Assembly (NCBI RefSeq): GCF_900109175.1
Contig: NZ_FNZE01000008.1
Coordinates: 62,001 to 126,000 of the forward strand
DNA length: 64,000 nt
Origin: Pseudomonas linyingensis
GTDB taxonomy: Bacteria; Pseudomonadota; Gammaproteobacteria; Pseudomonadales; Pseudomonadaceae
Direction of reading: 5' to 3'
The notes beneath the pieces are model-generated. The model searched no databases. It saw nothing but the letters and a program-made list of their open reading frames with translations, and was not told where the DNA came from. The translations under genes were made by a program, and so were the position numbers. Shown piece after piece: positions 1 to 64,000 of the stretch; within the stretch, counting starts at the first letter, position 1, and each line of letters opens with the position of its first letter.

Positions 1-902
1 TGGCCGAGATGAACCGGATGCGCGAGTCGCTCGCACGCACCATCGGCGACATCAGTCAGAGCGCCCATGAGGTGCAGGACGAGGCCCATGCGATCAGCTC
101 CAGCAATGCCGAGCTGGCCGCGCGCACCGAGCAGCAGGCCGCGGCGCTGGCGGAAACTGCCTCGACCATGGAGCAACTGACCGCCACCGTGCGGCAAAAC
201 GCCGAGAGCGCCGACCAGGCTCGCCGTCTGGCCTCCAACTGTGCCGAAAATGCGCGCAAGGGCGGCACGGCCATGGAGCAGGTGGTAGACGCCATGCTGG
301 CGATCCAGTCCAGCGCCAGTCAGATGTCGAGCATCGTCGACACCATCGACTCGATCGCTTTCCAGACCAACATCCTCGCCCTCAACGCCTCGGTCGAGGC
401 GGCGCGGGCCGGCGAGCAGGGTCGCGGGTTTGCCGTCGTGGCTGGCGAGGTACGCAAGCTGGCCAGTCGCTCGGCCTCGGCGGCCCACGAGATCAAGGGG
501 CTGATCGACGGCTCCGGCGGTCAGGTGCGCACCGGCAACGAACGGGTACGCCAGACCGGCGAAGTCATTCGCAGCATGGTGACCGACATGGGTCGCCTCA
601 ACACCCTGATCGGCGAGATCTCCTCTGCCTCGGCCGAGCAGAGCAGCGGCATCGAACAGATCAGCGTTGCGGTGGCGCAGATGGATCAGATGACCCAGCG
701 CAACGCCGGCATGGTGCAGGACGGCGCGCATGCCGCGCAGCGTCTGAGCCAGCAGAGCGTGCGCCTGAATCAGCACGTGGTGCGCTTCGTGATCGACGAT
801 AGCAGTGGCGGCGAACGTTCACGTGTGCCGGCCAGTGAGCGCGGCAGCGCGTCGTTCGAGCGCCCGGCGCATGCCGAGCAGAGCGAGGCTGCCTGGGTTT
901 GA
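1..902 (+). CDS. Methyl-accepting chemotaxis protein, C-terminal part (5' end outside window)
   Basis: The frame is open from the first base, so the sensor and membrane part lie upstream. What is present is the cytoplasmic signalling rod: a long coiled coil around the conserved hairpin tip ([18 protein letters not shown], near codons 118-135 of the visible part), which binds CheA and CheW. Methylation-helix Gln/Glu pairs flank it. The protein ends in EAAWV. The four receptors that follow it end in a WxxF pentapeptide, the tether for CheR, but here the stop comes two residues after the Trp, so the tether appears lost. It is the first of five receptors in a same-strand chemotaxis cluster; cheA and cheW are expected further upstream. 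Family assignment is certain; the ligand is unknown. Confidence 0.95.
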
Positions 903-958
903 CGGGTTGATGGCGAGGCCTGCCCGCATGCGGCTGGCACCTGGGAAAGGAGAGCAAG

Positions 959-2284
959 GTGAAACTACTGAACAACATGACGGTTCGACTGAGCTGGAAT
1001 CTGGTACTGGGGCTGTTTGCCGTACTGGTGTGCGTCCTGAGTGTCCTGGGGCTGTACAGCATGGGTTTCGCCGAGCAGACCATCGCGGGGCTCCAGCAGG
1101 GTGGCCAGTCGCAGGCTTTCGCCGATTTCGCCCTGGCGGTGCGCTGGGTGATCGCCCTGGTCCTATTGGTGTCGGCGTTGAGTATCGTCGCGGTGGTCTG
1201 GGGCGTGAACCGTAACGTGATCCGTCCGCTGCATCGGGTCGTGGCGCATTGCGAGCAGATCGCCTCCGGCAACCTCGCCGAGTCCATCGAATCCGGCAGC
1301 ACCAACGAGATCGGTCAGTTGTTCACCTCGCTGGCCCATATCCAGCAGCGCCTGGCGGCCACCGTCGGCACCGTGCGCGACAGCAGCCAGCTGATCCACG
1401 ACGGTGCCCAGGAAATTGCCGAGGGCAACCGCAACTTGTCCTCGCGCACCATCGAGCAGGCCGCCTCACTGGAGGACACTGCCTCGAGCATGGAGCAACT
1501 GACCGCCACCGTCGGCCAGAACGCCGACAACGCGCGCCAGGCAAGCCAACTGGCGGCTACCGCCGCACGCGCCGCACAGCGCGGCGGTGAGGTGGTCAAC
1601 GAGGTGGTCAGCACCATGGGCGAGATCAGCAGCAGCTCGCACAAGGTTGCCGAAATCATCAAGTTGATCGACTCGATCGCCTTCCAGACCAACATCCTTG
1701 CCCTCAACGCCTCGGTCGAAGCGGCTCGGGCCGGCGAGCAGGGGCGCGGTTTCGCGGTGGTGGCCGGTGAGGTGCGCAGCCTGGCCAGCCGTAGCGCCGA
1801 CGCAGCCAAGGACATCCGCACGCTGATCGGCGAGTCGGTGGCGCGGGTCGAGACCGGCAGCAGCCTGGTCGGCCAGGCCGGCAGCGCCATGGAGGAAATC
1901 GTCGAGGCGGTGCAGAAGGTCGCCGACATCATGGACGAGATCGCCGCCGCCTCGCAGGAGCAGAGCAACGGCATCGGCCTGGTCAATCGGGCGGTGACGC
2001 AGATGGATCAGGTGACCCAGCAGAACGCCGGCCTGGTGCAGGACTCCGCCCGTTCGGCGGGCGAACTGGTAGTCGAGGCCCAGCGCCTGCGCGAGGCGGT
2101 GGAGGCGTTCCACATCGCCCATGAGCAGGCACATCGCCCGGCAGCGCGACTGCCGGTAGCCGATTCCTGGGCCAGGCAACAGTACGAGAGTGCCGAGCGT
2201 GAAGTGAGCGTGAAGGTTCGTCCTGCCGCGCCGCAAGCCGCAGCCAAACCGTCGAATGCGGATGATGACTGGCAGACGTTCTAA
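959..2284 (+). CDS. Methyl-accepting chemotaxis protein with minimal periplasmic loop
   Basis: A 441-residue chemoreceptor. The GTG start is chosen because GGAAAGGAGAG lies just upstream. Two membrane helices (about residues 13-35 and 63-85) enclose only about 27 periplasmic residues, so there is no room for a normal ligand-binding domain. A HAMP region follows (about 86-140), then the signalling rod with the [18 protein letters not shown] tip. The C-terminus DDWQTF carries the WxxF pentapeptide that tethers CheR (and CheB). It is 56 bases downstream of the previous receptor and 63 bases upstream of the next. With so small a sensor it may respond to membrane or energy state, or act through mixed receptor arrays; that is inference. 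Confidence 0.95.
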
Positions 2285-2347
2285 CCCGAAAACAGCCTTG
2301 ACAGCCCCACAAGAATAAAAAGCCTGTCACACCCATGGAGAATCAGT

Positions 2348-4045
2348 ATGCGCAACAACCAGCCGGTCACGCAGCGCGAGTATGAGTTGGCGGATGACAC
2401 CTTCCTGATTTCGCGTACCGATCTCCAGGGCAGGATCACCTACGCCAACCCGACCTTTATCCGGGTCAGTGGATACTCCTGGGAGGAGTTGCGTGGCGCC
2501 AACCACAATCTGGTGCGCCATCCTGACATGCCGCCGGTAGCCTTCGCCAACCTGTGGGAGACCATCAAGGACGGCCATTCCTGGAACGGTCTGGTGATGA
2601 ACCGGCGCAAGAACGGCGACCATTATTGGGTGCGCGCCAACGTCACGCCGACCATGGAGGATGGTCAGGTGGTCGGCTATACCTCGATTCGCCGCAAGGC
2701 CACCCGCAGCGAGGTAGAAACGGCCAGCGAGGCCTACCGGCTGATTCGCGAAGGGCGCGGCAATCAGTTCGGGCTCAATCGCGGCAGCCTGGTGCGCCGC
2801 GGTCCGGGTGGCTGGCTGTCACGCCTGCAGACTTCCTCCATGCGCTTTCGCTTCACCGTGATCCAGCTGATTGCCGTGCTGATGGTGGCCGGCAATAGCG
2901 TGTCCGGGGTGACCAAGTATCTCGAGGGTGGCGCCGGCCTGGAGATGATGGCGGAAGCGGTGATGGCCGTGCTCGGTGTGCTGTTGCTGGTCATGACCCA
3001 CCGCGCAGGACGGGTATTGCTGCGTGGTCTCGAGGCATCGGCCGACTACATGGCGCAATTGGCCGCGGGCAATCTCGATGTCCACCTGAGTCACAGCCGG
3101 ATCAGCGAGATCGGCCTGCTGATGCGCTTTCAGGAGGCCCTGCGCAGAAGCGTGCGCGGTATCTCGATCGACGTGAACAACAGTGTTGCCTCGTTGGCGG
3201 TTGCGGTGGAGGACATCTCCCGCGGCAACGAGGAGTTGTCCTCGCGTACCGAGCAGCAGGCCGCCTCGCTGCAGCAGACCGCGGCGAGCATGGAAGAGCT
3301 GACCGCCACCGTACAGCAGAACGCCGGCAATGCTCGGCATGCCAGCCAACTGGCCGGCGATGCGTCGAGCACGGTGCGCGAGAGTGGCGAGGTGATGGGG
3401 CAGGTTGTCGGCACCATGGGTCAGATCACCGCGACCTCGCGCAAGATGACCGAGATCATCAACGTGATCGATTCGATTGCCTTCCAGACCAACATCCTCG
3501 CCCTCAATGCCTCGGTCGAGGCGGCGCGCGCCGGCGAACAGGGTCGAGGCTTTGCCGTGGTGGCCAGCGAGGTGCGCAACCTGGCCAGCCGTTCGGCCGA
3601 GGCCTCGAAGGAAATTCGCGAACTGATCGTCAGCTCCTCGCGACAGATCGACGAGGGCGCCCAGTTGGTCCTGCGCGCCGAGCAGAGCATCGAAGGTGTA
3701 GTCGCAGCGGTGACCAAGGTCAACGACATCATGGGTGAGATCGCCGCTGCCTCGGACGAGCAGAGCGGCGGCATCGCCCAGGTCAACCAGGCCGTGGCGC
3801 AGATGGACGACGTGACCCAGCGCAATGCCGGCTTGGTGCAGCGTGCGGCACAGGCGTCGGCCGATCTCGAAGGTCACCTGGCCGATGCTCTGCGCACCAT
3901 GGGGGTATTCAAGATGGATGGTCAGCAGGTGGCCTTGGCTCCGGCGCAGCGCTCGGTGTCGGCAACAACTCCACCCCAACCGCACAACAACAAGGCGGCG
4001 AAGCGTCCAGACGCTCGTCCGGTCGAGGAGTGGAGTGATTTCTAA
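2348..4045 (+). CDS. Aer-like PAS-domain chemoreceptor (copy 1)
   Basis: A 565-residue receptor with a cytoplasmic N-terminal PAS domain (about residues 10-120), like the aerotaxis receptor Aer, which reads redox state through FAD. The motif run [18 protein letters not shown] followed by [11 protein letters not shown] is typical of Aer PAS domains. A hydrophobic pair of segments (about 175-225) anchors it; the signalling rod fills the rest with the [18 protein letters not shown] tip. It ends VEEWSDF, a CheR-tethering WxxF tail. It is closely related to the next gene over almost its full length, including the identical opening [14 protein letters not shown], so the pair is a tandem duplication. 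Aerotaxis or energy taxis is the likely role; FAD binding is inferred from family, not seen. Confidence 0.93.
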
Positions 4046-4191
4046 GATTTTGATCTAAAGAGAGATTTTCACATGGAAAGTCTTTGCTTGCGATTTACTG
4101 CAGACCGCTACGGGGTCTCGCCACCCCGGTCTGTCGATACATAACAACGCCGGCAAGAAGCCGGTCTGCCTGATGTGCGGAGCAAGTCTGT

Positions 4192-5907
4192 ATGCGTAAC
4201 AACCAGCCGGTAACCCAGCGCGAGTACGAACTGAAGGAAGACGATTTCCTGATTTCGCGTACCGACCTCAAGGGTCGCATCGTGTATGCCAACCCGGCCT
4301 TCATCACTGTCAGCGGCTACTCGTGGGAAGAACTGCATGGCGCCAACCACAACCTGGTGCGCCACCCGGACATGCCGCCGGTGGCCTTTGCCAATCTGTG
4401 GGAAACCATCCAGCAGGGCCATGCCTGGAACGGCCTGGTGATGAACCGGCGCAAGAGCGGCGATCATTACTGGGTTCTCGCCAACGTCACGCCGACCATC
4501 GAGGAGGGACGCGTGGTCGGCTATACCTCGGTGCGCTCGAAGCCGTCTCGAGCCGAGGTCGATGCGGCTACTCTGGCCTACAGGAGCATCCGCGAGGGGC
4601 GCGGCAAGCATCTGGGCCTCGACCGCGGTCGCTTGGTCCGCCGTGGGCCGCGCGGCTGGCTGCAACGCCTGCGGCCGGACTCCCTGCGGGCGCGAGTGTG
4701 GCTGCTCATGCTCGCCTCGGTGCTCCTGCTGATCGACAACGGCTTCGAACTGGCCGTGGCGCTGATGAGCGGCGCGAGCCTGGGCGTCACCCTCGAAGCC
4801 GGCGTCTTGACCCTGATCTGCCTGTCGATGATGGTCATGATGCTGCGCACCTGCGGTAGCCTGCAGCGCTCCCTGCACCGTTCTGTCGACTACATGGCGC
4901 AGCTGGCCGCTGGCAACCTGGATGCCCAGCCGGCCCAGGGGCATCTCACCGAGATGGCCGAGCTGATCCGCTTCCAGGGCGCGATTCGCAACAGCGTGAC
5001 CAGCATCGCTCGCGACGTGAATCAGAGCGTCAACTCGCTGTCGCTCGCGGTGGAGGGGATTAGCCATGGCAACACCGAGCTGTCTGCCCGCACCGAGCAG
5101 CAGGCCGCCTCGCTGCAGCAAACCGCGGCGAGCATGGATGAGCTGACCGCCACCGTGCAGCAAAACGCCGGCAATGCCCGACATGCCAGCCAGCTGGCCG
5201 GCGATGCATCCGGCACCGTGCGTGAAAGTGGTGAGGTGATGGGGCAGGTGGTCGGCACCATGGGCCAGATCACTGCCACCTCGCGCAAGATGACCGAGAT
5301 CATCAACGTCATCGATTCGATTGCCTTCCAGACCAACATCCTCGCCCTCAATGCCTCGGTCGAGGCGGCGCGCGCCGGCGATCAGGGCCGCGGCTTTGCC
5401 GTGGTGGCCAGCGAGGTGCGCAACCTGGCCAGCCGTTCGGCCGAGGCCTCGAAGGAGATCCGCGGGCTGATCGTCAGCTCCTCGCGACAGATCGACGAGG
5501 GTGCTCAACTGGTGCAGCGCGCCGAGCAAAGCATCGAGGGCGTGGTCGCGGCGGTGACCAAGGTCAACGACATCATGGGTGAAATCGCGGCTGCCTCGGA
5601 TGAGCAGAGCGGTGGCATCGCCCAGGTCAACCAGGCCGTGGCGCAGATGGATGACGTCACCCAGCGCAATGCCGGTCTGGTGCAGACGGCGGCGCGTGCG
5701 TCGGCCGATCTCGAAGGTCACCTGGCCGATGCCCTGCGCACCATGGGGGTGTTCCGGCTGCGCAATACGCAGGCAGCTGGGCACTCCACCGCTCCGCGCC
5801 GCGAGCGCGGCGTCGAGTTGCGCAGTCCGGCGGCTGCCACTCCAGTATCCAGCAATCCGTCAGCGCGTCGCGAAGCCCGCGCTGTCGAGGAGTGGAGCGA
5901 GTTTTGA
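4192..5907 (+). CDS. Aer-like PAS-domain chemoreceptor (copy 2)
   Basis: A 571-residue paralogue of the preceding gene with the same plan: N-terminal PAS domain, central hydrophobic membrane anchor, then the chemoreceptor signalling rod. The PAS domain and signalling domain match copy 1 closely, while the membrane segment and the linker near residue 300 differ, as expected if the ends are constrained and the middle is drifting. It ends VEEWSEF, a CheR tether. The 146-base gap before it holds a hairpin (CAGACC...GGTCTG, 4101-4133) but no convincing promoter. It runs directly into cheR 31 bases later. Aerotaxis or energy sensing is inferred from the Aer-type PAS. Confidence 0.93.
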
Positions 5908-5938
5908 CCACTACAGGGAATAGGTCTGGAGCATACCG

Positions 5939-6802
5939 ATGAACGCCGACGTCGCTGCGGGAATTGCCTTTGGACATGATCTGAACCTGACCGATGCGGA
6001 TTTTCGCCGCATCTGCCAGCTGATCTACGAACGAGCTGGCATCGTTCTGACCGACAACAAGCGCGAGATGGTCTACAGCCGTCTGGCCAAGCGACTACGC
6101 CTGCACGGCATGAGTGATTTCGGTGAGTACCTCGAGCGTCTCGCGCGCCAGCCCGGCGCGCGGGAGTGGGAGGCGTTCACCAATGCGCTGACCACCAACC
6201 TGACTGCGTTCTTCCGCGAGGCGCATCACTTCCCGCTGCTGGCCGCCCATGTCGCCGGCCGGCGCGAGCCGGTGCGCGTCTGGTGTGCCGCAGCTTCTAC
6301 TGGCGAGGAGCCGTACTCGATTGCCATGACCCTGTGCGAGGCACTCGGTCCGCAACTGGCCAGTCAGTCGCGGGTCATCGCCACGGATATCGACACCGAT
6401 GCCCTGGCCAAGGCCAGGACCGGTGTCTATCCGCTCAAGCAGGTGCTGGAAATGGGCGAGGAGCGGGCGCGCCGCTTCTTCCTGCGCGGCAGTGGCGAGC
6501 GCGTCGGCCTGGCGCGGGCACGCCAGGAGTTGATGGGCATGGTCGAGTTTCATCAGCTGAACCTGCATGACGCCCAGTGGAAGATCAGTGGGCCGTTCGA
6601 CGCGATCTTCTGCCGAAACATCATGATTTATTTCGACAAGCCGAGTCAGGCGAAGATCCTCAAGCACTTCGTCTCCTATCTGAAGCCGGATGGCCTGCTG
6701 ATCACCGGGCATTCGGAAAGTTTTTCCTATATCAGCGACGACTTCGTGCTGCGCGGGCAGACGGTGTACACCCTGAGCAGCGCTGCCAGGCCTAAAGACT
6801 GA
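5939..6802 (+). CDS. cheR: Chemotaxis receptor methyltransferase CheR
   Basis: A 287-residue S-adenosylmethionine-dependent methyltransferase that methylates glutamates on chemoreceptors. Visible signatures are the N-terminal helical domain (residues 1-80), NLTAFFRE, the SAM-binding loop with VWCAAASTGEEPYS, the acidic strand ATDID, FCRNIMIYF and the C-terminal ITGHSES. The beta-subdomain that grips the WxxF tail of receptors lies between, which fits the tethered receptors on both sides. It follows receptor copy 2 by 31 bases. A perfect sigma-28 promoter begins inside its last codons, so cheR may be read from an upstream class while cheB onwards gets extra FliA-dependent transcription. No cheD lies between cheR and cheB. 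Confidence 0.97.
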   Translation: MNADVAAGIAFGHDLNLTDADFRRICQLIYERAGIVLTDNKREMVYSRLAKRLRLHGMSDFGEYLERLARQPGAREWEAFTNALTTNLTAFFREAHHFPLLAAHVAGRREPVRVWCAAASTGEEPYSIAMTLCEALGPQLASQSRVIATDIDTDALAKARTGVYPLKQVLEMGEERARRFFLRGSGERVGLARARQELMGMVEFHQLNLHDAQWKISGPFDAIFCRNIMIYFDKPSQAKILKHFVSYLKPDGLLITGHSESFSYISDDFVLRGQTVYTLSSAARPKD

Positions 6803-6819
6803 AGCGGTGCGGCCGATAA
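6793..6819 (+). promoter_or_regulatory. Sigma-28 (FliA) promoter, perfect consensus
   Basis: TAAA at 6793-6796, exactly 15 bases, then GCCGATAA at 6812-6819. This matches the FliA consensus TAAA-N15-GCCGATAA at every defined position. It overlaps the stop region of cheR and lies about 130 bases before cheB, so it should drive cheB, the next receptor and perhaps cheY-cheZ. fliA itself is encoded at 20574-21269. Confidence 0.88.
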
Positions 6820-6946
6820 GACCTGATATGCCGATGAAAAATACATCGCGGCTGCCTGCCGAGGGCAGCTTTGCCCTCTCACACATGGCTGGGCGAGGGG
6901 AGCAGTCCCCGGGCTGGCCAGTGAACAGAACGCGAAGGAGAGCAGC

Positions 6947-8008
6947 TTGAGTGTTCCCAAGATCAAGGTCCTGTGTGTCGACGATTCGGCGCTGATACGT
7001 GACCTGCTGCGCGAGATCGTCAACTCGCAGCCGGACATGGAGGTGGTGGCGGTGGCCGCCGATCCGCTGGTGGCGCGCGATCTGATCAAGCAGCACAACC
7101 CCGACGTGCTGACCCTGGACGTGGAAATGCCGCGTATGGACGGCCTCGACTTCCTTGACCGCCTGATGCGCCTGCGGCCGATGCCGGTACTGATGGTGTC
7201 GTCGCTGACCCAGGCCGGCTCGGAAGTCACCCTGCGCGCGCTGGAACTGGGTGCGCTGGATTTCATCGCCAAGCCGCAGATGGGGATCCGCCACGGCATG
7301 CTCGACTACAGCGAGCTGATCGCCGACAAGATCCGCGCCGCCGCCCGCTCGCGCCCCCGTCAGGCTGCGCCCTCCAGTGCGCCGCGTCCGGCGGTGCTCA
7401 CGGCGCCGCTGATCTCCAGCGAGAAGTTGGTGATCATCGGCGCTTCCACCGGCGGCACCGAGGCGATTCGCGCGGTACTCGAGCCGCTGCCGGCCAACAG
7501 CCCGGCGATCCTCATCGCCCAGCACATGCCGGGTGGCTTCACCAAGTCTTTCGCCGAGCGGCTGGACCGGTTGTGCAATATCGCCGTCAAGGAGGCCGAG
7601 GACGGCGAACGCATCCTGCCGGGGCATGCCTACATCGCCCCGGGCACTGCACACCTCAAGCTGGTACGCAGCGGTGCCAACTATGTCGCCCGCCTGGATG
7701 ACGGTCCGCCGGTCAACCGTCACCGTCCTTCGGTGGACGTGCTGTTCCGTTCGGCGGCGGAATGTGCCGGGCGCAACGCCATCGGTGCGTTGCTCACCGG
7801 CATGGGCAAGGACGGAGCCCGTGGCCTGCTGGAAATGCGCCAGGCCGGCGCCTTTACCTTCGCGCAGGACGAGGCCAGTTGCGTGGTGTTCGGCATGCCG
7901 CGCGAGGGTATAGCCCTGGGCGGGGCATGCGAAGTGGTTTCCCTCGACCAGATGGCCGAGCGGATTCTCAAGCAGGTGGCCGCCTCCGGGCGGGCACAGC
8001 GTGTTTGA
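6947..8008 (+). CDS. cheB: Chemotaxis response regulator methylesterase CheB
   Basis: A 353-residue two-domain enzyme that removes methyl groups from (or deamidates) receptors when phosphorylated by CheA. Residues 1-125 form the receiver domain with acidic pair VDD (11-13) and phospho-acceptor D58 in LTLDVEMP; a linker follows; the methylesterase domain carries the catalytic Ser in GASTGG, His in QHMPGGFT and Asp in TGMGKDGA. The TTG start is chosen because AAGGAG precedes it by about six bases and translation gives the expected [13 protein letters not shown] opening. The 144-base gap after cheR contains the sigma-28 promoter. The next receptor follows 31 bases later. Confidence 0.96.
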
Positions 8009-8039
8009 GTCATTCGAAAAAAAATAACAAGGTCCAGCC

Positions 8040-9743
8040 ATGCAGAGTTTTCTCAATCGTATAAGTATCAAGGGTGCCCTCACTGCCACACTGGTGCTGT
8101 TTGCCGTATTGCTGGTCGTGATGAGTGCGCTGGGTTACACCGGTGGTGTGAAAGGGCTGACTACCGTTCTGGAGATCGACCGGGTGGCTGTGCGCCAGGT
8201 CGACCTGGTCAACCAGGCGAATATCGAGCGCCTGAAGATAATCGTCAGCGCCGATGCCTACAGCGAGGCCCTGCGGGCCAAACGTTTCGCCAGTGAAGGC
8301 GACAAGGGCGTCAAGCTGCAGTCGATGCGTGTCAGCTCGGGCAGTGCGCGTGAAATGTACGAGGCATATCGCGAGGTGCCCGAGGGCGCGCCGGAGAAGC
8401 CGCTGATCGACGCGTTGGCAGCCGCTTTCGCACCGTTGCTGGATCTTCTCGATCAGCAGATCCAGGCCCTCGAGGAGGGCGATCTGCAAGGCTATGCCAG
8501 GCTCAATGAGCAGCAGGCGTCTATGGCCAGCGGCTACGAAGATGCGTTGCGGCTCTATCTCAACCACAATGCTGAGAAGATGGACGGCCTGCTCGCGGAC
8601 TACGAAGACATGCACCGTATGTTCAGTATGATCGCGCTGGGCCTGCTCGGCGCGGCGCTGGCTATCCTGATCGCGGTGCGCTACGGCCTGCAACGGGTGA
8701 TCGTCCAGCCGCTGGCGGAGGCCGCCGGCCACCTGCAGCGTCTGGCCAAGGCCGACCTGTCGCAGCCGATCGAGATCCGCTCCCGTAATGAAGTGGGCCA
8801 GCTGCTGGCGGCCATGCGCGACATGCAGGAAAGCCTGGCCAGAATCGTGGGCAGCGTGCGGGAAGGCAGCAGCTCGATCCTCGTGGGGGCCCAGCAGATC
8901 GCCGGCGGCAACGCCGATCTTTCTTCGCGTACCGAGCAACAGGCGGCCTCGCTGGAGGAAACTGCGGCGAGCATGGAGCAGTTGACTGCCACCGTGAAAC
9001 AGAATGCCGACAACGCGCGGCAAGCCAGTGCGCTGGCCAACGACGCGTCGAGTACCGCCGGTGAGGGGCGCGAAGTGGTCGGGCGAGTCGTCGAGACCAT
9101 GCAGCAGATTACCGACAGCTCGCAACAGATCGCCAACATCATCGGAGTGATCGACTCGATCGCTTTCCAGACCAATATCCTGGCACTGAACGCCTCGGTC
9201 GAGGCCGCGCGCGCTGGCGACCAGGGGCGCGGTTTTGCCGTGGTGGCTGGCGAAGTGCGCAATCTGGCCGGACGCTGTGCCGAGGCGGCGCGTGAAATCA
9301 AGGCGCTGATCGAGGACTCGACGCGCCGAGTGCGAGACGGCTCGCAGCTGGTCGACCAGGCCGGCAAGACCATCGGCGAGGTGGTCGGCGCGGTACGCCG
9401 GGTCACTGACATCATCGACGAAATTTCCGCAGCTTCCCAGGAGCAGAGCGCCGGCATCGCCCAGGTCAACACCGCCATCGCGCAGATGGACGAAGTCACC
9501 CAGCAGAACGCCGCGCTGGTGCAGGAGGCTTCCGCTGCCTCCGCCTCCCTGGCCGATCAGGCTCACAATCTGGAGGGTGCGGTGGAAGTGTTCCGCCTGT
9601 CCGGTGAGACGTCCCGCCAGATGGCTGCGCCGCGCGCCGATGCTGGCGCGCGCGGCCTGTCGCCCCGGCCGCCGCAGGTGCAGGCCGAGGCGCAGCGCAA
9701 GCGTCCCGTTGCGGCCGCCGAGGAGCAGTGGGAGTCGTTTTGA
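8040..9743 (+). CDS. Methyl-accepting chemotaxis protein with four-helix sensor
   Basis: A 567-residue transmembrane receptor. One membrane helix at about residues 12-34, a periplasmic helical domain of about 160 residues (no Cys; size and helical look resemble the Tar-type four-helix bundle), a second helix at about 196-216, HAMP, then the signalling rod with [18 protein letters not shown]. It ends EEQWESF, a WxxF CheR tether. It sits between cheB and cheY, the place of tar/tap-like receptors in FlhDC-type clusters, and is probably transcribed with cheB from the FliA promoter. The ligand cannot be read from sequence. Confidence 0.94.
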   Translation: MQSFLNRISIKGALTATLVLFAVLLVVMSALGYTGGVKGLTTVLEIDRVAVRQVDLVNQANIERLKIIVSADAYSEALRAKRFASEGDKGVKLQSMRVSSGSAREMYEAYREVPEGAPEKPLIDALAAAFAPLLDLLDQQIQALEEGDLQGYARLNEQQASMASGYEDALRLYLNHNAEKMDGLLADYEDMHRMFSMIALGLLGAALAILIAVRYGLQRVIVQPLAEAAGHLQRLAKADLSQPIEIRSRNEVGQLLAAMRDMQESLARIVGSVREGSSSILVGAQQIAGGNADLSSRTEQQAASLEETAASMEQLTATVKQNADNARQASALANDASSTAGEGREVVGRVVETMQQITDSSQQIANIIGVIDSIAFQTNILALNASVEAARAGDQGRGFAVVAGEVRNLAGRCAEAAREIKALIEDSTRRVRDGSQLVDQAGKTIGEVVGAVRRVTDIIDEISAASQEQSAGIAQVNTAIAQMDEVTQQNAALVQEASAASASLADQAHNLEGAVEVFRLSGETSRQMAAPRADAGARGLSPRPPQVQAEAQRKRPVAAAEEQWESF

Positions 9744-9778
9744 GTCGCGGGGCTGCTGCCCTGCAACCGGTTGATAAC

Positions 9779-9799
9779 GAGGGCGCCTGGCACGCCCTC
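9779..9799. repeat. REP-like palindrome between receptor gene and cheY
   Basis: GAGGGCG, seven-base loop, CGCCCTC, followed by CCTACA. Read on the minus strand it begins TGTAGGGAGGGCG, like the TGTAGGAG-type repetitive extragenic palindromes of Pseudomonas. A similar unit occurs at 38402-38424. It could also attenuate transcription between the receptor gene and cheY; no U-tract follows it. Confidence 0.45.
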
Positions 9800-9858
9800 C
9801 CTACATGCCCTGCGGGGCTGCCGATCATTTACCTGCCATCCAGATCGAGAGGATACAA

Positions 9859-10248
9859 ATGGCCGACAAGAACATGAGCATGCTGGTTGTGGACGACTTT
9901 CCGACCATGCGTCGGATCGTGCGGAGTTTGCTCAAGGAGCTGGGCTTCACCAACGTGGAGGAAGCCGAGGACGGCCAGGATGCCCTCAACAAGCTGCGCT
10001 CGGGCAAGTTCGAGTTCGTGGTGTCCGACTGGAACATGCCCAACCTCGATGGTCTGGACATGCTCAAGCAGATCCGTGCCGACGACAACCTCAAGCACCT
10101 GCCGGTGCTGATGGTGACCGCTGAGGCGAAGAAGGAAAACATCATCGCGGCGGCTCAGGCCGGAGCCAACGGCTATGTCGTCAAGCCGTTCACTGCGGCG
10201 ATCCTGGAAGAAAAACTGAACAAGATCTTTGAGAAGCTGGGCAAATAA
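9859..10248 (+). CDS. cheY: Chemotaxis response regulator CheY
   Basis: A 129-residue single-domain response regulator that carries the chemotaxis signal to the flagellar switch. The acidic pair D12/D13, phospho-acceptor D57 (VVSDWNMP), the conserved Thr in VTAEAKKE and Lys in YVVKPF are all present at the positions known for E. coli CheY. The frame extends upstream to 9805, but the ATG at 9859 is preferred because GAGAGGA precedes it and translation starts with [13 protein letters not shown], typical of the family. cheZ follows 24 bases later. Confidence 0.97.
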
Positions 10249-10272
10249 TGAACGCCCCGAGGAGACAGGCTC

Positions 10273-10956
10273 ATGAGCGGTGACGCGAAGCAAGCGGCAA
10301 GCAACTGGGACGTTGCCCCGGACGAACTGATTCAGCGCATCGGTCAGCTGACGCGCATGCTGCGTGACAGCATGCGCGAGCTCGGTTTGGACAAGGAGAT
10401 CGAGAAGGCGGCCGAGGCGATTCCCGACGCCCGCGATCGCCTCACCTATGTGGCGTCGATGACCGAGCAGGCTGCCGAGCGGGCGCTCAACGCCATCGAC
10501 CGCGCCCAGCCGCTGCAGGATGGCCTGGCGCAGGGTGCCGGCGAACTGGACAAGCGTTGGCAGGCCTGGTTTGAAAACCCCATCGAACTGGATCAGGCGC
10601 GCGAGCTGGTCGGCGACACCCGTGCCTATCTGGCCGAAGTGCCGCGTCAGACTCAGGCGACCCAGCGCGAGCTGATGGAAATCCTCATGGCGCAGGATTT
10701 CCAGGATCTCACCGGCCAGGTCATCAAGAAGATGAACGAGGTGATCCGCGAGATCGAGCACCAGCTGATCCAGGTACTGATCGAGAGCGTTCCGGAGGGC
10801 AGCGAGGCGATCATCCTCAAGCGTCTGGCCGAGAGCGAGTGGGAGCCGGAGAAGCCGAAGAGCCTGCTCAACGGCCCGCAGATCAAGCCGACCGCCGGCG
10901 ACGCGGTGGTCAATCAGGATCAGGTCGACGATCTGCTCGACCAGCTGGGGTTCTGA
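10273..10956 (+). CDS. cheZ: CheY-P phosphatase CheZ
   Basis: A 227-residue, largely helical protein that dephosphorylates CheY-P and so ends the tumble or reversal signal. The conserved catalytic stretch [14 protein letters not shown] (about residues 142-155) includes the Gln that activates the attacking water. The C-terminal tail [14 protein letters not shown] is the CheY-binding peptide, tethered by a Pro-rich linker. It follows cheY by 24 bases with GAGGAGACAGG as ribosome-binding region. It is the last che gene of this run; a hairpin lies just after it. Confidence 0.96.
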
Positions 10957-10961
10957 AGTCT

Positions 10962-10982
10962 GGAGTGCCGCACCGGCACTCC
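10962..10982 (+). terminator. Hairpin after cheZ
   Basis: Perfect nine-base stem GGAGTGCCG / CGGCACTCC with a three-base CAC loop, five bases after the cheZ stop. The stem is strong, but the following bases (CGGTGACTTTCG) do not form a clean U-tract. It lies between convergent cheZ and the GGDEF gene. Confidence 0.55.
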
Positions 10983-11087
10983 CGGTGACTTTCGTCCATA
11001 TGGCAGGGTGTGCGCCGCCAGGCGTGCGGCGCCCGGAGGGCTTCGCCGGTTCGAGCCGCTGGCCAGCTCACCTGCCGGCCAGTCACC

Positions 11088-13544
11088 TCAAGAGAGCTGG
11101 CTCTCCATGACCTTCGGCAGGAGGCGCCTCGGCGGCGTGGTGGAGTGGAACAGCTGGAAACAGTTCTTGCCAGCGTATTTCGCCCGGTACATGGCCTGGT
11201 CGGCCTGCTGCAGCAACTGCTCGGCATCGACGCCTGGCTGTGGATAGAAGGTGGCACCAATGCTGGCGGAAACCTGCAGGGCCACCCCGGTGGCCATGAT
11301 GGGCTCTGCGACCGCGCGCAGCAGCCGTTCCAGTACGCTCTCGCAGTCCTGGGTGCGCTCCAGCCCCGCCAGTATGGCGACGAATTCGTCGCCCCCGATG
11401 CGCGCCAGGGTATCGATCTCGCGCAGGCCTGCCTTCATGCGTTGCGCGACGATGGCCAGGAGTTCGTCGCCGGCGTCGTGGCCATGGCTGTCGTTGACTT
11501 CCTTGAAGCCGTCGAGGTCCAGATAGATCACCGCCAGATGCTGGCGGTTCCGGTCTGCCATCGCCATTGCCTGCTGCATGCGGTCGGCGAGCAGCAGACG
11601 GTTCGGCAGGCCGGTCAGGGCGTCGTGGTAGGCGATGTGCTCAAGCTGCTTCTGCCGTGCCTTCATCGGCGTGATGTCGTTGAACAGCGCCACGTAGTTC
11701 TGTATCGCGCCCGTGTCTTCCTTGACCGCACTGATCGTCAGCAGTGCCACATAGATCTCGCCGCTTTTGTGGCGGTTCCAGGTCTCGCCGGACCAGTGGC
11801 CGGTGTCTGCGGCGGCCTGGCGCAGCGTCTGGAAGAATGCCTCGGGTTGGCGTCCGGCATGCAGTAGCCACGCAGGCCGGCCCAAGGCTTCTTGCCGGCT
11901 GTAGCCGGTGATCTGGGTGAAGGGTTGGTTGGCGTCGAGAATGAAGCCGGCACTGTCGGTAATGATGATGCCTTCGCGTGCGTGGCTGAACACGCTGGCC
12001 GCCAGTTGCAGGCGGACTTCCGTTTCCTTGCGTGCGGTGATGTCCTGGTGCGTACCGGACATCCGCAGGGGCCTGTCGTCGGCGTCCCACTCGAGGACGC
12101 GGCCGCGGTCCAGCACCCAGACCCAGCGGCCGTCCTTGTGACGCATGCGGACCTCGCATTCGTAGAGGTCGCTTTCCTGGCGAAAGCCGCGCTCCAGCTC
12201 TGCGTCGGAGCGCTTCAGGTCGTCGGGGTGGACGAGTCGTCTCCAGGTGTCGACGCGAATCGGCGACAGGTCGTCGAGCGTATGGCCGACGATTTCCGCC
12301 CAGCGCGCGTTGCATATGATGTTGCCGGTTGCAACGTCCCATTCCCAGGTGCCGATGTTGGTGCCCCAGATCACCCCGGCCAGGCGCTCGCTGAGCCCGC
12401 GGAACTCGCGCTGGCTCTCGCGCAGCGAGGTGGTCATTTCATCTGCGATCAGGTCGGCCCGGCGTCGGGTGTTGATCAGCGCCCAGGTGAGGCCGCACAA
12501 CAGCAGGCTGATGATGAAGACGGCGGCGAACTCTGCCCAGGGCGGAGCGAGCCGGGTGCTGGCGTCGAAGCTGCGCAGGGCGCTGTAGCGCAACGTCCAG
12601 GTGCGCCCGCCTTCGAGCTGCAGACGAGCGAGCTTGGCGAAGCGCGGCGGTTCATCGCGTCGGTCGGCCGAGCCCCGGCTGTCGTACAGCAGCGTTGCGG
12701 CGTCCAGGCGCTCCGCGCTATCGAAGATCTCCAGATCGATGCTCGCCAGCCGATCTTTGAGTATGGCCTCGATCATGTCGCTCATCCGGTAGGGGCTGTA
12801 GGTCCAGCCGAGCAGGACCTCGCGGCGCTGCCGGACCGTCCTGGGGAACACGCCCTGCGCATACACCGGGTAGTAGGCGAGGATGCCGGCCTGGATGTCC
12901 TGGTCGGTTTCCTGCATCAGAGTGACCTTGCCGGAAAAGGCCACCGCGCCGGTGTCGCGAGCCCGCTCCATGGCGGCGCGGCGGACCGGTTCGGACAACA
13001 TGTCGTAACCGAAGGCGCGCAGGTTGCGCCCGCTGAAAGGTTCGAGATAGACGATGCTGCTGTAGGACTCCCGCTTACCCGCAGGGGTGACCCGATAGTC
13101 CGGGAAGCCCTGGCCGCGGACGGTCTGCTGGTGAGCGTCGAGATTTGCGGCGGGGATGTACTGGCTGTAGCCGACGCCTTGGATGCCCCCGTAGACCTGA
13201 TCGAGGTTCAGCTGTTCGACATAGCGTTTCCAGCCTGCCCGGGTCACCTCGCCCGATGCCGAGAACAGTCCGGCAGCGCCGTGCAGCGTCTGGGCATAGG
13301 CGCTCATGTGCCAGTGGATGGCGGCCGTCATGCCCGTGGTTTCCGCCTCGAAGTGGTCATGCAAGGTCTGCTCGTGGCGCAGGTGCAGTTGGTTGAGGAT
13401 CAGGCTGAGGCAGGCGATGGCCAGCAGCAGAACCAGCAGGGCGGGCAGGAAGCGCTGGCGAACGGGGTGGGAGACGATTTTATTGTTATCTCTGGTCAAT
13501 CTTCGGGCGTCCTTTCCGGGGTGAAGCAGGCTGGTATGAGCCAA
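11088..13544 (-). CDS. CHASE-PAS-PAS-GGDEF membrane diguanylate cyclase
   Basis: An 818-residue inner-membrane protein. A membrane helix near residues 30-50 leads into a periplasmic CHASE sensor (about 60-330, with GVGYSQYIP and GYDMLSEPVRRAAM), a second helix near 340-360, then two PAS domains (about 385-510 and 515-635) and a C-terminal GGDEF domain with LARIGGDEFVAIL, so it should make c-di-GMP. The annotated TTG start is weakly supported; a second TTG at 13499 preceded by AAAGGACG is an alternative. It is transcribed against its neighbours and splits the che genes from flhB, which are normally adjacent in this cluster type. The ligand is unknown. Confidence 0.9.
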   Translation of the reverse strand: MAHTSLLHPGKDARRLTRDNNKIVSHPVRQRFLPALLVLLLAIACLSLILNQLHLRHEQTLHDHFEAETTGMTAAIHWHMSAYAQTLHGAAGLFSASGEVTRAGWKRYVEQLNLDQVYGGIQGVGYSQYIPAANLDAHQQTVRGQGFPDYRVTPAGKRESYSSIVYLEPFSGRNLRAFGYDMLSEPVRRAAMERARDTGAVAFSGKVTLMQETDQDIQAGILAYYPVYAQGVFPRTVRQRREVLLGWTYSPYRMSDMIEAILKDRLASIDLEIFDSAERLDAATLLYDSRGSADRRDEPPRFAKLARLQLEGGRTWTLRYSALRSFDASTRLAPPWAEFAAVFIISLLLCGLTWALINTRRRADLIADEMTTSLRESQREFRGLSERLAGVIWGTNIGTWEWDVATGNIICNARWAEIVGHTLDDLSPIRVDTWRRLVHPDDLKRSDAELERGFRQESDLYECEVRMRHKDGRWVWVLDRGRVLEWDADDRPLRMSGTHQDITARKETEVRLQLAASVFSHAREGIIITDSAGFILDANQPFTQITGYSRQEALGRPAWLLHAGRQPEAFFQTLRQAAADTGHWSGETWNRHKSGEIYVALLTISAVKEDTGAIQNYVALFNDITPMKARQKQLEHIAYHDALTGLPNRLLLADRMQQAMAMADRNRQHLAVIYLDLDGFKEVNDSHGHDAGDELLAIVAQRMKAGLREIDTLARIGGDEFVAILAGLERTQDCESVLERLLRAVAEPIMATGVALQVSASIGATFYPQPGVDAEQLLQQADQAMYRAKYAGKNCFQLFHSTTPPRRLLPKVMESQLS

Positions 13545-13594
13545 CAGGCTCGACCATGCGGGGTGGAGTCGGCGTCGGTCGCTGAATTTGTGAT

Positions 13595-13636
13595 GGAATT
13601 ATGGCATCAAGCCATTGATGTTAATAGGAATTATGG
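13595..13636. promoter_or_regulatory. Repeats in the divergent flhB / GGDEF intergenic region
   Basis: Within a locally AT-rich patch, GGAATTATGG occurs twice (13595-13604 and 13627-13636), starts 32 bases apart, about three helical turns. Between them lies the palindrome ATGGC-ATCAA-GCCAT (13601-13615). The patch sits about 170-210 bases before flhB, where a class II flagellar activator would bind. No clear sigma-70, sigma-28 or sigma-54 promoter was seen in this 261-base gap. Function is inferred from location only. Confidence 0.45.
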
Positions 13637-13805
13637 ATTTTGACGGGTTTCCGTCGGTCCTCTTGGAGTGGTTGTCCGGCGCGCCGATCTCGCCCGCCGC
13701 TCGATAAGCCGGCGAATCCTCACGCTGTTTCTCCGATTGGCGGAAGGCGTTCGGCTGCACAATGCCTTTTTGCCCGTATGAGTCGCCGCAGGCGCGCACA
13801 AGGCC

Positions 13806-14972
13806 ATGGCTGACGACAGCAGCGATCAGGACGACAAGACAGAAGCGGCGACACCCCGGCGCTTGGAAAAGGCTCGCGAAGACGGGCAGGTCGCCCGTTC
13901 CCGCGAATTGAGCACCTTCCTGCTGCTGCTCGGCGGTGTGGGCGGGCTGTGGGCGATGGGCAGTACGCTCTACGCCCAGCTTGGCCTGGTCATGGAGCAG
14001 TCGTTCCTGTTCGAGCGCAACGTGGCGTTCGATCCGGCGGTGATGGTCGCCCACTTCACCGGCTTGGCGCAGCACAGCCTGTTCGCCCTGCTGCCGCTGT
14101 TCATCCTGCTGCTGCTGATTGCCCTGGTGTCGCCCATGCTGCTGGGGGGCTGGCTACTGTCGGCCAAGTCGCTGGCCCCGCAGTTTTCCCGCCTCAACCC
14201 GATCAAGGGACTCGCGCGGCTGTTTTCCACCCACGCGCTGGCCGAGCTGGGCAAGGCGATCGCCAAGTCGCTGCTGGTCGGCGCGGTGGCGGTGCAGTTC
14301 ATCTCCAGCCATGTCGGCGAGATGATGGCGCTGATGAACCAGCCGCTGTCCCAGGCGCTGGCCAATGCGCTGAGTCTGGCGGCACAGGCCTGCGCCATGA
14401 TCGTGCTGACCCTGGTGGTGGTGATCGGTATCGACGTGCCCTACCAGCTGTGGAGCCATGCCAAGAAGCTGCGCATGAGCAAGGAAGACCTGCGCCAGGA
14501 GCACAAGGAGTCCGAGGGTGATCCGCACGTCAAGGGGCGCATCCGCGCCCAGCAGCAGGCGGTGGCGCGGCGGCGGATGATGAGCAAGGTGCCGACCGCC
14601 GACGTGATCGTCACTAACCCGACCCACTATGCCGTGGCGCTGGCCTACGAGGACGGCAGCATGGGCGCGCCCAAGGTGGTGGCCAAGGGCACCGAACTGG
14701 TCGCCGCGCGCATCCGCGAGCTGGGCGCCGAGCACGGCGTGCCGATGCTCGAAGCGCCGCCGCTGGCCCGCGCGCTGTACCGCCATGTGGATCTCGACAA
14801 GGAGATCCCCGCCGAACTGTATACCGCCGTGGCCGAGGTGCTGGCCTGGGCCTACCGGCTCAAGCGCGTGCGCGAGGAGGGCGGCGAGATGCCGCCGACC
14901 CCGCATGACCTGCCGGTCCCGGCCGAACTCGATGAACTCAACCGGCGCGACACGCCCGAGGAATCCCGATGA
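13806..14972 (+). CDS. flhB: Flagellar export switch protein FlhB
   Basis: A 388-residue inner-membrane component of the flagellar type III export gate; its cytoplasmic domain cleaves itself to switch export from rod/hook to filament substrates. The N-terminal half carries the four expected hydrophobic segments (about residues 35-55, 90-115, 145-165, 190-210). The self-cleavage motif NPTH is present in VIVTNPTHYAVAL (about residue 273). The N-terminus DDSSDQDDKTEAATPRR is typical. The stop overlaps the flhA start in ATGA, so the two are translationally coupled. It opens the flhB-flhA-flhF-flhG-like-flhE-fliA run. Confidence 0.97.
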   Translation: MADDSSDQDDKTEAATPRRLEKAREDGQVARSRELSTFLLLLGGVGGLWAMGSTLYAQLGLVMEQSFLFERNVAFDPAVMVAHFTGLAQHSLFALLPLFILLLLIALVSPMLLGGWLLSAKSLAPQFSRLNPIKGLARLFSTHALAELGKAIAKSLLVGAVAVQFISSHVGEMMALMNQPLSQALANALSLAAQACAMIVLTLVVVIGIDVPYQLWSHAKKLRMSKEDLRQEHKESEGDPHVKGRIRAQQQAVARRRMMSKVPTADVIVTNPTHYAVALAYEDGSMGAPKVVAKGTELVAARIRELGAEHGVPMLEAPPLARALYRHVDLDKEIPAELYTAVAEVLAWAYRLKRVREEGGEMPPTPHDLPVPAELDELNRRDTPEESR

Positions 14973-17053
14973 ATGCGCTGACCGTGTGGCTGAACGGTTC
15001 CGGCCTGCGCGCCGGTGGACAGGCGCGACTGCTCGCCGGGCCGCTGCTGATCATCCTCATCCTGTCGATGATGATCCTGCCGCTGCCGCCGTTCGCCCTC
15101 GACCTGTTCTTCACCTTCAACATCGCCCTGTCGATCATGGTGTTGCTGGTCAGCATGTTCACCCAGAAGCCGCTGGACTTCGCCGCCTTCCCGGCGATCC
15201 TGCTGTTCACCACGCTGCTGCGCCTGTCGCTCAACGTCGCCTCGACCCGGGTGGTGCTGATGAACGGCCACGAGGGCGGCGATGCGGCGGGCAAGGTGAT
15301 CGAAGCCTTCGGCCACTTCCTGGTCGGCGGCAACTTCGCCGTGGGCCTGGCGGTATTCCTGATCCTGGTGATCATCAACTTCATGGTCATCACCAAGGGC
15401 GCCGGGCGCATCGCCGAGGTGGGCGCGCGCTTCACCCTCGACTCGATGCCCGGCAAGCAGATGGCCATCGACGCCGACCTCAACGCCGGCCTGATCGGTG
15501 AAGACGAGGCGCGCAGCCGGCGCCGCGAGGTTTCCCAGGAAGCCGACTTCTACGGTTCGATGGACGGTGCCAGCAAGTTCGTGCGCGGCGACGCGGTGGC
15601 CGGCCTGGTGATCATGGCGGTCAACGTCATCGGCGGCCTGCTGATCGGCATGCTGCAGCACGATCTGGCTTTCGCCCAGGCGGCGGAAACCTATGTGCTG
15701 TTGACCATCGGCGACGGCCTGGTGGCGCAGATCCCGGCGCTGGTGATCTCCACCGCGGCCGGCGTCACCGTGTCGCGGGTCAATACCGACGAGGACGTCG
15801 GCCAGCAGATGATCGGCCAGCTGTTCCACAACCCGCAGGTACTGTGGCTGGCGGCCGGGGTCATGGGTCTGCTCGGCCTGGTGCCGGGCATGCCCAATCT
15901 GGTGTTCCTGCTGTTCACTGCGTTGCTGGGTACCCTGGCCTGGTGGATGGGGCGCCGCAAGGAGGAGCAGCTCCTCGACAAGGTGATCAATCCCGAACTG
16001 CCACCGCCGGCCGAGGCGCCGGAAGCCAGCTGGGACGACGTGCAGCTGGTGGATACCCTCGGCCTGGAGGTCGGCCACCGGCTGATCCCACTGGTCGATC
16101 AGCGCCAGCACGGCGAGCTGCTCGGGCGGATCAAGAGCGTACGCAAGAAGTTCGCCCAGGAGGTCGGCTTCCTGCCGGCCGTGGTGCATATCCGCGACAA
16201 CCTCGAGCTGGGCGCCAATACCTACGTGATCCGCCTCAAGGGCGTCGAGGTCGGCCGCGCCGAACTGCAACCGGGCAAGTGGCTGGCCATCGACCCGGGC
16301 CAGGTGTCCGGCAAGCTGGAGGGGCAGGCCACCACCGACCCGGCCTTCGGCCTGCCGGCGGTGTGGATCGACCTCGAGCAGCGCGAGCTGGCCCAGGTCT
16401 ACGGCTACACGGTGGTGGATGCCAGCACCGTGGCGGCCACCCATCTCAACCACCTGCTGCATCGCCATGCCAGCGACATGCTCGGCCGCCAGGAGGTCCA
16501 GCAGCTGCTCGACAAGCTCGGCGAGGACAACAAGGCGCTGGTCGAGGAGGTGGTGCCCAAGGCCATCAGTCTCACCACCCTGCAGCGCATCCTGCAGAGC
16601 CTGCTGGAGGAGGATGTGTCGATCCGCGACATGCGCACCATCCTCGATACCCTGGCCGAGCATGCCAGCGCGCAGAGCGATGCCCAGGATCTGGTCGCCG
16701 TGGTGCGCGTGGCCCTCGGCCGGGCCATCACCCAGCAGTGGTTCGCCGGTCAGGGCGAGCTGCGCGTGATCGGCCTCGACGCCAGCCTCGAGCAGGTGCT
16801 GGCCCAGGCCATGAACAACGGCGGCGCGCTGGAACCCGGGCTGGCCGGCAACCTCATGCAGCTGGCCGAAACCGCCCTCAACCGCCAGGAAGCCAACGGC
16901 GACGCGCCGGTGCTGGTGGTCCAGCACCGCCTGCGCGCCTTGCTCGCACGCTTCCTGCGCCGGCGCCTGCGTCACCTGGTGGTGATGTCGCTGGCCGAGA
17001 TTCCCGATGACCGCATGCTGCGCGTGACCAGCCTGATCGGAGGCAATAGTTAA
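14969..17053 (+). CDS. flhA: Flagellar export protein FlhA
   Basis: A 694-residue, full-length export gate protein. The N-terminal half has eight hydrophobic segments (about residues 20-320) including the FHIPEP-family stretch with RFTLDSMPGKQMAIDADLNAG, which holds the conserved loop between membrane helices 4 and 5. The C-terminal cytoplasmic half forms the nonameric docking ring for chaperone-substrate complexes. It overlaps flhB upstream (ATGA) and flhF downstream (TAATG). Nothing unusual was seen. Confidence 0.97.
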   Translation: MNALTVWLNGSGLRAGGQARLLAGPLLIILILSMMILPLPPFALDLFFTFNIALSIMVLLVSMFTQKPLDFAAFPAILLFTTLLRLSLNVASTRVVLMNGHEGGDAAGKVIEAFGHFLVGGNFAVGLAVFLILVIINFMVITKGAGRIAEVGARFTLDSMPGKQMAIDADLNAGLIGEDEARSRRREVSQEADFYGSMDGASKFVRGDAVAGLVIMAVNVIGGLLIGMLQHDLAFAQAAETYVLLTIGDGLVAQIPALVISTAAGVTVSRVNTDEDVGQQMIGQLFHNPQVLWLAAGVMGLLGLVPGMPNLVFLLFTALLGTLAWWMGRRKEEQLLDKVINPELPPPAEAPEASWDDVQLVDTLGLEVGHRLIPLVDQRQHGELLGRIKSVRKKFAQEVGFLPAVVHIRDNLELGANTYVIRLKGVEVGRAELQPGKWLAIDPGQVSGKLEGQATTDPAFGLPAVWIDLEQRELAQVYGYTVVDASTVAATHLNHLLHRHASDMLGRQEVQQLLDKLGEDNKALVEEVVPKAISLTTLQRILQSLLEEDVSIRDMRTILDTLAEHASAQSDAQDLVAVVRVALGRAITQQWFAGQGELRVIGLDASLEQVLAQAMNNGGALEPGLAGNLMQLAETALNRQEANGDAPVLVVQHRLRALLARFLRRRLRHLVVMSLAEIPDDRMLRVTSLIGGNS

Positions 17054-19413
17054 TGAGTGTCAGACGTTTTGTCGGAGCCAACAGCCGCGACGCCATGCGC
17101 CAAGTGCGTGCGGCGCTGGGCGAGGATGCCCTGATCCTGTCCAACCGGACGATTGCCGAGGGCGTGGAGATCCTCGCCATGGCCGACGACGAGCACCAGC
17201 GGCTGGTGCCCGAGCCGGCCGCTGCGGCCCCTGCGCCAACCCTGGCGCCGCGTCCAGCGCAGCCCCAGCAACAACCGGCTGCGGCGACCATGCCCCCCGG
17301 CATGCGCCAGCCACCGGCGCTGCCGCCGGCAGGCTTTGCCGCCCAGCGCGCCGCTGCCTACCAGCGCACCCAGGAGGAAGCCGCGCCGCCACCCCCGCAG
17401 CCGGCCGCGGTGGACTTCGCGGCGCTGGGCGAGCTGCTGCTCGGCGAGATGCAGGGCATGCGCGAACTGCTCAACCGGCAGATCACCCCGGCCGCCAGCG
17501 CGGACAGTGGGGCCGGGCGCCTGCGTCAGGTGCTGCTGCTGGCCGGCTTCGGCGCCCACCTGTGCGACGAGATCCTCGCCGCGCTGCCGGCCGAGCTGCA
17601 GCACGCCACGGTCAACGACCCGGCCGCTCGCGCCTGGCTGGAGCGCCAGCTGGCTGCGCGCTTGCCGGTGCCGGCCGACGAGAACGATCTGCTCGACGAG
17701 GGCGGCGTGCTGGCGCTGGTCGGCCCCACCGGCGTCGGCAAGACCACCACCACCGCCAAGCTGGCGGCGCGCTACGTGATGCGCCACGGCAGCGGCCAGG
17801 TCGCCCTGCTCAGCACCGACAGCTACCGGATCGGTGCCCACGAGCAGTTGCGCATCTATGGCCGCCTGCTCGGCGTCGAGGTGCAGGCGCTGCCCGCCGA
17901 GGCCGCACTGGACAGCGTGCTGGCTCAATTGGCCGGCAAGCGCCTGGTGATCATCGACACCATCGGTATGAGCCAGCGCGACCAGCGCCTGATCGGCCAG
18001 ATCGCCCAGCTCGGCGGTACCGGCCATCCGGTGCGCCTGATGCTGCTGCTCAACGCCGCCAGCCACGGCGACACCCTGGAAGAGGTGGTCGCTACCTACC
18101 AGCGTGCCGCCCGCGCCGCCGGTAGCCGCCTGGACGACTGCATCGTCACCAAGAGCGACGAGGCCGCCCGGCTCGGCCCGGTGCTGGATATCCTGATCCG
18201 CCACAACCTGCGCCTGCACTACCTGTCCAGCGGCCAGCAGGTGCCCGAGGATCTCCACCCGGCCAGCGCGCCGGCGCTGGTGCGTCAGGCCCTGGCCGCC
18301 AGTCAGGACTCGCCGTTCGTGGCTGCGGGTAGCAGCGCGCCGGCAGCCCCCGGCCAGCGCCTGGAAGCCCTGTCGCGCGGCCTGCTCGGCCATGGCCGGG
18401 CGATGGCTGCGGCGCTCGACGGCCTGCGCCGCGAGGTCGACGGCTTTGCCCTGCTCGAGGCCGCCTGGCAGCTCGCCGCGTTGCCGCGCAGCCTGCAGGG
18501 CGAGCGCCTCGCCGCGCTGCTCGCCGCCAGCCCGCTGTCCGACGCCGGGCTGCTGCTGTGGGGCCGCGCCGGCGCACTGCCGGGGCAGACCTGGCAGATG
18601 CCGCTGCTCACCCTCGATGCCCTGGGCCGCCTGCAGGTCCGCCCCTGGCTTGCCCACCAGTTGCCGGCCGGCGCTGCGGCGCGGCTGGAGTGGGCCGGCC
18701 AGCAGTGGCCGCAGGCCGATCACCTGCTGCCGGCCAGCCCGGATGCCGCCACCCTGCGCGCCTTGGCGGCGCAGGGCAGCGCCTGGCTGGCGGCGGCCAA
18801 GGGCAACAGCCGGGTCGACTACCTCGGCGAACGCTACTCCCTGCAGACTCTGGCCGAGATCGCCATGCCGCAGGCCAGCCTGCACTGCCGCTACCGCAGT
18901 CATGCCATGCAGCTCGACCTGGCACTGCTCGACGTCGGCCTCGACGCCGGTCGCGAGCGCGGCCAGCACAGTGGCCCCTGGCCGCTGCAGGCCTGGTTCG
19001 GCCAGCTGCACGATATCGACGGCGGTCGTCCGCCACAGCAACGCTTCTGGCTGGCCAGCAGCGCCACGGCGGGCGAGGAGGGTTTGCTCCAGCAGCAGAC
19101 GTTGCTGCTGCGCCAACTGCAGAGCGACGATCTGGTCAGTCTGACCGGCCGCGCCTGGCTGAGCCTGGAAGGGCTGTTCGATCCGCTGCAGGCCGAGCTG
19201 CGCCTGTTCCTCGCCACCGGACTGGCAGCCAGCGCCAGCCATCTGGAGCAGGCCGAGGGCGACTGGGCCATGGACGTGCGCGCTCAGCTGCTCAGCCTGG
19301 CCGGCGGTCGTCGCCAGCGCAGCGCCCAGCAGCAGCTGGATGCCCTGCTGCATCTGCTGGCCGCCCGTGACACCCTGCGCCAGGTGGCCGGCAGCGCAGC
19401 CGGCGTGTCCTGA
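17053..19413 (+). CDS. flhF: Flagellar SRP-type GTPase FlhF with long C-terminal extension
   Basis: A 786-residue protein, nearly twice the usual 370-450 residues. The N-terminal B region (1-120, opening MSVRRFVGANSRDAMRQVR) is followed by a Pro/Ala-rich linker, the N domain, and a complete SRP-family G domain (about 215-405) with P-loop GPTGVGKTTTT, LLSTDSYRIGAHEQL, DTIGM and VTKSDEA. FlhF GTPases dimerise at the pole and fix flagellar position and number. Residues of about 410-786 form an extra domain rich in Ala, Leu and Gln that I do not recognise. No frameshift explains the length: the frame is continuous and GC-typical. It overlaps flhA and the FlhG-like gene by one base each. Confidence 0.9.
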   Translation: MSVRRFVGANSRDAMRQVRAALGEDALILSNRTIAEGVEILAMADDEHQRLVPEPAAAAPAPTLAPRPAQPQQQPAAATMPPGMRQPPALPPAGFAAQRAAAYQRTQEEAAPPPPQPAAVDFAALGELLLGEMQGMRELLNRQITPAASADSGAGRLRQVLLLAGFGAHLCDEILAALPAELQHATVNDPAARAWLERQLAARLPVPADENDLLDEGGVLALVGPTGVGKTTTTAKLAARYVMRHGSGQVALLSTDSYRIGAHEQLRIYGRLLGVEVQALPAEAALDSVLAQLAGKRLVIIDTIGMSQRDQRLIGQIAQLGGTGHPVRLMLLLNAASHGDTLEEVVATYQRAARAAGSRLDDCIVTKSDEAARLGPVLDILIRHNLRLHYLSSGQQVPEDLHPASAPALVRQALAASQDSPFVAAGSSAPAAPGQRLEALSRGLLGHGRAMAAALDGLRREVDGFALLEAAWQLAALPRSLQGERLAALLAASPLSDAGLLLWGRAGALPGQTWQMPLLTLDALGRLQVRPWLAHQLPAGAAARLEWAGQQWPQADHLLPASPDAATLRALAAQGSAWLAAAKGNSRVDYLGERYSLQTLAEIAMPQASLHCRYRSHAMQLDLALLDVGLDAGRERGQHSGPWPLQAWFGQLHDIDGGRPPQQRFWLASSATAGEEGLLQQQTLLLRQLQSDDLVSLTGRAWLSLEGLFDPLQAELRLFLATGLAASASHLEQAEGDWAMDVRAQLLSLAGGRRQRSAQQQLDALLHLLAARDTLRQVAGSAAGVS

Positions 19414-19928
19414 TGGCGGGAGGCGATCAGGCTGCCGGTCTGCGCCGCTGGGCCGAGCAGTTCGGCCCGGTCGGCGATGTGCAGGTCAGCATGGAGGCGG
19501 CGGCACCCACCGAGCGCACCGTGGAGCCGGTCACCCTGCTGGTGATCGGTGTGCCCGGGCTGCCGAGCAACCAGATCCGCCGGGTGCAGGCGACCCTGGC
19601 GCGCTGGCAGGCCAACGGCCATCGCTGGGTCGGTGACCTGACGCGCTGGAAGGTGGTGGCGCTGGAGGCGGACAGCCCGCACCTCGCGGTGCTGGCCAGC
19701 CAGCAATCGCGCTGGGCGCTGTGGGTCGAGGGCGATGCCGACGGTTTTCGCCGTGTCTACCGCACCCTGCGTCGCCTGCGTGAACAGGGCGGGCCGCAGC
19801 GCCTGCTGGTGCTGCATGACGGCATCGCCAGCCATGCCGGCCTGCTGCGCAACCTGCAGCAGGCGGCGGCCGGCTTTCTCGATACCGAATTGCTGCTGTT
19901 GCCCGAACAGCCGGAGGGTCCGTGCTGA
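19413..19928 (+). CDS. FlhG-like protein lacking the ATPase P-loop
   Basis: A 171-residue protein at the place of flhG (fleN, ylxH) directly after flhF. Its N-terminus MAGGDQAAGLRRW contains the DQAxxLR motif by which FlhG activates the FlhF GTPase. The C-terminal part (RLLVLHDGIASHAGLLRNL ... GFLDTELLLLP) resembles the end of FlhG/FleN, where a Val-Asn-Met strand precedes a helix and FLDVEL. The MinD-type Walker A (KGGVGKT) is absent: the matching strand reads LLVIGVPGLPSNQ. It is about 100 residues shorter than FlhG. I read it as a degenerate FlhG that keeps only the FlhF-contacting helix; homology is inferred from motifs and position. It overlaps flhF by one base and flhE by seven. Confidence 0.6.
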   Translation: MAGGDQAAGLRRWAEQFGPVGDVQVSMEAAAPTERTVEPVTLLVIGVPGLPSNQIRRVQATLARWQANGHRWVGDLTRWKVVALEADSPHLAVLASQQSRWALWVEGDADGFRRVYRTLRRLREQGGPQRLLVLHDGIASHAGLLRNLQQAAAGFLDTELLLLPEQPEGPC

Positions 19929-20347
19929 GGTGCGGCCATGGCCTGGCGGCGCTGCTGGCAGGCGGGTTGCTCGCGGGAGGCGTGCTGGCCAGTGACGATC
20001 CGGCTGGCGCAGCGGCGGCGCCGGGCAGCTGGCAGGTCAGGGCGCCGGCCCTGCAGGTCGCGCGCAGCGATCGCAGCACCTGCTCGCAGCCGCTGATACC
20101 GCCCGCGCTGGCTCGAGGGCGCCAGCTGGCCAGCCTGGGCTGGCAGTTCAGCTCTCCGCCCGGCGCAGCGCTGCGTGCCTGGCTCTGTCACCCGCAACAT
20201 TGCACCGCACTGTCCGGCAACCGCGGCCGCACCCGTGCGCTGGCCGGTCTGGATGCCGGCCAGCCGCTGCAACTGTGCTTCCGCCTGACAGCGGCCGGCC
20301 CGGCGCAGCGGGTGGCTGATCTGCAGTTGCTGGTCGACTACCGCTGA
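19922..20347 (+). CDS. flhE: Flagellar protein FlhE
   Basis: A 141-residue exported protein with an N-terminal signal segment (about residues 5-24, ending LAGGVLAS). The mature part matches the FlhE pattern: GxWQ near the start, LxxLxWxF, LRAWLCHPxHC with paired Cys, LSGxxGxTxAxxG, and the end LQLLVDYR (compare VIVNYR in enterobacterial FlhE). FlhE is a periplasmic protein encoded with flhB and flhA in peritrichous bacteria and is linked to proton-leak control and chaperone-like functions at the export gate. The GTG start overlaps the upstream stop. Its presence points to an FlhDC-type flagellar system. Confidence 0.75.
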   Translation: MLRCGHGLAALLAGGLLAGGVLASDDPAGAAAAPGSWQVRAPALQVARSDRSTCSQPLIPPALARGRQLASLGWQFSSPPGAALRAWLCHPQHCTALSGNRGRTRALAGLDAGQPLQLCFRLTAAGPAQRVADLQLLVDYR

Positions 20348-20573
20348 CATGACGCGGGGATGATCCCGGTCAATCCAGGCAGTGCCGCAAAGCGCGGAAT
20401 AGTCCATGTTGACGCCGACTATTCGGCGCTTGCCGGCCATTCGCCAGCGGTAACAATGCTTGAAGGATTGTCGCGCTCCGCCTCTGAGGCATGCCGGCAA
20501 GCCTGCGTCCTGCCATCCCATCCCCCGCCGGGAGGGCAGGACGCCTTGCTTGGATTGGCGCAGAGGCAGACGG

Positions 20574-21269
20574 ATGTACACCGCACAAGGCAAGATCAGA
20601 CAGCGCGACCTGCTCGAGGAACACCTGCCCCTGGTGCGCCGCCAGGCTTTGAGCCTGCAGGTGCGTCTGCCGGCCAGCGTCGAGCTGGACGACCTGATCC
20701 AGGCCGGGATGATCGGCCTGCTGGATGCGCTGAACCGCTACGACGCCAGCCATGGCGCCAGCTTCGCCACCTTTGCCAGTCAGCGCATCCGCGGCGCTAT
20801 GCTCGACGAGCTGCGCAGTCGCGACTGGGTGCCGCGCAGCGTGCGGCGCAACACCCGTGCGCTGGACGAGGCGATCCGCCGCCTCGAGCAGCACCTTGGT
20901 CGTCCGGCGGAGGAGCGCGAGATTGCTGCGGCCCTTGGTGTCGACCTTGCCGAATACCATCACCTGCTGATGGATGCCAACGGCAGCCAACTGGTGGCGC
21001 TCGACGACTTGCCTGAGGATGAAGGCGAAAGCCTCTGCGGTGAGCCCCATGCAACGCCACTGGCGGAATTGCTCGAAGGCCGCCGCCGCGCCGATCTGGT
21101 CAGGGCCATCGAACACCTACCCGAGCGCGAGAAGCTGCTGCTTGGGCTCTACTACCAGGAAGACCTCAACCTCAAGGAAATCGGCGCGGTGCTGGGCGTC
21201 AGCGAGTCGCGGGTCTGCCAGCTGCACAGCCAGGCGGTGGCTCGCCTGCGGGCGGCGCTGGCTGACTGA
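20574..21269 (+). CDS. fliA: Flagellar sigma factor FliA (sigma-28)
   Basis: A 231-residue sigma-70-family factor for late flagellar genes. Region 2 includes LVRRQALSLQ and DDLIQAGMIGLLDALNRYD, region 3 ELRSRDWVPRSVRR, and region 4 the helix-turn-helix LNLKEIGAVLGVSESRVCQL. The ATG at 20574 (preceded by AGAGGCAGACGG) gives the normal MYTAQGK start; the frame extends further up but without family similarity. It is the last gene of the flhB run; the 226-base gap before it may hold its own promoter, which I could not identify. Matching target promoters occur at 6793, 22923, 28591 and 31005. Confidence 0.96.
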   Translation: MYTAQGKIRQRDLLEEHLPLVRRQALSLQVRLPASVELDDLIQAGMIGLLDALNRYDASHGASFATFASQRIRGAMLDELRSRDWVPRSVRRNTRALDEAIRRLEQHLGRPAEEREIAAALGVDLAEYHHLLMDANGSQLVALDDLPEDEGESLCGEPHATPLAELLEGRRRADLVRAIEHLPEREKLLLGLYYQEDLNLKEIGAVLGVSESRVCQLHSQAVARLRAALAD

Positions 21270-21273
21270 GTAG

Positions 21274-21324
21274 GCGGGAGTCCAGAAAACCCGCAGCACC
21301 TGGGCTCCCGCCTTCGCGGGAGTG
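21274..21324. repeat. GCGGGAGT palindromic repeats between convergent fliA and GGDEF gene
   Basis: GCGGGAGT occurs at 21275 and again in the perfect hairpin CTCCCGC-CTTC-GCGGGAG (21305-21322), followed by TGACG. The CTTCGCGGGAGTGACG stretch is like common proteobacterial extragenic palindromes. It lies between the 3' ends of fliA and the opposing GGDEF gene and could serve as a two-way stop, although no U-tract is present. Confidence 0.5.
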
Positions 21325-21351
21325 ACGGTCGGTGGCTTCTCCAGCGTTTCC

Positions 21352-22704
21352 CTATGCGCAGCAAACGAGGTTGCGTCCCTCTTTCTTGGCTCGATAGAGG
21401 GCCTTGTCTGCCCGATCGATCAGCCCGGCTAGCGTTTCGTCGTGGTTTTGCAGTTGGGCCACGCCAATGGATAGCGTGATCTGCCCAACCTGCGGCTGGT
21501 GCTTCTGCGCCACCCGTATGCGAATACGCTCTGCCTGCTTTTGCGCCGCGGGCAGATCGCAGTAAGGCAGCACGATCAGGAATTCCTCGCCACCCCAGCG
21601 CGCCACGCTGTCTGTGGTGCGCACGCTGGAGCGCAGCAGGTGTGCGACATCCTTCAGAACCACATCGCCAGCCGGATGCCCCCAGGTGTCGTTGATGGCC
21701 TTGAAGTGATCAACGTCGGCCAGCAACACGCAAATACTCGTGCCCCCTTCGCATGCTGCGCGGTAGGCTTTTTCAAGCTGCAACTCGCCGGAGCGTCTGT
21801 TCAGCAGGCCGGTCAGGCCGTCCACCGTGGCCTGCTTGCGCAACTCCTTCTCGGCCAGGATGCGTTTGCTGAGGTCCTTGATGATGCTGACGAAGTGGGT
21901 CATCACGCCCTTGCCGTCATACACGGGGGTGATGGTTTCCTCGCAGTGAATCAGCTGCCCATTCTTGTGCCGATTGACGACCGTAGCTCGAAACGTCTGC
22001 CCGGCCTTGAGGCTACGCCACAGGCGCTGATAGAAAGCGTCATTCTGTTCGCCAGACTTCAGGATGTTGGGCAGGCTTCCCAGGGCCTCGCCGGTGCTGT
22101 AGCCCGTGACCAGCTCGAAGCCTTGATTGGCAAACTCGATCTTGCCATCCACATCGGTGATAAAAATCGCGTCCTGCGCTGCATTGAGCGCGTTGGCCAG
22201 CAATTGATTCGTGTGCCGTGCCGCCACCAGCTCGCTGACGTCCTGTTGCACCGATACGAAATGGGTGATTTCGCCGCGCTCGTCGCGCATGGGCGATATG
22301 TTCCATTCGACGATGTAGGGCGTGCCGTCCTTGCGGTAGTTGACGGTCGAGCCTTTAAAGTGGCGCCCGGCTTGCAAGCACTCGCGCAGCTCTCGGAGTA
22401 TATCGGGGCTGGTCAGTGGGCCCTGCAGCAGGCGCGGCGTCTGGCCGATCAGCTCTTCCGAGCTGTAGCCGGACATCCTGCAAAACGCCGGATTGGCATA
22501 GAGAATCCGGGGTCCATGCGCTCCCTGCTGTGCATCGGTCAGCAACACCGCGTTGAATGACTGCTCAAGTGCCTGCCGGAACATGGAAGGCAGAATTTCT
22601 GGCGCGAGGTTTGCCTGCGCGTCCACTGCTGCAGCGGCAGGTTCCTCTGCGATCACCGCGCCCTGACTCTTTGCTCGAGGCAAGAGGCTGTCCGACTTGT
22701 TCAT
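21352..22704 (-). CDS. PAS-PAS-GGDEF diguanylate cyclase, cytoplasmic
   Basis: A 450-residue protein without membrane segments. Two PAS domains (about residues 40-165 and 165-290) carry typical phrases such as ILYANPAFCRMSGYSSEEL and ITDVDGKIEFANQGFELVTGY, each followed by a PAC-like strand. The C-terminal GGDEF domain (about 295-450) has DGLTGLLNRR, DVDHFKAINDTWGHPAGD and the catalytic RWGGEEFLIVL, so it should produce c-di-GMP. The first PAS resembles LOV/PYP-type sensors in spacing, but NCRFLQ is not present, so flavin photochemistry is not supported. It converges on fliA and its signal is unknown. Confidence 0.9.
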   Translation of the reverse strand: MNKSDSLLPRAKSQGAVIAEEPAAAAVDAQANLAPEILPSMFRQALEQSFNAVLLTDAQQGAHGPRILYANPAFCRMSGYSSEELIGQTPRLLQGPLTSPDILRELRECLQAGRHFKGSTVNYRKDGTPYIVEWNISPMRDERGEITHFVSVQQDVSELVAARHTNQLLANALNAAQDAIFITDVDGKIEFANQGFELVTGYSTGEALGSLPNILKSGEQNDAFYQRLWRSLKAGQTFRATVVNRHKNGQLIHCEETITPVYDGKGVMTHFVSIIKDLSKRILAEKELRKQATVDGLTGLLNRRSGELQLEKAYRAACEGGTSICVLLADVDHFKAINDTWGHPAGDVVLKDVAHLLRSSVRTTDSVARWGGEEFLIVLPYCDLPAAQKQAERIRIRVAQKHQPQVGQITLSIGVAQLQNHDETLAGLIDRADKALYRAKKEGRNLVCCA

Positions 22705-22922
22705 TTTTTAAAGTTATCGCTAGAAGTCATGTGCTGGGCTGAGGGCATGGCATGGATCGAACGGAGCCGTTTCCTGTCATGCCTGCAGGATTCGGATCGT
22801 CGTGCGCTCCCTCACCGGGTCGACTGCAAATTGTGAACTGCTCCGCAAAGTATCGGCAGGCCCAGGTTGAACTTGAGCCGGTTTTGCGCCCCATCAGGTG
22901 GTGGCGAAATGTGCCCGCTCTC

Positions 22923-22950
22923 TAAAGTCCTCTTCCAGATCGGCCGATAT
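22923..22950 (+). promoter_or_regulatory. Sigma-28-type promoter before the PilZ-HD-GYP gene
   Basis: TAAA at 22923-22926, 16 bases, then GCCGATAT at 22943-22950 (seven of eight against GCCGATAA). The spacer is one base longer than the usual 15. It lies 45 bases before the start at 22995, in a 290-base gap, and would place this c-di-GMP gene under FliA. Confidence 0.65.
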
Positions 22951-22994
22951 AGAGCGGTTATGCAGCGTTGCGCCGTTGACCAGAAGGGGCTTGG

Positions 22995-24680
22995 ATGGAA
23001 CAGCAAATCGATGCACCGACCCGGATAGACCACCCCGGTGAGTGCCTGTCCCTGCTCGAAGGGCTCTGTCAGCCTGGCGGCGCCTCGCTGCTGTTCTCGG
23101 CGCAGCCGGGACAGCCACATCCGGTGTTGCTCATGGATGTGGAGCATGGCGAGCGGCTGGTGATCGATATCACCGCGGTGCCCGAGTTGGCCGGCCGCAT
23201 CGAGCGCAACGACCCCTTTCATCTCTGCGGTCAGGTGGATGGCGCCATGCTGCGCACACCCAGCCTGACGGTGCTTGAGCGCCTCGATGTGCCGGAGCGG
23301 GTGCAGTTCAGTTGCGCCTACCCGCAGTGGCTGGACCTGCTGCACCGTCGAGGTTCCTTCCGTGCCGAACTGCGCAGCGACATGCTGGTCCAGGTCGAGC
23401 TGCATCCGGAAAGCGCCGAGCAGCCGCTGCTCGGGCGGCTGGCGAATCTTTCCCTCGGCGGCTGCCTGGTCGAGCTGCCGGCCAATCAGGCGGTGCGCAT
23501 CGATGGCCCGCAACAGCTCGACCTGCTGGTACTGAACTTCCCCGGCGGGCAGCGGCTGGCGGTGGGTGCGCGGATCTGCCACATCCGCAACGAGCCGGAC
23601 TGGCAGAGCCTGCGCTTCGGCTGCGAGTTCGTCGGTATCAATGGAGAACAGGAGCGGCGCCTGTGGCTGTATGTGCGGGAAATCGAGCGGGAAAAGGCGC
23701 GCACCAGCCATGACAGCTCGCGCGTGCTGCAGCCCTCGGCCCTGTTTGCTCAGCGCACGCCGTTGGTGCAGAGCCCGCCGATTGCTCGCCATTCGCTGCC
23801 AGGCAGCAGCATTGGCCGGCGTCTGGGGCGGGTGGCCGCCTATCTGGATACACAGCTCATTCGCCTGCGCCTGGGCGGCGTCATCGACTCCAAGCAGTTG
23901 TCGCAGCACAGCGACCTGCTGCTCGGCCTGCTGGCCGAAGACCGCGACGCCTTGCTGTTCGCGGTGCAGAGCCAGCCTGGCGAGCCGCAACTGGTACAGC
24001 ATGGCATCGCCATTGCCGTACGTCTGGCCGACCTGGCACAGGCGCGTGGGCTGCCCAGGCAAGCGGTCAAGGCGATTGTCGCCAGCGCACTGGTCCACGA
24101 CCTTGGCAAGGTCCTGCTGCCCACCGAGCTGCGCCGCGCCAGGCACCTGGATGCCGGCCAGCGGCAGAGTTTCGGTGCCCATGTCGGCCTGCTGCGCGAG
24201 CGGCTGGAGGGCTGCAAGTGGCTGGCCGCACCGGTGATGGATGCGGTGATCGGTTCGATCAACGAGCGCCTCGACGGCAGCGGCTACCCGCGCGCCGTGC
24301 CGGGCGAGCGCATTGGCGAGCTGGCGCGCATGGCTGCGGTGGTCGACGTGGTGGATGCCATGGGCCGGCCGCGTGCCGACCGCCCGGCCCAGTCTATAGA
24401 CAGCATCTACCGCCACCTGCTGGGAAGCGCCGGTCAATTCGACCCGCAGTGGAGTCAGAACTACATCCGCCACTTCGGGCTGATTCCGGTCGGCAGTCTG
24501 GTGCGCTTCAGCAGCGGCCAGCTGGCCTGGGTGCGTCGGCTGGATCGCGAGGGCCAGGTGACCCAGGTGCAGCTGGCGAGCAGTCACGAGTTTCCCCCGC
24601 AGGCTGCCGGTGCGCTGGTCGGCGCTGGCGAGCTGGCCAGCCTGGGGCGCATCGAAGGTGTACTGGTGGTGGAGACCTGA
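22995..24680 (+). CDS. YcgR-like PilZ protein fused to a partly degenerate HD-GYP domain
   Basis: A 561-residue cytoplasmic protein. Residues 1-115 resemble the YcgR N-terminal flagellar-brake domain; 116-235 form a PilZ domain with both c-di-GMP-binding motifs, RGSFR (119-123, RxxxR) and NLSLGG (151-156, [D/N]xSxxG). Residues of about 330-500 are HD-GYP: the HD pair in VHDLGK, a later His in FGAHVG, GSGYP, and VVDVVDAM are present, but the HHE metal-ligand motif that normally precedes DGSGYP reads SINERLDGSGYP, so two His ligands are missing. It may bind c-di-GMP at PilZ while the phosphodiesterase is weak or dead. A sigma-28-type promoter precedes it and a hybrid kinase follows. Confidence 0.8.
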   Translation: MEQQIDAPTRIDHPGECLSLLEGLCQPGGASLLFSAQPGQPHPVLLMDVEHGERLVIDITAVPELAGRIERNDPFHLCGQVDGAMLRTPSLTVLERLDVPERVQFSCAYPQWLDLLHRRGSFRAELRSDMLVQVELHPESAEQPLLGRLANLSLGGCLVELPANQAVRIDGPQQLDLLVLNFPGGQRLAVGARICHIRNEPDWQSLRFGCEFVGINGEQERRLWLYVREIEREKARTSHDSSRVLQPSALFAQRTPLVQSPPIARHSLPGSSIGRRLGRVAAYLDTQLIRLRLGGVIDSKQLSQHSDLLLGLLAEDRDALLFAVQSQPGEPQLVQHGIAIAVRLADLAQARGLPRQAVKAIVASALVHDLGKVLLPTELRRARHLDAGQRQSFGAHVGLLRERLEGCKWLAAPVMDAVIGSINERLDGSGYPRAVPGERIGELARMAAVVDVVDAMGRPRADRPAQSIDSIYRHLLGSAGQFDPQWSQNYIRHFGLIPVGSLVRFSSGQLAWVRRLDREGQVTQVQLASSHEFPPQAAGALVGAGELASLGRIEGVLVVET

Positions 24681-24683
24681 GTG

Positions 24684-27017
24684 ATGACGGATAGCTGGCT
24701 CGTCGATCCGATCATCTTCGTGGTGCTGGGCGTTATGGCGCTGGGCTTGCTGGCCGGCCTGCAGGATTGCCTGCGTCATGGCCGGCAGACCCTCAAGTCG
24801 TGGGAGGCGGATGGCTTGCTTCCGGCGTCAGGTTCTGTCCATGCCGAACATGCCGGTCAGTTGGCGGCAATCCACCGGGTTATGGCGGTGATCGAGTTCG
24901 ATCTGCAGGGCAACATCCTCACCGCCAACCAGAACTTTCTCGACCTGTTCGGCTGCAGCCTGGCGGAGATTCGCGGCTGCCATCACCAGATCCTCTGCCC
25001 GCCGGGCATCGCCGAAAGCGTGGCCTATCGCGATCTGTGGGAGCGCCTCGGCCGCGGTGAATACGAAACCGGCGAATACCACCGGCTCTCGCTCGACGGC
25101 CGCGAGCTGTGGATCCAGGCGTCCTATCACCCGATCTTCGCGGCCGACGGCAAACCCGGCAAGGTGGTCAAGTTCGCCAGCGACATCAGCTTTCATCGCG
25201 AGATGGAGGGCGAGTTGCTCAAGGCCAAGGAGCGCGCCGAGCGCGCTGCGGCGGCGAAAAGCGCCTTCCTGGCCAACATGAGCCACGAGATACGCACGCC
25301 GATGAACGCCATCATCGGCTTCACCGAGCTGCTGCTGGGCAGTTCGCTGGACGACATGCAGCGCCGACACCTGTACACCGTGCAGTACTCGGCGCGCTCG
25401 CTGCTGGGGCTGCTCAACGACATCCTCGACACCGCCAAGCTCGAGCGCGGAGTCATCGAGCTGGAAGAGGTCGACTTCTCGCTGCGCGAACTGGTCGAGC
25501 GGACCTGCGCGGTGCTGCGGCCCAACGCCGCGGCCAAGGGCGTGGCGCTGAATGTCGACTACTCCGCGGCGCTGGGTGAATGCTTCCGTGGTGATCCACT
25601 GCGCATCCAGCAGGTGCTGCTCAACCTGCTCGGCAACGCCATCAAGTTCACTTGCCAAGGCGAGGTGCGCCTCGAACTGTTGCCTGTCGCCGGGCAGATA
25701 CACATGGCCGTGCATGACACTGGCATCGGCATCCCGGCCGACCGCCTGGAGAAGATCTTCGAGCCCTTTGCCCAGGCCGACGCCTCCATGAGCCGTCGTT
25801 TTGGCGGCACCGGCCTGGGCACCACCATCGCGCGTCAACTGGTGGAGTTGATGGGTGGGCGCATTGAGGTGCAGAGCAGGCCCGGCGAAGGCAGCAGCTT
25901 CCGGGTAACCCTGTCGCTGCCCGCCGCGCAGGCGCTGCCGTTGCAACCGGTGCAGCGCCTGCCGCAGTTGCCGTCGCTGCACATTCTGGTGGTCGACGAC
26001 GTGGCGCAGAACGTCGAGCTGCTGGTGGTCAGCCTCGGTCGCCTCGGTCATCGGGTCAGCGCGGCCTCCGATGGCGCGCAGGCCCTGGCGGCGCTGCAGC
26101 GTCAGCGCTTCGATGTGGTGCTGATGGACGTGCAGATGCCCGGCACCGATGGCCTGGCCGCCACGCGTCGGTGGCGCGACCACGAACAGGCCCACGACCT
26201 GCCACGCACTCCGCTGATCGCCCTCACCGCCGGCGTCCTCGAGCGTGACCGCGAAGCCGCCCGCGAGGCGGGCATGGATGGCTTCGCCGCCAAGCCGGTG
26301 GAGCTGGATCGGCTGCTGGGCGAGATTGTCCGGGTCATCGGAGGCGCGCAGGCGCCTGTGCAGTCAGGGCCTGTGGTTGGGGCGACGACAGAAGTGCCGG
26401 TCATCGACTGGCCGCAAGGCGTGGCACTGTGGGGCAGCGAGGCTGCCCTGCTGCGAGGGATCCGGGCCTTCTGCGCTACACAGTCCGCAGTGCTCGAGGA
26501 GTTGCAGGTTGTGCTTGCCGGTGGTGTGGATGCCGAGGCGCAGCAATTGCTGCATCGCCTGCGCGGCTCGGCCGGCAACCTCGGCCTGCGGCGCCTCTGT
26601 GCCCAGGTCGGCGAGCTGGAGCGGGCACTGCGCAGTGGGCAGCGCGAGGCGCTACTTGGCGCTCCGCAGGCGTTGCGCCATGCCCTGGAACAGCTGCTTC
26701 TGCAGTTGCCAGCGCCTGAGGGGGGCGAGGCGTGCCCCGCTGCGGCAGATTGCCGGGCCGCCGTCTGCGCGACTGACACTTGCCCGCTGGTCAAGCTGCG
26801 CAGTCCGCTCGAACGCCTTGCAGCCGCCCTGCAGCGTGGCGAGCTGGACGAGCAGGCGCTGTGCGCACTCGCCGGCAGCTTCGACCCGCACCATCACTCC
26901 ACCGGCATGGCGGCCTTGCAAGCGGCCATCGACGATTTCGATTTCGACCGGGCGCTGCAGCTGCTGCACGAGCTGCAGACCTGGCTAGACATACTGCCTG
27001 AGGGCCAGCCAGCGTGA
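24684..27017 (+). CDS. Hybrid sensor histidine kinase, PAS-HisKA-HATPase-REC-Hpt
   Basis: A 777-residue kinase with one N-terminal membrane helix (about residues 7-27) and no periplasmic domain. A PAS domain (about 60-170) precedes HisKA with phospho-His H201 in NMSHEIRTP. The ATPase domain has NLLGNAIKF, DTGIGIP and GGTGLGTT (the second glycine box is a slight variant). The receiver has LVVDDV and LMDVQMPG, and a C-terminal Hpt domain carries LLHRLRGSAGNLGL. It is therefore built for an internal multistep phosphorelay. The ATG at 24684 is used because GGAG lies well placed before it; a GTG three bases earlier is possible. It overlaps the HD-GYP regulator by four bases, its probable partner. 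Confidence 0.9.
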   Translation: MTDSWLVDPIIFVVLGVMALGLLAGLQDCLRHGRQTLKSWEADGLLPASGSVHAEHAGQLAAIHRVMAVIEFDLQGNILTANQNFLDLFGCSLAEIRGCHHQILCPPGIAESVAYRDLWERLGRGEYETGEYHRLSLDGRELWIQASYHPIFAADGKPGKVVKFASDISFHREMEGELLKAKERAERAAAAKSAFLANMSHEIRTPMNAIIGFTELLLGSSLDDMQRRHLYTVQYSARSLLGLLNDILDTAKLERGVIELEEVDFSLRELVERTCAVLRPNAAAKGVALNVDYSAALGECFRGDPLRIQQVLLNLLGNAIKFTCQGEVRLELLPVAGQIHMAVHDTGIGIPADRLEKIFEPFAQADASMSRRFGGTGLGTTIARQLVELMGGRIEVQSRPGEGSSFRVTLSLPAAQALPLQPVQRLPQLPSLHILVVDDVAQNVELLVVSLGRLGHRVSAASDGAQALAALQRQRFDVVLMDVQMPGTDGLAATRRWRDHEQAHDLPRTPLIALTAGVLERDREAAREAGMDGFAAKPVELDRLLGEIVRVIGGAQAPVQSGPVVGATTEVPVIDWPQGVALWGSEAALLRGIRAFCATQSAVLEELQVVLAGGVDAEAQQLLHRLRGSAGNLGLRRLCAQVGELERALRSGQREALLGAPQALRHALEQLLLQLPAPEGGEACPAAADCRAAVCATDTCPLVKLRSPLERLAAALQRGELDEQALCALAGSFDPHHHSTGMAALQAAIDDFDFDRALQLLHELQTWLDILPEGQPA

Positions 27018-28036
27018 CCAGCGACAGCACTGAACGCCGCCAGAAAATCCTCATCGTCGACGACGAGCCGAGCAACCTGCAGGTACTGCGCCACATCCTC
27101 CAGGACAGCTACCGGCTGCTATTCGCCCGCGACGGCGACAAGGCCATCGAGCTGGCCTGCCGCGAGCGGCCCGACCTGATCCTGCTCGACGTGATGATGC
27201 CGGGCATGACCGGCTACGAGGTGTGCCGGGTGCTCAAGGGCGAGGCGGCGACCCGCGCCATCCCGGTGATCTTCGTCACCGCACTGGCCGATATCGACGA
27301 CGAGGCCGAGGGCTTCGAGGTCGGCGCGGTGGACTACATCACCAAGCCGGTCAGCCCGCTGATCGTCAAGGCGCGCGTGCGCACCCACCTGTCGCTGGTG
27401 CGTGTCGACGACCTGCGTGAAAGCCGCCTGCAGATCGTCCAGCGCCTGGGAATGGCCGCCGAGTACAAGGACAACGAGACCGGCCTGCACGTCATCCGCA
27501 TGAGCCACTACTCGCGGCTGCTGGCGTTGGCCGCCGGTTTCGGCGAGGACGAGGCCGAAGATCTGCTGCACGCCGCGCCGATGCACGACGTTGGCAAGAT
27601 TGGCATCCCCGATGCCATCCTGCGCAAGCCTGGCAAGCTGGATGAGACGGAGTGGGATGTGATGCGCGAGCACTCGCGCATCGGCGCGCAGATCATCGGC
27701 GAACACAGCGGCGGGCTGCTGCAGATGGCCCACAACATCGCCCTGCATCACCATGAGAAATGGGACGGCAGCGGCTATCCGGCCGGCCTTTCCGGCACCG
27801 ATATTCCGCTGGAAGCGCGTATCGTGGCGATTGCCGACGTGTTCGACGCCCTGACCAGCGAGCGCCCCTACAAGAAGGCGTGGAGCGTGGAGGAGGCCGT
27901 CGCGCTGATCCGCAGCGAAGCCGGCCGCCACTTCGAGCCGCAACTGGTGGAGCTGTTCCTCGACAGCTGCTTGCCGCGGGTGCTCGAAGTTAGGGAGTTG
28001 TGGAAGGAGCGCGAGGTCAGCTGCGCATCAACCTGA
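27014..28036 (+). CDS. HD-GYP response regulator (c-di-GMP phosphodiesterase)
   Basis: A 340-residue protein with a receiver domain (residues 10-130; DDEP and phospho-acceptor D59 in LLDVMMPG) and an intact HD-GYP domain (about 150-330) with MHDVGK, HHHEKWDGSGYP and IADVFDAL, all metal-ligand motifs in place. Such proteins hydrolyse c-di-GMP when phosphorylated. The GTG start overlaps the stop of the upstream hybrid kinase (GTGA), which suggests translational coupling and a cognate pair. Its 3' end overlaps the convergent small membrane protein gene by 20 bases. Confidence 0.92.
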   Translation: MTSDSTERRQKILIVDDEPSNLQVLRHILQDSYRLLFARDGDKAIELACRERPDLILLDVMMPGMTGYEVCRVLKGEAATRAIPVIFVTALADIDDEAEGFEVGAVDYITKPVSPLIVKARVRTHLSLVRVDDLRESRLQIVQRLGMAAEYKDNETGLHVIRMSHYSRLLALAAGFGEDEAEDLLHAAPMHDVGKIGIPDAILRKPGKLDETEWDVMREHSRIGAQIIGEHSGGLLQMAHNIALHHHEKWDGSGYPAGLSGTDIPLEARIVAIADVFDALTSERPYKKAWSVEEAVALIRSEAGRHFEPQLVELFLDSCLPRVLEVRELWKEREVSCAST

Positions 28037-28526
28037 GCATCTCGGCCTCGGCCTTCCACAGCTTGTCGTACAGAGTGGCGGCGGCCTTGTTGGCGGTAGG
28101 GGGCACTTCGCTGGTGATCTTGAAGCGGTGCTCGCGGGTCAGGCCGATGGCTTCGCCGAGCAGTCCCATCACCTCCAGCGGCAGCACCGCGCCGTGGCGG
28201 GTCAGGTACTCGCCCAGCGCCGTGTCGATCTTGGCGAAGTCGTAGGCGATCTCGTTGCAGGCCGCTTCCCACGCCATGCCGGGGAAATGGAAGTTCGGCA
28301 GGAACTGGCGCAGCAGGGCCACCAGCGCCGAGGCGGCCTCGTACTCCTTGTCGAACAGCAACTCGTTCTTCTTCAGGCGCAGCTCGTGACCGCGATCATG
28401 CTCGCGCAGCATTCGCGCGGCCCAGCTGCGGCCGATCCAGCCTGACAACAGCAGGGTGAGCAGGCTGCCGACGCCCAGGGCGGCGAACAGGACGACAGCG
28501 ATTTCCGTGGTGGCGCGGAGTTCCAT
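28017..28526 (-). CDS. Small membrane-anchored protein of unknown function
   Basis: A 169-residue protein with one N-terminal hydrophobic segment (about residues 8-30, TEIAVVLFAALGVGSLLTLLLSG split by few polar residues), then a charged helical cytoplasmic or periplasmic part with a basic heptad-like stretch (about 35-60). I do not recognise the family. The ATG at 28526 is preferred to an upstream start at 28586. A sigma-28-type promoter lies about 65-90 bases upstream on this strand, which suggests a place in the flagellar regulon. Its 3' end overlaps the convergent HD-GYP regulator gene by 20 bases. Confidence 0.65.
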   Translation of the reverse strand: MELRATTEIAVVLFAALGVGSLLTLLLSGWIGRSWAARMLREHDRGHELRLKKNELLFDKEYEAASALVALLRQFLPNFHFPGMAWEAACNEIAYDFAKIDTALGEYLTRHGAVLPLEVMGLLGEAIGLTREHRFKITSEVPPTANKAAATLYDKLWKAEAEMLRLMRS

Positions 28527-28590
28527 GGCAAGGCTCGAAACAGGGGAATGGGATCGATGCGCGCCGGCGAAGGCCTGCCGCGCCAAAAGG

Positions 28591-28618
28591 TTATCGTCAG
28601 AAGGGCGGCGGAACTTTA
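28591..28618 (-). promoter_or_regulatory. Sigma-28-type promoter (minus strand)
   Basis: On the minus strand: TAAA (28615-28618), 16 bases, then GACGATAA (28591-28598), seven of eight against GCCGATAA. As at 22923, the spacer is one base over the usual 15. It points at the membrane protein gene starting at 28526. Confidence 0.6.
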
Positions 28619-28691
28619 GGGGGCCGAAGCAAGCAGGTGGATTGAACGGGGATCAAATGGGCTGTCCCCAATTTCCGGGTGTGGCGGCAGC

Positions 28692-28973
28692 TCAGTGCGT
28701 GGCTTTGGGTGGGCATGGCAGAGCAAGCGCGGGGCTATGGGCGACGGCCATCGCTCCCAGATGCCCTTGGCGTTGTTCGATGATCCGCGCCTGCAGCTCG
28801 TGCAGGGAAATGTAGTCGGCCTTCATTGCCATGTTGTAGCCGGTGGTTTCGAAACGCTGCATCAGGTGCATGAGCTGGGCGAGGAGGGCATCCAGCTCGG
28901 CGATGATGCGCTGGTGATCGGCAGTGCGCATCACGCCGGATGAGGGGTGTTCGGGCGGTGGCCGGTTGCTCAC
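28692..28973 (-). CDS. Small protein downstream of flagellin, unknown function
   Basis: A 93-residue soluble protein, mostly helical in its middle (about residues 15-65: RTADHQRIIAELDALLAQL, then MKADYISLHELQARII). There is no signal peptide. The size, helicity and position after flagellin are what one might expect of a FliT/FlgN-like chaperone or assembly factor, but I see no diagnostic motif and do not assign it. Its start overlaps the stop of the YjfB-like gene by four bases, so the two are probably cotranslated. Confidence 0.6.
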   Translation of the reverse strand: MSNRPPPEHPSSGVMRTADHQRIIAELDALLAQLMHLMQRFETTGYNMAMKADYISLHELQARIIEQRQGHLGAMAVAHSPALALPCPPKATH

Positions 28974-29173
28974 GCGAAGGTGTTGATCTGCGAGCCGATG
29001 CTGCCTTCGCTGGCCAGTGCGGGTGTCTGCGCGGCAGGCTGTAGCAGTTGCTGCACGGTAGCAGCTTCGCTCTGTATGGCTTGCTTGAACAGCAGTGCCT
29101 GCTTCTCCTGCTCGACCTGGACCTGCTGCATCTGCAGGGCGCTGTTGACGGCGGCGTTGACGGAAATATCCAT
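28970..29173 (-). CDS. YjfB-like putative motility protein
   Basis: A 67-residue protein that fits the short YjfB motility family: opening MDISVNAAVNSALQ, a Gln-rich helix (QMQQVQVEQEKQALLFKQ), then a Ser/Ala-rich tail ending GSQINTFA. In Bacillus the family is linked to the motility regulon; its biochemical role is not known to me. It lies 109 bases after flagellin on the same strand, beyond a strong terminator, and overlaps the next small gene in ATGA. The start has GAGAGGTTTCAGCC before it. Confidence 0.7.
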   Translation of the reverse strand: MDISVNAAVNSALQMQQVQVEQEKQALLFKQAIQSEAATVQQLLQPAAQTPALASEGSIGSQINTFA

Positions 29174-29207
29174 GGCTGAAACCTCTCGTATGGGAATTCA
29201 GGGCAGG

Positions 29208-29234
29208 AAAAAGGCGCCATAAAGGCGCCTTTCC
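29208..29234 (-). terminator. Rho-independent terminator of flagellin
   Basis: Read on the minus strand: AAAGGCGCC, five-base loop, GGCGCCTTT, followed by TTCC. A perfect nine-base stem (29210-29218 with 29224-29232) and T-rich end place it about 50 bases after the flagellin stop and before the YjfB-like gene. Confidence 0.85.
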
Positions 29235-29281
29235 CTCGATGCCGATACGGCGGAATCGCTTCCGCCGTCCTGTGGCGTCGC

Positions 29282-30907
29282 TTAACGCAGCAGCGATAGC
29301 ACGCCCTGCGGCAGCTGGTTGGCCTGGGACAGCACCGAGGTGCCGGCCTGCTGCAGGATCTGTGCGCGGGTCATGTTGGCCACTTCCACCGCGTAGTCGG
29401 CATCCTGGATGCGCGAACGGGCGGCGGTCAGGTTGGTCTCGTTGGTGCTCAGGTTGGTGATCGCGGACTCGAAGCGGTTCTGTACGGCACCGAGGTCGGA
29501 ACGCAGGCTGTCGACCATTTTCAGGGCATCGTCAAGGGTCGCCAGTGGGTCTTCGGTCTTGGTGCCGGCGGTGGTGGCGCTGAGGGTCAGGGTGCCATCT
29601 TCCTTTTTGTAAACCGGAGCACCAACGCTGTTGGTTACATTGCCGTTTTCGTGGGCATAGTAAGTGTCAGTGCTGGTCGCGGAGGCAGTCAGGGCTCCTG
29701 CGGAGCTGACGTAGGTGTTGCTCGAGACGCCGCCAGCGGCAATCACTGCGCCATCAATAGTACCGCCAGCGGTGGTCACCAGATTTTGAAGTTGAGCTTT
29801 GCCGATCTTGGCGCCAGTTACGTCAATGTTGGTGCCGTCGCCAGTGTAGGTGGTGCCATCGGCGGTGATTTTGTCGCCGTTAACGCCGGCAATTGCAGTA
29901 GAAACAGCGCTGATGTCAGTTTGAGTCTCGCCACCAGCGTTGTTCTTGGTAAGGTTGCCAGTGGCATCCAGGTAAAGAGCTGCGCCATCGTCGGCCGCAG
30001 TGATTTTGCCATTGCTATCGATCAGGATGTCTTGGTCTGTACCACCGATGGTGACGGTTGCAGCCTTGAGTTCGCCGGCTGAGGGGGTCAGTGCAGTTGC
30101 TACATCTGCTGCTACTGCATCAGCAACGTCAAACGAGAAGGAATCAGTGCTGGAGTTGTAGGTGTAGGCGCCTGCTGCTGCCTTATTCAGCCCGGTGTCG
30201 GTGCCGGCATAAGTCGCAGTGTCAGCGTTTGCAAGCTGACCGAAGACATCGGCAGCGGTTGCAAAAGAGTTGTTGGTGGTTTTGGTGTAGGTGGTGGTGC
30301 CGTCGGTGGTGGCGCCTGCAGCGAACCCGGAGAGAACGAGGTCATCTTTGCTGGCAGCGGTATTGGCAATTTCAGCCTTACCATCGACGTTGAAATTGCT
30401 CAGGCCCAGGCTTTCCGCATTGATCTTGCCCAAGTTGATCTTGATGGTCTGGCCATCGTTGGCGCCGACCTGGATGGTCAGTGCCTGATCGTCGGCCAGA
30501 ACCTTGACGCCGTTGAAACTGGTTTCTTCGGAGACGCGGTTGATTTCCGCGAGGCGCTGGCCGATCTCGTTCTGGATCGAGCCCAGGTCGTCCTCGGAGT
30601 TGGTGCCGTTTTGCGCCTGCACAGCCAGCTCACGTACGCGCTGCAGGTTATCGTTGATCTGGTTCAGTGCGCCTTCAGCGGTCTGGGCGACCGAGATGCC
30701 GTCGTTGGCGTTGCGCTGAGCCTGGGCCAGGCCCTTGACCTGAGCGGTCATGCGGTTGGAAATGGCCTGGCCGGCGGCGTCGTCCTTGGCGCTGTTGATG
30801 CGCAGGCCGGAGGACAGACGCTCCATGGCGGTGGTCAGGGAGCTCTTGGAGGAGGTCAGGTTCTTCTGGGCGATCACCGAAGTGACGTTGGTATTGATGA
30901 CGGACAT
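29282..30907 (-). CDS. fliC: Flagellin
   Basis: The 541-residue filament subunit, exported through the flagellar type III system. The conserved N-terminal D0/D1 region (1-170) opens [17 protein letters not shown] and contains [20 protein letters not shown]; the C-terminal D1/D0 region (about 455-541) contains [17 protein letters not shown] and ends QGVLSLLR. The middle (about 175-450) is a long, Thr/Ala/Gly/Asp-rich variable domain with repeated short beta-like phrases and visibly lower GC than the flanks, the usual surface-exposed part. There is no Cys. A sigma-28 promoter lies about 100 bases upstream and a strong terminator follows. It is the only flagellin gene in the window. Confidence 0.97.
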
Positions 30908-31004
30908 GCTGATATCCCTTGACTAGCTGAGTTGGTGCCAGTGGCGAGCTGTGCTGCGCGCGTGCTGCGCCTGGCGACAACGGCGCCGTTGGCCGTTACT
31001 TCAG

Positions 31005-31031
31005 ATATCGACCGGGGTGCTCGGGGCTTTA
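31005..31031 (-). promoter_or_regulatory. Sigma-28 promoter of flagellin
   Basis: On the minus strand: TAAA (31028-31031), exactly 15 bases, then GTCGATAT (31005-31012), six of eight against GCCGATAA. It lies about 98 bases before the flagellin start, leaving a leader of about 90 bases. Flagellin promoters of this type are the standard FliA targets. Confidence 0.82.
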
Positions 31032-31107
31032 GGGTTGATCGAGATTTTTTGTGAATGGGTTGGCATTCTGCGCTGGGCGTGGTGGCTCCGGTCCTCTACT
31101 GATGGCG

Positions 31108-31146
31108 GGCCTGCAGCCGCATCGCCGAGAGGTCGCGCCTCCTACA
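31108..31146 (-). repeat. REP-like element between flagellin promoter and EAL gene
   Basis: Read on the minus strand it begins TGTAGGAGGCGCGACC and continues into imperfect inverted GC-rich arms with CGGCGATGCGGC, the look of the TGTAGGAG-type extragenic palindromes common in Pseudomonas. It lies 26 bases beyond the EAL gene stop. Confidence 0.4.
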
Positions 31147-31171
31147 GATGTGCCGAGGGACGCTTTGTCCT

Positions 31172-32932
31172 TCAGCTGGCCGCTCTTTCGCGCTGCCTTC
31201 CTGCGCAGAACTCGACGAACTGCTCCACCTTGAGCGGCGGCGAGTACCAGTAGCCCTGGGCCAGTTCGCAGCCCATGGCCTGCAGCATCTCTGCCTGTTC
31301 GGGTTTTTCCACGCCTTCGGCGACGGTGATGCAGCTGAAGTTGCGGGCCATGTCGATGACGGTTTCGGCCAGCCGGCAGTCCTGGGGATTGGTATCCATG
31401 TTGCTGACGAAGGCGCGATCGATCTTGAGAACGGAGACCGGCAGGGTCTTCAGGTAGGCCAGCGATGAGTGGCCGGTGCCGAAGTCGTCGATGGCGACGG
31501 ATACGCGGTGGCGGGCGAGCAGTTTCAGTTGCGCGCGGGCGAGGTCGACGTTCTGCATCAGTCCGGATTCGGTGATCTCGATTTCCAGCGCGCCGACCGG
31601 CAGGCGACTGCGCAGCAGGCGGTTGAGCAGGTTGCGGGCAAAGTCCGGCCGGGTCAGTTGCTGCACCGAGACGTTGACCGCCAGGCGGAAGTCGCTCGCG
31701 ACCTGTCCAGTGGCGAGCCATTCCTCCAGCTGGCTGATAGCGCGATCTATCACCCAGTCGCCGATGGACAGGATGTCACCGCTGGTTTCGGCCAGAGGGA
31801 TGAAGTCGATCGGGGATACGAAACCGAGCTGCGGGTGGACCCAGCGCAGCAGGGCCTCGGCGCCAATGACCCGGCCGCTGTGCAGTTCGATCTTCGGCTG
31901 GTAGACGAGGAAGAACTCCTGCTGGTCGAGGGCGCTGCGCAGGGCCTCGTGCAGGCGGATGCGCTTCTGCAGGGCGTCCTCGATGCTCGGCTGGTACAGG
32001 CGCCAGCCCGAGCTGCTGTCGGGCAGGGCGAGGGCGGCCAGGCGTAGCAGTTGTTCTGCGGACTGGTGCGGCATGCCGGTGTGGCTGATGCCGATGCGCG
32101 CGCCGAGATGCACCTTGATCTGGTCGATGGCGAAGGGCTGGGCGATGCAGCGCAGGATGGCCTGGGCCTGTTCGCTGACGGCGCCCTTGGCCAGTGGCTG
32201 GCGCGTGATCAGCAGCCACTTGCTGCTGTTCCACACGCCCACCGTGGCCTGTTCGCCGAAGTGGCCGTGCAGGCGGTCGCGCAGGTGCAGGCTGAGCGCC
32301 TCGCTTATCGCATAGCCATGCAGGCGGGCGATCTCGTCCATACCCTCCAGGGCGAGGAAGTAGAGCAGCGCCGGCTGGCCCTCCTGCAGCAGGCCATCGA
32401 GCTGGGCGAGCAGGGCGCGGCGGTTGGGCAGTTGGGTGACCGGATCCTCGCGGGACAGACGCTGGATGGCGGCGGTGCGCTCTTCCACCAGGTTCTGCAG
32501 GAGGATGGCGCGATCGTTGCGCTCCTTGAGCAGGAAGTGCACCTCGAGAGCATTGCGGATGCGCTGCATCACTTCCTGCTGGTCGAACGGCTTGGTGAGG
32601 AAGTCGCGGGCGCCGAGGTCGAGGGCCTGCATGCGGGTGTCGCGGTCGGTCTGGGCGGTCAGCACGATGACCGGCGGCGCCTGTTCCGCCCAGCGGGTTT
32701 TCAGCCAGCCGAGCACGTCGTGGCCGCTCAGGTGCGGCATGTTGATGTCGAGCAGAATTAGGTCGGGCAGCTTTTCCTCGAGCATGGGCTCGATCCAGCG
32801 TGGATCGTTGATGCCGCGGCTGTTGTGGTAGCCGTAATGCTGAAGCAGGGCCAGCAGCAGCTTGACGTTGACCTGGGTGTCGTCGACGACAAGGATGTGG
32901 GCGTCCTTGTGAGGTGGTGCGGGCGACGGCAT
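31172..32932 (-). CDS. Response regulator with degenerate GGDEF and EAL domains
   Basis: A 586-residue protein. Residues 10-130 form a receiver with DD at 17-18 and phospho-acceptor D62 in LLDINMPHLSG. A GGDEF-like domain follows (about 155-310): it keeps DPVTQLPNRR, but the catalytic GGDEF is replaced (VGVWNSSKWLLIT), so it cannot be a normal cyclase. The EAL domain (about 325-575) has EALLRW, NVSVQQL, EITES, DDFGTGHSSLAYL and KIDRAFV, all required for c-di-GMP hydrolysis. The ATG at 32932 gives a receiver start at the normal place. It lies between flagellin and the stator genes on the opposite strand to the latter. A phosphorylation-controlled phosphodiesterase acting on motility is likely. 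Confidence 0.9.
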   Translation of the reverse strand: MPSPAPPHKDAHILVVDDTQVNVKLLLALLQHYGYHNSRGINDPRWIEPMLEEKLPDLILLDINMPHLSGHDVLGWLKTRWAEQAPPVIVLTAQTDRDTRMQALDLGARDFLTKPFDQQEVMQRIRNALEVHFLLKERNDRAILLQNLVEERTAAIQRLSREDPVTQLPNRRALLAQLDGLLQEGQPALLYFLALEGMDEIARLHGYAISEALSLHLRDRLHGHFGEQATVGVWNSSKWLLITRQPLAKGAVSEQAQAILRCIAQPFAIDQIKVHLGARIGISHTGMPHQSAEQLLRLAALALPDSSSGWRLYQPSIEDALQKRIRLHEALRSALDQQEFFLVYQPKIELHSGRVIGAEALLRWVHPQLGFVSPIDFIPLAETSGDILSIGDWVIDRAISQLEEWLATGQVASDFRLAVNVSVQQLTRPDFARNLLNRLLRSRLPVGALEIEITESGLMQNVDLARAQLKLLARHRVSVAIDDFGTGHSSLAYLKTLPVSVLKIDRAFVSNMDTNPQDCRLAETVIDMARNFSCITVAEGVEKPEQAEMLQAMGCELAQGYWYSPPLKVEQFVEFCAGRQRERAAS

Positions 32933-33202
32933 GGGCTCTCCTGCCTGACGGGTTCTGGGGCGCCGGATTCGCTGGGGTGTTGTCGGTCGACGGGATGCGC
33001 AGCATGCCCGACCTGACCCTGACCTTCCCCGGGGCATGGGGACGTAATCAACAGTCGCCCCCTTGGGGTATAACGGCCCGGCGCGCGAAAACTTTACGAA
33101 GTTTTTCGGTTTTTGTGACGCATGACTCGTTTTTCGAGCGGTGAATCTGGTGATTCGCCTGAAGGCCGGACTGGAGGGCTGCCTGGTTCGCTGGTTCCCC
33201 CC

Positions 33203-33229
33203 TTCAGAAAATCTCCCGGCGGCCGATAG
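33203..33229 (+). promoter_or_regulatory. Possible sigma-28 promoter of motC
   Basis: GCCGATAG at 33222-33229 matches seven of eight bases of the FliA -10 element, but the -35 at 15 bases upstream is TTCA, only half a match to TAAA. It lies 64 bases before the motC start. Stator genes are usual FliA targets, which is the main support. Confidence 0.4.
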
Positions 33230-33292
33230 GGCAGGCAGAGGCGCCCGCGGCCGGGCGCATTGCCTGCCCATTGGTCCGCACACGGAGTCCGC

Positions 33293-34102
33293 ATGAATCC
33301 CTCCACGCTTATCGGCATTCTCGCCAGCGTCCTCTTGCTGGCGGTGGTGCTGATGTTTTCCGCCGAGGACCCGTCGCTGTTCCTCGATCTGCCGAGCCTG
33401 GGCATCGTGCTGGTGGGCACGCTGGCGGCCACCTTCATCAGTTACCCGCTGGGTGAGGTGCTGCGGGTGTTCGGGCTGTTCGCCACGGTGATGCGCAACG
33501 AGAAGTTGTATACCCGCGACGATATGGAGGAGCTGGTCAACATCTCGCGGCTGTGGATGTCCGGCAACCTGCGCCAAGTGGAGGAGGCGCTGCAGCATGT
33601 ACGCAATCCGTTCCTGCGCACCGGGGTGCAGCTGGTGGTGGACAACACGCCGGAGGAGGACATCATCGAGCTGCTGCAGTGGCGCATCTCCCGCCTGCGC
33701 GCCCGCGAACATGCCGAAGCGCAGCTGTTCCGGGTGATGGCCAGTTTCGCACCGGCCTTTGGCATGGTCGGTACCTTGGTCGGCCTGGTGAACCTGATGT
33801 TCCTGCTCGGCGATGGCGACATGACCGCCATCGGCCGGCAGATGGCGATTGCGCTGATCACCACCTTCTATGGCGTGCTGCTGGCCAACCTGGTGTTCAA
33901 GCCGGTGGCGGTGAAGCTGGAGCGGCGCACCGAGCAGCGGGTGGTGGTGATGAACATGGTGGTGCAGGGCATCTCGATGATGTGCAACAAGCGCAGCCCG
34001 GGTCTGATGCGCGAGACGCTGAAGTCGTTCATGGCCCAGTACCAGGACGAGATCAATGACGGCGGTGCCGGGGCGCGTGGCCTCGATGGCGGTCGAGCGT
34101 GA
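33293..34102 (+). CDS. motC: Flagellar stator protein MotC (MotA family)
   Basis: A 269-residue inner-membrane protein of the proton-driven stator. It has four hydrophobic segments (about residues 3-22, 30-50, 155-178, 185-207) and the large cytoplasmic loop between the second and third. The third helix carries FGMVGTLVGLVNL, the conserved MotA-family stretch that lines the ion path with MotB. The ATG at 33293 has CACGGAG before it. It resembles the second stator set (MotC/MotD) of Pseudomonas, used in swarming and viscous media; there it sits in a che operon, here it stands alone with motD, 13 bases downstream. Confidence 0.9.
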   Translation: MNPSTLIGILASVLLLAVVLMFSAEDPSLFLDLPSLGIVLVGTLAATFISYPLGEVLRVFGLFATVMRNEKLYTRDDMEELVNISRLWMSGNLRQVEEALQHVRNPFLRTGVQLVVDNTPEEDIIELLQWRISRLRAREHAEAQLFRVMASFAPAFGMVGTLVGLVNLMFLLGDGDMTAIGRQMAIALITTFYGVLLANLVFKPVAVKLERRTEQRVVVMNMVVQGISMMCNKRSPGLMRETLKSFMAQYQDEINDGGAGARGLDGGRA

Positions 34103-34115
34103 GGAGCGCGGGGTG

Positions 34116-34949
34116 ATGAGCGAGCAGCCGGCCGAAATCGCCGCAAGCGGCGGCGGCAGCACGACGGCAATACCCGCCAAGCAGGCGCTGCTGCAGCGCC
34201 AGCGCGAGCTGGAAAGCGAGCTGGCCCATGCGCGTCAGGCGGCGGGGCGGGCCAAGCGGGGCGTGGGGGCTAGCGAGCCGCTGGCCACCGAGCCGGAGGA
34301 AGAGTCATGGCTGATGACCTACCTGGACATGATGACCCTGATGCTGGTGCTGCTGGTGGTGATGCTGGCGTTTGCCGGCAAGGGGGGCGGGCTGGAAGGG
34401 ATGAAGCAGATGGCCGGCGGTATGTTGTCGAGCCGCGATGGCGTGCTGCCGGCCACCGATGGTCTGCTGCCCGAGTCCGCGCTGCAGGTGCCGACGCCCT
34501 TGCCATCCAAGCCGACCACTGACCCACTCAAGGGGCTCAAGCTGGACCAGTTGGGCGATGACATCGACGTGGTGGTCAATGAGAGTACGGTGAGCTTTCG
34601 CATCAGCAGCGAGATCCTGTTCAGCTCCGGGCAGGCCGATCTCAGTCTCGCGGGCCTGGCGGTGCTCAGGCGCTTGGTTCCGGTGCTCAACAGTACCAGT
34701 CATGTGATCGCGGTGGTGGGGCATACCGATTCGGTGCCGGTGCGCAGTGGTCGTTATCCGTCCAATTGGGAGCTGTCCGGTTCGCGGGCGGGCGGTGTGG
34801 TGCGTTATCTGGAGGCCAACGGCGTGCCCAGCAATCGACTGCGAGCGGTGGCCTACGCCGATACCCGGCCGCTGGCGGATAACGCCACGGCAGAGGGGCG
34901 GGCCAGTAACCGGCGGGTGGAGCTGATCATGGAAGCGCCTGGCTCGTAA
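34116..34949 (+). CDS. motD: Flagellar stator protein MotD (MotB family)
   Basis: A 278-residue protein with a cytoplasmic N-terminus (about 1-65), one membrane helix (about 67-87) and a periplasmic OmpA-like peptidoglycan-binding domain (about 145-275). The proton-carrying Asp is in SWLMTYLDMMTLMLVLL. OmpA-type motifs GHTDSVP, SNWELSGSRA and ASNRRVEL are intact. The ATG at 34116 with GAGGAG before it is favoured over earlier in-frame starts, and falls just after the motC stop. A strong hairpin follows the stop. Confidence 0.9.
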   Translation: MSEQPAEIAASGGGSTTAIPAKQALLQRQRELESELAHARQAAGRAKRGVGASEPLATEPEEESWLMTYLDMMTLMLVLLVVMLAFAGKGGGLEGMKQMAGGMLSSRDGVLPATDGLLPESALQVPTPLPSKPTTDPLKGLKLDQLGDDIDVVVNESTVSFRISSEILFSSGQADLSLAGLAVLRRLVPVLNSTSHVIAVVGHTDSVPVRSGRYPSNWELSGSRAGGVVRYLEANGVPSNRLRAVAYADTRPLADNATAEGRASNRRVELIMEAPGS

Positions 34950-34957
34950 TGGTGCAT

Positions 34958-34986
34958 GGGCTTGCGCAATTGCGGTGCGCAAGCCC
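34958..34986 (+). terminator. Hairpin after motD
   Basis: Perfect 11-base stem GGGCTTGCGCA / TGCGCAAGCCC with a seven-base loop, eight bases after the motD stop. There is no long U-tract, but the stem and position suggest the end of the motCD transcript. Confidence 0.6.
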
Positions 34987-35096
34987 GTCGATTGTGCATG
35001 TCCATGCCGTTGAGTCCCTTGATTTGAATGATGTCGTTTTGATGGCATGCTTATTGCTGTGATGCAGTTATCACTTTGCAGCAGGGAATACTCATC

Positions 35097-37223
35097 ATGT
35101 CGTCACTTCAGAGCAAAGGCATGGCGCTGTCGTCCGCCGAGCGGCGCTGGCTGCCGTGGCTGGGGCGAACCGGCAAGCTGGCCATGGGCTGGTCCTGCTG
35201 GCTGAATCGTGACTCGCTGCCCGAGGTGGAAAAGATCTTCGAGGGCATCGCGCAGACGCGAGTGCGTCTGTTGCAGAACTGGACCCGCTCCCACTGGACC
35301 TGGCTGGCGGAGCTGGCCGATGGGCTGGCGCGCGACTTCACCTGGCTCGACAACCGTCTGCTGGCGGACAAGCTCGGCCAGGCGAGCGACTTCTCCGAGC
35401 TGTTCGTGGTGTCGCCGGAGGGCGTGGTGCTGGCCTCCAGCTGGCCGGAGCACTGCAAGGTCGGCGATGTCGATCCCTATGCCCTCGACGCCGGCCTGCG
35501 CCAGCCGTTCCTGCATGGGCCGTATGTCGATCCGCTGACCTTCGAGATCGGCCCGTCCAGTTCGCGCTTCCATGATGAAGTGACGCTGATGTTCTATCAG
35601 CCGATCCGCCGTGACGACCAGCTGCTCGGCTGCCTGTGCGGGCGGGTGCCCAACGATGTGCTGGGCGACCTGATCCAGCGCGAGGCCGGCCATGTGTACG
35701 CCGAGTCCGGTGACAACTACCTGTTCATGGTCGAATCGCGCTTCGATTCGCGCATCCAGCCGGGTACCGCGCTGTCGCGCTCGCGCTTCGAGGACAATAC
35801 CTTCAGCCTCGGCGACAACCTCAAGAGCGGCGTGCGCACGCGTTGGGGCACGGTGCGGGTGCGGCGGCACACCGAGCTGGAGTTGCGCTTCGTCGATCCG
35901 GCCACCGGCGAGCTGCACCCCGGGGTGCGCGAAACCATCCGTAACGGCTCCAACCTGTTCGTTAGCTATCCCGGCTATTCCGACTACCGACACATCCCGG
36001 TGGTCGGCAAGGGGGTGACCTTCCAGTTGCCTGGCTCGCCGGATCGCTGGGGGATGATGTGCGAGGCGGATCTGGAGGAGGTCTATCGACGCCGCTCGCT
36101 GACCTTCGGGCTGATGCGCACCTTCCTGCTCACGATGGGCAGCTGGTACGCCATCGATTCAGCCCTGCAGAGCTACAGCGGGCTGGAGCAGAGCGTGCTG
36201 GACCTGCTCAGCCTGGGCCTGCTGGTGCTGTTCAGCCTGCTGTTTGCCGCCTTCGGCCCACGCAGGTTGGCCCGGCGCATGGGCGAGATGACCGGGGTGA
36301 TCCGCACCATTGCCGAGGGTGGCGGCAACCTGAGCCAGCGCCTGGACCGCAGCCGCTTGGCGAACGACGAGACCGGCGACATGGGGCGCTGGATCAACAG
36401 CTTCATCGACAACCTCGACGGCATCGTCGGCGAGGTGATCAGCGCCTCGCACAGCGTCGGGCAGACCAATGCGCAGATGCTGGTGCACAACAACGAGGCG
36501 TGCAGCACCTCGACCTCGGTGGCCGAGGCGATGCGCAGCATGCTGCAGTTGGTGGAGGAGCAGCTCGGCGAGATCCAGCAGGCGTCGATGACCGCCGAGG
36601 ACATGAAGCACGCCATGGACGCGGTGATCAGCAGCGCCCGTGAGAACACCCAGTCGATCCGCAATGTGGTCGATCGTTCGGCCAGCAGCGTGCAGTCGCT
36701 GGACAGCCGCATGGGGCAAATTGGCAACATTGTCGAACTGATCAGCGAGATCACCATCCAGACCAATCTGCTGGCGCTGAATGCCGCAATCGAGGCGGCG
36801 CGGGCCGGCACCCATGGCCGTGGCTTCGCCGTGGTGGCGGGGGAGATCCGCACCCTGGCCTCGCGCACCGCCAGCGCCGCCGACGAGATCCGCCACGTGG
36901 TCGAGGGGCTGCAGGCGGAAACCCGCGACGCGGTGGCCTTCATGAACCATGGCGTGGAGAACGTCGATGCCAGCCTGCGCCAGGCCGAGCAGGGAGCCTC
37001 GGAGAACATGCGCCTGCAGCAGGCGGTGGAGCGCATGTTCGGCCTGATCAAGCAGTTGGATCAGCGCAGCCAGCACTATGGCGTCACGGTGCGCGGAGTC
37101 GATGAGGTGTCCCAGGAGATGAGTCAGACCCTGCGGGCGCTGCAGGGCAGCACCTCCAGCGTGCGGCACACTACCAGCAGGTTGCAGCAGTTGGTGGGGC
37201 AGTTCGCGGTGACCCAGGGCTGA
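35097..37223 (+). CDS. Cache-type methyl-accepting chemotaxis protein
   Basis: A 708-residue receptor. Residues of about 35-330 are a large sensor of double-Cache-like character, with phrases such as [19 protein letters not shown] and [17 protein letters not shown]. There is no obvious N-terminal membrane helix before it. A hydrophobic region follows (about 335-395), then a HAMP-like linker and the signalling rod with tip variant [21 protein letters not shown], so it belongs to a different receptor length class from the five at the left end. It lacks the WxxF tail (ends QFAVTQG). The ATG at 35097 with GCAGGGA before it is used. The ligand and the topology of the sensor are uncertain; it may sense a cytoplasmic signal. 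Confidence 0.88.
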
Positions 37224-37231
37224 TCGCGGTC

Positions 37232-37254
37232 AGCCCGGACGGGGAGTCCGGGCT
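37232..37254. terminator. Hairpin between convergent receptor and HDOD genes
   Basis: Perfect nine-base stem AGCCCGGAC / GTCCGGGCT with a five-base loop, eight bases after the receptor stop and 14 before the end of the opposing HDOD gene. It could stop transcription from both sides. Confidence 0.6.
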
Positions 37255-37267
37255 TGTCCCCGGTGCC

Positions 37268-38098
37268 TCAGCCGGCCATGGCCATGGTCAGGGAGGCGGC
37301 GAGGTCGTTGTCTTCCTTGTTGTCCACCTCGGGATCGAGACCGAGCTTGGCGAAGGCGGCGACCTGGCTCCAGTCGACGGCGGCCAGCAGGTGGCTGGTG
37401 CCGAGATAGCTCTGCAGCACGGCTACCTGAATCACGTCGGCGTAGTCGACTTCGTCGCTGTCACGGCTGAAGTTGAGGTGCTGGGTGGGAATCGCGGCGA
37501 TGGACTCGGGAAAATTCCAGCGCTGCAGGATGCGCTCGCCAATCACCGGATGGATCTCGTCGATGACGAAGGCGAGGCTGTGCGGATCCTCCAGCAGGGT
37601 GGGGTGGCTTTCCGCATAGGTCAGGATCGGCAGAGCGCCGATCTGGTGGACCAGGCCGGCGAGTGCCGCCTGCTCAGGAGCCAGTCGGGTGTAGTGGCGG
37701 CTCAGCACGTAGCTGATGCTGGACACCTCCAGGCTCTTGCTCCAGATTTCGTGCATCTTGCGCTCGATGAGTCGTGATTTGGCTCGAAACAGCTGCTCCA
37801 TGGCGAGGCCCATGGCAAGCGTGCAGGTGTAGTTGATGCCAAGTCGACTGATCGCCATCTGCAGATCGGTGATCTCGCTGCGGGCCCGCATGAGCGGGCT
37901 GTTGGCAACCCGGATCAGGCGCGCGGTCAGCGCGGTGTCGCTGCCGACTTCCTTGGCCAACTCGGCAATGCCGATGTCGGGCTGCTGTGCTGCTTCACGA
38001 ATGCGCAGGGCGGACTCTGGCAGCGTAGGAAGGACCAGTTGATCGCTGCTGATGGCTTGCAGCAGTTCCTGGCAGACCGTCTCGGCGAGTCGGCTCAT
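37268..38098 (-). CDS. HDOD-domain signalling protein
   Basis: A 276-residue protein that is almost entirely an HDOD domain (about residues 15-215), a non-hydrolytic relative of HD domains found in signalling proteins. Typical phrases are LPTLPESALRIREAAQQPD near the start, SDTALTARLIRVANSP, and ISRLGINYTCTLAMGLAM. The His/Asp metal ligands of true HD enzymes are not conserved (ALAGLVHQIGALPI replaces HD). Similar proteins couple to chemotaxis and c-di-GMP in several bacteria, and the neighbours here are a chemoreceptor and flagellar genes. No enzymatic role is claimed. Confidence 0.85.
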   Translation of the reverse strand: MSRLAETVCQELLQAISSDQLVLPTLPESALRIREAAQQPDIGIAELAKEVGSDTALTARLIRVANSPLMRARSEITDLQMAISRLGINYTCTLAMGLAMEQLFRAKSRLIERKMHEIWSKSLEVSSISYVLSRHYTRLAPEQAALAGLVHQIGALPILTYAESHPTLLEDPHSLAFVIDEIHPVIGERILQRWNFPESIAAIPTQHLNFSRDSDEVDYADVIQVAVLQSYLGTSHLLAAVDWSQVAAFAKLGLDPEVDNKEDNDLAASLTMAMAG

Positions 38099-38514
38099 GT
38101 CTCGATATTTCCTTGTTGATTCAGGTGTTGACGCTCTCGGAGCGAGCGACTCCGGATGTTCGCGGACGGCAGTATTGCCGATCAGGCGGGCAAGTGCGAG
38201 CTGTTACCCTAGCCCACGCACCTGTTTGCAGTGTGACTGAAATATGGTCCGGTCAGGGTGAAAGAGCCGTGGCATAGGCAGTACTCTCAAAATTGACAGT
38301 CCGCCAGGAGGCTCGGATGGATTGTACTTTCAGTCATGACCCAGCCTCAGACCTGGCCTCCAGCTGATTGACGTTCGACCATCCTGCCGTGAACCCGCAG
38401 GAAGCACGCCCGGCGTGCTCCCTACAGCACCTGTATAATGCCGCCCACATGTACCCCATGCGCACTTTGTGTGCACCTCTGATCTGTACGCTTGCTTTTT
38501 ACGGACTTCCAGAT
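38099..38514. other. Gap between HDOD gene and dusA
   Basis: 416 bases without a supported gene. It contains a REP-like palindrome (38402-38424), a TATAAT at 38434-38439 that lacks a good -35, and an AT-rich stretch from 38491 that runs on into the first codons of dusA (to about 38553; 19 of 63 bases are G or C by hand count). The stretch 38150-38400 shows no recognisable element. Confidence 0.6.
38402..38424. repeat. REP-like palindrome upstream of dusA
   Basis: AGCACGCC-C-GGCGTGCT followed by CCCTACA. On the minus strand it reads TGTAGGGAGCACGCCGGGC, matching the start of the unit at 9779-9808 (TGTAGGGAGGGCGTGCC). Together with 31108-31146 these look like scattered members of one Pseudomonas-type palindrome family. 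Confidence 0.5.
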
Positions 38515-39510
<996 letters not shown>

Positions 39511-39579
39511 AAGGGCATTGAGCAGGGAGGCTCCACTCGGTTAATGTCGGGTGATCTGTAACGACAGGGTTTTTGTCAG

Positions 39580-40506
39580 ATGACTTCCAAGCTGGAGCAA
39601 CTCAAGCAGTACACCACCGTGGTCGCCGATACCGGCGACTTCGACGCCATTGCGCGCCTGCAGCCGGTGGACGCCACCACCAACCCCTCGCTGCTGCTCA
39701 AGGCTGCCGCGCTGCCGCGTTATGCCGGGCTGCTGCAGGCCGCCATCGCCGGCGCCGGGCAGGATCTGGGCCTGGCCTGCGATCGCTTTGCCGTGGCCGT
39801 TGGTAGCGAAATCCTGCAGATCATTCCGGGGCGCGTCTCCACCGAGGTGGATTCGCGCCTGTCCTTCGACAGCCAGGCCAGCATCGAGCGAGCCAAGCGA
39901 CTGATCGGCCTGTACGAAGCGGCTGGCATCGGCCGCGAGCGGGTGCTGATCAAGGTTGCCTCGACCTGGGAAGGTATCCGCGCCGCCGAGCAGCTCGAGC
40001 GTGATGGCATCCAGACCAACCTGACCCTGCTGTTTTCCTTTGCCCAGGCGCAGGCCTGCGCCGACGCCGGGGTGTTCCTGATCTCGCCCTTCGTCGGGCG
40101 CATCTACGATTGGTACAAGAAGGCTGAAGGCCGCGACTACGTCGGCGCCGAGGATCCGGGCGTGCAGTCGGTGACGCGCATCTACAACTATTACAAGGCC
40201 AATGGCTATTCGACCGTGGTGATGGGGGCGAGCTTCCGCAATATCGGCCAGATCGAGCAGCTGGCTGGTTGCGATCGCCTGACCATCAGCCCGGAGCTGA
40301 TGCAGCAGCTGGCTGCCGATGCGGGCGAACTGCCGCGCCGCCTGAGCCCGGGTGCGACCAGCGAGGCACGCGAAAGCCTCGACGAGCGCAGCTTCCGCTG
40401 GCGGATGAATGAGGACGCCATGTCTACCGAGAAGCTGGCCGAGGGCATCCGCCTGTTCGCCCGCGACCAGGAAAAGCTTGAGGCGTTGCTGGCCGCCAAG
40501 GTCTGA
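39580..40506 (+). CDS. tal: Transaldolase
   Basis: A 308-residue TalB-type transaldolase of the non-oxidative pentose phosphate pathway, moving a dihydroxyacetone unit between sugar phosphates. [13 protein letters not shown] (about 31-43), the Schiff-base Lys K125 in [10 protein letters not shown], and [16 protein letters not shown] are family signatures; length is normal. It follows dusA by 69 bases. An inverted repeat follows it. Confidence 0.97.
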
Positions 40507-40537
40507 GTTGTTCCAATGCCCAAAGCCCTCGCCATCC

Positions 40538-40576
40538 CGGCAGGCAGGTCGAGCAGCGCATGGGCGATGCCTGCCG
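40538..40576 (+). terminator. Inverted repeat after tal
   Basis: CGGCAGGCA (40538-40546) and TGCCTGCCG (40568-40576) form a perfect nine-base stem with a 21-base loop, 31 bases after the tal stop. There is no U-tract; assignment as terminator is weak. Confidence 0.35.
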
Positions 40577-40635
40577 ATGCAGGATGTGTATGATCTGAGC
40601 CGCCGATTCTCGAGACTCTCTGCAGGAACCTGGTC

Positions 40636-42504
40636 ATGGAAGCCAATAGCCGTCCCCTGATGCGCATTTTCGAGCCCACAGTGTGCTACCAGATCCCGCT
40701 GTTCCAGCGCCCCTATGTCTGGCGGCGCGAGGGCAACTGGCAGCCGCTGTGGGATGACCTCGAGCGTCTGCTCGGCCTGGCGCTGGCCGGCCAGAAACTG
40801 CGCCCGCACTTCCTGGGTGCGGTCGTGCTCGAGCAGTTGTACAACGACACAGGCTGGGTGCAGCTCAGGCAGGTCATCGATGGCCAGCAGCGCTTCACCA
40901 CCCTGCAGTTGCTGCTGATAGCCGTGCGCGATCTGTGCATGAGTCTGGACAGCAAGCGCTACTACGAGCGCTTCGATTCGCTGGTATCCAACCGGGCCGC
41001 GCTGGTCGACAGCCCGGAGGAGATCTGCAAGCTGCTGCCGACCAACTTCGACCGCAAGGCCTATGCCCAGGTGCATCGGGCCGGCAGTCCGGAGGTTCTG
41101 CTGGCGCAGTTGCAGCGAGAGGGCGAGGTCGTCGATGGGGAGCAGGGCATCGTCGGCGCCTACCTGTACTTTCATGAGCAGCTCGGCGGCTGGTTGCAGC
41201 AGCCGGTCGAGGACCGGCCCCGCGTGGAACTGGAGGAGCGGCTCGAGGCGCTCTGGGCGGTGGTGCAGAAGGGCCTGCAGTTCGTGCTGATCGAACTCGG
41301 CGAGCACGACGAGGCCCAGGTGATCTTCGAGACCCTGAACGCTCGCGGCACCCAGCTGCTGCCGGCCGACCTGATCAAGAACCTGCTGTTCCGTCGTGCC
41401 CAGGCCGAGGGCGAGGACATCGACCGGCTCTATCAGGCGCACTGGGCGGCGTTCGATGGCGAGTTCTGGCGCGAGGAGATCAAGCAGGGCCGCGAAAGCC
41501 GGCCGCGCATCGACATCTTCATCCGCCATTTCCTGACGCTGGCCATGCGCCGGGATATCCGCTTCGTGCATATCTTCAACGAGTACAAGAACTACGTGCA
41601 GTACACGGATGACTGGCGCTCGTGCCTGATCGGCGAAGCCGCCACTGCCCGCGAGCACATGGCGCTGTTGGGCAGCTATGCCGAGCACTTTCGCGAGTTT
41701 TCCAGCCCCGCGCCTGACTCGCGCCTGGCGCGCTTCCTCAACCGTCTGGACGCGGTCGACACCTCGACCATCTATCCGCTCCTGCTGCTGTGCAGCCAGC
41801 AACTGCGCCCGCAGCAGGAGGACGAGTTCGAGGCGATCCTGACCGTCATCGAGTCGTTCCTGTTCCGCCGCATGATCTGCGGTCTGACCAGCAAGAACTA
41901 CAACCGCCCGTTCCTCGACCTGATCCGCCATCTGGAGCGCGAAGGCACCATCAGCGCCCGCGCGGTCGAGCAGTTCCTGCTGGCCAGCGAAGGCGAAAGC
42001 GCGCGCTTCCCGACCGATGCCGAACTCAAGCGCGCGATCCTCGACCATCCGCTGTATCAGTGGTGGCCGCAGTACCGCGTGCGTGCCGTGCTGGAAGCCC
42101 TCGACGCCGCGCTCGGCAACGGAGTAAGTGCGGCGGGCGAGCAGCCGTCCGCGCTGGCCATCGAGCACATCCTGCCGCAGAAGTGGGACGAGCACTGGCC
42201 GGTGCCGAAAGCCCTGCAAAAGAACCCGCAAGGCAAACAGGCCTTCACCGAGCAGCGCGACCGCCTCAAGCACACGCTGGGCAACCTGACGCTGGTCGCC
42301 GGCAGCCTGGGTCCGGCGCTGTCCCGCTCGCCGTGGGAAGCGAAGAAGGCTGAGCTGCTCAGGTGCAGCCAGCCGAACCTGAGCCGCGAGCTACATGACG
42401 CCGAGGCCTGGTCGGAGCAGGAAATCCTCGCCAGAGGGCAGACCCTGGCCGTGGCCGCCTGCATGCTCTGGCCTTATCCGGCAGCGGAGCAGGAGGTGTC
42501 GTGA
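40636..42504 (+). CDS. GmrSD-like DUF262/DUF1524 protein (predicted modification-dependent restriction enzyme)
   Basis: A 622-residue protein combining both halves of the GmrSD family. The N-terminal DUF262 domain (about 10-250) has the ParB-like signature VIDGQQRFTTLQ (80-91) preceded by YQIPLFQRPYVW, and FETLNARGTQL. The C-terminal DUF1524 domain (about 470-610) has the HNH-type nuclease motif IEHILPQKWDEHW followed by LGNLTLVAG. GmrSD enzymes cut glucosylated or otherwise modified phage DNA. Substrate and activity here are inference. It stands alone between tal and a phosphatase gene, without a methylase or other defence genes beside it. Confidence 0.82.
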   Translation: MEANSRPLMRIFEPTVCYQIPLFQRPYVWRREGNWQPLWDDLERLLGLALAGQKLRPHFLGAVVLEQLYNDTGWVQLRQVIDGQQRFTTLQLLLIAVRDLCMSLDSKRYYERFDSLVSNRAALVDSPEEICKLLPTNFDRKAYAQVHRAGSPEVLLAQLQREGEVVDGEQGIVGAYLYFHEQLGGWLQQPVEDRPRVELEERLEALWAVVQKGLQFVLIELGEHDEAQVIFETLNARGTQLLPADLIKNLLFRRAQAEGEDIDRLYQAHWAAFDGEFWREEIKQGRESRPRIDIFIRHFLTLAMRRDIRFVHIFNEYKNYVQYTDDWRSCLIGEAATAREHMALLGSYAEHFREFSSPAPDSRLARFLNRLDAVDTSTIYPLLLLCSQQLRPQQEDEFEAILTVIESFLFRRMICGLTSKNYNRPFLDLIRHLEREGTISARAVEQFLLASEGESARFPTDAELKRAILDHPLYQWWPQYRVRAVLEALDAALGNGVSAAGEQPSALAIEHILPQKWDEHWPVPKALQKNPQGKQAFTEQRDRLKHTLGNLTLVAGSLGPALSRSPWEAKKAELLRCSQPNLSRELHDAEAWSEQEILARGQTLAVAACMLWPYPAAEQEVS

Positions 42505-42690
42505 GCAGCCCGGCTTGATCGCCAGCTCCCGCCGGCGCCTGGCCAACTACCGGGTGCTGCGCCTGGTGCGCTTGTTCGACGCGCTGCCGGTGGATGCGTC
42601 GAACAAGGTGGTGGAGGGGGTTGATGGCTGTTGTTGGTTGATTGGCCGTGGTCTAGGGTGAAGCCATCGTGCGCAATAAGGGGAAGTGCC

Positions 42691-43170
42691 ATGAAAGTGC
42701 TATTCCTGGTTCGCCACGCCCAGTCGAGTTGGGACGACGTTCAGTTAGCCGACAAGGATCGCCCTCTGACGGATAAGGGCAAAAACGACGCGGCGAAGAT
42801 GGGCAAACGGCTGGCCGAGCGCGATGTGGCGGTCGAGATGATTCTTTCAAGTCCGGCGAAACGGACGCTGGCAACAGCGAGAGCCATTGCCAAGAGGCTT
42901 GGTTTCAAGCGCAAACACATCGTGCAGGATGATCGGCTTTACGCGGGTCAGGCGGACGACCTGCTACAGGTCATCCAAGAGCTTGGCGGCAAGCAGAAAT
43001 GCGTGATGTTGGTCGGCCATAATCCGGAGCTGTCGGAGCTTGTGAAACGCCTTTCCGGCAAAGGCAGCAATATGCCGACTTGTGCGGTGGCCGAACTCCG
43101 GTTTGACACCAAATCGTGGTCGAAAATCGGCAAAAGCAAGCTCGAAAAACTGGTGTCCAACTATTCGTGA
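42691..43170 (+). CDS. SixA-like histidine phosphatase
   Basis: A 159-residue member of the histidine phosphatase (phosphoglycerate mutase-like) superfamily. The phospho-His is H9 in LVRHAQSSWDD; SSPAKRTLATA supplies the second Arg and VGHNPELSELV the second catalytic His. Length and motifs fit SixA, which dephosphorylates phospho-His in Hpt or PTS proteins. Base composition is lower in GC than its neighbours (many AAA, AAT and TTT codons), so it may be a recent arrival. The ATG at 42691 has AAGGGGAAG before it. The LexA-controlled umuDC operon follows. Confidence 0.85.
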   Translation: MKVLFLVRHAQSSWDDVQLADKDRPLTDKGKNDAAKMGKRLAERDVAVEMILSSPAKRTLATARAIAKRLGFKRKHIVQDDRLYAGQADDLLQVIQELGGKQKCVMLVGHNPELSELVKRLSGKGSNMPTCAVAELRFDTKSWSKIGKSKLEKLVSNYS

Positions 43171-43247
43171 TGACGGCGTGGCCGTCCGACATCCAGCCGA
43201 CGGCCCCACTCGTCGTCGCCCCTTGTCAGCGCAGGCATGACGCGAAA

Positions 43248-43267
43248 TACTGTGTGCAAATACAGTA
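43248..43267 (+). promoter_or_regulatory. LexA (SOS) box of umuDC
   Basis: TACTGTGTGCAAATACAGTA: CTGT-N8-ACAG with flanks matching the consensus TACTGTATATATATACAGTA. It lies 15 bases before umuD and overlaps the presumed -10 region; TTGTCA at 43223-43228 is a suitable -35. It predicts tight LexA repression and DNA-damage induction. Confidence 0.92.
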
Positions 43268-43281
43268 TTCGAGGTGCCGCC

Positions 43282-43713
43282 ATGCCTTTCTCCGACGCTA
43301 TCCTTCTCGCCCCCGGCAGCCAACTCCTGCCGCTGTACGGCTTCCGCGTCCCGGCCGGCTTCCCCAGCCCGGCGCAGGACCATCTGGAGCGGGAGATCTC
43401 CCTGGACGAGATTCTCGACATCCGTGCGCCGCACACCTACCTGGTGCGCGCCGCCGGCGACAGCATGCAGGGTGCCGGCATCTTCGACGGCGACCTGATG
43501 GTGGTCGATCGTTCGCGCGAGGCGGAGGCGGGCGACATCGTGATCGCTGCGCTGAACAGCGAGCCGCTGGTCAAGCGCCTCGCCAGCGAGGGCCGCCAGG
43601 TGGTGCTGCGTGCCGAGAACCCGCGCTATGCGCCGCGCTACATCCTGGAGGGCGACGAGCTGACCATCTGGGGCGTGGTGCGTTTCAGCGTACGCTGCCA
43701 TGACCCGCGCTGA
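43282..43713 (+). CDS. umuD: UmuD, processed subunit of DNA polymerase V
   Basis: A 143-residue LexA-like S24 serine protease. RecA filament-stimulated self-cleavage would occur at A25-G26 in PAGFPSP; the catalytic dyad is S61 ([13 protein letters not shown]) and K98 (EPLVKRL). Cleaved UmuD' pairs with UmuC to form translesion polymerase V. The ATG at 43282 is preceded by GAGGTGCCGCC and follows the LexA box. Its end overlaps the umuC start by 14 bases. Confidence 0.95.
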
Positions 43714-45010
43714 GCCGGCCTTTGCGCTGATCGACTGCAACTCGTTCTATGCGAGCTGCGAGCGGGTGTTCCGCCCCGACCTGGCACGCACGCCCATCGT
43801 GGTGCTGAGCAACAACGACGGCTGCGTGATCGCGCGCAGCGCCGAGGCCAAGCCTTTCGTGAATATGGGCGAACCGTACTTCCAGATCCGCAACACCCTG
43901 CGCCGCCACGGCATCGTGGCATTCTCCTCCAACTACGCGCTGTACGGCGACATGAGCCAGCGGGTGATGACCCTGCTCGAGGGCATGCTGCCGGCGCTGG
44001 AGGTGTACAGCATCGACGAGGCGTTCGCCGAGCTGACCGGGATACCAGGCAGCCTGGAGGCGCTGGGCCGGCAGATGCGCGCCACAGTGCTGCGCTGCAC
44101 GGGCATTCCGGTGGGCGTGGGGATCGCCAGCAGCAAGACGCTGGCCAAGCTGGCCAACCACGCGGCCAAGCGCTGGCAGCGGCAGACGGGTGGGGTGGTG
44201 GACCTGCGCGACCCGCAGCGCCGCGACAAGCTGCTGCGCGCGGTGGAGGTGGGCGAGGTGTGGGGCATCGGCCGCAAGCTGACCGAGCACCTGGCGGCGA
44301 TGGGCATCCGCACGGCGTGGGATCTGGCCCAAGCCGATCCCTGGACCATTCGCAAGCGCTTCTCGGTGGTGGTCGAGAAGACCGCCCGTGAGCTGCGCGG
44401 CACGGCCTGCCTGGGTCTGGACGACGAGCCGGCAGCGAAGCAGGAGATCTGCTGCAGCCGCATGTTCGGCCAGCGCCTGCACGAGCTGGCGCCGATCCGC
44501 GAGGCGGTGGCCACCTACGCCGCCCGGGCCAGCGAGAAGCTGCGCGCCCAGGGTTCGCTGTGCAAGAAGGTGCGGGTGAGCATCCGCACCGGCATGTTCA
44601 ATCCGGCCGAGCCGAAGTTTGCCAAGGGGGTGGTCTGTGAGCTGCCATATCCGACCGACGATACCCGGCTGATCATCCGCGCCGCGACCGAGGGGCTGGC
44701 GCTGGTCTGGCGCGAGGGCTTCGCCTTCAGCAAGGCCGAGGTGCTGCTGCTCGACCTGCGCCGGCGCGGCGAGTACACGCCAGACCTGTTCGCCGCCGAG
44801 CAGTCCGCCGCGGCCGAACGGGTGATGGGCGTGATGGATGCGATCAACGCCAGGTGGGGCAGGGGCACGCTGCACCCAGCCAGCGTCCCCACCGCGCCCG
44901 ACTGGGGCATGCGGAGGGAGCTGATGAGCCAGAGCTACACGACGCAGGTGAGTGAGCTGTGGAGGGTGGGGGCTGGAGCTGCCGGCAGCCAGCAGCAGAT
45001 CTCTCGCTAG
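43700..45010 (+). CDS. umuC: UmuC, catalytic subunit of DNA polymerase V
   Basis: A 436-residue Y-family error-prone polymerase. Metal-binding acidic residues are in [12 protein letters not shown] and [10 protein letters not shown]; the helix-hairpin-helix region includes [17 protein letters not shown]; the little-finger domain follows. It copies past DNA lesions when activated by UmuD' and RecA. It overlaps umuD by 14 bases, and its stop interlocks with the stop of the convergent membrane protein gene at 45007-45010. Confidence 0.96.
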
Positions 45011-46224
45011 AGAACTACTCCCACCAGCTTCTTCAGCAGCTCCTCGAACGGCATGATGGTCAGCAGCAGCGGCGCCACCGGCAACAGTGTCGCGATCCCC
45101 AGCCGGAGGACGACATCGCGGGTGACCGGGGCGAGGCGCATTTCCTGCACCACAGCAAAGCTGTTGCCGAGATCGGCCAGCGACTGGATATCGCCGCTGC
45201 CCACCAGCGGCTCATCGGCCGGTGCACTACCGCGCAGCCATTTGCTGTCGAACTCGCGCACGTAGGTCATCGCCAGACCGCCGTATTCGCGCAGGCCGAT
45301 GCGCTTCGTGCTGGCAAGTTGGCTCGAGAACACGAATAGCGGGGCCAGCACCAGGCACTCGACGAAGATCACCACCAAGGCGATCTCGGCCTTGAACTCG
45401 GGCAGCGTGGCGCCGACGTAGAAGATCCGGTTCGCCAGCATCCCGGCCAACAGGGCGCCGTAGGCCAGGGCCAGCGGCATGAAGGCGTAGGCCGAATTGG
45501 CCAGAAAGCCCAGGCCACCGACCCGGTCCGGATGGGTGGGCACCAGATTCAGCTCGATGCGCGATACCTGCCAGAGGAAGCGCATCCAGATGCACACCCG
45601 GAGGAACCAGCGGAGTATCAGGAACTGGAAGATCGGTACGCTAACGTAGCCGTACCAGATCCCGGCGAGCGACAGTCCGAATCCCGAGTCGGTCGGTACT
45701 GTGTACCAAGTGGCGGTGTCGAGGACAGCGGCGCTGCGCCATACCACCAGCACGCCAAACCCGTAGACGAACACGATGAGCAGCACCTCGGCGATCACCG
45801 AGTTGCGCAGGCGCATGGCCGAGCCGACCGCGGCCTCGAATCTCGCCCTCGCAGCCTCCGGGACCAACCCGCGGTCGAGGAACTGCCCGACCACAGGACG
45901 GATACGCTGGTGGACGATCAGCTCGGCGCCAATCAGCAATGGCATCGCCACCAGGAAGCGGATATGCACATCGAAGTCCATCAGAAAGGGGATGGCCACC
46001 CCTCCGTCCAGCAGTTGCCCCTCGAGCGCGGAAAGCAGCAGCAACGGCAGCCAGGCCATCAGGGCAATTACGACGATGCGTTTGCGCACCAACTCGAGGG
46101 CGTCGCCGGATAGCTGGGTGCGGCGGAACAGTTGATACAGCGGCCCGCCGAGCACCAGCGAGAAGTCGATCGGCTCGGAGGTGAGCGGTGCAGACTGCGT
46201 AGGACGATCGGGTGACGGCTTCAT
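45007..46224 (-). CDS. Multi-pass membrane protein of unknown function
   Basis: A 405-residue integral membrane protein with about six hydrophobic segments (near residues 53-75, 88-105, 145-165, 185-210, 250-275, 290-310) and one near the C-terminus (375-393). A cytoplasmic-looking stretch [20 protein letters not shown] sits mid-protein. I do not recognise the family; there are no transporter signature motifs, heme ligands or enzyme motifs that I can see. The ATG at 46224 is chosen over an upstream frame start at 46275 because GGAGCCGG precedes it. It is oriented against umuC and apart from other genes, so context gives no clue. Confidence 0.75.
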
Positions 46225-46485
46225 TCCGGCTCCATGGAGTAGTAAGCGGCGTGTGGTAGCGGTCTGCAGGACCACCCTCTGGCGCGGTGGCCACTGCTTC
46301 AGGATAGTCGCTCGCCATCAGCCCCGTTGCCGGTCCGGGCCGCCTGCTGGCAGTGCCTCAGGTCGCCAGCGCGCCGCTGCTGCATCTCGAGCGGAAGGCG
46401 CGCCGACGGTTGCCAGGCGGCGCAATTCCTGCGAAAAAGCCCGCCCGGCAGCCGTCGGGCGCTGCCGCCAGTAGAGGACACCGCA

Positions 46486-46827
46486 ATGAGCAACGAACTG
46501 CAGATCGAGGACATTGTCGTCGGCGAGGGCAAGACCTGCGTCAAGGGCGCACTGATCACCACCCAGTATGTCGGGACGCTGGAGGACGGCACCGTCTTCG
46601 ACTCCTCATACGACAAGGGCCGGCCGTTCCAGTGCGTGATCGGCACCGGGCGGGTGATCAAGGGTTGGGACCAGGGCCTGATGGGCATGCAGGTCGGCGG
46701 CAAGCGCAAGCTGTTCGTCCCCGCCCACCTGGCCTACGGCGAGCGGCAGATCGGCGCGCACATCAAGCCCAACTCCAACCTGGTCTTCGAGATCGAGCTG
46801 CTGGAAGTGCTGACGCGGGACGATTGA
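46486..46827 (+). CDS. FKBP-type peptidyl-prolyl isomerase
   Basis: A 113-residue single-domain FKBP that speeds cis-trans isomerisation at proline. Recognisable parts are TTQYVGTLEDGTVFDSSYDKG, FQCVIGTGRVIKGWDQGLMG, GGKRKLFVPAHLAYGERQIG and the closing NSNLVFEIELLEV. There is no signal peptide, so it is cytoplasmic. The ATG at 46486 is used (AGAGGACACCGCA before it); the longer upstream frame lacks similarity. The 262-base gap upstream, shared with the divergent membrane protein, shows nothing clear. Confidence 0.93.
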   Translation: MSNELQIEDIVVGEGKTCVKGALITTQYVGTLEDGTVFDSSYDKGRPFQCVIGTGRVIKGWDQGLMGMQVGGKRKLFVPAHLAYGERQIGAHIKPNSNLVFEIELLEVLTRDD

Positions 46828-46879
46828 GGCTTGGCGCTGGAGGGGGGGCCAGGGTTGCAGGACGATATTCAGGTCACCT

Positions 46880-46911
46880 GCCTTGAGGGCACGTCACTGT
46901 ACCCTCAAGGC
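46880..46911. terminator. Inverted repeat between convergent FKBP and periplasmic protein genes
   Basis: GCCTTGAGGG and CCCTCAAGGC form a perfect ten-base stem with a 12-base loop. It lies midway between the two convergent stops and may act on both; no U-tract is present. Confidence 0.45.
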
Positions 46912-46926
46912 TCGTTGAGCGACAGT

Positions 46927-47271
46927 TCACTTGCCGTACAGTTCGCGGTCCCGCTGGATAGGGGGCCTGTACATGGATTTCGGGTTGGACATCTTTTCCG
47001 ACTGCTCGTCAGTCGTGATGCCCACGGCAGTAGGCTGCTCCTTGATCATCTGCACGAAGCGCTCACCGGAGTCCATGCGGTCCCGCTGGTTGGCGAGCGA
47101 TTGCCGCTGCTGGTGATAATCCATCAGACGATCACTTCCGCTCTCCGCGATCATCAGTTGCTGCGGCTTCTCCTCGGGCCACACCCACTGCCCAGGTTCG
47201 GCCTGCACCGAATTCACGGCAGTTCCGACCAGCAGTGCCGCCAGTGCGGCCTTGATTGACATGGCTTTCAT
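46927..47271 (-). CDS. Small periplasmic protein of unknown function
   Basis: A 114-residue protein with a clear signal peptide (MKAMSIKAALAALLVG, cleavage expected after NSVQA near residue 22). The mature part is polar, Gln/Asp/Glu/Arg-rich, with helical character and a Pro-rich end (MYRPPIQRDRELYGK). The ATG at 47271 has GGAGGA seven bases before it and beats the GTG at 47286. It is divergent from lapG across 180 bases. I do not recognise the family. Confidence 0.75.
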   Translation of the reverse strand: MKAMSIKAALAALLVGTAVNSVQAEPGQWVWPEEKPQQLMIAESGSDRLMDYHQQRQSLANQRDRMDSGERFVQMIKEQPTAVGITTDEQSEKMSNPKSMYRPPIQRDRELYGK

Positions 47272-47451
47272 GGCGTCATCCTCCACAACGAGTTGACGTT
47301 TACTAGACTAGTCCTTTGGGCGTCCGCTTTCGCTCGTGTTCACCTGACGAGCCGACGAACGTGGCTTGCTTCAGGGCGAGTGCTGGGCTAATAGCCCATG
47401 TTTGCTGGCTTCGCGACCAGCAACCACTCGTCACTTTCCGAGGAGTGCAGT

Positions 47452-48177
47452 TTGAGAAGGTCAACTTTCCTGAGTTCGATACTGCAGAGCCGACGCGGCC
47501 ACCTGCTGGCCGGGTTGCTGTTTGGCAGCGGCCTGCTGCTCGGGCCGGCCAAGGCTTCGGCCCATGCGGCGCAGGCGCACCGCCACGAATCCGCCTCGCT
47601 GCAACTGCGGGCATGGCGGGATCTGGTTGCCCATGCGCTGCCACTGAGCGAAGTTGAGCAGCTCGAGGCGGTCAACCAGTTCTTCAATCACCAGGCTCGC
47701 TATGTCGAGGACCAGAATCTGTGGGGCCAGTTCGACTACTGGGCCACGCCGCTGGAGCTGCTCGAGCTGGGGGCGGGAGACTGCGAGGATTTCGCCCTGG
47801 CCAAGTACTTCACCCTGCGCCTGCTGGGTGTGCCCGAACAGCGCCTGCGCCTGGTCTACAGCACGATGAGCACGACCGGAGAGGCCCACATGGTCCTCGG
47901 CTACTGGCCCGATAGCGGCGAGGTGCCGCTGCTGCTGGACAACCTGCGCGAGGAAATCCTGCCGGTAGTCCAGCGCCACGACCTGGCAATGCAGTTTGCC
48001 TTCGATGCCGATCACCTGTACCGGTTCGACCACCGCCGCCTGGTCATGGCCGGCGATGCGAAGCTGTTACCCAACTGGCAGGCCTTGCAGACCCGGGTCA
48101 AGCGGGAAGTGCGCCAGGTCGCTGCCGGGGGCGAACTTGCCATGACCGGGTCACCGTCAATGGCGCCGCCCGGCTAG
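47452..48177 (+). CDS. lapG: LapG-type periplasmic cysteine protease
   Basis: A 241-residue periplasmic transglutaminase-like protease. The TTG start (CGAGGAG seven bases upstream) gives an Arg-rich signal peptide with cleavage near AKASA (residue 37). The catalytic triad is Cys in GAGDCEDFALAKYFTL, His in EAHMVLGYW and Asp in LLLDNL; DYWATPLELL is also typical. LapG cuts the N-terminus of large RTX adhesins such as LapA and frees cells from biofilm when c-di-GMP falls; it is held by the membrane receptor LapD, which is normally the next gene but is absent here. It therefore links to the c-di-GMP enzymes in the flagellar block. Confidence 0.88.
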   Translation: MRRSTFLSSILQSRRGHLLAGLLFGSGLLLGPAKASAHAAQAHRHESASLQLRAWRDLVAHALPLSEVEQLEAVNQFFNHQARYVEDQNLWGQFDYWATPLELLELGAGDCEDFALAKYFTLRLLGVPEQRLRLVYSTMSTTGEAHMVLGYWPDSGEVPLLLDNLREEILPVVQRHDLAMQFAFDADHLYRFDHRRLVMAGDAKLLPNWQALQTRVKREVRQVAAGGELAMTGSPSMAPPG

Positions 48178-48320
48178 CCGGCGGCTGAAAAGCCACCTCG
48201 AGGAGCGGGGAAGCCGAACACAAGTCGGGAGGCAGGCGGTGAAGAGCGGCGGGCAGCAACCAGCAGACCAAGCGTGGATCGCGACTGGCCTTTTGTCTGT
48301 CCGGTAGGGCTCGCACCCGC

Positions 48321-48821
48321 TCAACCGGTAATCAATCCGCCAGGAGTCAGCTTCACCTCGTCGCAGTTGTCGCCGGGCCCGCCACGGTCGATGACCAGGA
48401 AGTCCGAGACCTCGCCCAGCGCCAGCAGCGGGTGGTGCCAGACGCCCGGGGCGTAGTTGACGCCTTGGTCGCCGCGGGCGAGGAACACGCGCAGGTCCTC
48501 GACCTGCGGCGCTGGGCCGGCCGGCGCCACCACCACCAGGTAGGCTCGCCCGGACAGTGGCACGAACGCCTGGCTGGCCAGCGGGTGGCGCTCCATCATC
48601 TCCACCTGGAACGGCAACTGGCGCGGCTGACTGCGGAAGATCGAGACGATCGCCCGGCCGCCCGCGCCCGGCTCGATGTTGGCCAGGTCGTGATAGCGCT
48701 CGGTGTTGCCGGTGTTGATGGTGAGGTGCTGCGCCGCGTCGCTGGCCTCGATCACCTCGCCAAACGGCGCGAAGGCCGCGCGCTCGAGCGGCATCGGGAT
48801 GAGCTGCTGCAGCCCGTTCAT
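48321..48821 (-). CDS. allA: Ureidoglycolate lyase AllA
   Basis: A 166-residue cupin-fold enzyme that splits ureidoglycolate into glyoxylate and urea, the last step of the pathway. Family phrases are [15 protein letters not shown] at the start, [32 protein letters not shown], and [12 protein letters not shown] with metal/active-site His. Its ATG overlaps the allantoicase stop by four bases. The frame stays open into allantoicase, but the similarity begins at [13 protein letters not shown]. Confidence 0.94.
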
Positions 48822-49852
48822 TGGGCGACCCTGCCCCACAGACGCAGGCGCGATACCCCGCCGTCGGGGAAGATGTTGAAGCGCACGTGGCTGATCGGCC
48901 CCAGCGGCAGGACCTGCTCGCCATACTCGTGCACCGCGTCCATCGACAGCGGCTGCTCGGGCAGCAGCGGCGGCCAGAACAGGCTCTGGGTGGTGATCGA
49001 CTGGTCGGTGCCGCCACCGACGAAGGCCGCCTGCAGCGAGCAGCGGTCCGGGTAGTTGCCCTTGAAGAACGCGGTATCCACCTCGATGCGCTCGACGATG
49101 CCGGGGGCGCCCAACTCCAGTACACACCAGTCGTTGCCGGGCTCGCGGCGGCGGCGGGTTTCCCAGCCGTCGCCCATGCTCAGGCCGCGCCCGGGCAGCA
49201 GCAGGTTGCTGACCGCGGAGCCGAAGCTGGCGTCGTTCCAGCTGACTGCGCGACCACCGTTGGCCATGGCGAGCAGATCGACCAGGTCATCGCCGGCAGT
49301 TTCGAGGCCGCCGACCGGCAGGCCGTAGACGCGCAGGCGGGCGATGCCGCCGTCGGGGAAGATGTTCACGCGCAGGTGGGTCCAGGCTTCGCGGCTGGTC
49401 GATTCCAGCAGGTGGTGGCTGTTCGGCCTCAGCGCACTGGGCGGGAGGATCTCGCTCCAGTTCGCCGCCTGCAGGGCGTCGAGCGCGTCGCTGGCGCTGA
49501 CGCAGGCCTCGATGGACGCCGCCGGCGGGTAGTTGCCGGTGAAGTGGCTGGTGTCGACGTCGAAGCCGCGGATCGTGCCGCGCACGCCAAGGCGGATCAG
49601 TGCCCAGTCGTGGCCGGCGTGGCGCTTGCGCCGCGACTCCCAGCCGTCCATCCACTTGCCGTTGTCGTCGTAACGGCCCGGATAGAACACCGCCGGGGCC
49701 GGGTCGAGCATGCGCTCGAGCGGGGCGAAGAAGGCGTCGGAGGCGAACAGCGCCTGCGCGCCGAGGCGTGGACTGGCCAGATCGACCGCCTTGGCAGCCC
49801 ACTCAGGCAGCTGGGCGGGCAGGGCGATGACGGGGGTGCCGGGGAGGGCCAT
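48818..49852 (-). CDS. alc: Allantoicase
   Basis: A 344-residue enzyme that hydrolyses allantoate to ureidoglycolate and urea. It is made of two homologous beta-sandwich halves (about 20-165 and 195-340), each with a GNYP-type motif ([24 protein letters not shown]) and each ending NIFPDGGxxRLR. The ATG at 49852, nine bases after AGGAG, is preferred to the in-frame start at 49882. It is the fourth gene of the uraD-puuD-puuE-alc-allA operon and overlaps allA. Confidence 0.95.
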
Positions 49853-49869
49853 GGCGGAAATCTCCTGGT

Positions 49870-50808
49870 TCAGCGCTGACAAGGCGGGTAGGGGTGCTGG
49901 GTGATCCAGTGGCGGGCGATGTCCACCCGCCGGCAGACCCAGACCCGTTCGTGCTGTTCGATATAGTCGAGAAAGCGCTGCAGGGCACGGAAGCGGCCCG
50001 GACGGCCGAGCAGGCGGCAGTGCATGCCGATGCTGAGCATCGCCGGGCGCTCGTCGCCCTCGGCATACAGCACGTCGAAGCTGTCGCGCAGGTAATTGAA
50101 TAACTCGTCGCCGTGGGAAAAGCCCTGCGGCAGGGCGAAGCGCATGTCGTTGCTGTCCAGGGTGTAGGGCACGATCAGGTGCGGGACCTGGCGGCCGTCG
50201 CTGGCGGTCACCTCGGTCCAGAACGGCAGATCGTCGCCGTAGTGGTCCGAGTCGTAGAGGAAGCCGCCGTGATCGACCACCAGGCGGCGGGTGTTCGGCG
50301 AGTCGCGGCCGGTGTACCAGCCCAGCGGGCGCACGCCGGTGAGGCGCTGGATGCTGGCCATGGCCTGCTGCAGGTGGGCGCGTTCGACTTCCTCGGCGAC
50401 GTTCTGGTAGCTGATCCAGCGCCAGCCGTGGCAGGCGATCTCGTGGCCGAGTTCGCCGAAGGCGGCGGTCAGCTCGGGGTGGCGCTCCAGCGCCATGGCC
50501 ACGCCAAACACGGTCAGCGGCAGGCCGCGGCGCTCGAACTCGCGCAGCAGGCGCCAGACGCCGACCCGCGAGCCGTACTCGTAGATCGACTCCATCGACA
50601 GGTGGCGCTCGGCAAAGCTGGCCGGGTTGTACAGCTCGGAGAGGAACTGCTCGCTGCCGGGGTCGCCGTGCAGCACGCAGTTCTCGCCGCCTTCCTCATA
50701 GTTGAGCACGAACTGCACGGCGATCCGCGCCCGGCCGGGCCAGTTGGCGAAGGGCGGGTTGCGGCCGTAGCCGATCAGGTCGCGGGGGTAGGGCTGGCCT
50801 GCTTGCAT
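49870..50808 (-). CDS. puuE: Allantoinase PuuE (polysaccharide-deacetylase fold)
   Basis: A 312-residue cofactor-independent allantoinase of the carbohydrate-esterase 4 fold, opening the ring of allantoin to allantoate. Signatures are [18 protein letters not shown] at the N-terminus, [28 protein letters not shown] and the end [10 protein letters not shown]. It replaces the metal-dependent AllB found in enterobacteria. The start lies 30 bases after the puuD stop, and alc starts 17 bases after its own stop. Confidence 0.95.
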
Positions 50809-50838
50809 GGCTGTACTCGCAGTGGGTTGGATGGGAGA

Positions 50839-52041
50839 TCAGTCGATCGGCGCGCCGTTGGCGATCCAGGCGCCGAGCAGTTCGCGCTCCTGCGCGGTCA
50901 TCTGGGTGATGTTGCCGAGCGGCATGATCTGGCTGGCCACGGCTTGGGCGTGGATCTTCGGGGCCAGCTGGCGGATTTGCTCGGCGCTGTCGAACATCAC
51001 CCCAGCCGGGGCGCTGCTGAACAGCGTGCTGCTCGGTTGGGCGGAGTGGCAGGTGCTGCAGCGCGCCTGGATCACCGCGCGCACTGCGGCGAACTGGCTG
51101 GTTGCCGTGCCGCTAGCCGGAACGGTGGCGGTTGCCGGCGCTGCGGCTGGTCTGGGGGAGCTGACGAAGGCCAGGCAGAGCAGGCCCAGTGCGGCGGTCG
51201 GCAGGGTCCAGGCGAACTTCTGGCTGTGCTGGCGGGTGTTGAAGTAGTGGCGCACCAGCACCGAGAGCGCGGCGATGGCGGCGACGATCAGCCAGTTGTA
51301 CTGGCTGCCGTAGGTGCTCGGGAAGTGGTTGCTGATCATGATGAACAGCACCGGCAGGGTGAAGTAGTTGTTGTGTCGCGAGCGCAGCAGGCCTCTGGCC
51401 GGCAGGCGCGGGTCGGGCTGGGTGCCAGCATGGATGGCTTTCACCAGCGCGCGCTGGGCCGGAATGATGATGCGGAACACGTTGCCGACCATGAGGGTGC
51501 CGATCAGTGCGCCGGTATGGATGTAGGCGCCGCGGCCACTGAACGCCTGCGTATAGGCCCAGGCGGCGAACACGATCAGGGCGAACAGCGCCGTGCCGAG
51601 CAGGGCGGGTCGCCGGCCCAGCGGCGAGTCGCACAGCCGGTCGTAGACGAACCAGCCGACGAGCAGCGAGCCCAGTCCGATGGACACCGCCGCGGCGGGG
51701 GACAGCTCGCTGCCGGAGGCGATCAGGTACAGGCCGGGGTTGAGGTAGAAGACCACGGTGAGCAGGGCCACGCCGGACAGCCAGGTGCTGTAGGCCTCCC
51801 ACTTGAACCAGTGCAGTTTTTCCGGCATCTGCGGCGGTGCCAGCTTGTACTTCTCGAGGTGGTAGATACCGCCGCCATGGATCGCCCAGAGGTCGCCGGC
51901 CAGCCCCTCGCGGGGATTGCTGCGCTCGAGGTTGTTCTCCAGCCAGTTGAAGTAGAAGGAAGCGCCGATCCAGGCGATGCCGACGATCATGTGTATCCAG
52001 CGCACGCTCAGGTTCAGCCATTCGGTCAGATGTGCTTCCAC
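50839..52041 (-). CDS. puuD: Membrane urate oxidase PuuD with C-terminal cytochrome c domain
   Basis: A 400-residue protein. About eight membrane helices fill residues 10-300 (opening HLTEWLNLSVRWIHMIVGIAWIG, with further His such as RSRHNNYFTLPVLF), followed by a periplasmic c-type heme domain with CSTCH and the Met-ligand region QIMPLGNITQ. PuuD proteins oxidise urate to 5-hydroxyisourate, passing electrons to the heme instead of making peroxide. No soluble uricase is in the cluster, so this is the likely entry step. The GTG at 52041 is used (AAGGGG before it); the frame is open further up but only through uraD territory. Confidence 0.9.
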   Translation of the reverse strand: MEAHLTEWLNLSVRWIHMIVGIAWIGASFYFNWLENNLERSNPREGLAGDLWAIHGGGIYHLEKYKLAPPQMPEKLHWFKWEAYSTWLSGVALLTVVFYLNPGLYLIASGSELSPAAAVSIGLGSLLVGWFVYDRLCDSPLGRRPALLGTALFALIVFAAWAYTQAFSGRGAYIHTGALIGTLMVGNVFRIIIPAQRALVKAIHAGTQPDPRLPARGLLRSRHNNYFTLPVLFIMISNHFPSTYGSQYNWLIVAAIAALSVLVRHYFNTRQHSQKFAWTLPTAALGLLCLAFVSSPRPAAAPATATVPASGTATSQFAAVRAVIQARCSTCHSAQPSSTLFSSAPAGVMFDSAEQIRQLAPKIHAQAVASQIMPLGNITQMTAQERELLGAWIANGAPID

Positions 52042-52100
52042 GCCAGGTACCCCTTGCCCGCTCTGGGCGGGCCTGTCGTTCGGGTGGTAACGGCGCGCGG

Positions 52101-52616
52101 TTACAGCGCCTGCAGGCGCAGCAGCGCGATCTTGTTGATTTCCGCCAGGGCTCGGGCGAACTCCTGCTCGGGCGTGTTGTTCAGACGCTGCGCGAATGCC
52201 TCGAGGATCTGCTGCCGGCCGCTGCCCTTGACCGCCATGATGAAGGGGAAACCGAAGCGTGCCTTGTAGGCCGCGTTGAGTTCGCTGAAGCGGGCGAACT
52301 CCTCGGCGCTGCACGCATCGATGCCGGCGCTGGCCTGTTCCGCGCTGGAGGCGGCGGTCAGTTCGCCGCGCACCGCCGCCTTGCCGGCCAGGTCCGGGTG
52401 GGCGTTGATCAGGGCCAGCTGCGCCTCGCGCCCGGCGCTCAGCAGCACGCGCGCCATGCGCCCGTGCAAATGCTCGATGGCGTCGTCCTCGGGGCCGATG
52501 CCATGGGCGAAGACGCTTTCGGCAACCCACGGCGAGTGCTCGTAGATGTCGGCGAAGGCGGCGACGAAGGCTTCACGCGACAGGGTCGAGGGCTTGATGC
52601 TGGCAAACGCGGTCAT
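52101..52616 (-). CDS. uraD: OHCU decarboxylase UraD
   Basis: A 171-residue enzyme that converts 2-oxo-4-hydroxy-4-carboxy-5-ureidoimidazoline to S-allantoin. The family signature is LINAHPDLAGKAAV with the catalytic His, then TAASSAEQASAG and FGFPFIMAVKG. The ATG at 52616 gives the normal N-terminus (MTAFASIKPSTLS). It is first in the leftward operon; uraH is divergent across a 205-base gap. Confidence 0.94.
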   Translation of the reverse strand: MTAFASIKPSTLSREAFVAAFADIYEHSPWVAESVFAHGIGPEDDAIEHLHGRMARVLLSAGREAQLALINAHPDLAGKAAVRGELTAASSAEQASAGIDACSAEEFARFSELNAAYKARFGFPFIMAVKGSGRQQILEAFAQRLNNTPEQEFARALAEINKIALLRLQAL

Positions 52617-52667
52617 TGGCGCGCACCGGTCTACGATTGGTAAGAGGCTGGCCATATACGTTGTGTA

Positions 52668-52699
52668 GCAAAAACTGGCCCGCTCAGCCGGGTTTTTGC
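52668..52699. promoter_or_regulatory. Terminator-like palindrome in the uraD / uraH divergent gap
   Basis: GCAAAAAC (52668-52675) and GTTTTTGC (52692-52699) form a perfect eight-base outer stem, with GGC/GCC pairing inside around a CCGCTCA loop. It has A- and T-tracts on both sides like a two-way terminator, yet it lies between divergent starts where nothing should end. It may instead be an operator or an RNA control element; no clear promoter elements were identified around it. Confidence 0.5.
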
Positions 52700-52821
52700 G
52701 CGTGTGAGCCTGGTTGCTGCGTGGCGGTCATTGAAAGGTCGGTATTTTCCTGCCGGCAATCGACCACATTTCTCAGCAAGGAGGATGGCGCCGGAGCGCA
52801 AGTGCGCTCGCGCTAGGCAAG

Positions 52822-53172
52822 ATGGGCAAATTGACGACACACGTTCTGGATGCAACCCACGGCTGCCCCGGGGCGGGCATCGCGCTGCTGCTGTATCGAC
52901 TGGACGGCGAACAACGGCGTCTGCTGCGCGAGGTGGCGACCAATGCCGACGGCCGCTGCGACGAGCCGCTGCTGCAGGGCGAGAACCTGGTCGCGGGGGT
53001 GTACGAACTGCACTTCCATATCGGCGACTACTACCGCCAGCGCGGCGTCGCCTTGCCCGAACCGGCGTTCCTCGACGTGGTGGTGCTGCGCGTCGGCCTC
53101 AGCGACGAAGGCCATTACCACGTGCCGCTGCTGGTGTCGCCGTACAGCTATTCGACCTATCGAGGCAGCTGA
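52822..53172 (+). CDS. uraH: 5-hydroxyisourate hydrolase UraH (transthyretin-like)
   Basis: A 116-residue transthyretin-related protein that hydrolyses 5-hydroxyisourate to OHCU. Family marks are THVLDATHGCPGAG near the N-terminus with the active-site His, LPEPAFLDVVVLRVG, HYHVPLLVSPYSYSTY and the terminal YRGS. The tetramer acts in the cytoplasm between PuuD and UraD. The ribosome-binding site before 52822 is poor (AGGCAAG); a strong AAGGAGG lies upstream at about 52778 but precedes an out-of-frame ATG. Confidence 0.95.
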   Translation: MGKLTTHVLDATHGCPGAGIALLLYRLDGEQRRLLREVATNADGRCDEPLLQGENLVAGVYELHFHIGDYYRQRGVALPEPAFLDVVVLRVGLSDEGHYHVPLLVSPYSYSTYRGS

Positions 53173-53283
53173 AGCCGCCTTTTCCGAGGGTATCCCGGTG
53201 CTCTGGCGTCGCTTTGGCGGTGCAGCAGGGGTTCAGGCCGAGGCGCGCAAGCGGAGACGCTTGCCGCGGCCGTTGGTGATCCG

Positions 53284-53859
53284 CTAGCTGACCACTGCGT
53301 GCTCGTTGGCCGGAATCAGAATCTTGCCAATGCGCCGGGTGCGCTCGGCTGGGTCGTCGTTGCTGTGTACCAGCGACAGGCTGAGTTGATAGGCGTAGAT
53401 CAGGTGCGCGCGGTCGCGGGCTTCCGTCTCGTCGCAGCCGGCCTGCATCAGCAGTCCCTCGATGTAGCTGAGGCGATGGCTGTCGACCTCGTCGATGGCC
53501 TGACGTGCCTGCTTGTCGCGGCGGGCCCAGCCGCGGATGCCGATCTCGGTGGCGGCGGCCTCGCGCGCGGTGTTGCCGTGGAACGGCAGTTCCAGCAGGT
53601 GCCAGAGCTGTTCGGCCGGCGAGTTGCGGGTGTTGCGCAACTGGAGGATGACGTCTTCGGTGGCCCGGGCACGCCAATCGCTGAGGATGCCCTCGAGCAG
53701 TTCGTCGCGACTCTTGAAGTGGTAGTAGAAGCTGCCGCGGGTGATGTTCAGCTCTTTCGCCAGGGTGTCGACCCGCACCGAGTCGATGCCACCCTTGACC
53801 AGCATGCGCTGAGCGGCGTGGATCCAGTCTTCGCGGGTAAGCGGGGAGCGTGCAGACAT
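53284..53859 (-). CDS. TetR-family transcriptional regulator
   Basis: A 191-residue repressor-type regulator. The N-terminal helix-turn-helix spans about residues 8-52 (LTREDWIHAAQRMLVKGG, then DTLAKELNITRGSFYYHF, a standard TetR recognition region); the C-terminal helical domain would bind ligand. The ATG at 53859 with AGAAGAAGC before it is used. It is divergent from the first aromatic-degradation module, and a palindrome lies inside its own strong sigma-70-type promoter, so autorepression and control of the neighbours are likely. The effector is unknown. Confidence 0.88.
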   Translation of the reverse strand: MSARSPLTREDWIHAAQRMLVKGGIDSVRVDTLAKELNITRGSFYYHFKSRDELLEGILSDWRARATEDVILQLRNTRNSPAEQLWHLLELPFHGNTAREAAATEIGIRGWARRDKQARQAIDEVDSHRLSYIEGLLMQAGCDETEARDRAHLIYAYQLSLSLVHSNDDPAERTRRIGKILIPANEHAVVS

Positions 53860-54065
53860 GTTCGTGCTTCTTCTGGTGGAGGGCGCCCGGTGCGCCGGGA
53901 AAACAGCTGGCAAGCCTAACCGATTGACTGAAAGCGGGAAATAGCGCGCGCGCTTTCGCCGCAATTGACCGCGTTTTCGCCGGTGAGTTTACCCATATCA
54001 CGCTTTCCTGTTCGGCCGCATGGCTGCCGCGTCCGGTGTGCCCACTCGTTGTGCTGCTCATGTCG

Positions 54066-54093
54066 ATAATAAAGATACATTGATGTATGTCAA
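54066..54093 (-). promoter_or_regulatory. tetR promoter with operator-like palindrome
   Basis: On the minus strand TTGACA (54088-54093), 16 bases, TATTAT (54066-54071): a strong sigma-70-type promoter toward tetR. The palindrome ATACAT-TG-ATGTAT (54075-54088) fills the spacer. The site resembles the palindrome at 57606-57625 before the second operon. In the 380-base gap between tetR and ligA copy 1 no rightward promoter could be identified with confidence. Confidence 0.7.
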
Positions 54094-54239
54094 TGTTGCA
54101 AGTTCGCGCCTGAATGATCCTGCACGCCTGATTTTTCATGGCGTTGGTAGGCGTCGCCTGCCTTGCCTCTGGAATTCTTGTGGATTCATAAGTGTATTCG
54201 TTCGGCGGTTCTCTGCGGGCTGCCGGCATGGGAGGGACG

Positions 54240-54536
54240 ATGAGTCGGAACCTGGTGGAAAGGGTGCTGTGGAAGCTCTCGGTGGAGCGCTCGAGCAAGA
54301 ACCGCTTCAGGGAGGATCCGCGGGTCTTCCTCGCGCAGTTTCGTCTGAGCGAGGAAGAGGTCGAGTGCCTGCTGAGTTTCAAGGTGGGCGCACTGCAGTG
54401 CATGGGTGTCAATCCGATGCTGACCATGGGCTTCTGGCAGGAGTTGGCGCCCGACCGCAGCATGCGGCTGTACAAGGAGCGCCTCGGTGCGATCGATCAA
54501 CAACGCGCAGCCTTCTCGGCTGCTCTTAAGGGGTGA
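54240..54536 (+). CDS. Extradiol dioxygenase small (LigA-like) subunit, module 1
   Basis: A 98-residue helical protein of the LigA family, the alpha subunit of two-subunit class III extradiol dioxygenases such as protocatechuate 4,5-dioxygenase and the carbazole-pathway enzyme CarBaBb. Typical parts are ERVLWKLSVE, FRLSEEE and GVNPMLTMGFWQEL, which forms a lid over the active site of the large subunit. It ends AAFSAALKG and is followed three bases later by the large subunit. About two thirds of positions match the second copy at 58473 by eye. The ATG at 54240 has GGAGGGA before it. Confidence 0.85.
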   Translation: MSRNLVERVLWKLSVERSSKNRFREDPRVFLAQFRLSEEEVECLLSFKVGALQCMGVNPMLTMGFWQELAPDRSMRLYKERLGAIDQQRAAFSAALKG

Positions 54537-54539
54537 GCC

Positions 54540-55382
54540 ATGGGCAAGGTCGTTGGCGCCTTCTGGGTGCCGCACAACCCGGTGATGTATGTGGCGCCCG
54601 AGGCGCCGAATCCGACGCAGCGCGAAGCGGTGCATGCCGCCTATGCCGAATGCGCGCGGCGTCTGGTCGAGCTGGAGCCGACAACGGTGATCATCGTCGG
54701 CAACGATCACTACATCCTCTTCGGCACCCAGTGCCTGCCGCGCTACCTGATCGGCACCGGCGACATCGAGGGTGCGTTGGGCTCGCTGCCGGGGCTGGAC
54801 AAGCTGGTGACGCAGAACAACGAGCAGCTGGCCGGCTTCATTGCCCAGCATGGTTTCGATAACGGTTTCGACTGGGCCGTGGCGCGCTCTTTCAGCGTCG
54901 ACCACGCGGTCAGCATTCCCCATCACCTGGTGGTCAAGCCGGCGCAGCAGGCGCTGGGCTACGAGCTGCCGTGCATTCCGGTGTACATGGCCTGTGCCGT
55001 AGATCCGTTCCTCTCGCTCAAACGCACCGCCGAACTGGGTCGCGAGATCCGCGCCGCGGTAGAGGCGTTCCCTGCGGATGAGCGGGTGGTGGTGATCGGC
55101 AGTGGTGGCATCAGCCACTGGGTCGGCACCGCCGAGATGGGCCGGGTCAACGAGGGCTTCGATCGCGAGGTGCTGGCGCATGGCGTGGCCGGCGACCTGG
55201 AGGCGCTGTGCGCCTACAGCAACGAGCAAATCATCGGACGTGCCGGCAACGGCGCGATGGAAATCCGCAACCTGATCTGCGCTCTGGCGGCCGTTGAGGG
55301 CGGCAAGGGAGAGGTCGTCGGCTACGAGGCCGTCGAGCCGTGGGTGACGGGCATGGGTTTTCTGGCGGTCAAGCCGTCCTGA
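54540..55382 (+). CDS. Extradiol dioxygenase catalytic (LigB-like) subunit, module 1
   Basis: A 280-residue catalytic subunit of a class III (LigB superfamily) Fe(II) ring-cleaving dioxygenase. The iron ligands expected for LigB are present: H12 (WVPHNPV), H57 (GNDHYILFG) and E241 (GAMEIRN); H193 in GSGGISHWVG is the likely catalytic base. Such enzymes open a catechol-type ring next to the two hydroxyls (meta cleavage). It is three bases after ligA copy 1 and 70 bases before the dioxygenase alpha subunit; in the second module a ferredoxin gene occupies that gap. The substrate is not evident. Confidence 0.88.
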   Translation: MGKVVGAFWVPHNPVMYVAPEAPNPTQREAVHAAYAECARRLVELEPTTVIIVGNDHYILFGTQCLPRYLIGTGDIEGALGSLPGLDKLVTQNNEQLAGFIAQHGFDNGFDWAVARSFSVDHAVSIPHHLVVKPAQQALGYELPCIPVYMACAVDPFLSLKRTAELGREIRAAVEAFPADERVVVIGSGGISHWVGTAEMGRVNEGFDREVLAHGVAGDLEALCAYSNEQIIGRAGNGAMEIRNLICALAAVEGGKGEVVGYEAVEPWVTGMGFLAVKPS

Positions 55383-55452
55383 CAGGTCGTACTGAGTTGA
55401 AGCGTGTAATGCCGGGCTGCTGTGGTGGCAGCTGCATTTCGAATGAGGAGAG

Positions 55453-56793
55453 ATGATGAAAAAAATAAACCTCTGTGCGATCGAGACCACTCCGCCGTTG
55501 GCAGGGCTCGACCGGATCTGCGATATGGAAGCGGGCCGCATGGCCGGCAAGGTGTTCTGGGATGGCGAGATCTACGAGCAGGAGCTGGAGAAGATATTCG
55601 CCCGTTGCTGGCTGTTCGTCGCCCACGAGTCGCAGATTCCCAATGCCGGCGACTATGTGGCTACCACCATGGGCGAGGACGAGGTGCTGGTGGTTCGCCA
55701 GAAGGACCTGTCGATCAAGGTGCTGATCAACGCCTGTCCGCACCGCGGCAACAAGGTGTGCTTCGCCGAGGCCGGCAACGCCCGCGGTTTCATCTGCAAC
55801 TATCATGGCTGGGCATTCGGCACCGACGGCGCGCTGCGCGGCATGCACGAATCCGGAGTCTACGAGCAGAGCGGCTTCGACAAGTCGCAGCAGAGCCTGC
55901 GCGAGGCGCGTGTCGACAGCTACAAGGGCCTGGTGTTCGCCACCTTCGCCGAGGATGCGCCGAGTCTGGCCGAGTATCTCGGTCCGATGGCCTGGTACCT
56001 CGACGTCATCCTCGACAATGACGAGGGCGGCACCGAGTTCGTCGGCGGTTGCATCCGCTCCACTATCGAATGCAACTGGAAGATCGCCGCGGAGAACTTC
56101 GTCGGCGACATCCTCCATGCCGGCTGGACCCACGACTCCGCCGCCCAGGCCATGCTCGGCGGGTCGGTGACCAAGGTCAGCGAGTTCCCCGAATCCTGGC
56201 AGGTCAACTGGAACGGCCACGGCTACGAATTCACCCGCGACCTGGTCGGCAACGCCGCCGTGCTCGGCGAGAGCGGGGTGAACAAGTACCTGCACCTGCA
56301 CCGCCCCAAGGCCGAGGAGCGCCTCGGCGAGTTCCGCTCGAAGATGCTGGGCGCGGTGTCCTCGTTCACCGTATTCCCCAACTTCTCCTTCCTGCCCGGG
56401 CAGAACACTGTGCGGGTGTGGCAGCCGCGCGGGCCGAACAAGATCGAGCTGTACACCTGGGTGATCGTCAACAAGAACGCCCCGCAGGAGGTAAAGGACA
56501 TGTGGCGCCGCGGCGCGATGATGACCTTCTCGCCGACCGGCGTGTTCGAGATGGACGACGGCGAGAACTGGGAGTACTGCACCAAGACCAGTCGCGGCAA
56601 GGTCACCCGCTACCAGGACCTGTACGTCGGCCTTGGCATGAACACCCGTCTGACCGACACCGACCTGCCGGGCAACGTGTTCAAGGGCCAGCTCAACGAG
56701 GCCAACGCCCGCGCCTACTACCAGCGCTGGAAGGACCTGCTGCAGGCCGGCAGCTGGGCAGAAGTTCCCGATCGCAACGGTAAGCTGAGCTGA
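55453..56793 (+). CDS. Rieske ring-hydroxylating dioxygenase alpha subunit, module 1
   Basis: A 446-residue catalytic subunit of a Rieske non-heme iron oxygenase. The Rieske cluster ligands are C95, H97, C115 and H118 (CPHRGN ... CNYHGW). The mononuclear iron site is D219-x2-H222-x4-H227 (GDILHAGWTH), with D219 the electron-bridging Asp. Length and layout fit biphenyl, phenylpropionate or toluene-type dioxygenases that add both oxygens of O2 to an aromatic ring to give a cis-dihydrodiol. By eye about nine in ten residues match the copy at 60015. Either of two adjacent ATGs could start it (GAGGAG upstream). No ferredoxin or reductase gene accompanies this copy. Confidence 0.94.
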   Translation: MMKKINLCAIETTPPLAGLDRICDMEAGRMAGKVFWDGEIYEQELEKIFARCWLFVAHESQIPNAGDYVATTMGEDEVLVVRQKDLSIKVLINACPHRGNKVCFAEAGNARGFICNYHGWAFGTDGALRGMHESGVYEQSGFDKSQQSLREARVDSYKGLVFATFAEDAPSLAEYLGPMAWYLDVILDNDEGGTEFVGGCIRSTIECNWKIAAENFVGDILHAGWTHDSAAQAMLGGSVTKVSEFPESWQVNWNGHGYEFTRDLVGNAAVLGESGVNKYLHLHRPKAEERLGEFRSKMLGAVSSFTVFPNFSFLPGQNTVRVWQPRGPNKIELYTWVIVNKNAPQEVKDMWRRGAMMTFSPTGVFEMDDGENWEYCTKTSRGKVTRYQDLYVGLGMNTRLTDTDLPGNVFKGQLNEANARAYYQRWKDLLQAGSWAEVPDRNGKLS

Positions 56794-56803
56794 GGAGTGC
56801 GCA

Positions 56804-57325
56804 ATGAGCAATCTTGAACTGGTGAGTGTCGAGGAAGAGCGGGTAGCCAAGGCCTTCCTGCTGCGCGAGGCGCGTCTGCTGGATGACGAGCGCTGGGATG
56901 ACTGGCTGCTGACCCTCTCCGAGCGCATCCACTACTGGATGCCCGGGATCGAGAACCGCCGCCGCGAGGATGGCAAGGGTGCCTACGTCGAGGAGCACAT
57001 GGCGCTGTTCGACGACGGCTTCCGCGAACTGCAGCGCCGGGTCAACCGCTTCAAGCAGCCCTCGGCCTGGGCGGAGAACCCGCCGACCCGCAACGTGCAC
57101 CTGATCGGCAACATCGAGGTGTTCGCTGGCGACGAGCCGGGGCAGTACCGGGTGTTTTCGACCTTTATCAATGTGCGCAGCCGCGGCCTGGACGAGCAGT
57201 ACCAACTCGCCGGTCGCCGTGAAGACGTGCTGTGCGAGGAGGGCGATGGCCTGAAACTTCTCAAGCGCAAGATCGTCATTCCCAATGCCACCTTGCCGTG
57301 CAAGAACATCAATACATTCCTGTAG
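56804..57325 (+). CDS. Ring-hydroxylating dioxygenase beta subunit, module 1
   Basis: A 173-residue SnoaL/NTF2-fold beta subunit that assembles with alpha as an alpha3-beta3 mushroom. Typical phrases are FLLREARLLDDERWDDWL, IHYWMPGIENRR, PPTRNVHLIGNIEV and the end RKIVIPN ... KNINTFL. It follows alpha by ten bases and ends module 1; a strong terminator lies about 85 bases downstream. About three quarters of positions match the copy at 61372. Confidence 0.93.
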   Translation: MSNLELVSVEEERVAKAFLLREARLLDDERWDDWLLTLSERIHYWMPGIENRRREDGKGAYVEEHMALFDDGFRELQRRVNRFKQPSAWAENPPTRNVHLIGNIEVFAGDEPGQYRVFSTFINVRSRGLDEQYQLAGRREDVLCEEGDGLKLLKRKIVIPNATLPCKNINTFL

Positions 57326-57410
57326 GTTTATGGCCTCGGACAAGTGGCTGAGTAGCCGGGCTGATGCTGGCGATAGCTCGCGCCTGGCATAGCTCAGGTC
57401 GTTCAAAGCC

Positions 57411-57450
57411 AAGAGCGCCCATGGTCGTAACCATGGGCGCTCTTTGTTTG
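57411..57450 (+). terminator. Rho-independent terminator after module 1
   Basis: Perfect 14-base stem AAGAGCGCCCATGG / CCATGGGCGCTCTT with a six-base TCGTAA loop, followed by TGTTTG. It separates the first aromatic module from the second, which has its own promoter. The rest of the 325-base gap (57326-57650) holds that promoter and no gene. Confidence 0.92.
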
Positions 57451-57578
57451 TGCGGGTTAGACCATCGTCGTAGTCAGGCATGCAAGGATTTACGGGATGG
57501 CTTCGGGCTGCCCATGGATGGGGCCTTGCTGCGGCGCTGACCTCCAGTGGCAAGGATACAGTTGTGTTTTCCAAGCTA

Positions 57579-57607
57579 TTGACGCAAGTCAATTTCGCTC
57601 CTAGCAT
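57579..57607 (+). promoter_or_regulatory. Sigma-70-type promoter of module 2
   Basis: TTGACG (57579-57584), 17 bases, TAGCAT (57602-57607). The -35 lies in a palindrome of its own, TTGAC-GCAA-GTCAA (57579-57592). The start of the hydrolase gene is 44 bases further on. The -10 overlaps the operator-like site that follows. Confidence 0.7.
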
Positions 57608-57625
57608 ACACATACGTATCTGTAT
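57606..57625. promoter_or_regulatory. Operator-like palindrome of module 2
   Basis: ATACACATACGTATCTGTAT is a 20-base palindrome with one mismatched pair. It overlaps the -10 element and the expected transcription start, a repressor position. Ten of 14 bases align with ATACATTGATGTAT in the tetR promoter (54075-54088), so the same TetR protein may bind both. Confidence 0.65.
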
Positions 57626-57650
57626 CCAAGTACAAGAACCGGAGGCCGTA

Positions 57651-58466
57651 ATGGAAGGCGTAGGCAAGACACTGCTGGCAGCAGGGCACCAGACCAACTA
57701 CCACGAAGCCGGTGAGGGCGAAGCCCTGTTCCTGCTGCATGGCTCGGGCCCGGGCGTTTCGGGCTGGACCAACTGGTCGAAAACCATTCCGGCCTTCGCC
57801 GACCAGTGGCGCGTGATCGTTCCGGACATCGCCGGCTTCGGTTTCACCGAGTTCAAGGACGGCACCAAGTACGACATCAAGCTGTGGGTCAGCCATCTGG
57901 TCGGCATCATGGACGCTCTCGACATCCAGAAGGCCTCCTTCGTCGGCAACTCCTTCGGTGGGGCCCTGGCCATCGGCCTGGCAGTGTTCGCCCCCGAGCG
58001 CGTCAACAAGCTGGTGCTGCTCGGCACCCCGGCCGGCGAGTTCGTGCAGACCCCGGGCCTGCGTGGCGCCTGGGAATACGAGCCGTCGTTGGAAAACATG
58101 GAGCAGCTGATGCAGCTGTTCCCTTACGACAAGTCGCTGATCACCCCGGAGCTGGTGCGGTCCCGCTTCGAAGCCAGCGCACGTCCCGGCGCCCAGGAAG
58201 CCCTGCGCAAGCTGATCCCGCAGCCGGCCGCCGAAGGCGAAACCATCGTCAAGGGCTTCCCGGCTGGCGCCCTGGCCAAGATCACCGCGCCGACCCTGGT
58301 GGTGCACGGTCGCGAAGATCGCGTGGTGCCGCCGCAGTGCGGCCTGCTCATCGCCAACACCGTGCCGGATGCCGACCTGCACCTGTTCGGCCGCTGCGGC
58401 CACTGGGTACAGAGCGAGCAGCCACGCCGCTTCGTCGCGCTGGTCCGCGACTTCCTGAGCGAGTGA
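57651..58466 (+). CDS. Meta-cleavage product C-C hydrolase (BphD/MhpC/TodF family)
   Basis: A 271-residue alpha/beta hydrolase that cuts the C-C bond of meta-cleavage products to release a carboxylic acid and 2-hydroxypenta-2,4-dienoate. The nucleophile is S101 in GNSFGG, with D223 (HGREDRVVP) and H251 (GRCGHWVQ); the oxyanion region HGSGPGVSGWTNW is typical of the family. The ATG at 57651 follows ACCGGAGGCCGTA; the frame extends upstream through the promoter and is not used. It is the first gene of module 2 and has no counterpart in module 1. Which acid is released is unknown. Confidence 0.92.
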   Translation: MEGVGKTLLAAGHQTNYHEAGEGEALFLLHGSGPGVSGWTNWSKTIPAFADQWRVIVPDIAGFGFTEFKDGTKYDIKLWVSHLVGIMDALDIQKASFVGNSFGGALAIGLAVFAPERVNKLVLLGTPAGEFVQTPGLRGAWEYEPSLENMEQLMQLFPYDKSLITPELVRSRFEASARPGAQEALRKLIPQPAAEGETIVKGFPAGALAKITAPTLVVHGREDRVVPPQCGLLIANTVPDADLHLFGRCGHWVQSEQPRRFVALVRDFLSE

Positions 58467-58472
58467 GCCGCC

Positions 58473-58769
58473 ATGAGCAGAAACGTACTGGAAAGGGTCT
58501 TGTGGCAGCTATCCGTGGAGCGCGCTGCCAAGGAGCGCTTCCGCGCGGATGCCGGCAAGTTCCTCGCTCGCTTTGATCTGAGCGAGGAAGAACGGCAGAT
58601 GGTTATTGAGTTCGACGTTAGCGCGCTGCAGCGCCTGGGCGTCAACCCGATGCTGACCATGGGCTTCTGGCAGGAGTTGTCCCCCACTCGCGACATGGCT
58701 CTGTACAAGGAGCGTCTGGGTGCATCCGATGAACAACGCGCAGCCTTTTCGGCTGCTTTGAAGGGGTAA
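58473..58769 (+). CDS. Extradiol dioxygenase small (LigA-like) subunit, module 2
   Basis: A 98-residue LigA-family alpha subunit, same length as copy 1, sharing ERVLW, NPMLTMGFWQEL and the end RAAFSAALKG but differing in the middle (FDLSEEERQMVIEFDVSAL). It starts six bases after the hydrolase stop and is followed three bases later by its catalytic partner. Confidence 0.86.
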   Translation: MSRNVLERVLWQLSVERAAKERFRADAGKFLARFDLSEEERQMVIEFDVSALQRLGVNPMLTMGFWQELSPTRDMALYKERLGASDEQRAAFSAALKG

Positions 58770-58772
58770 GTC

Positions 58773-59627
58773 ATGGGCAAGATCGTTGGCGGTTTCTGGA
58801 TGCCGCATGACCCGGTGATGTTCGTCGCGCCCGACGCGCCGCCGCAGGAGCAGCGCGATAACGTCTGGGGCGCCTACGAGGTCTGCGCCCGGCGCATGGC
58901 CGAGCTGGATGCTACCGCGGCGATCATCGTCGGCAATGACCACTACATTCTGTTCGGCACCCAGTGTCTGCCGCGCTACCTGATCGGTAACGGCGACGTG
59001 GACGGTCCGATCGAGGCCCTGCCGGGTCTCAAGCGCGGGGTGATCAGTAACCATCAGGCATTGGCCCAGCACATCGTTGCCGAGGGCGAGACGCAGGGTA
59101 TCGACTGGACCGTGGCGCGCAGCTTCAGCGTCGAGCACTCCTTCGCGATTCCGCACCAGCTCACCGTACAGGCTGCCGAGCGCATGCTCGGGCGCAGCAT
59201 CCCGACCATCCCGGTGTACCTGGCCTGCGGCGTCGATCCGTACATCTCGTTCAAGCGTGCCGGCGAACTAGGTCGGCAGATCCGCGCCGCCGTCGAGTCG
59301 TTCGACGCCGACGAGCGCGTGGTGATCATCGGTAGTGGCGGCATCAGCCACTGGGTCGGCACCGTCGAGTCGGGCCGGGTCAACGAGGAGTTCGACCGCG
59401 AGATTCTCGCCCACGGCGTCAACGGCGATCTCGCTGCGCTGTGCGCCTACGACGATGCGGACATTCTCGAGCGCGGCGGCAACGGCGCGATGGAAATCCG
59501 CAACTTCGCCTGCGCCATGGCCGCTGTCCCCAATCCCCGTGGCGAGGTGATCGCCTACGAGGCCGTCCCTGCCTGGGTGACCGGCCTCGGTTTCCTGCAA
59601 CTGTTTTCCCAGGAGAGTGCGCAATGA
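58773..59627 (+). CDS. Extradiol dioxygenase catalytic (LigB-like) subunit, module 2
   Basis: A 284-residue LigB-superfamily ring-cleavage subunit. Iron ligands H12 (WMPHDPV) and H57 (GNDHYILFG) and the later Glu in GAMEIRN are conserved, as is the base His in GSGGISHWVG. It differs from copy 1 mainly between residues 75 and 130, near the substrate pocket in relatives, so the two enzymes may prefer different catechols. Its stop overlaps the ferredoxin start in ATGA. Confidence 0.9.
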   Translation: MGKIVGGFWMPHDPVMFVAPDAPPQEQRDNVWGAYEVCARRMAELDATAAIIVGNDHYILFGTQCLPRYLIGNGDVDGPIEALPGLKRGVISNHQALAQHIVAEGETQGIDWTVARSFSVEHSFAIPHQLTVQAAERMLGRSIPTIPVYLACGVDPYISFKRAGELGRQIRAAVESFDADERVVIIGSGGISHWVGTVESGRVNEEFDREILAHGVNGDLAALCAYDDADILERGGNGAMEIRNFACAMAAVPNPRGEVIAYEAVPAWVTGLGFLQLFSQESAQ

Positions 59628-59974
59628 CGACTCGAGTTCTCCTCTGCCAGCGTGACGAGCTGACCCCCGGCTCGCTGAAGAAAGTACCCAACGCCGAAGT
59701 GGGCGACATCTGCGTCTACAACCTCGAAGGTCAGTACTACGCCACCGCCGACCTGTGCACTCACGCCACCGCGTCCCTGGCCGAAGGCGACCTGGAGGAC
59801 GGCCTGATCACCTGCCCGGTGCACTGGGGTCAGTTCGACGTGCGTACCGGCGAGGCGGTGACCTTCCCCTGCGAGAAGCACCTGAGAACCTACCAGATCA
59901 TCGTCACCGACAAAGAAGTGTTCGCCGACGTGGCGAAAGAGGCCGAAGAAGCGCTGGCCGCCGACCTGGCCTGA
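59624..59974 (+). CDS. Rieske [2Fe-2S] ferredoxin of the dioxygenase
   Basis: A 116-residue Rieske-type ferredoxin that carries electrons to the oxygenase. Cluster ligands are C45, H47 (CTHATA) and C64, H67 (CPVHWGQF). Length and fold fit BphF/TodB/HcaC. The ATG at 59624 overlaps the ligB copy 2 stop by four bases; an upstream in-frame extension lies inside ligB and is rejected. Module 1 lacks this gene, so the one ferredoxin may serve both oxygenases. The NADH reductase is not in the window. Confidence 0.93.
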   Translation: MTTRVLLCQRDELTPGSLKKVPNAEVGDICVYNLEGQYYATADLCTHATASLAEGDLEDGLITCPVHWGQFDVRTGEAVTFPCEKHLRTYQIIVTDKEVFADVAKEAEEALAADLA

Positions 59975-60014
59975 ACCAGCCCCGTGAATTTCCCGAATGC
60001 CTTGTGAGTGCCCC

Positions 60015-61358
60015 ATGGATAACAACCTAATAAAACTGAAGCCCATCGAGGCTTCCCCGGCGCTGCCGAACCTCGACAAACTGTGCGACATGGAAGCCGG
60101 GCGCATGTCCGGGAAGATCTTCTGGGATGGCGACATCTACGAGCAGGAACTGGAGAAGATCTTCGCCCGCTGCTGGCTGTTCGTCGCCCACGAATCGCAG
60201 ATTCCCAAGGCCGGCGACTACATCGCCACCACCATGGGTGAGGACGAGGTGCTGGTGGTTCGCCAGAAGGATGCCTCGATCAAGGTGCTGATCAACGCCT
60301 GCCCGCACCGCGGCAACAAGGTGTGTTTCGCCGAGGCCGGTAACGCCCGCGGCTTCATCTGCAACTACCACGGCTGGGCCTTCGGTACCGATGGCGCGCT
60401 GCGCGGCATGCACGAGTCGGGTGTCTACGAGGACAGCGCCTTCGACAAGTCGCAGCACGGCCTGCGTGAAGCCCGCGTCGACAGCTATAAGGGCCTGGTG
60501 TTCGCCACCTTCGCCGCCGATGCGCCGAGCCTGGCCGAGTATCTCGGTCCGATGGCCTGGTACCTCGACGTGATCCTCGACAATGACGAGGGCGGCACCG
60601 AGTTCGCCGGCGGCTGCATCCGCTCGACCATCGAGTGCAACTGGAAGATCGCCGCGGAAAACTTCGTCGGCGACATCCTCCACGCCGGCTGGACCCACGA
60701 TTCCGCCGCCCGCGCCATGCTCGGCGGCGCGGTGGCCCAGGTCAGCGACTTCCCCGAGTCCTGGTCGGTCAACTGGAACGGGCACGGCTACGAATTCGCC
60801 CGCGACCTGGTCGGCAATGCCGCCGTGCTGGGCGAGAGCGCCATTAACAAGTACCTGCACCTGCAGGCGCCGAAGGCTGCCGAGCGCCTGGGCGAGTTCC
60901 GCTCGCGCATGCTGGGCGCGGTGTCCTCGTTCACCCTGTTCCCCAACTTTTCCTTCCTGCCGGGGCAGAACACCATGCGCGTGTGGCAGCCGCGCGGCCC
61001 CAACAAGATCGAGCTGTACACCTGGGTGATCGTCAACAAGAACGCCCCGCAGGACGTCAAGGACAAGTGGCGCCGCGGCGCGATGATGACCTTCTCGCCG
61101 ACCGGCGTGTTCGAGATGGACGACGGCGAGAACTGGGAATACTGCACCAAGACCAGTCGCGGCAAGGTCACCCGCTACCAGGACCTGTACGTCGGTCTGG
61201 GCATGAACACCCGCCTGGCCGACACCGACCTGCCGGGCAACGTGTTCAAGGGCCAGCTCAACGAGGCCAACTCGCGAGCCTTCTACCAGTACTGGAAGGA
61301 CCTGCTGAAGGCGCCGAGCTGGGCCGATGTGCCCGACCGCAACGGCCAGCTGCGCTGA
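60015..61358 (+). CDS. Rieske ring-hydroxylating dioxygenase alpha subunit, module 2
   Basis: A 447-residue catalytic subunit with the same Rieske (CPHRGN ... CNYHGW) and mononuclear iron (GDILHAGWTH) motifs as copy 1. The two alphas are nearly collinear and differ at scattered sites, with clusters at the N-terminus, around residues 236-275 and near the C-terminus. The ATG at 60015 aligns with the start of copy 1; a start 18 bases earlier is possible because both have weak ribosome-binding sites. With the ferredoxin before it and beta, dihydrodiol dehydrogenase and hydratase after it, this is the complete pathway copy. Confidence 0.94.
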   Translation: MDNNLIKLKPIEASPALPNLDKLCDMEAGRMSGKIFWDGDIYEQELEKIFARCWLFVAHESQIPKAGDYIATTMGEDEVLVVRQKDASIKVLINACPHRGNKVCFAEAGNARGFICNYHGWAFGTDGALRGMHESGVYEDSAFDKSQHGLREARVDSYKGLVFATFAADAPSLAEYLGPMAWYLDVILDNDEGGTEFAGGCIRSTIECNWKIAAENFVGDILHAGWTHDSAARAMLGGAVAQVSDFPESWSVNWNGHGYEFARDLVGNAAVLGESAINKYLHLQAPKAAERLGEFRSRMLGAVSSFTLFPNFSFLPGQNTMRVWQPRGPNKIELYTWVIVNKNAPQDVKDKWRRGAMMTFSPTGVFEMDDGENWEYCTKTSRGKVTRYQDLYVGLGMNTRLADTDLPGNVFKGQLNEANSRAFYQYWKDLLKAPSWADVPDRNGQLR

Positions 61359-61371
61359 GAAGGAGAGAGCG

Positions 61372-61899
61372 ATGACCCTGCCGAATGAACAACTGGTAAG
61401 TCTGGAAGAAACTCGCGCAGCCGAGGCCTTCCTCCTGCGCGAAGCGCGCCTGCTCGACAACGAGTGCTGGGAGGACTGGCTCGCCACCCTGTCCGAGGCC
61501 GTCCACTACTGGATGCCCGGCATCGAGAACCGCCGCCGCGAGGACAAGCTCGGCACCTACAGCGCCGAGCACATGGCGCTGTTCGACGACGGCCTGCGCG
61601 ACCTCAAGCGTCGGGTGAACCGTTTCAACCAGCCGTCGGCCTGGGCGGAAAACCCGCCGACCCGCAACGTGCACCTGATCAGCAACATCGAGGTGTTCGC
61701 CGGCGACGTTGAGGGCGAATACCGGGTGCACTCCTGCTTCGTCAACATCCGCAGCCGTGGCCTGGACGAGCACTACCAGCTCGCCGGCCGCCGCGAGGAC
61801 GTGCTGCGCCTGGAGGCCGAGGGCCTCAAGCTGCTCAAGCGCAAGATCCTCATCCCCAACGCGATGTTGCTGTGCAAGAACATCAACACCTTCCTCTGA
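61372..61899 (+). CDS. Ring-hydroxylating dioxygenase beta subunit, module 2
   Basis: A 175-residue beta subunit, paralogue of the gene at 56804, with FLLREARLLDNECWEDWL, VHYWMPGIENRR, PPTRNVHLISNIEV and the end KNINTFL. The ATG at 61372 follows GAAGGAGAGAGC; the longer frame from 61327 overlaps alpha and is rejected. The dehydrogenase gene follows 12 bases later. Confidence 0.94.
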   Translation: MTLPNEQLVSLEETRAAEAFLLREARLLDNECWEDWLATLSEAVHYWMPGIENRRREDKLGTYSAEHMALFDDGLRDLKRRVNRFNQPSAWAENPPTRNVHLISNIEVFAGDVEGEYRVHSCFVNIRSRGLDEHYQLAGRREDVLRLEAEGLKLLKRKILIPNAMLLCKNINTFL

Positions 61900-61911
61900 C
61901 AGGAGACGGAC

Positions 61912-62724
61912 ATGGGCTGGCTTGAAGGGCAGGTGGCGCTGGTTACCGGCGGTACCGGTGGGATCGGCAGCGCCATCGTGCGCCGCTACGTGGAGGAGGG
62001 CGCGCGCGTCGGCGTGATGGCGCGCGACCTGGATCAGCTGCAGCAGCTGAAGGACGAGCTGGGCGACGCCATCGTCATCGTGCAGGGCGACGTGTCGCGC
62101 TACCAGGACAACCAGCAGGCGGTCGCCGCCACCCTGGAGGCCTTCGGCAAGCTCGACACCTTCGTCGGCAACGCGGCGGTGTTTGACTATTTCACCCGTC
62201 TCGACCGCATCGCCCCGGAAGATTTCGAGAGTGCCTTCCAGCGCCTGTTCGCGATCAACGTGCAGGGCTACCTGCTCGGCGCGCGCTGCGCCACCGAGGC
62301 GCTGCGCGAGACCCGCGGCAGCATGATCTTCACCCTGTCCAACAGCGCCTTCTACGCGGGCGGCGGCGGCATCCTCTACGTCACCGCCAAGCACGCGCTG
62401 GTCGGGATGATTCGCCAGCTGGCCTACGAGCTGGCGCCGGACATCCGCGTCAACGGCGTGGCTCCGGGAGCCACCAACACGCCGATGAAGAGCCTCGACG
62501 GCCTCAACAAGCGCAGCGTGCCGCTCAACGAGATTCCCGGTTTCGAGCAGGGCGCCGCCCAGGCGGTGCCGCTGCAGCGCATCGCCGAGCCGCAAGACCA
62601 TACCGGCCACTACGTGCTGCTGGCCTCGCGCCGCGATTCCGGACTGACCACCGCCAACATCATCCACAGCGATGGTGGCTGGGAGATCCGCAGCGCTGGC
62701 GCCCGGCCGCACAGCAAGTCCTGA
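61912..62724 (+). CDS. cis-Dihydrodiol dehydrogenase (SDR, BphB/HcaB type)
   Basis: A 270-residue short-chain dehydrogenase that oxidises the cis-dihydrodiol made by the dioxygenase to a catechol with NAD+. The nucleotide motif is TGGTGGIG (residues 12-19), then GNAAVFDYF, and catalytic Ser (LSNSAFYAGGGG) with Y-x3-K in YVTAKHALVG; GVAPGATNTPM follows. It is closest in look to biphenyl and phenylpropionate dihydrodiol dehydrogenases. It has no counterpart in module 1. Confidence 0.93.
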   Translation: MGWLEGQVALVTGGTGGIGSAIVRRYVEEGARVGVMARDLDQLQQLKDELGDAIVIVQGDVSRYQDNQQAVAATLEAFGKLDTFVGNAAVFDYFTRLDRIAPEDFESAFQRLFAINVQGYLLGARCATEALRETRGSMIFTLSNSAFYAGGGGILYVTAKHALVGMIRQLAYELAPDIRVNGVAPGATNTPMKSLDGLNKRSVPLNEIPGFEQGAAQAVPLQRIAEPQDHTGHYVLLASRRDSGLTTANIIHSDGGWEIRSAGARPHSKS

Positions 62725-62769
62725 AGCAACTCCGATTCGCGACCAACAACAATAGCGAGAGGTCCAACC

Positions 62770-63744
62770 ATGAGCAGTCGCGCCGAGCTAAACGCGCAGC
62801 AACAGCATGTCCTCAACCTCTTCCGTGACCTGCGGGTTCCGGTACTGGCCGCACCGATGTTCCTGGTTTCCGGCCCACAGCTGCTCACCGCCTGCTGCCG
62901 CGCCGGCATCGTCGGCAGCATGCCGGCGGCCAACGCCCGTACCGTCGAGCAGCTCGACCAGTGGCTGGGGCAGATCAGCGACGAACTGGACAGCGCCCGA
63001 GCTGCCGGCGAGGTCGTGGCGCCGTGGATGCTCAACCTGATCGTGCATTCCAGCTACGACCGTTTCGATGCCGAGCTGGAGCTGGTGCGCCGCTACCGGC
63101 CGCCGGTGGTCTCCACCGCGCTGGGCAGCCCCAAGCGGGTGTTGAGCGAGGTGCATGCCTACGGCGGCGTGGTGCTGGCCGACGTGATCACCCCGGCCAT
63201 GGCGCGCAAGGCCGCCGATGCCGGTGTCGACGGCCTGATCCTGGTGTGCAACGGCGCTGGCGGGCATACCGGCAACTACAACCCCTTCGCCTTCATCGCC
63301 GAGGTGCGCAAGTTCTGGAAAGGCCCGCTGGGCCTGGCCGGGGCCATCTCCAGCGGCCGCGACATCCATGCCGCGCGGGTGCTCGGTGCCGACTTCGTGG
63401 TGGTCGGCACCCGCCTGATCGCCGCTCACGAGAGCCTGGTCGAGGACGACTACCGGCAGATGCTGGTGGACAGCTCGATCGACGACCTGGTGGCGACCAA
63501 GGCGGTCAGCGGCGTGCTAGCCAACTGGATGAAGCCGTCGCTGGAGCGCGCCGGCATCGATCCTTCCGGCGAGGGCAAGGCCGGCATCGACTTCTCCGGC
63601 AACATCGCCAGCGCCAACAAGGCGTGGAAGCACGTCTGGTCGGCCGGCCAGGGCGTCGGCCAGATCGAGCGCCGCTACAGCGTGGCAGAGCTGGTCGACG
63701 AGTTGCAGCAGGGCTACCGCGCCAGCCTCGAGCAAGCGCTTTGA
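62770..63744 (+). CDS. Nitronate monooxygenase-like FMN enzyme
   Basis: A 324-residue flavin enzyme of the nitronate monooxygenase (2-nitropropane dioxygenase) family, TIM-barrel fold. Family marks are [15 protein letters not shown] near the N-terminus, the His-bearing [13 protein letters not shown], and FMN phosphate-binding [10 protein letters not shown] and [10 protein letters not shown]. Such an enzyme is not a standard part of biphenyl- or phenylpropionate-type pathways. Either the substrate chemistry includes a nitro or nitronate group, or the protein has another role such as an enoyl reduction or isomerisation. It sits between the dehydrogenase and the hydratase with short gaps, so it belongs to the operon. 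Confidence 0.85.
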
Positions 63745-63779
63745 ACCAACCACTCATCTCCATTCCCGAGGAGTTTCCG

Positions 63780-64000
63780 GTGACTGACGAATACCGCCTC
63801 CAGGCTGCTGCCTCCGTTCTCGCCGAATCGCGCAAGCTCGGCCGCCCGTGCTGCCGGATTTCCGAGCGTTTCGATATCGCCAGCCTGGCCGATGCCTATG
63901 CCGTGCAGGAGCTCAACACCCAGGCCGCGCTGGCCCAGGGTCGCCGCCTGGTCGGCCGCAAGATCGGCCTGACCTCGCTCGCCGTTCAGCAGCAACTGGG
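63780..64000 (+). CDS. 2-hydroxypenta-2,4-dienoate hydratase / 4-oxalocrotonate decarboxylase family (3' end outside window)
   Basis: The first 73 codons of a gene that runs off the right edge, too incomplete for a closed reading frame. The GTG start at 63780 has CGAGGAG before it. The translation shows [18 protein letters not shown] and [17 protein letters not shown], the conserved opening of the MhpD/BphE/DmpE hydratase and DmpH decarboxylase family. After a C-C hydrolase the hydratase is expected: it hydrates 2-hydroxypenta-2,4-dienoate to 4-hydroxy-2-oxovalerate. Aldolase and acetaldehyde dehydrogenase genes should follow outside the window. Confidence 0.88.

Follow-up and report, generated by a model that had tools for sequence, protein, structure and literature searches.

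A probable YcgR-PilZ motor brake fused to an HD-GYP domain without its HH pair in the flagellar locus of Pseudomonas linyingensis

The PilZ domain is regarded as the c-di-GMP sensor of YcgR-type flagellar brakes. The flagellar locus of Pseudomonas linyingensis raises the question of what a protein of this type may do with a second c-di-GMP-related module whose metal site is partly lost. The window analysed here is a stretch of 64,000 nucleotides (assembly GCF_900109175.1, contig NZ_FNZE01000008.1, positions 62,001 to 126,000), and all positions given below are counted within it. A gene on its forward strand (22995-24680, ATG start) encodes a 561-residue protein in which a YcgR-like N-domain and a PilZ domain are joined to a pseudo-HD-GYP domain, as delimited by the ORF call, Pfam, a PDB profile search and an AlphaFold2 model. 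A preliminary description had proposed a YcgR-like brake fused to a possibly inactive or regulatory phosphodiesterase module, transcribed from a sigma-28-type promoter. Among the matches listed from open-licence PMC, none dealt with a YcgR-PilZ-HD-GYP fusion by its title or the start of its abstract, and the conserved family is apparently undescribed.

The YcgR-like N-domain (residues about 9-112, 23019-23330) was matched by no Pfam model in the 561-residue protein and was recognised by profile and fold instead. In an hmmsearch of PDB sequences with a profile built from 41 family members, PP4397 (2gjg; the FlgZ brake of Pseudomonas putida) matched over profile positions 11-239, that is over both N-terminal domains, with an E-value of 2.6e-22, and E. 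coli YcgR (5y6f) matched with 4.3e-8. The modelled N-domain (pLDDT 79-94 in the blocks of residues 11-110) aligned with the N-domain of E. coli YcgR (5y6h) at a VIA-align Z of 12.2. It is followed by the PilZ domain (residues about 117-240, 23343-23714; PF07238), for which the Pfam match covers residues 121-227 (E 2.4e-13, above the cut-off) and the Z value to 5y6g was 15.8. Foldseek paired the model with 3kyf (E 2.6e-14), to which the Z value was 15.3. The RGSFR and NLSLGG motifs of c-di-GMP binding claimed earlier were found at R119-R123 (23349-23363) and N151-G156 (23445-23462). In the 41 aligned members R123, S153 and G156 are invariant, position 151 is always Asn or Asp, and R119 is kept in 39.

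A variable linker (residues 241-270, with a pLDDT below 50 at 256-269) leads to the HD-GYP domain (residues about 331-495, 23985-24479; PF13487), where the HD_5 match spans residues 331-484 (E 1.6e-12, above the cut-off). The C-terminal half of the profile matched PmGH (4mcw, E 8.2e-17), DvhD (9rbz, E 1.4e-15) and PA4781 (E 3.4e-12), and the model gave Z values of 18.5 to 9rbz and 16.7 to 4mcw. The top VIA row, with a Z of 20.7, was Bd1817 (3TM8), an unconventional HD-GYP-type protein which has no YcgR-PilZ fusion and whose own changes are located elsewhere. Like the module studied here, which is probably inactive, Bd1817 is an HD-GYP relative; it is described as inactive (PMC4159591). The secondary structure of the model (overall pLDDT 85.5, pTM 0.69) delimits a last, small beta domain at residues about 496-557 (24480-24665). 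The VHDLGK and GSGYP motifs are thus present as described (V367-K372 and within D427-P432), but not at the C-terminus where they had been placed: they lie in the C-terminal half and the beta domain comes after them. Since the PDB profile matches and the structural relatives of the model agree, the protein can be read as a YcgR-like N-domain, a PilZ domain, a variable linker, an HD-GYP domain and a small beta domain.

FlgZ/PP4397 and E. coli YcgR share with the fusion protein the N-domain and a PilZ domain with the RxxxR and (D/N)xSxxG motifs, and FlgZ is also reported to have a flagellar locus and a link to FliA (PMC3913639). In contrast to both, the fusion protein has about 320 additional residues, made up of the HD-GYP-like and beta domains, and belongs to another flagellar system; while flgZ of Pseudomonas sits behind flgMN according to the same report, the fusion gene comes after fliA. 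The profile and fold of the N-terminal half, its c-di-GMP motifs and the flagellar locus together uphold the proposal of a YcgR-like brake, and on this sequence-based evidence we consider it probable that the gene encodes a motor brake.

The flagellar context is extensive. Upstream of the fusion gene lie a cheY-like receiver gene, cheZ, flhB, flhA (14969-17053, forward strand; PF00771), flhF (an SRP54-type GTPase), an ORF of 171 residues, flhE (19922-20347, forward strand; PF06366), which is a marker of the flagellar system type, and fliA, the gene of the sigma-28 factor (20460-21269, forward strand; PF04542/04545/04539), the real start of which may lie further in. The latter is the nearest flagellar gene upstream in the window, and fliA was found upstream of the fusion gene in all eight g1/g17 flagellar loci compared as well, with inserted genes between the two in L036, L037 and L038. 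A flagellin gene (29282-30907), motA (from about 33293 to about 34.1 kb, hidden under an antisense ORF) and motB (34056-34949) are also within the window. Since flhA is the only FlhA gene of the genome at E<=1e-60, a second flagellar system was ruled out.

The fusion gene is followed without a gap by a gene for a PAS hybrid histidine kinase with REC and Hpt domains (24681-27017, forward strand), which is overlapped by 4 bases by a gene for a REC-HD-GYP response regulator with an intact HHEKWDGSGYP motif (27014-28036, forward strand; ORF call and domain search). On account of this arrangement, a phosphodiesterase may be co-produced with the brake, and the kinase gene is a possible operon partner of the fusion gene in this lineage. 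The pair of kinase and REC-HD-GYP genes was found in G000, G002, G005 and G007; it was missing from this position in G003 (a kinase match of 29% only), G004, G006, G023 and G049.

The sigma-28-type (FliA) promoter of the preliminary description, TAAA-N16-GCCGATAT, is located at 22923-22950 on the forward strand, 44 nt before the ATG. None of 300 mononucleotide shuffles of the upstream region scored as high as this site. Using TAAA-N14..16-GCCGATAA with a threshold of 10 of 12, an upstream site was obtained for 26 of the 44 further family genes scored (the site of the window itself being excluded from this count). The controls were 515 other ORFs from these loci, of at least 120 codons and chosen by a simple GC3 rule, and 30 of them had such a site. 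This contrast is conservative, because no fewer than 8 of these 30 sites precede flagellin (L034, L036, L037, L084), fliD (L084) or fliS (L083, L086, L102) genes. A chance match was ruled out by the relatives and the control ORFs, and no generic sigma-70 site was present in 22500-28700. Hence the promoter claim withstood the comparison, similar sites preceding many relatives, and the product of fliA is likely to transcribe the fusion gene. The remaining 18 of the 44 family genes, which fall below score 10, stand against our best explanation. In L039 and L040, with fliA directly upstream, no site was found.

The locations of the gene outside the host bear on a different interpretation, in which the protein acts as a general effector of c-di-GMP and not as a motor brake. 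In ten loci of the family f36, which we infer to be the Halomonadaceae, the fusion gene adjoins parE-parC-serB (named by Pfam in L074 and by similarity in the others) and has no gene of the flagellar query set nearby, as a general effector might. However, eight of these ten copies retain the FliA-type site (L043, L074, L075, L077, L078, L079, L080, L082), only L076 and L090 being below score. In six other loci the gene stands beside fliS or fliD (L070, L083, L084, L086, L089, L102; L086 alone reaches the score), and its presence follows a particular FlhA type, as detailed below. Some paralogs without the site would also suit a general effector: in the clade of L071, L085, L094, L096, L097, L098 and L101 none of the seven reached score 10, the Asp of the HD motif is replaced by T, S, A or V, and Lys stands for D305 of PmGH. 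This clade may do something else, and since both its residues and its upstream regions differ, not every family member need be a brake. For the protein of the window, a general effector role appears improbable to us, and the motor brake is retained as the reading of its N-terminal half.

What, then, is the function of the HD-GYP part? In the alignment with PmGH, the metal ligands H189, H221, D222, H250 and D305 correspond to H336, H368, D369, H396 and D451 of the fusion protein, and the Lys of the HD motif is also present (K372). E185 is replaced by Q332, and the histidine pair H276/H277 by I422/N423; thus three of the eight ligands are missing, both motif histidines and the E185 position, the last of which is variable across HD-GYP proteins at large (PMC4159591). 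The HHExxDGxGYP motif is absent and reads INERLDGSGYP, in agreement with the earlier observation of SINER (S421-R425, 24255-24269) before DGSGYP. The overall fold is shared with the catalytic phosphodiesterases PmGH and PA4781, and with PmGH also the five ligands, Lys225, GYP and the guanine-binding R314 (with Arg for K317), in contrast to the missing HH pair. In PmGH, H276A and H277A each essentially abolish the activity, while changes of the GYP motif, R314 or K317 are reported to cause no substantial drop (PMC4159591).

The HH pair is absent from all 41 aligned members (L073, L044, L042 and L037 were left out of 45 sequences). Residue 422 is I in 26, A in 7, V in 5 and L in 3 of them and never His, and residue 423 is Asn throughout. 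H336, H368 and H396 are invariant, and D369 and D451 are each kept in 34 of the 41. The omitted L042 reads IHRRLDDGGAP, with a His at the second place and a broken GYP. Six more distant fused frames (L108-L113; genera g325, g343, g345 and g327) lack the pair as well; among these a single His is left in L112, and in L110 the second place is taken by Asn. In the control, HHE was found in all 41 loci fetched by ordinary HD-GYP matches, only domains with the pattern E..DG.G[YF]P being read. Since the pair is missing throughout the family and present in the control loci, its loss is old and fixed and is no local accident.

The domain itself has been maintained. Comparison of the window protein with its four close relatives L034, L036, L038 and L035 gave dN/dS values of 0.13, 0.23, 0.26 and 0.23, respectively, for the HD-GYP part (331-495), which indicates purifying selection, and 0.14, 0.27, 0.31 and 0.41 for the PilZ part. 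The linker is less constrained (0.46-0.99 in the four pairs), and the C-terminal beta domain has the highest values among the folded parts (0.38-0.75). In 40 comparisons the HD-GYP domain was the best conserved one, with a mean identity of 50% to the window protein against 41% for PilZ. The copy of a relative from soil, Geopseudomonas sagittaria, is 84% identical. Purifying selection together with the highest domain conservation suggests that the HD-GYP domain is retained for something besides HH-dependent chemistry. Local decay or a pseudogene was ruled out by the absence of HH in every aligned member and by the dN/dS of the domain.

Without the HH pair catalysis is unexpected, and as far as the sequence can tell the HD-GYP part is very probably non-catalytic. 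Nevertheless, since the HD motif and three more metal ligands remain, metal binding and residual activity are possible, and the module could still act as a phosphodiesterase on a reduced metal site, forming a self-resetting brake that lowers the local c-di-GMP level. The presence of H336, H368, D369, K372, H396 and D451 is in line with this, and so are two precedents: RpfG is accepted as a phosphodiesterase in spite of lacking two of the eight PmGH ligands, other ones than here (PMC4159591), and VCA0681 of V. cholerae is described as active despite the absence of one residue required in PmGH, while V. cholerae HD-GYP proteins without the HD motif are reported to be inactive (PMC4212101). Against it, the two histidines, either of which is essential in the alanine mutants of PmGH cited above, have gone from every aligned member, the counterpart of D222 is lost in 7 of the 41, and in this lineage a phosphodiesterase is already at hand in the downstream REC-HD-GYP protein, whose HHE is intact. 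A retained enzymatic function therefore seems rather unlikely, and a non-catalytic module remains the preferred reading.

The closest precedent for such a module is DvhD of Desulfovibrio vulgaris (9RBZ/9RC0), an HD-GYP protein in which Met and Asn stand for the HH pair; it is reported to bind c-di-GMP and to leave it unhydrolysed with every ion tried, and c-di-GMP makes the isolated HD-GYP domain form dimers (PMC13090378). In the profile alignment the MNE of DvhD falls onto the INE of the fusion protein, so that both combine an HD-GYP fold lacking the HH pair with Asn in the position of the second His and a preserved GYP loop. DvhD differs in being a membrane-bound receptor that also contains PAS and periplasmic domains and in having lost the HD motif too (SQ), while the fusion protein keeps HD and pairs the HD-GYP domain with YcgR-PilZ. 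Of the eight canonical contacts of DvhD, five are alike: Y621, R650, L577 and M646 are the same residues in the fusion protein (Y431, R460, L385, M456), and K582 corresponds to R390. The other three, Y652, E668 and Y523, are replaced by the dissimilar D462, S478 and Q332. Of the pocket residues, Y431 is retained in 38, R460 in 37 and R463 in 34 of the 41 aligned members. Judged from these residues, the HD-GYP part may plausibly bind c-di-GMP, and we regard the chances that it serves as a second c-di-GMP receptor as about even. The family-wide HH loss, the selection on the domain and the matching xNE replacement in DvhD all favour the earlier suggestion of an inactive or regulatory phosphodiesterase module.

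The HD-GYP domain could instead be a protein-docking module, whose NERLDGSGYP loop recruits a GGDEF enzyme or a motor part and so supplies PilZ locally with c-di-GMP. A GYP-GGDEF docking is known for RpfG. The loop is among the best conserved segments of the family (N423, D427 and P432 in 41/41, Y431 in 38/41, as against 34/41 for the Asp of HD), and a candidate partner, a PAS-PAS-GGDEF gene (21352-22704) with its own FliA-like site, adjoins the fusion gene in divergent orientation. However, a GGDEF-type match (38-40% identity) lies between fliA and the fusion gene in three of the eight g1/g17 loci only (L036, L037, L038) and is absent from the other five. Docking is accordingly a less likely role in our estimate, though it has more in its favour than residual catalysis, and ligand sensing remains the preferred reading.

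The presence of the fusion is tied to this type of flagellum. Among 95 genomes, the host and its relatives, a full-length member was found in ten, and exactly these ten possess an FlhA sharing 70% identity or more with that of the host, while the other 85 have neither; the ten are not independent, since most belong to one genus. Fisher tests, which ignore relatedness, were given no weight as evidence. In f36 the fusion was matched in 122 of 151 genomes at E<=1e-45. An FlhA of at least 66% identity occurs in 121 of these genomes, 110 of them with the fusion at E<1e-100 and 11 without it; of the 14 genomes with no FlhA at E<=1e-60 one has the fusion, and of the 16 with an FlhA of 55-57% identity 11 have weaker fusion matches, nine of the gene-less f36 genomes having been assigned by difference. 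The 11 genomes with this FlhA and without the gene, the single one with the gene and without FlhA, and a second copy of the fusion in G004, which has a degraded GYP, are exceptions that count against our best explanation. So do fused proteins in the f36 genera with a 55%-identical FlhA, among which G480 and G482 possess a separate YcgR-like frame in addition; the YcgR-like frames in G461 and G536 were counted with one and two stops, respectively, which are possibly terminal. In wider samples matches were found over both halves in 4 of 369 genomes of the class sample and at E<=1e-45 in 10 of 398 of the phylum sample, the own genome included in each, and in 7 of 85 genomes of the order of G263, one of them in the PilZ half only.

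The members from Pseudomonadaceae nest among those of f36 in a quick FastTree tree (midpoint root, support values not considered), and the host FlhA reaches 84% identity with FlhA proteins of f36, against 54-58% to the best FlhA of other sampled Pseudomonadaceae. The flagellar system, the brake included, has thus probably moved between bacterial families. Carriage on plasmids was rejected, as none of the plasmid records reached 80% coverage with either query; the highest-ranking match was to a protein of a Pantoea alhagi plasmid, which is distantly related and has HT in place of HD and NANERLDGTGYP.

The PilZ repertoire of the genome was also considered. There are four PilZ matches (E<=0.01), and the three besides the fusion are in short frames of 129, 127 and 265 codons, the ORF inside the last having 138 codons at most. 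A separate FlgZ elsewhere in the genome was rejected on this basis, by a search that detects PilZ-bearing proteins. In 22 relatives the other PilZ matches are short frames, copies of the fusion or frames of no assigned identity; those in G529 (263 codons), G686 (264) and G004 (285) may represent YcgR-like proteins that stand alone.

Taken as a whole, we lean, by a modest degree, towards a FliA-controlled, c-di-GMP-activated brake of the single flagellar system that carries a non-catalytic HD-GYP domain as a second module responsive to c-di-GMP. FliA, whose site is seen upstream, would switch on the fusion gene alongside the late flagellar genes. By analogy with YcgR and FlgZ (PMC3913639), raised c-di-GMP would be bound by PilZ, upon which the N-terminal half would dock on the motor and slow its rotation. 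The HD-GYP part, if it behaves like DvhD, would bind c-di-GMP or pGpG in the remaining pocket without cleaving it and would alter the dimer; this change could set the brake's threshold or its cooperativity, much as DvhD is believed to be switched by its own inactive HD-GYP domain. More tentatively, the family may be a large and apparently uncharacterised one of two-site brakes, in which a dead HD-GYP domain with its fixed Asn serves as a second reader of c-di-GMP or pGpG and exerts cooperative gating on the YcgR-PilZ brake, the system and the brake having moved between families as a unit.

The fusion protein is the only YcgR-like PilZ protein found in its genome, and its family is spread over considerably more than a hundred genomes. 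Should c-di-GMP be bound at the second site, the brake would be tunable by a dead enzyme. DvhD would then exemplify a repeated conversion of HD-GYP enzymes to receptors, with the His-to-Asn replacement as its marker.

The brake gene, which encodes the YcgR_N-PilZ-pseudo-HD-GYP fusion, is followed immediately by genes for a hybrid histidine kinase and an intact REC-HD-GYP protein (24681-28036), and this pair was found at the same place in four of the seven brake-bearing genomes of the host's genus group (the host itself, G000, and G002, G005 and G007). Divergent from the brake, a PAS-PAS-GGDEF gene (21352-22704, minus strand) carries a TCAA-N15-GCCGATAC site of its own, 145 nt ahead of the gene start; an equally good score was obtained in only one of 300 shuffles.

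The linker directly behind the PilZ domain contains a conserved PSxLF motif at residues 247-251 of the target protein. Among the 41 aligned members S248 and L250 were each retained in 39 and F251 in 38. In the paralog clade (L071, L085, L094, L096, L097, L098 and L101), and also in L123 and L125, the HD Asp is replaced by T, S, A or V (L123 and L125 have HT in place of HD) and the GYP loop is intact. The counterpart of the metal ligand D305 (PmGH numbering) is Lys in L071, L085, L094, L096, L097, L098 and L101, and no FliA-type site scoring 10 of 12 could be detected upstream of these same genes. L072, L099 and L100, from the order of genome G263, retained the HD and lost the GYP loop. In L042, the second copy of G004, the GYP loop is degraded to RRLDDGGAP; L044, the second copy of G093, is broken into two frames.

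In ten loci of another bacterial family, f36, among them L074 and L080, the gene for the brake adjoins parE-parC-serB and is distant from the flagellar genes of the query set; the FliA-type site is still present in eight of them.

At 2348-4045 and 4192-5907, two chemoreceptor genes whose starts are near-identical stand in tandem; a domain scan of the first one alone gave a PAS and an MCP signal domain. Two similar tandem ORF sets (54192-57325 and 58473-61899) resemble ring-cleavage and Rieske dioxygenase genes, judged from their start sequences. The motA gene (about 33293-34110, plus strand) is masked by a 1002-codon ORF on the opposite strand, whose antisense portion covers it; the real gene of that ORF, REC-GGDEF-EAL, starts further in.

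For 13806-21269 and the genome G000 as a whole, the search at E<=1e-60 yielded a single FlhA, which shares up to 84% identity with the FlhA of another bacterial family, versus 54-58% with the best-matching FlhA from the other Pseudomonadaceae sampled. The whole flagellar system of the host has apparently been replaced.
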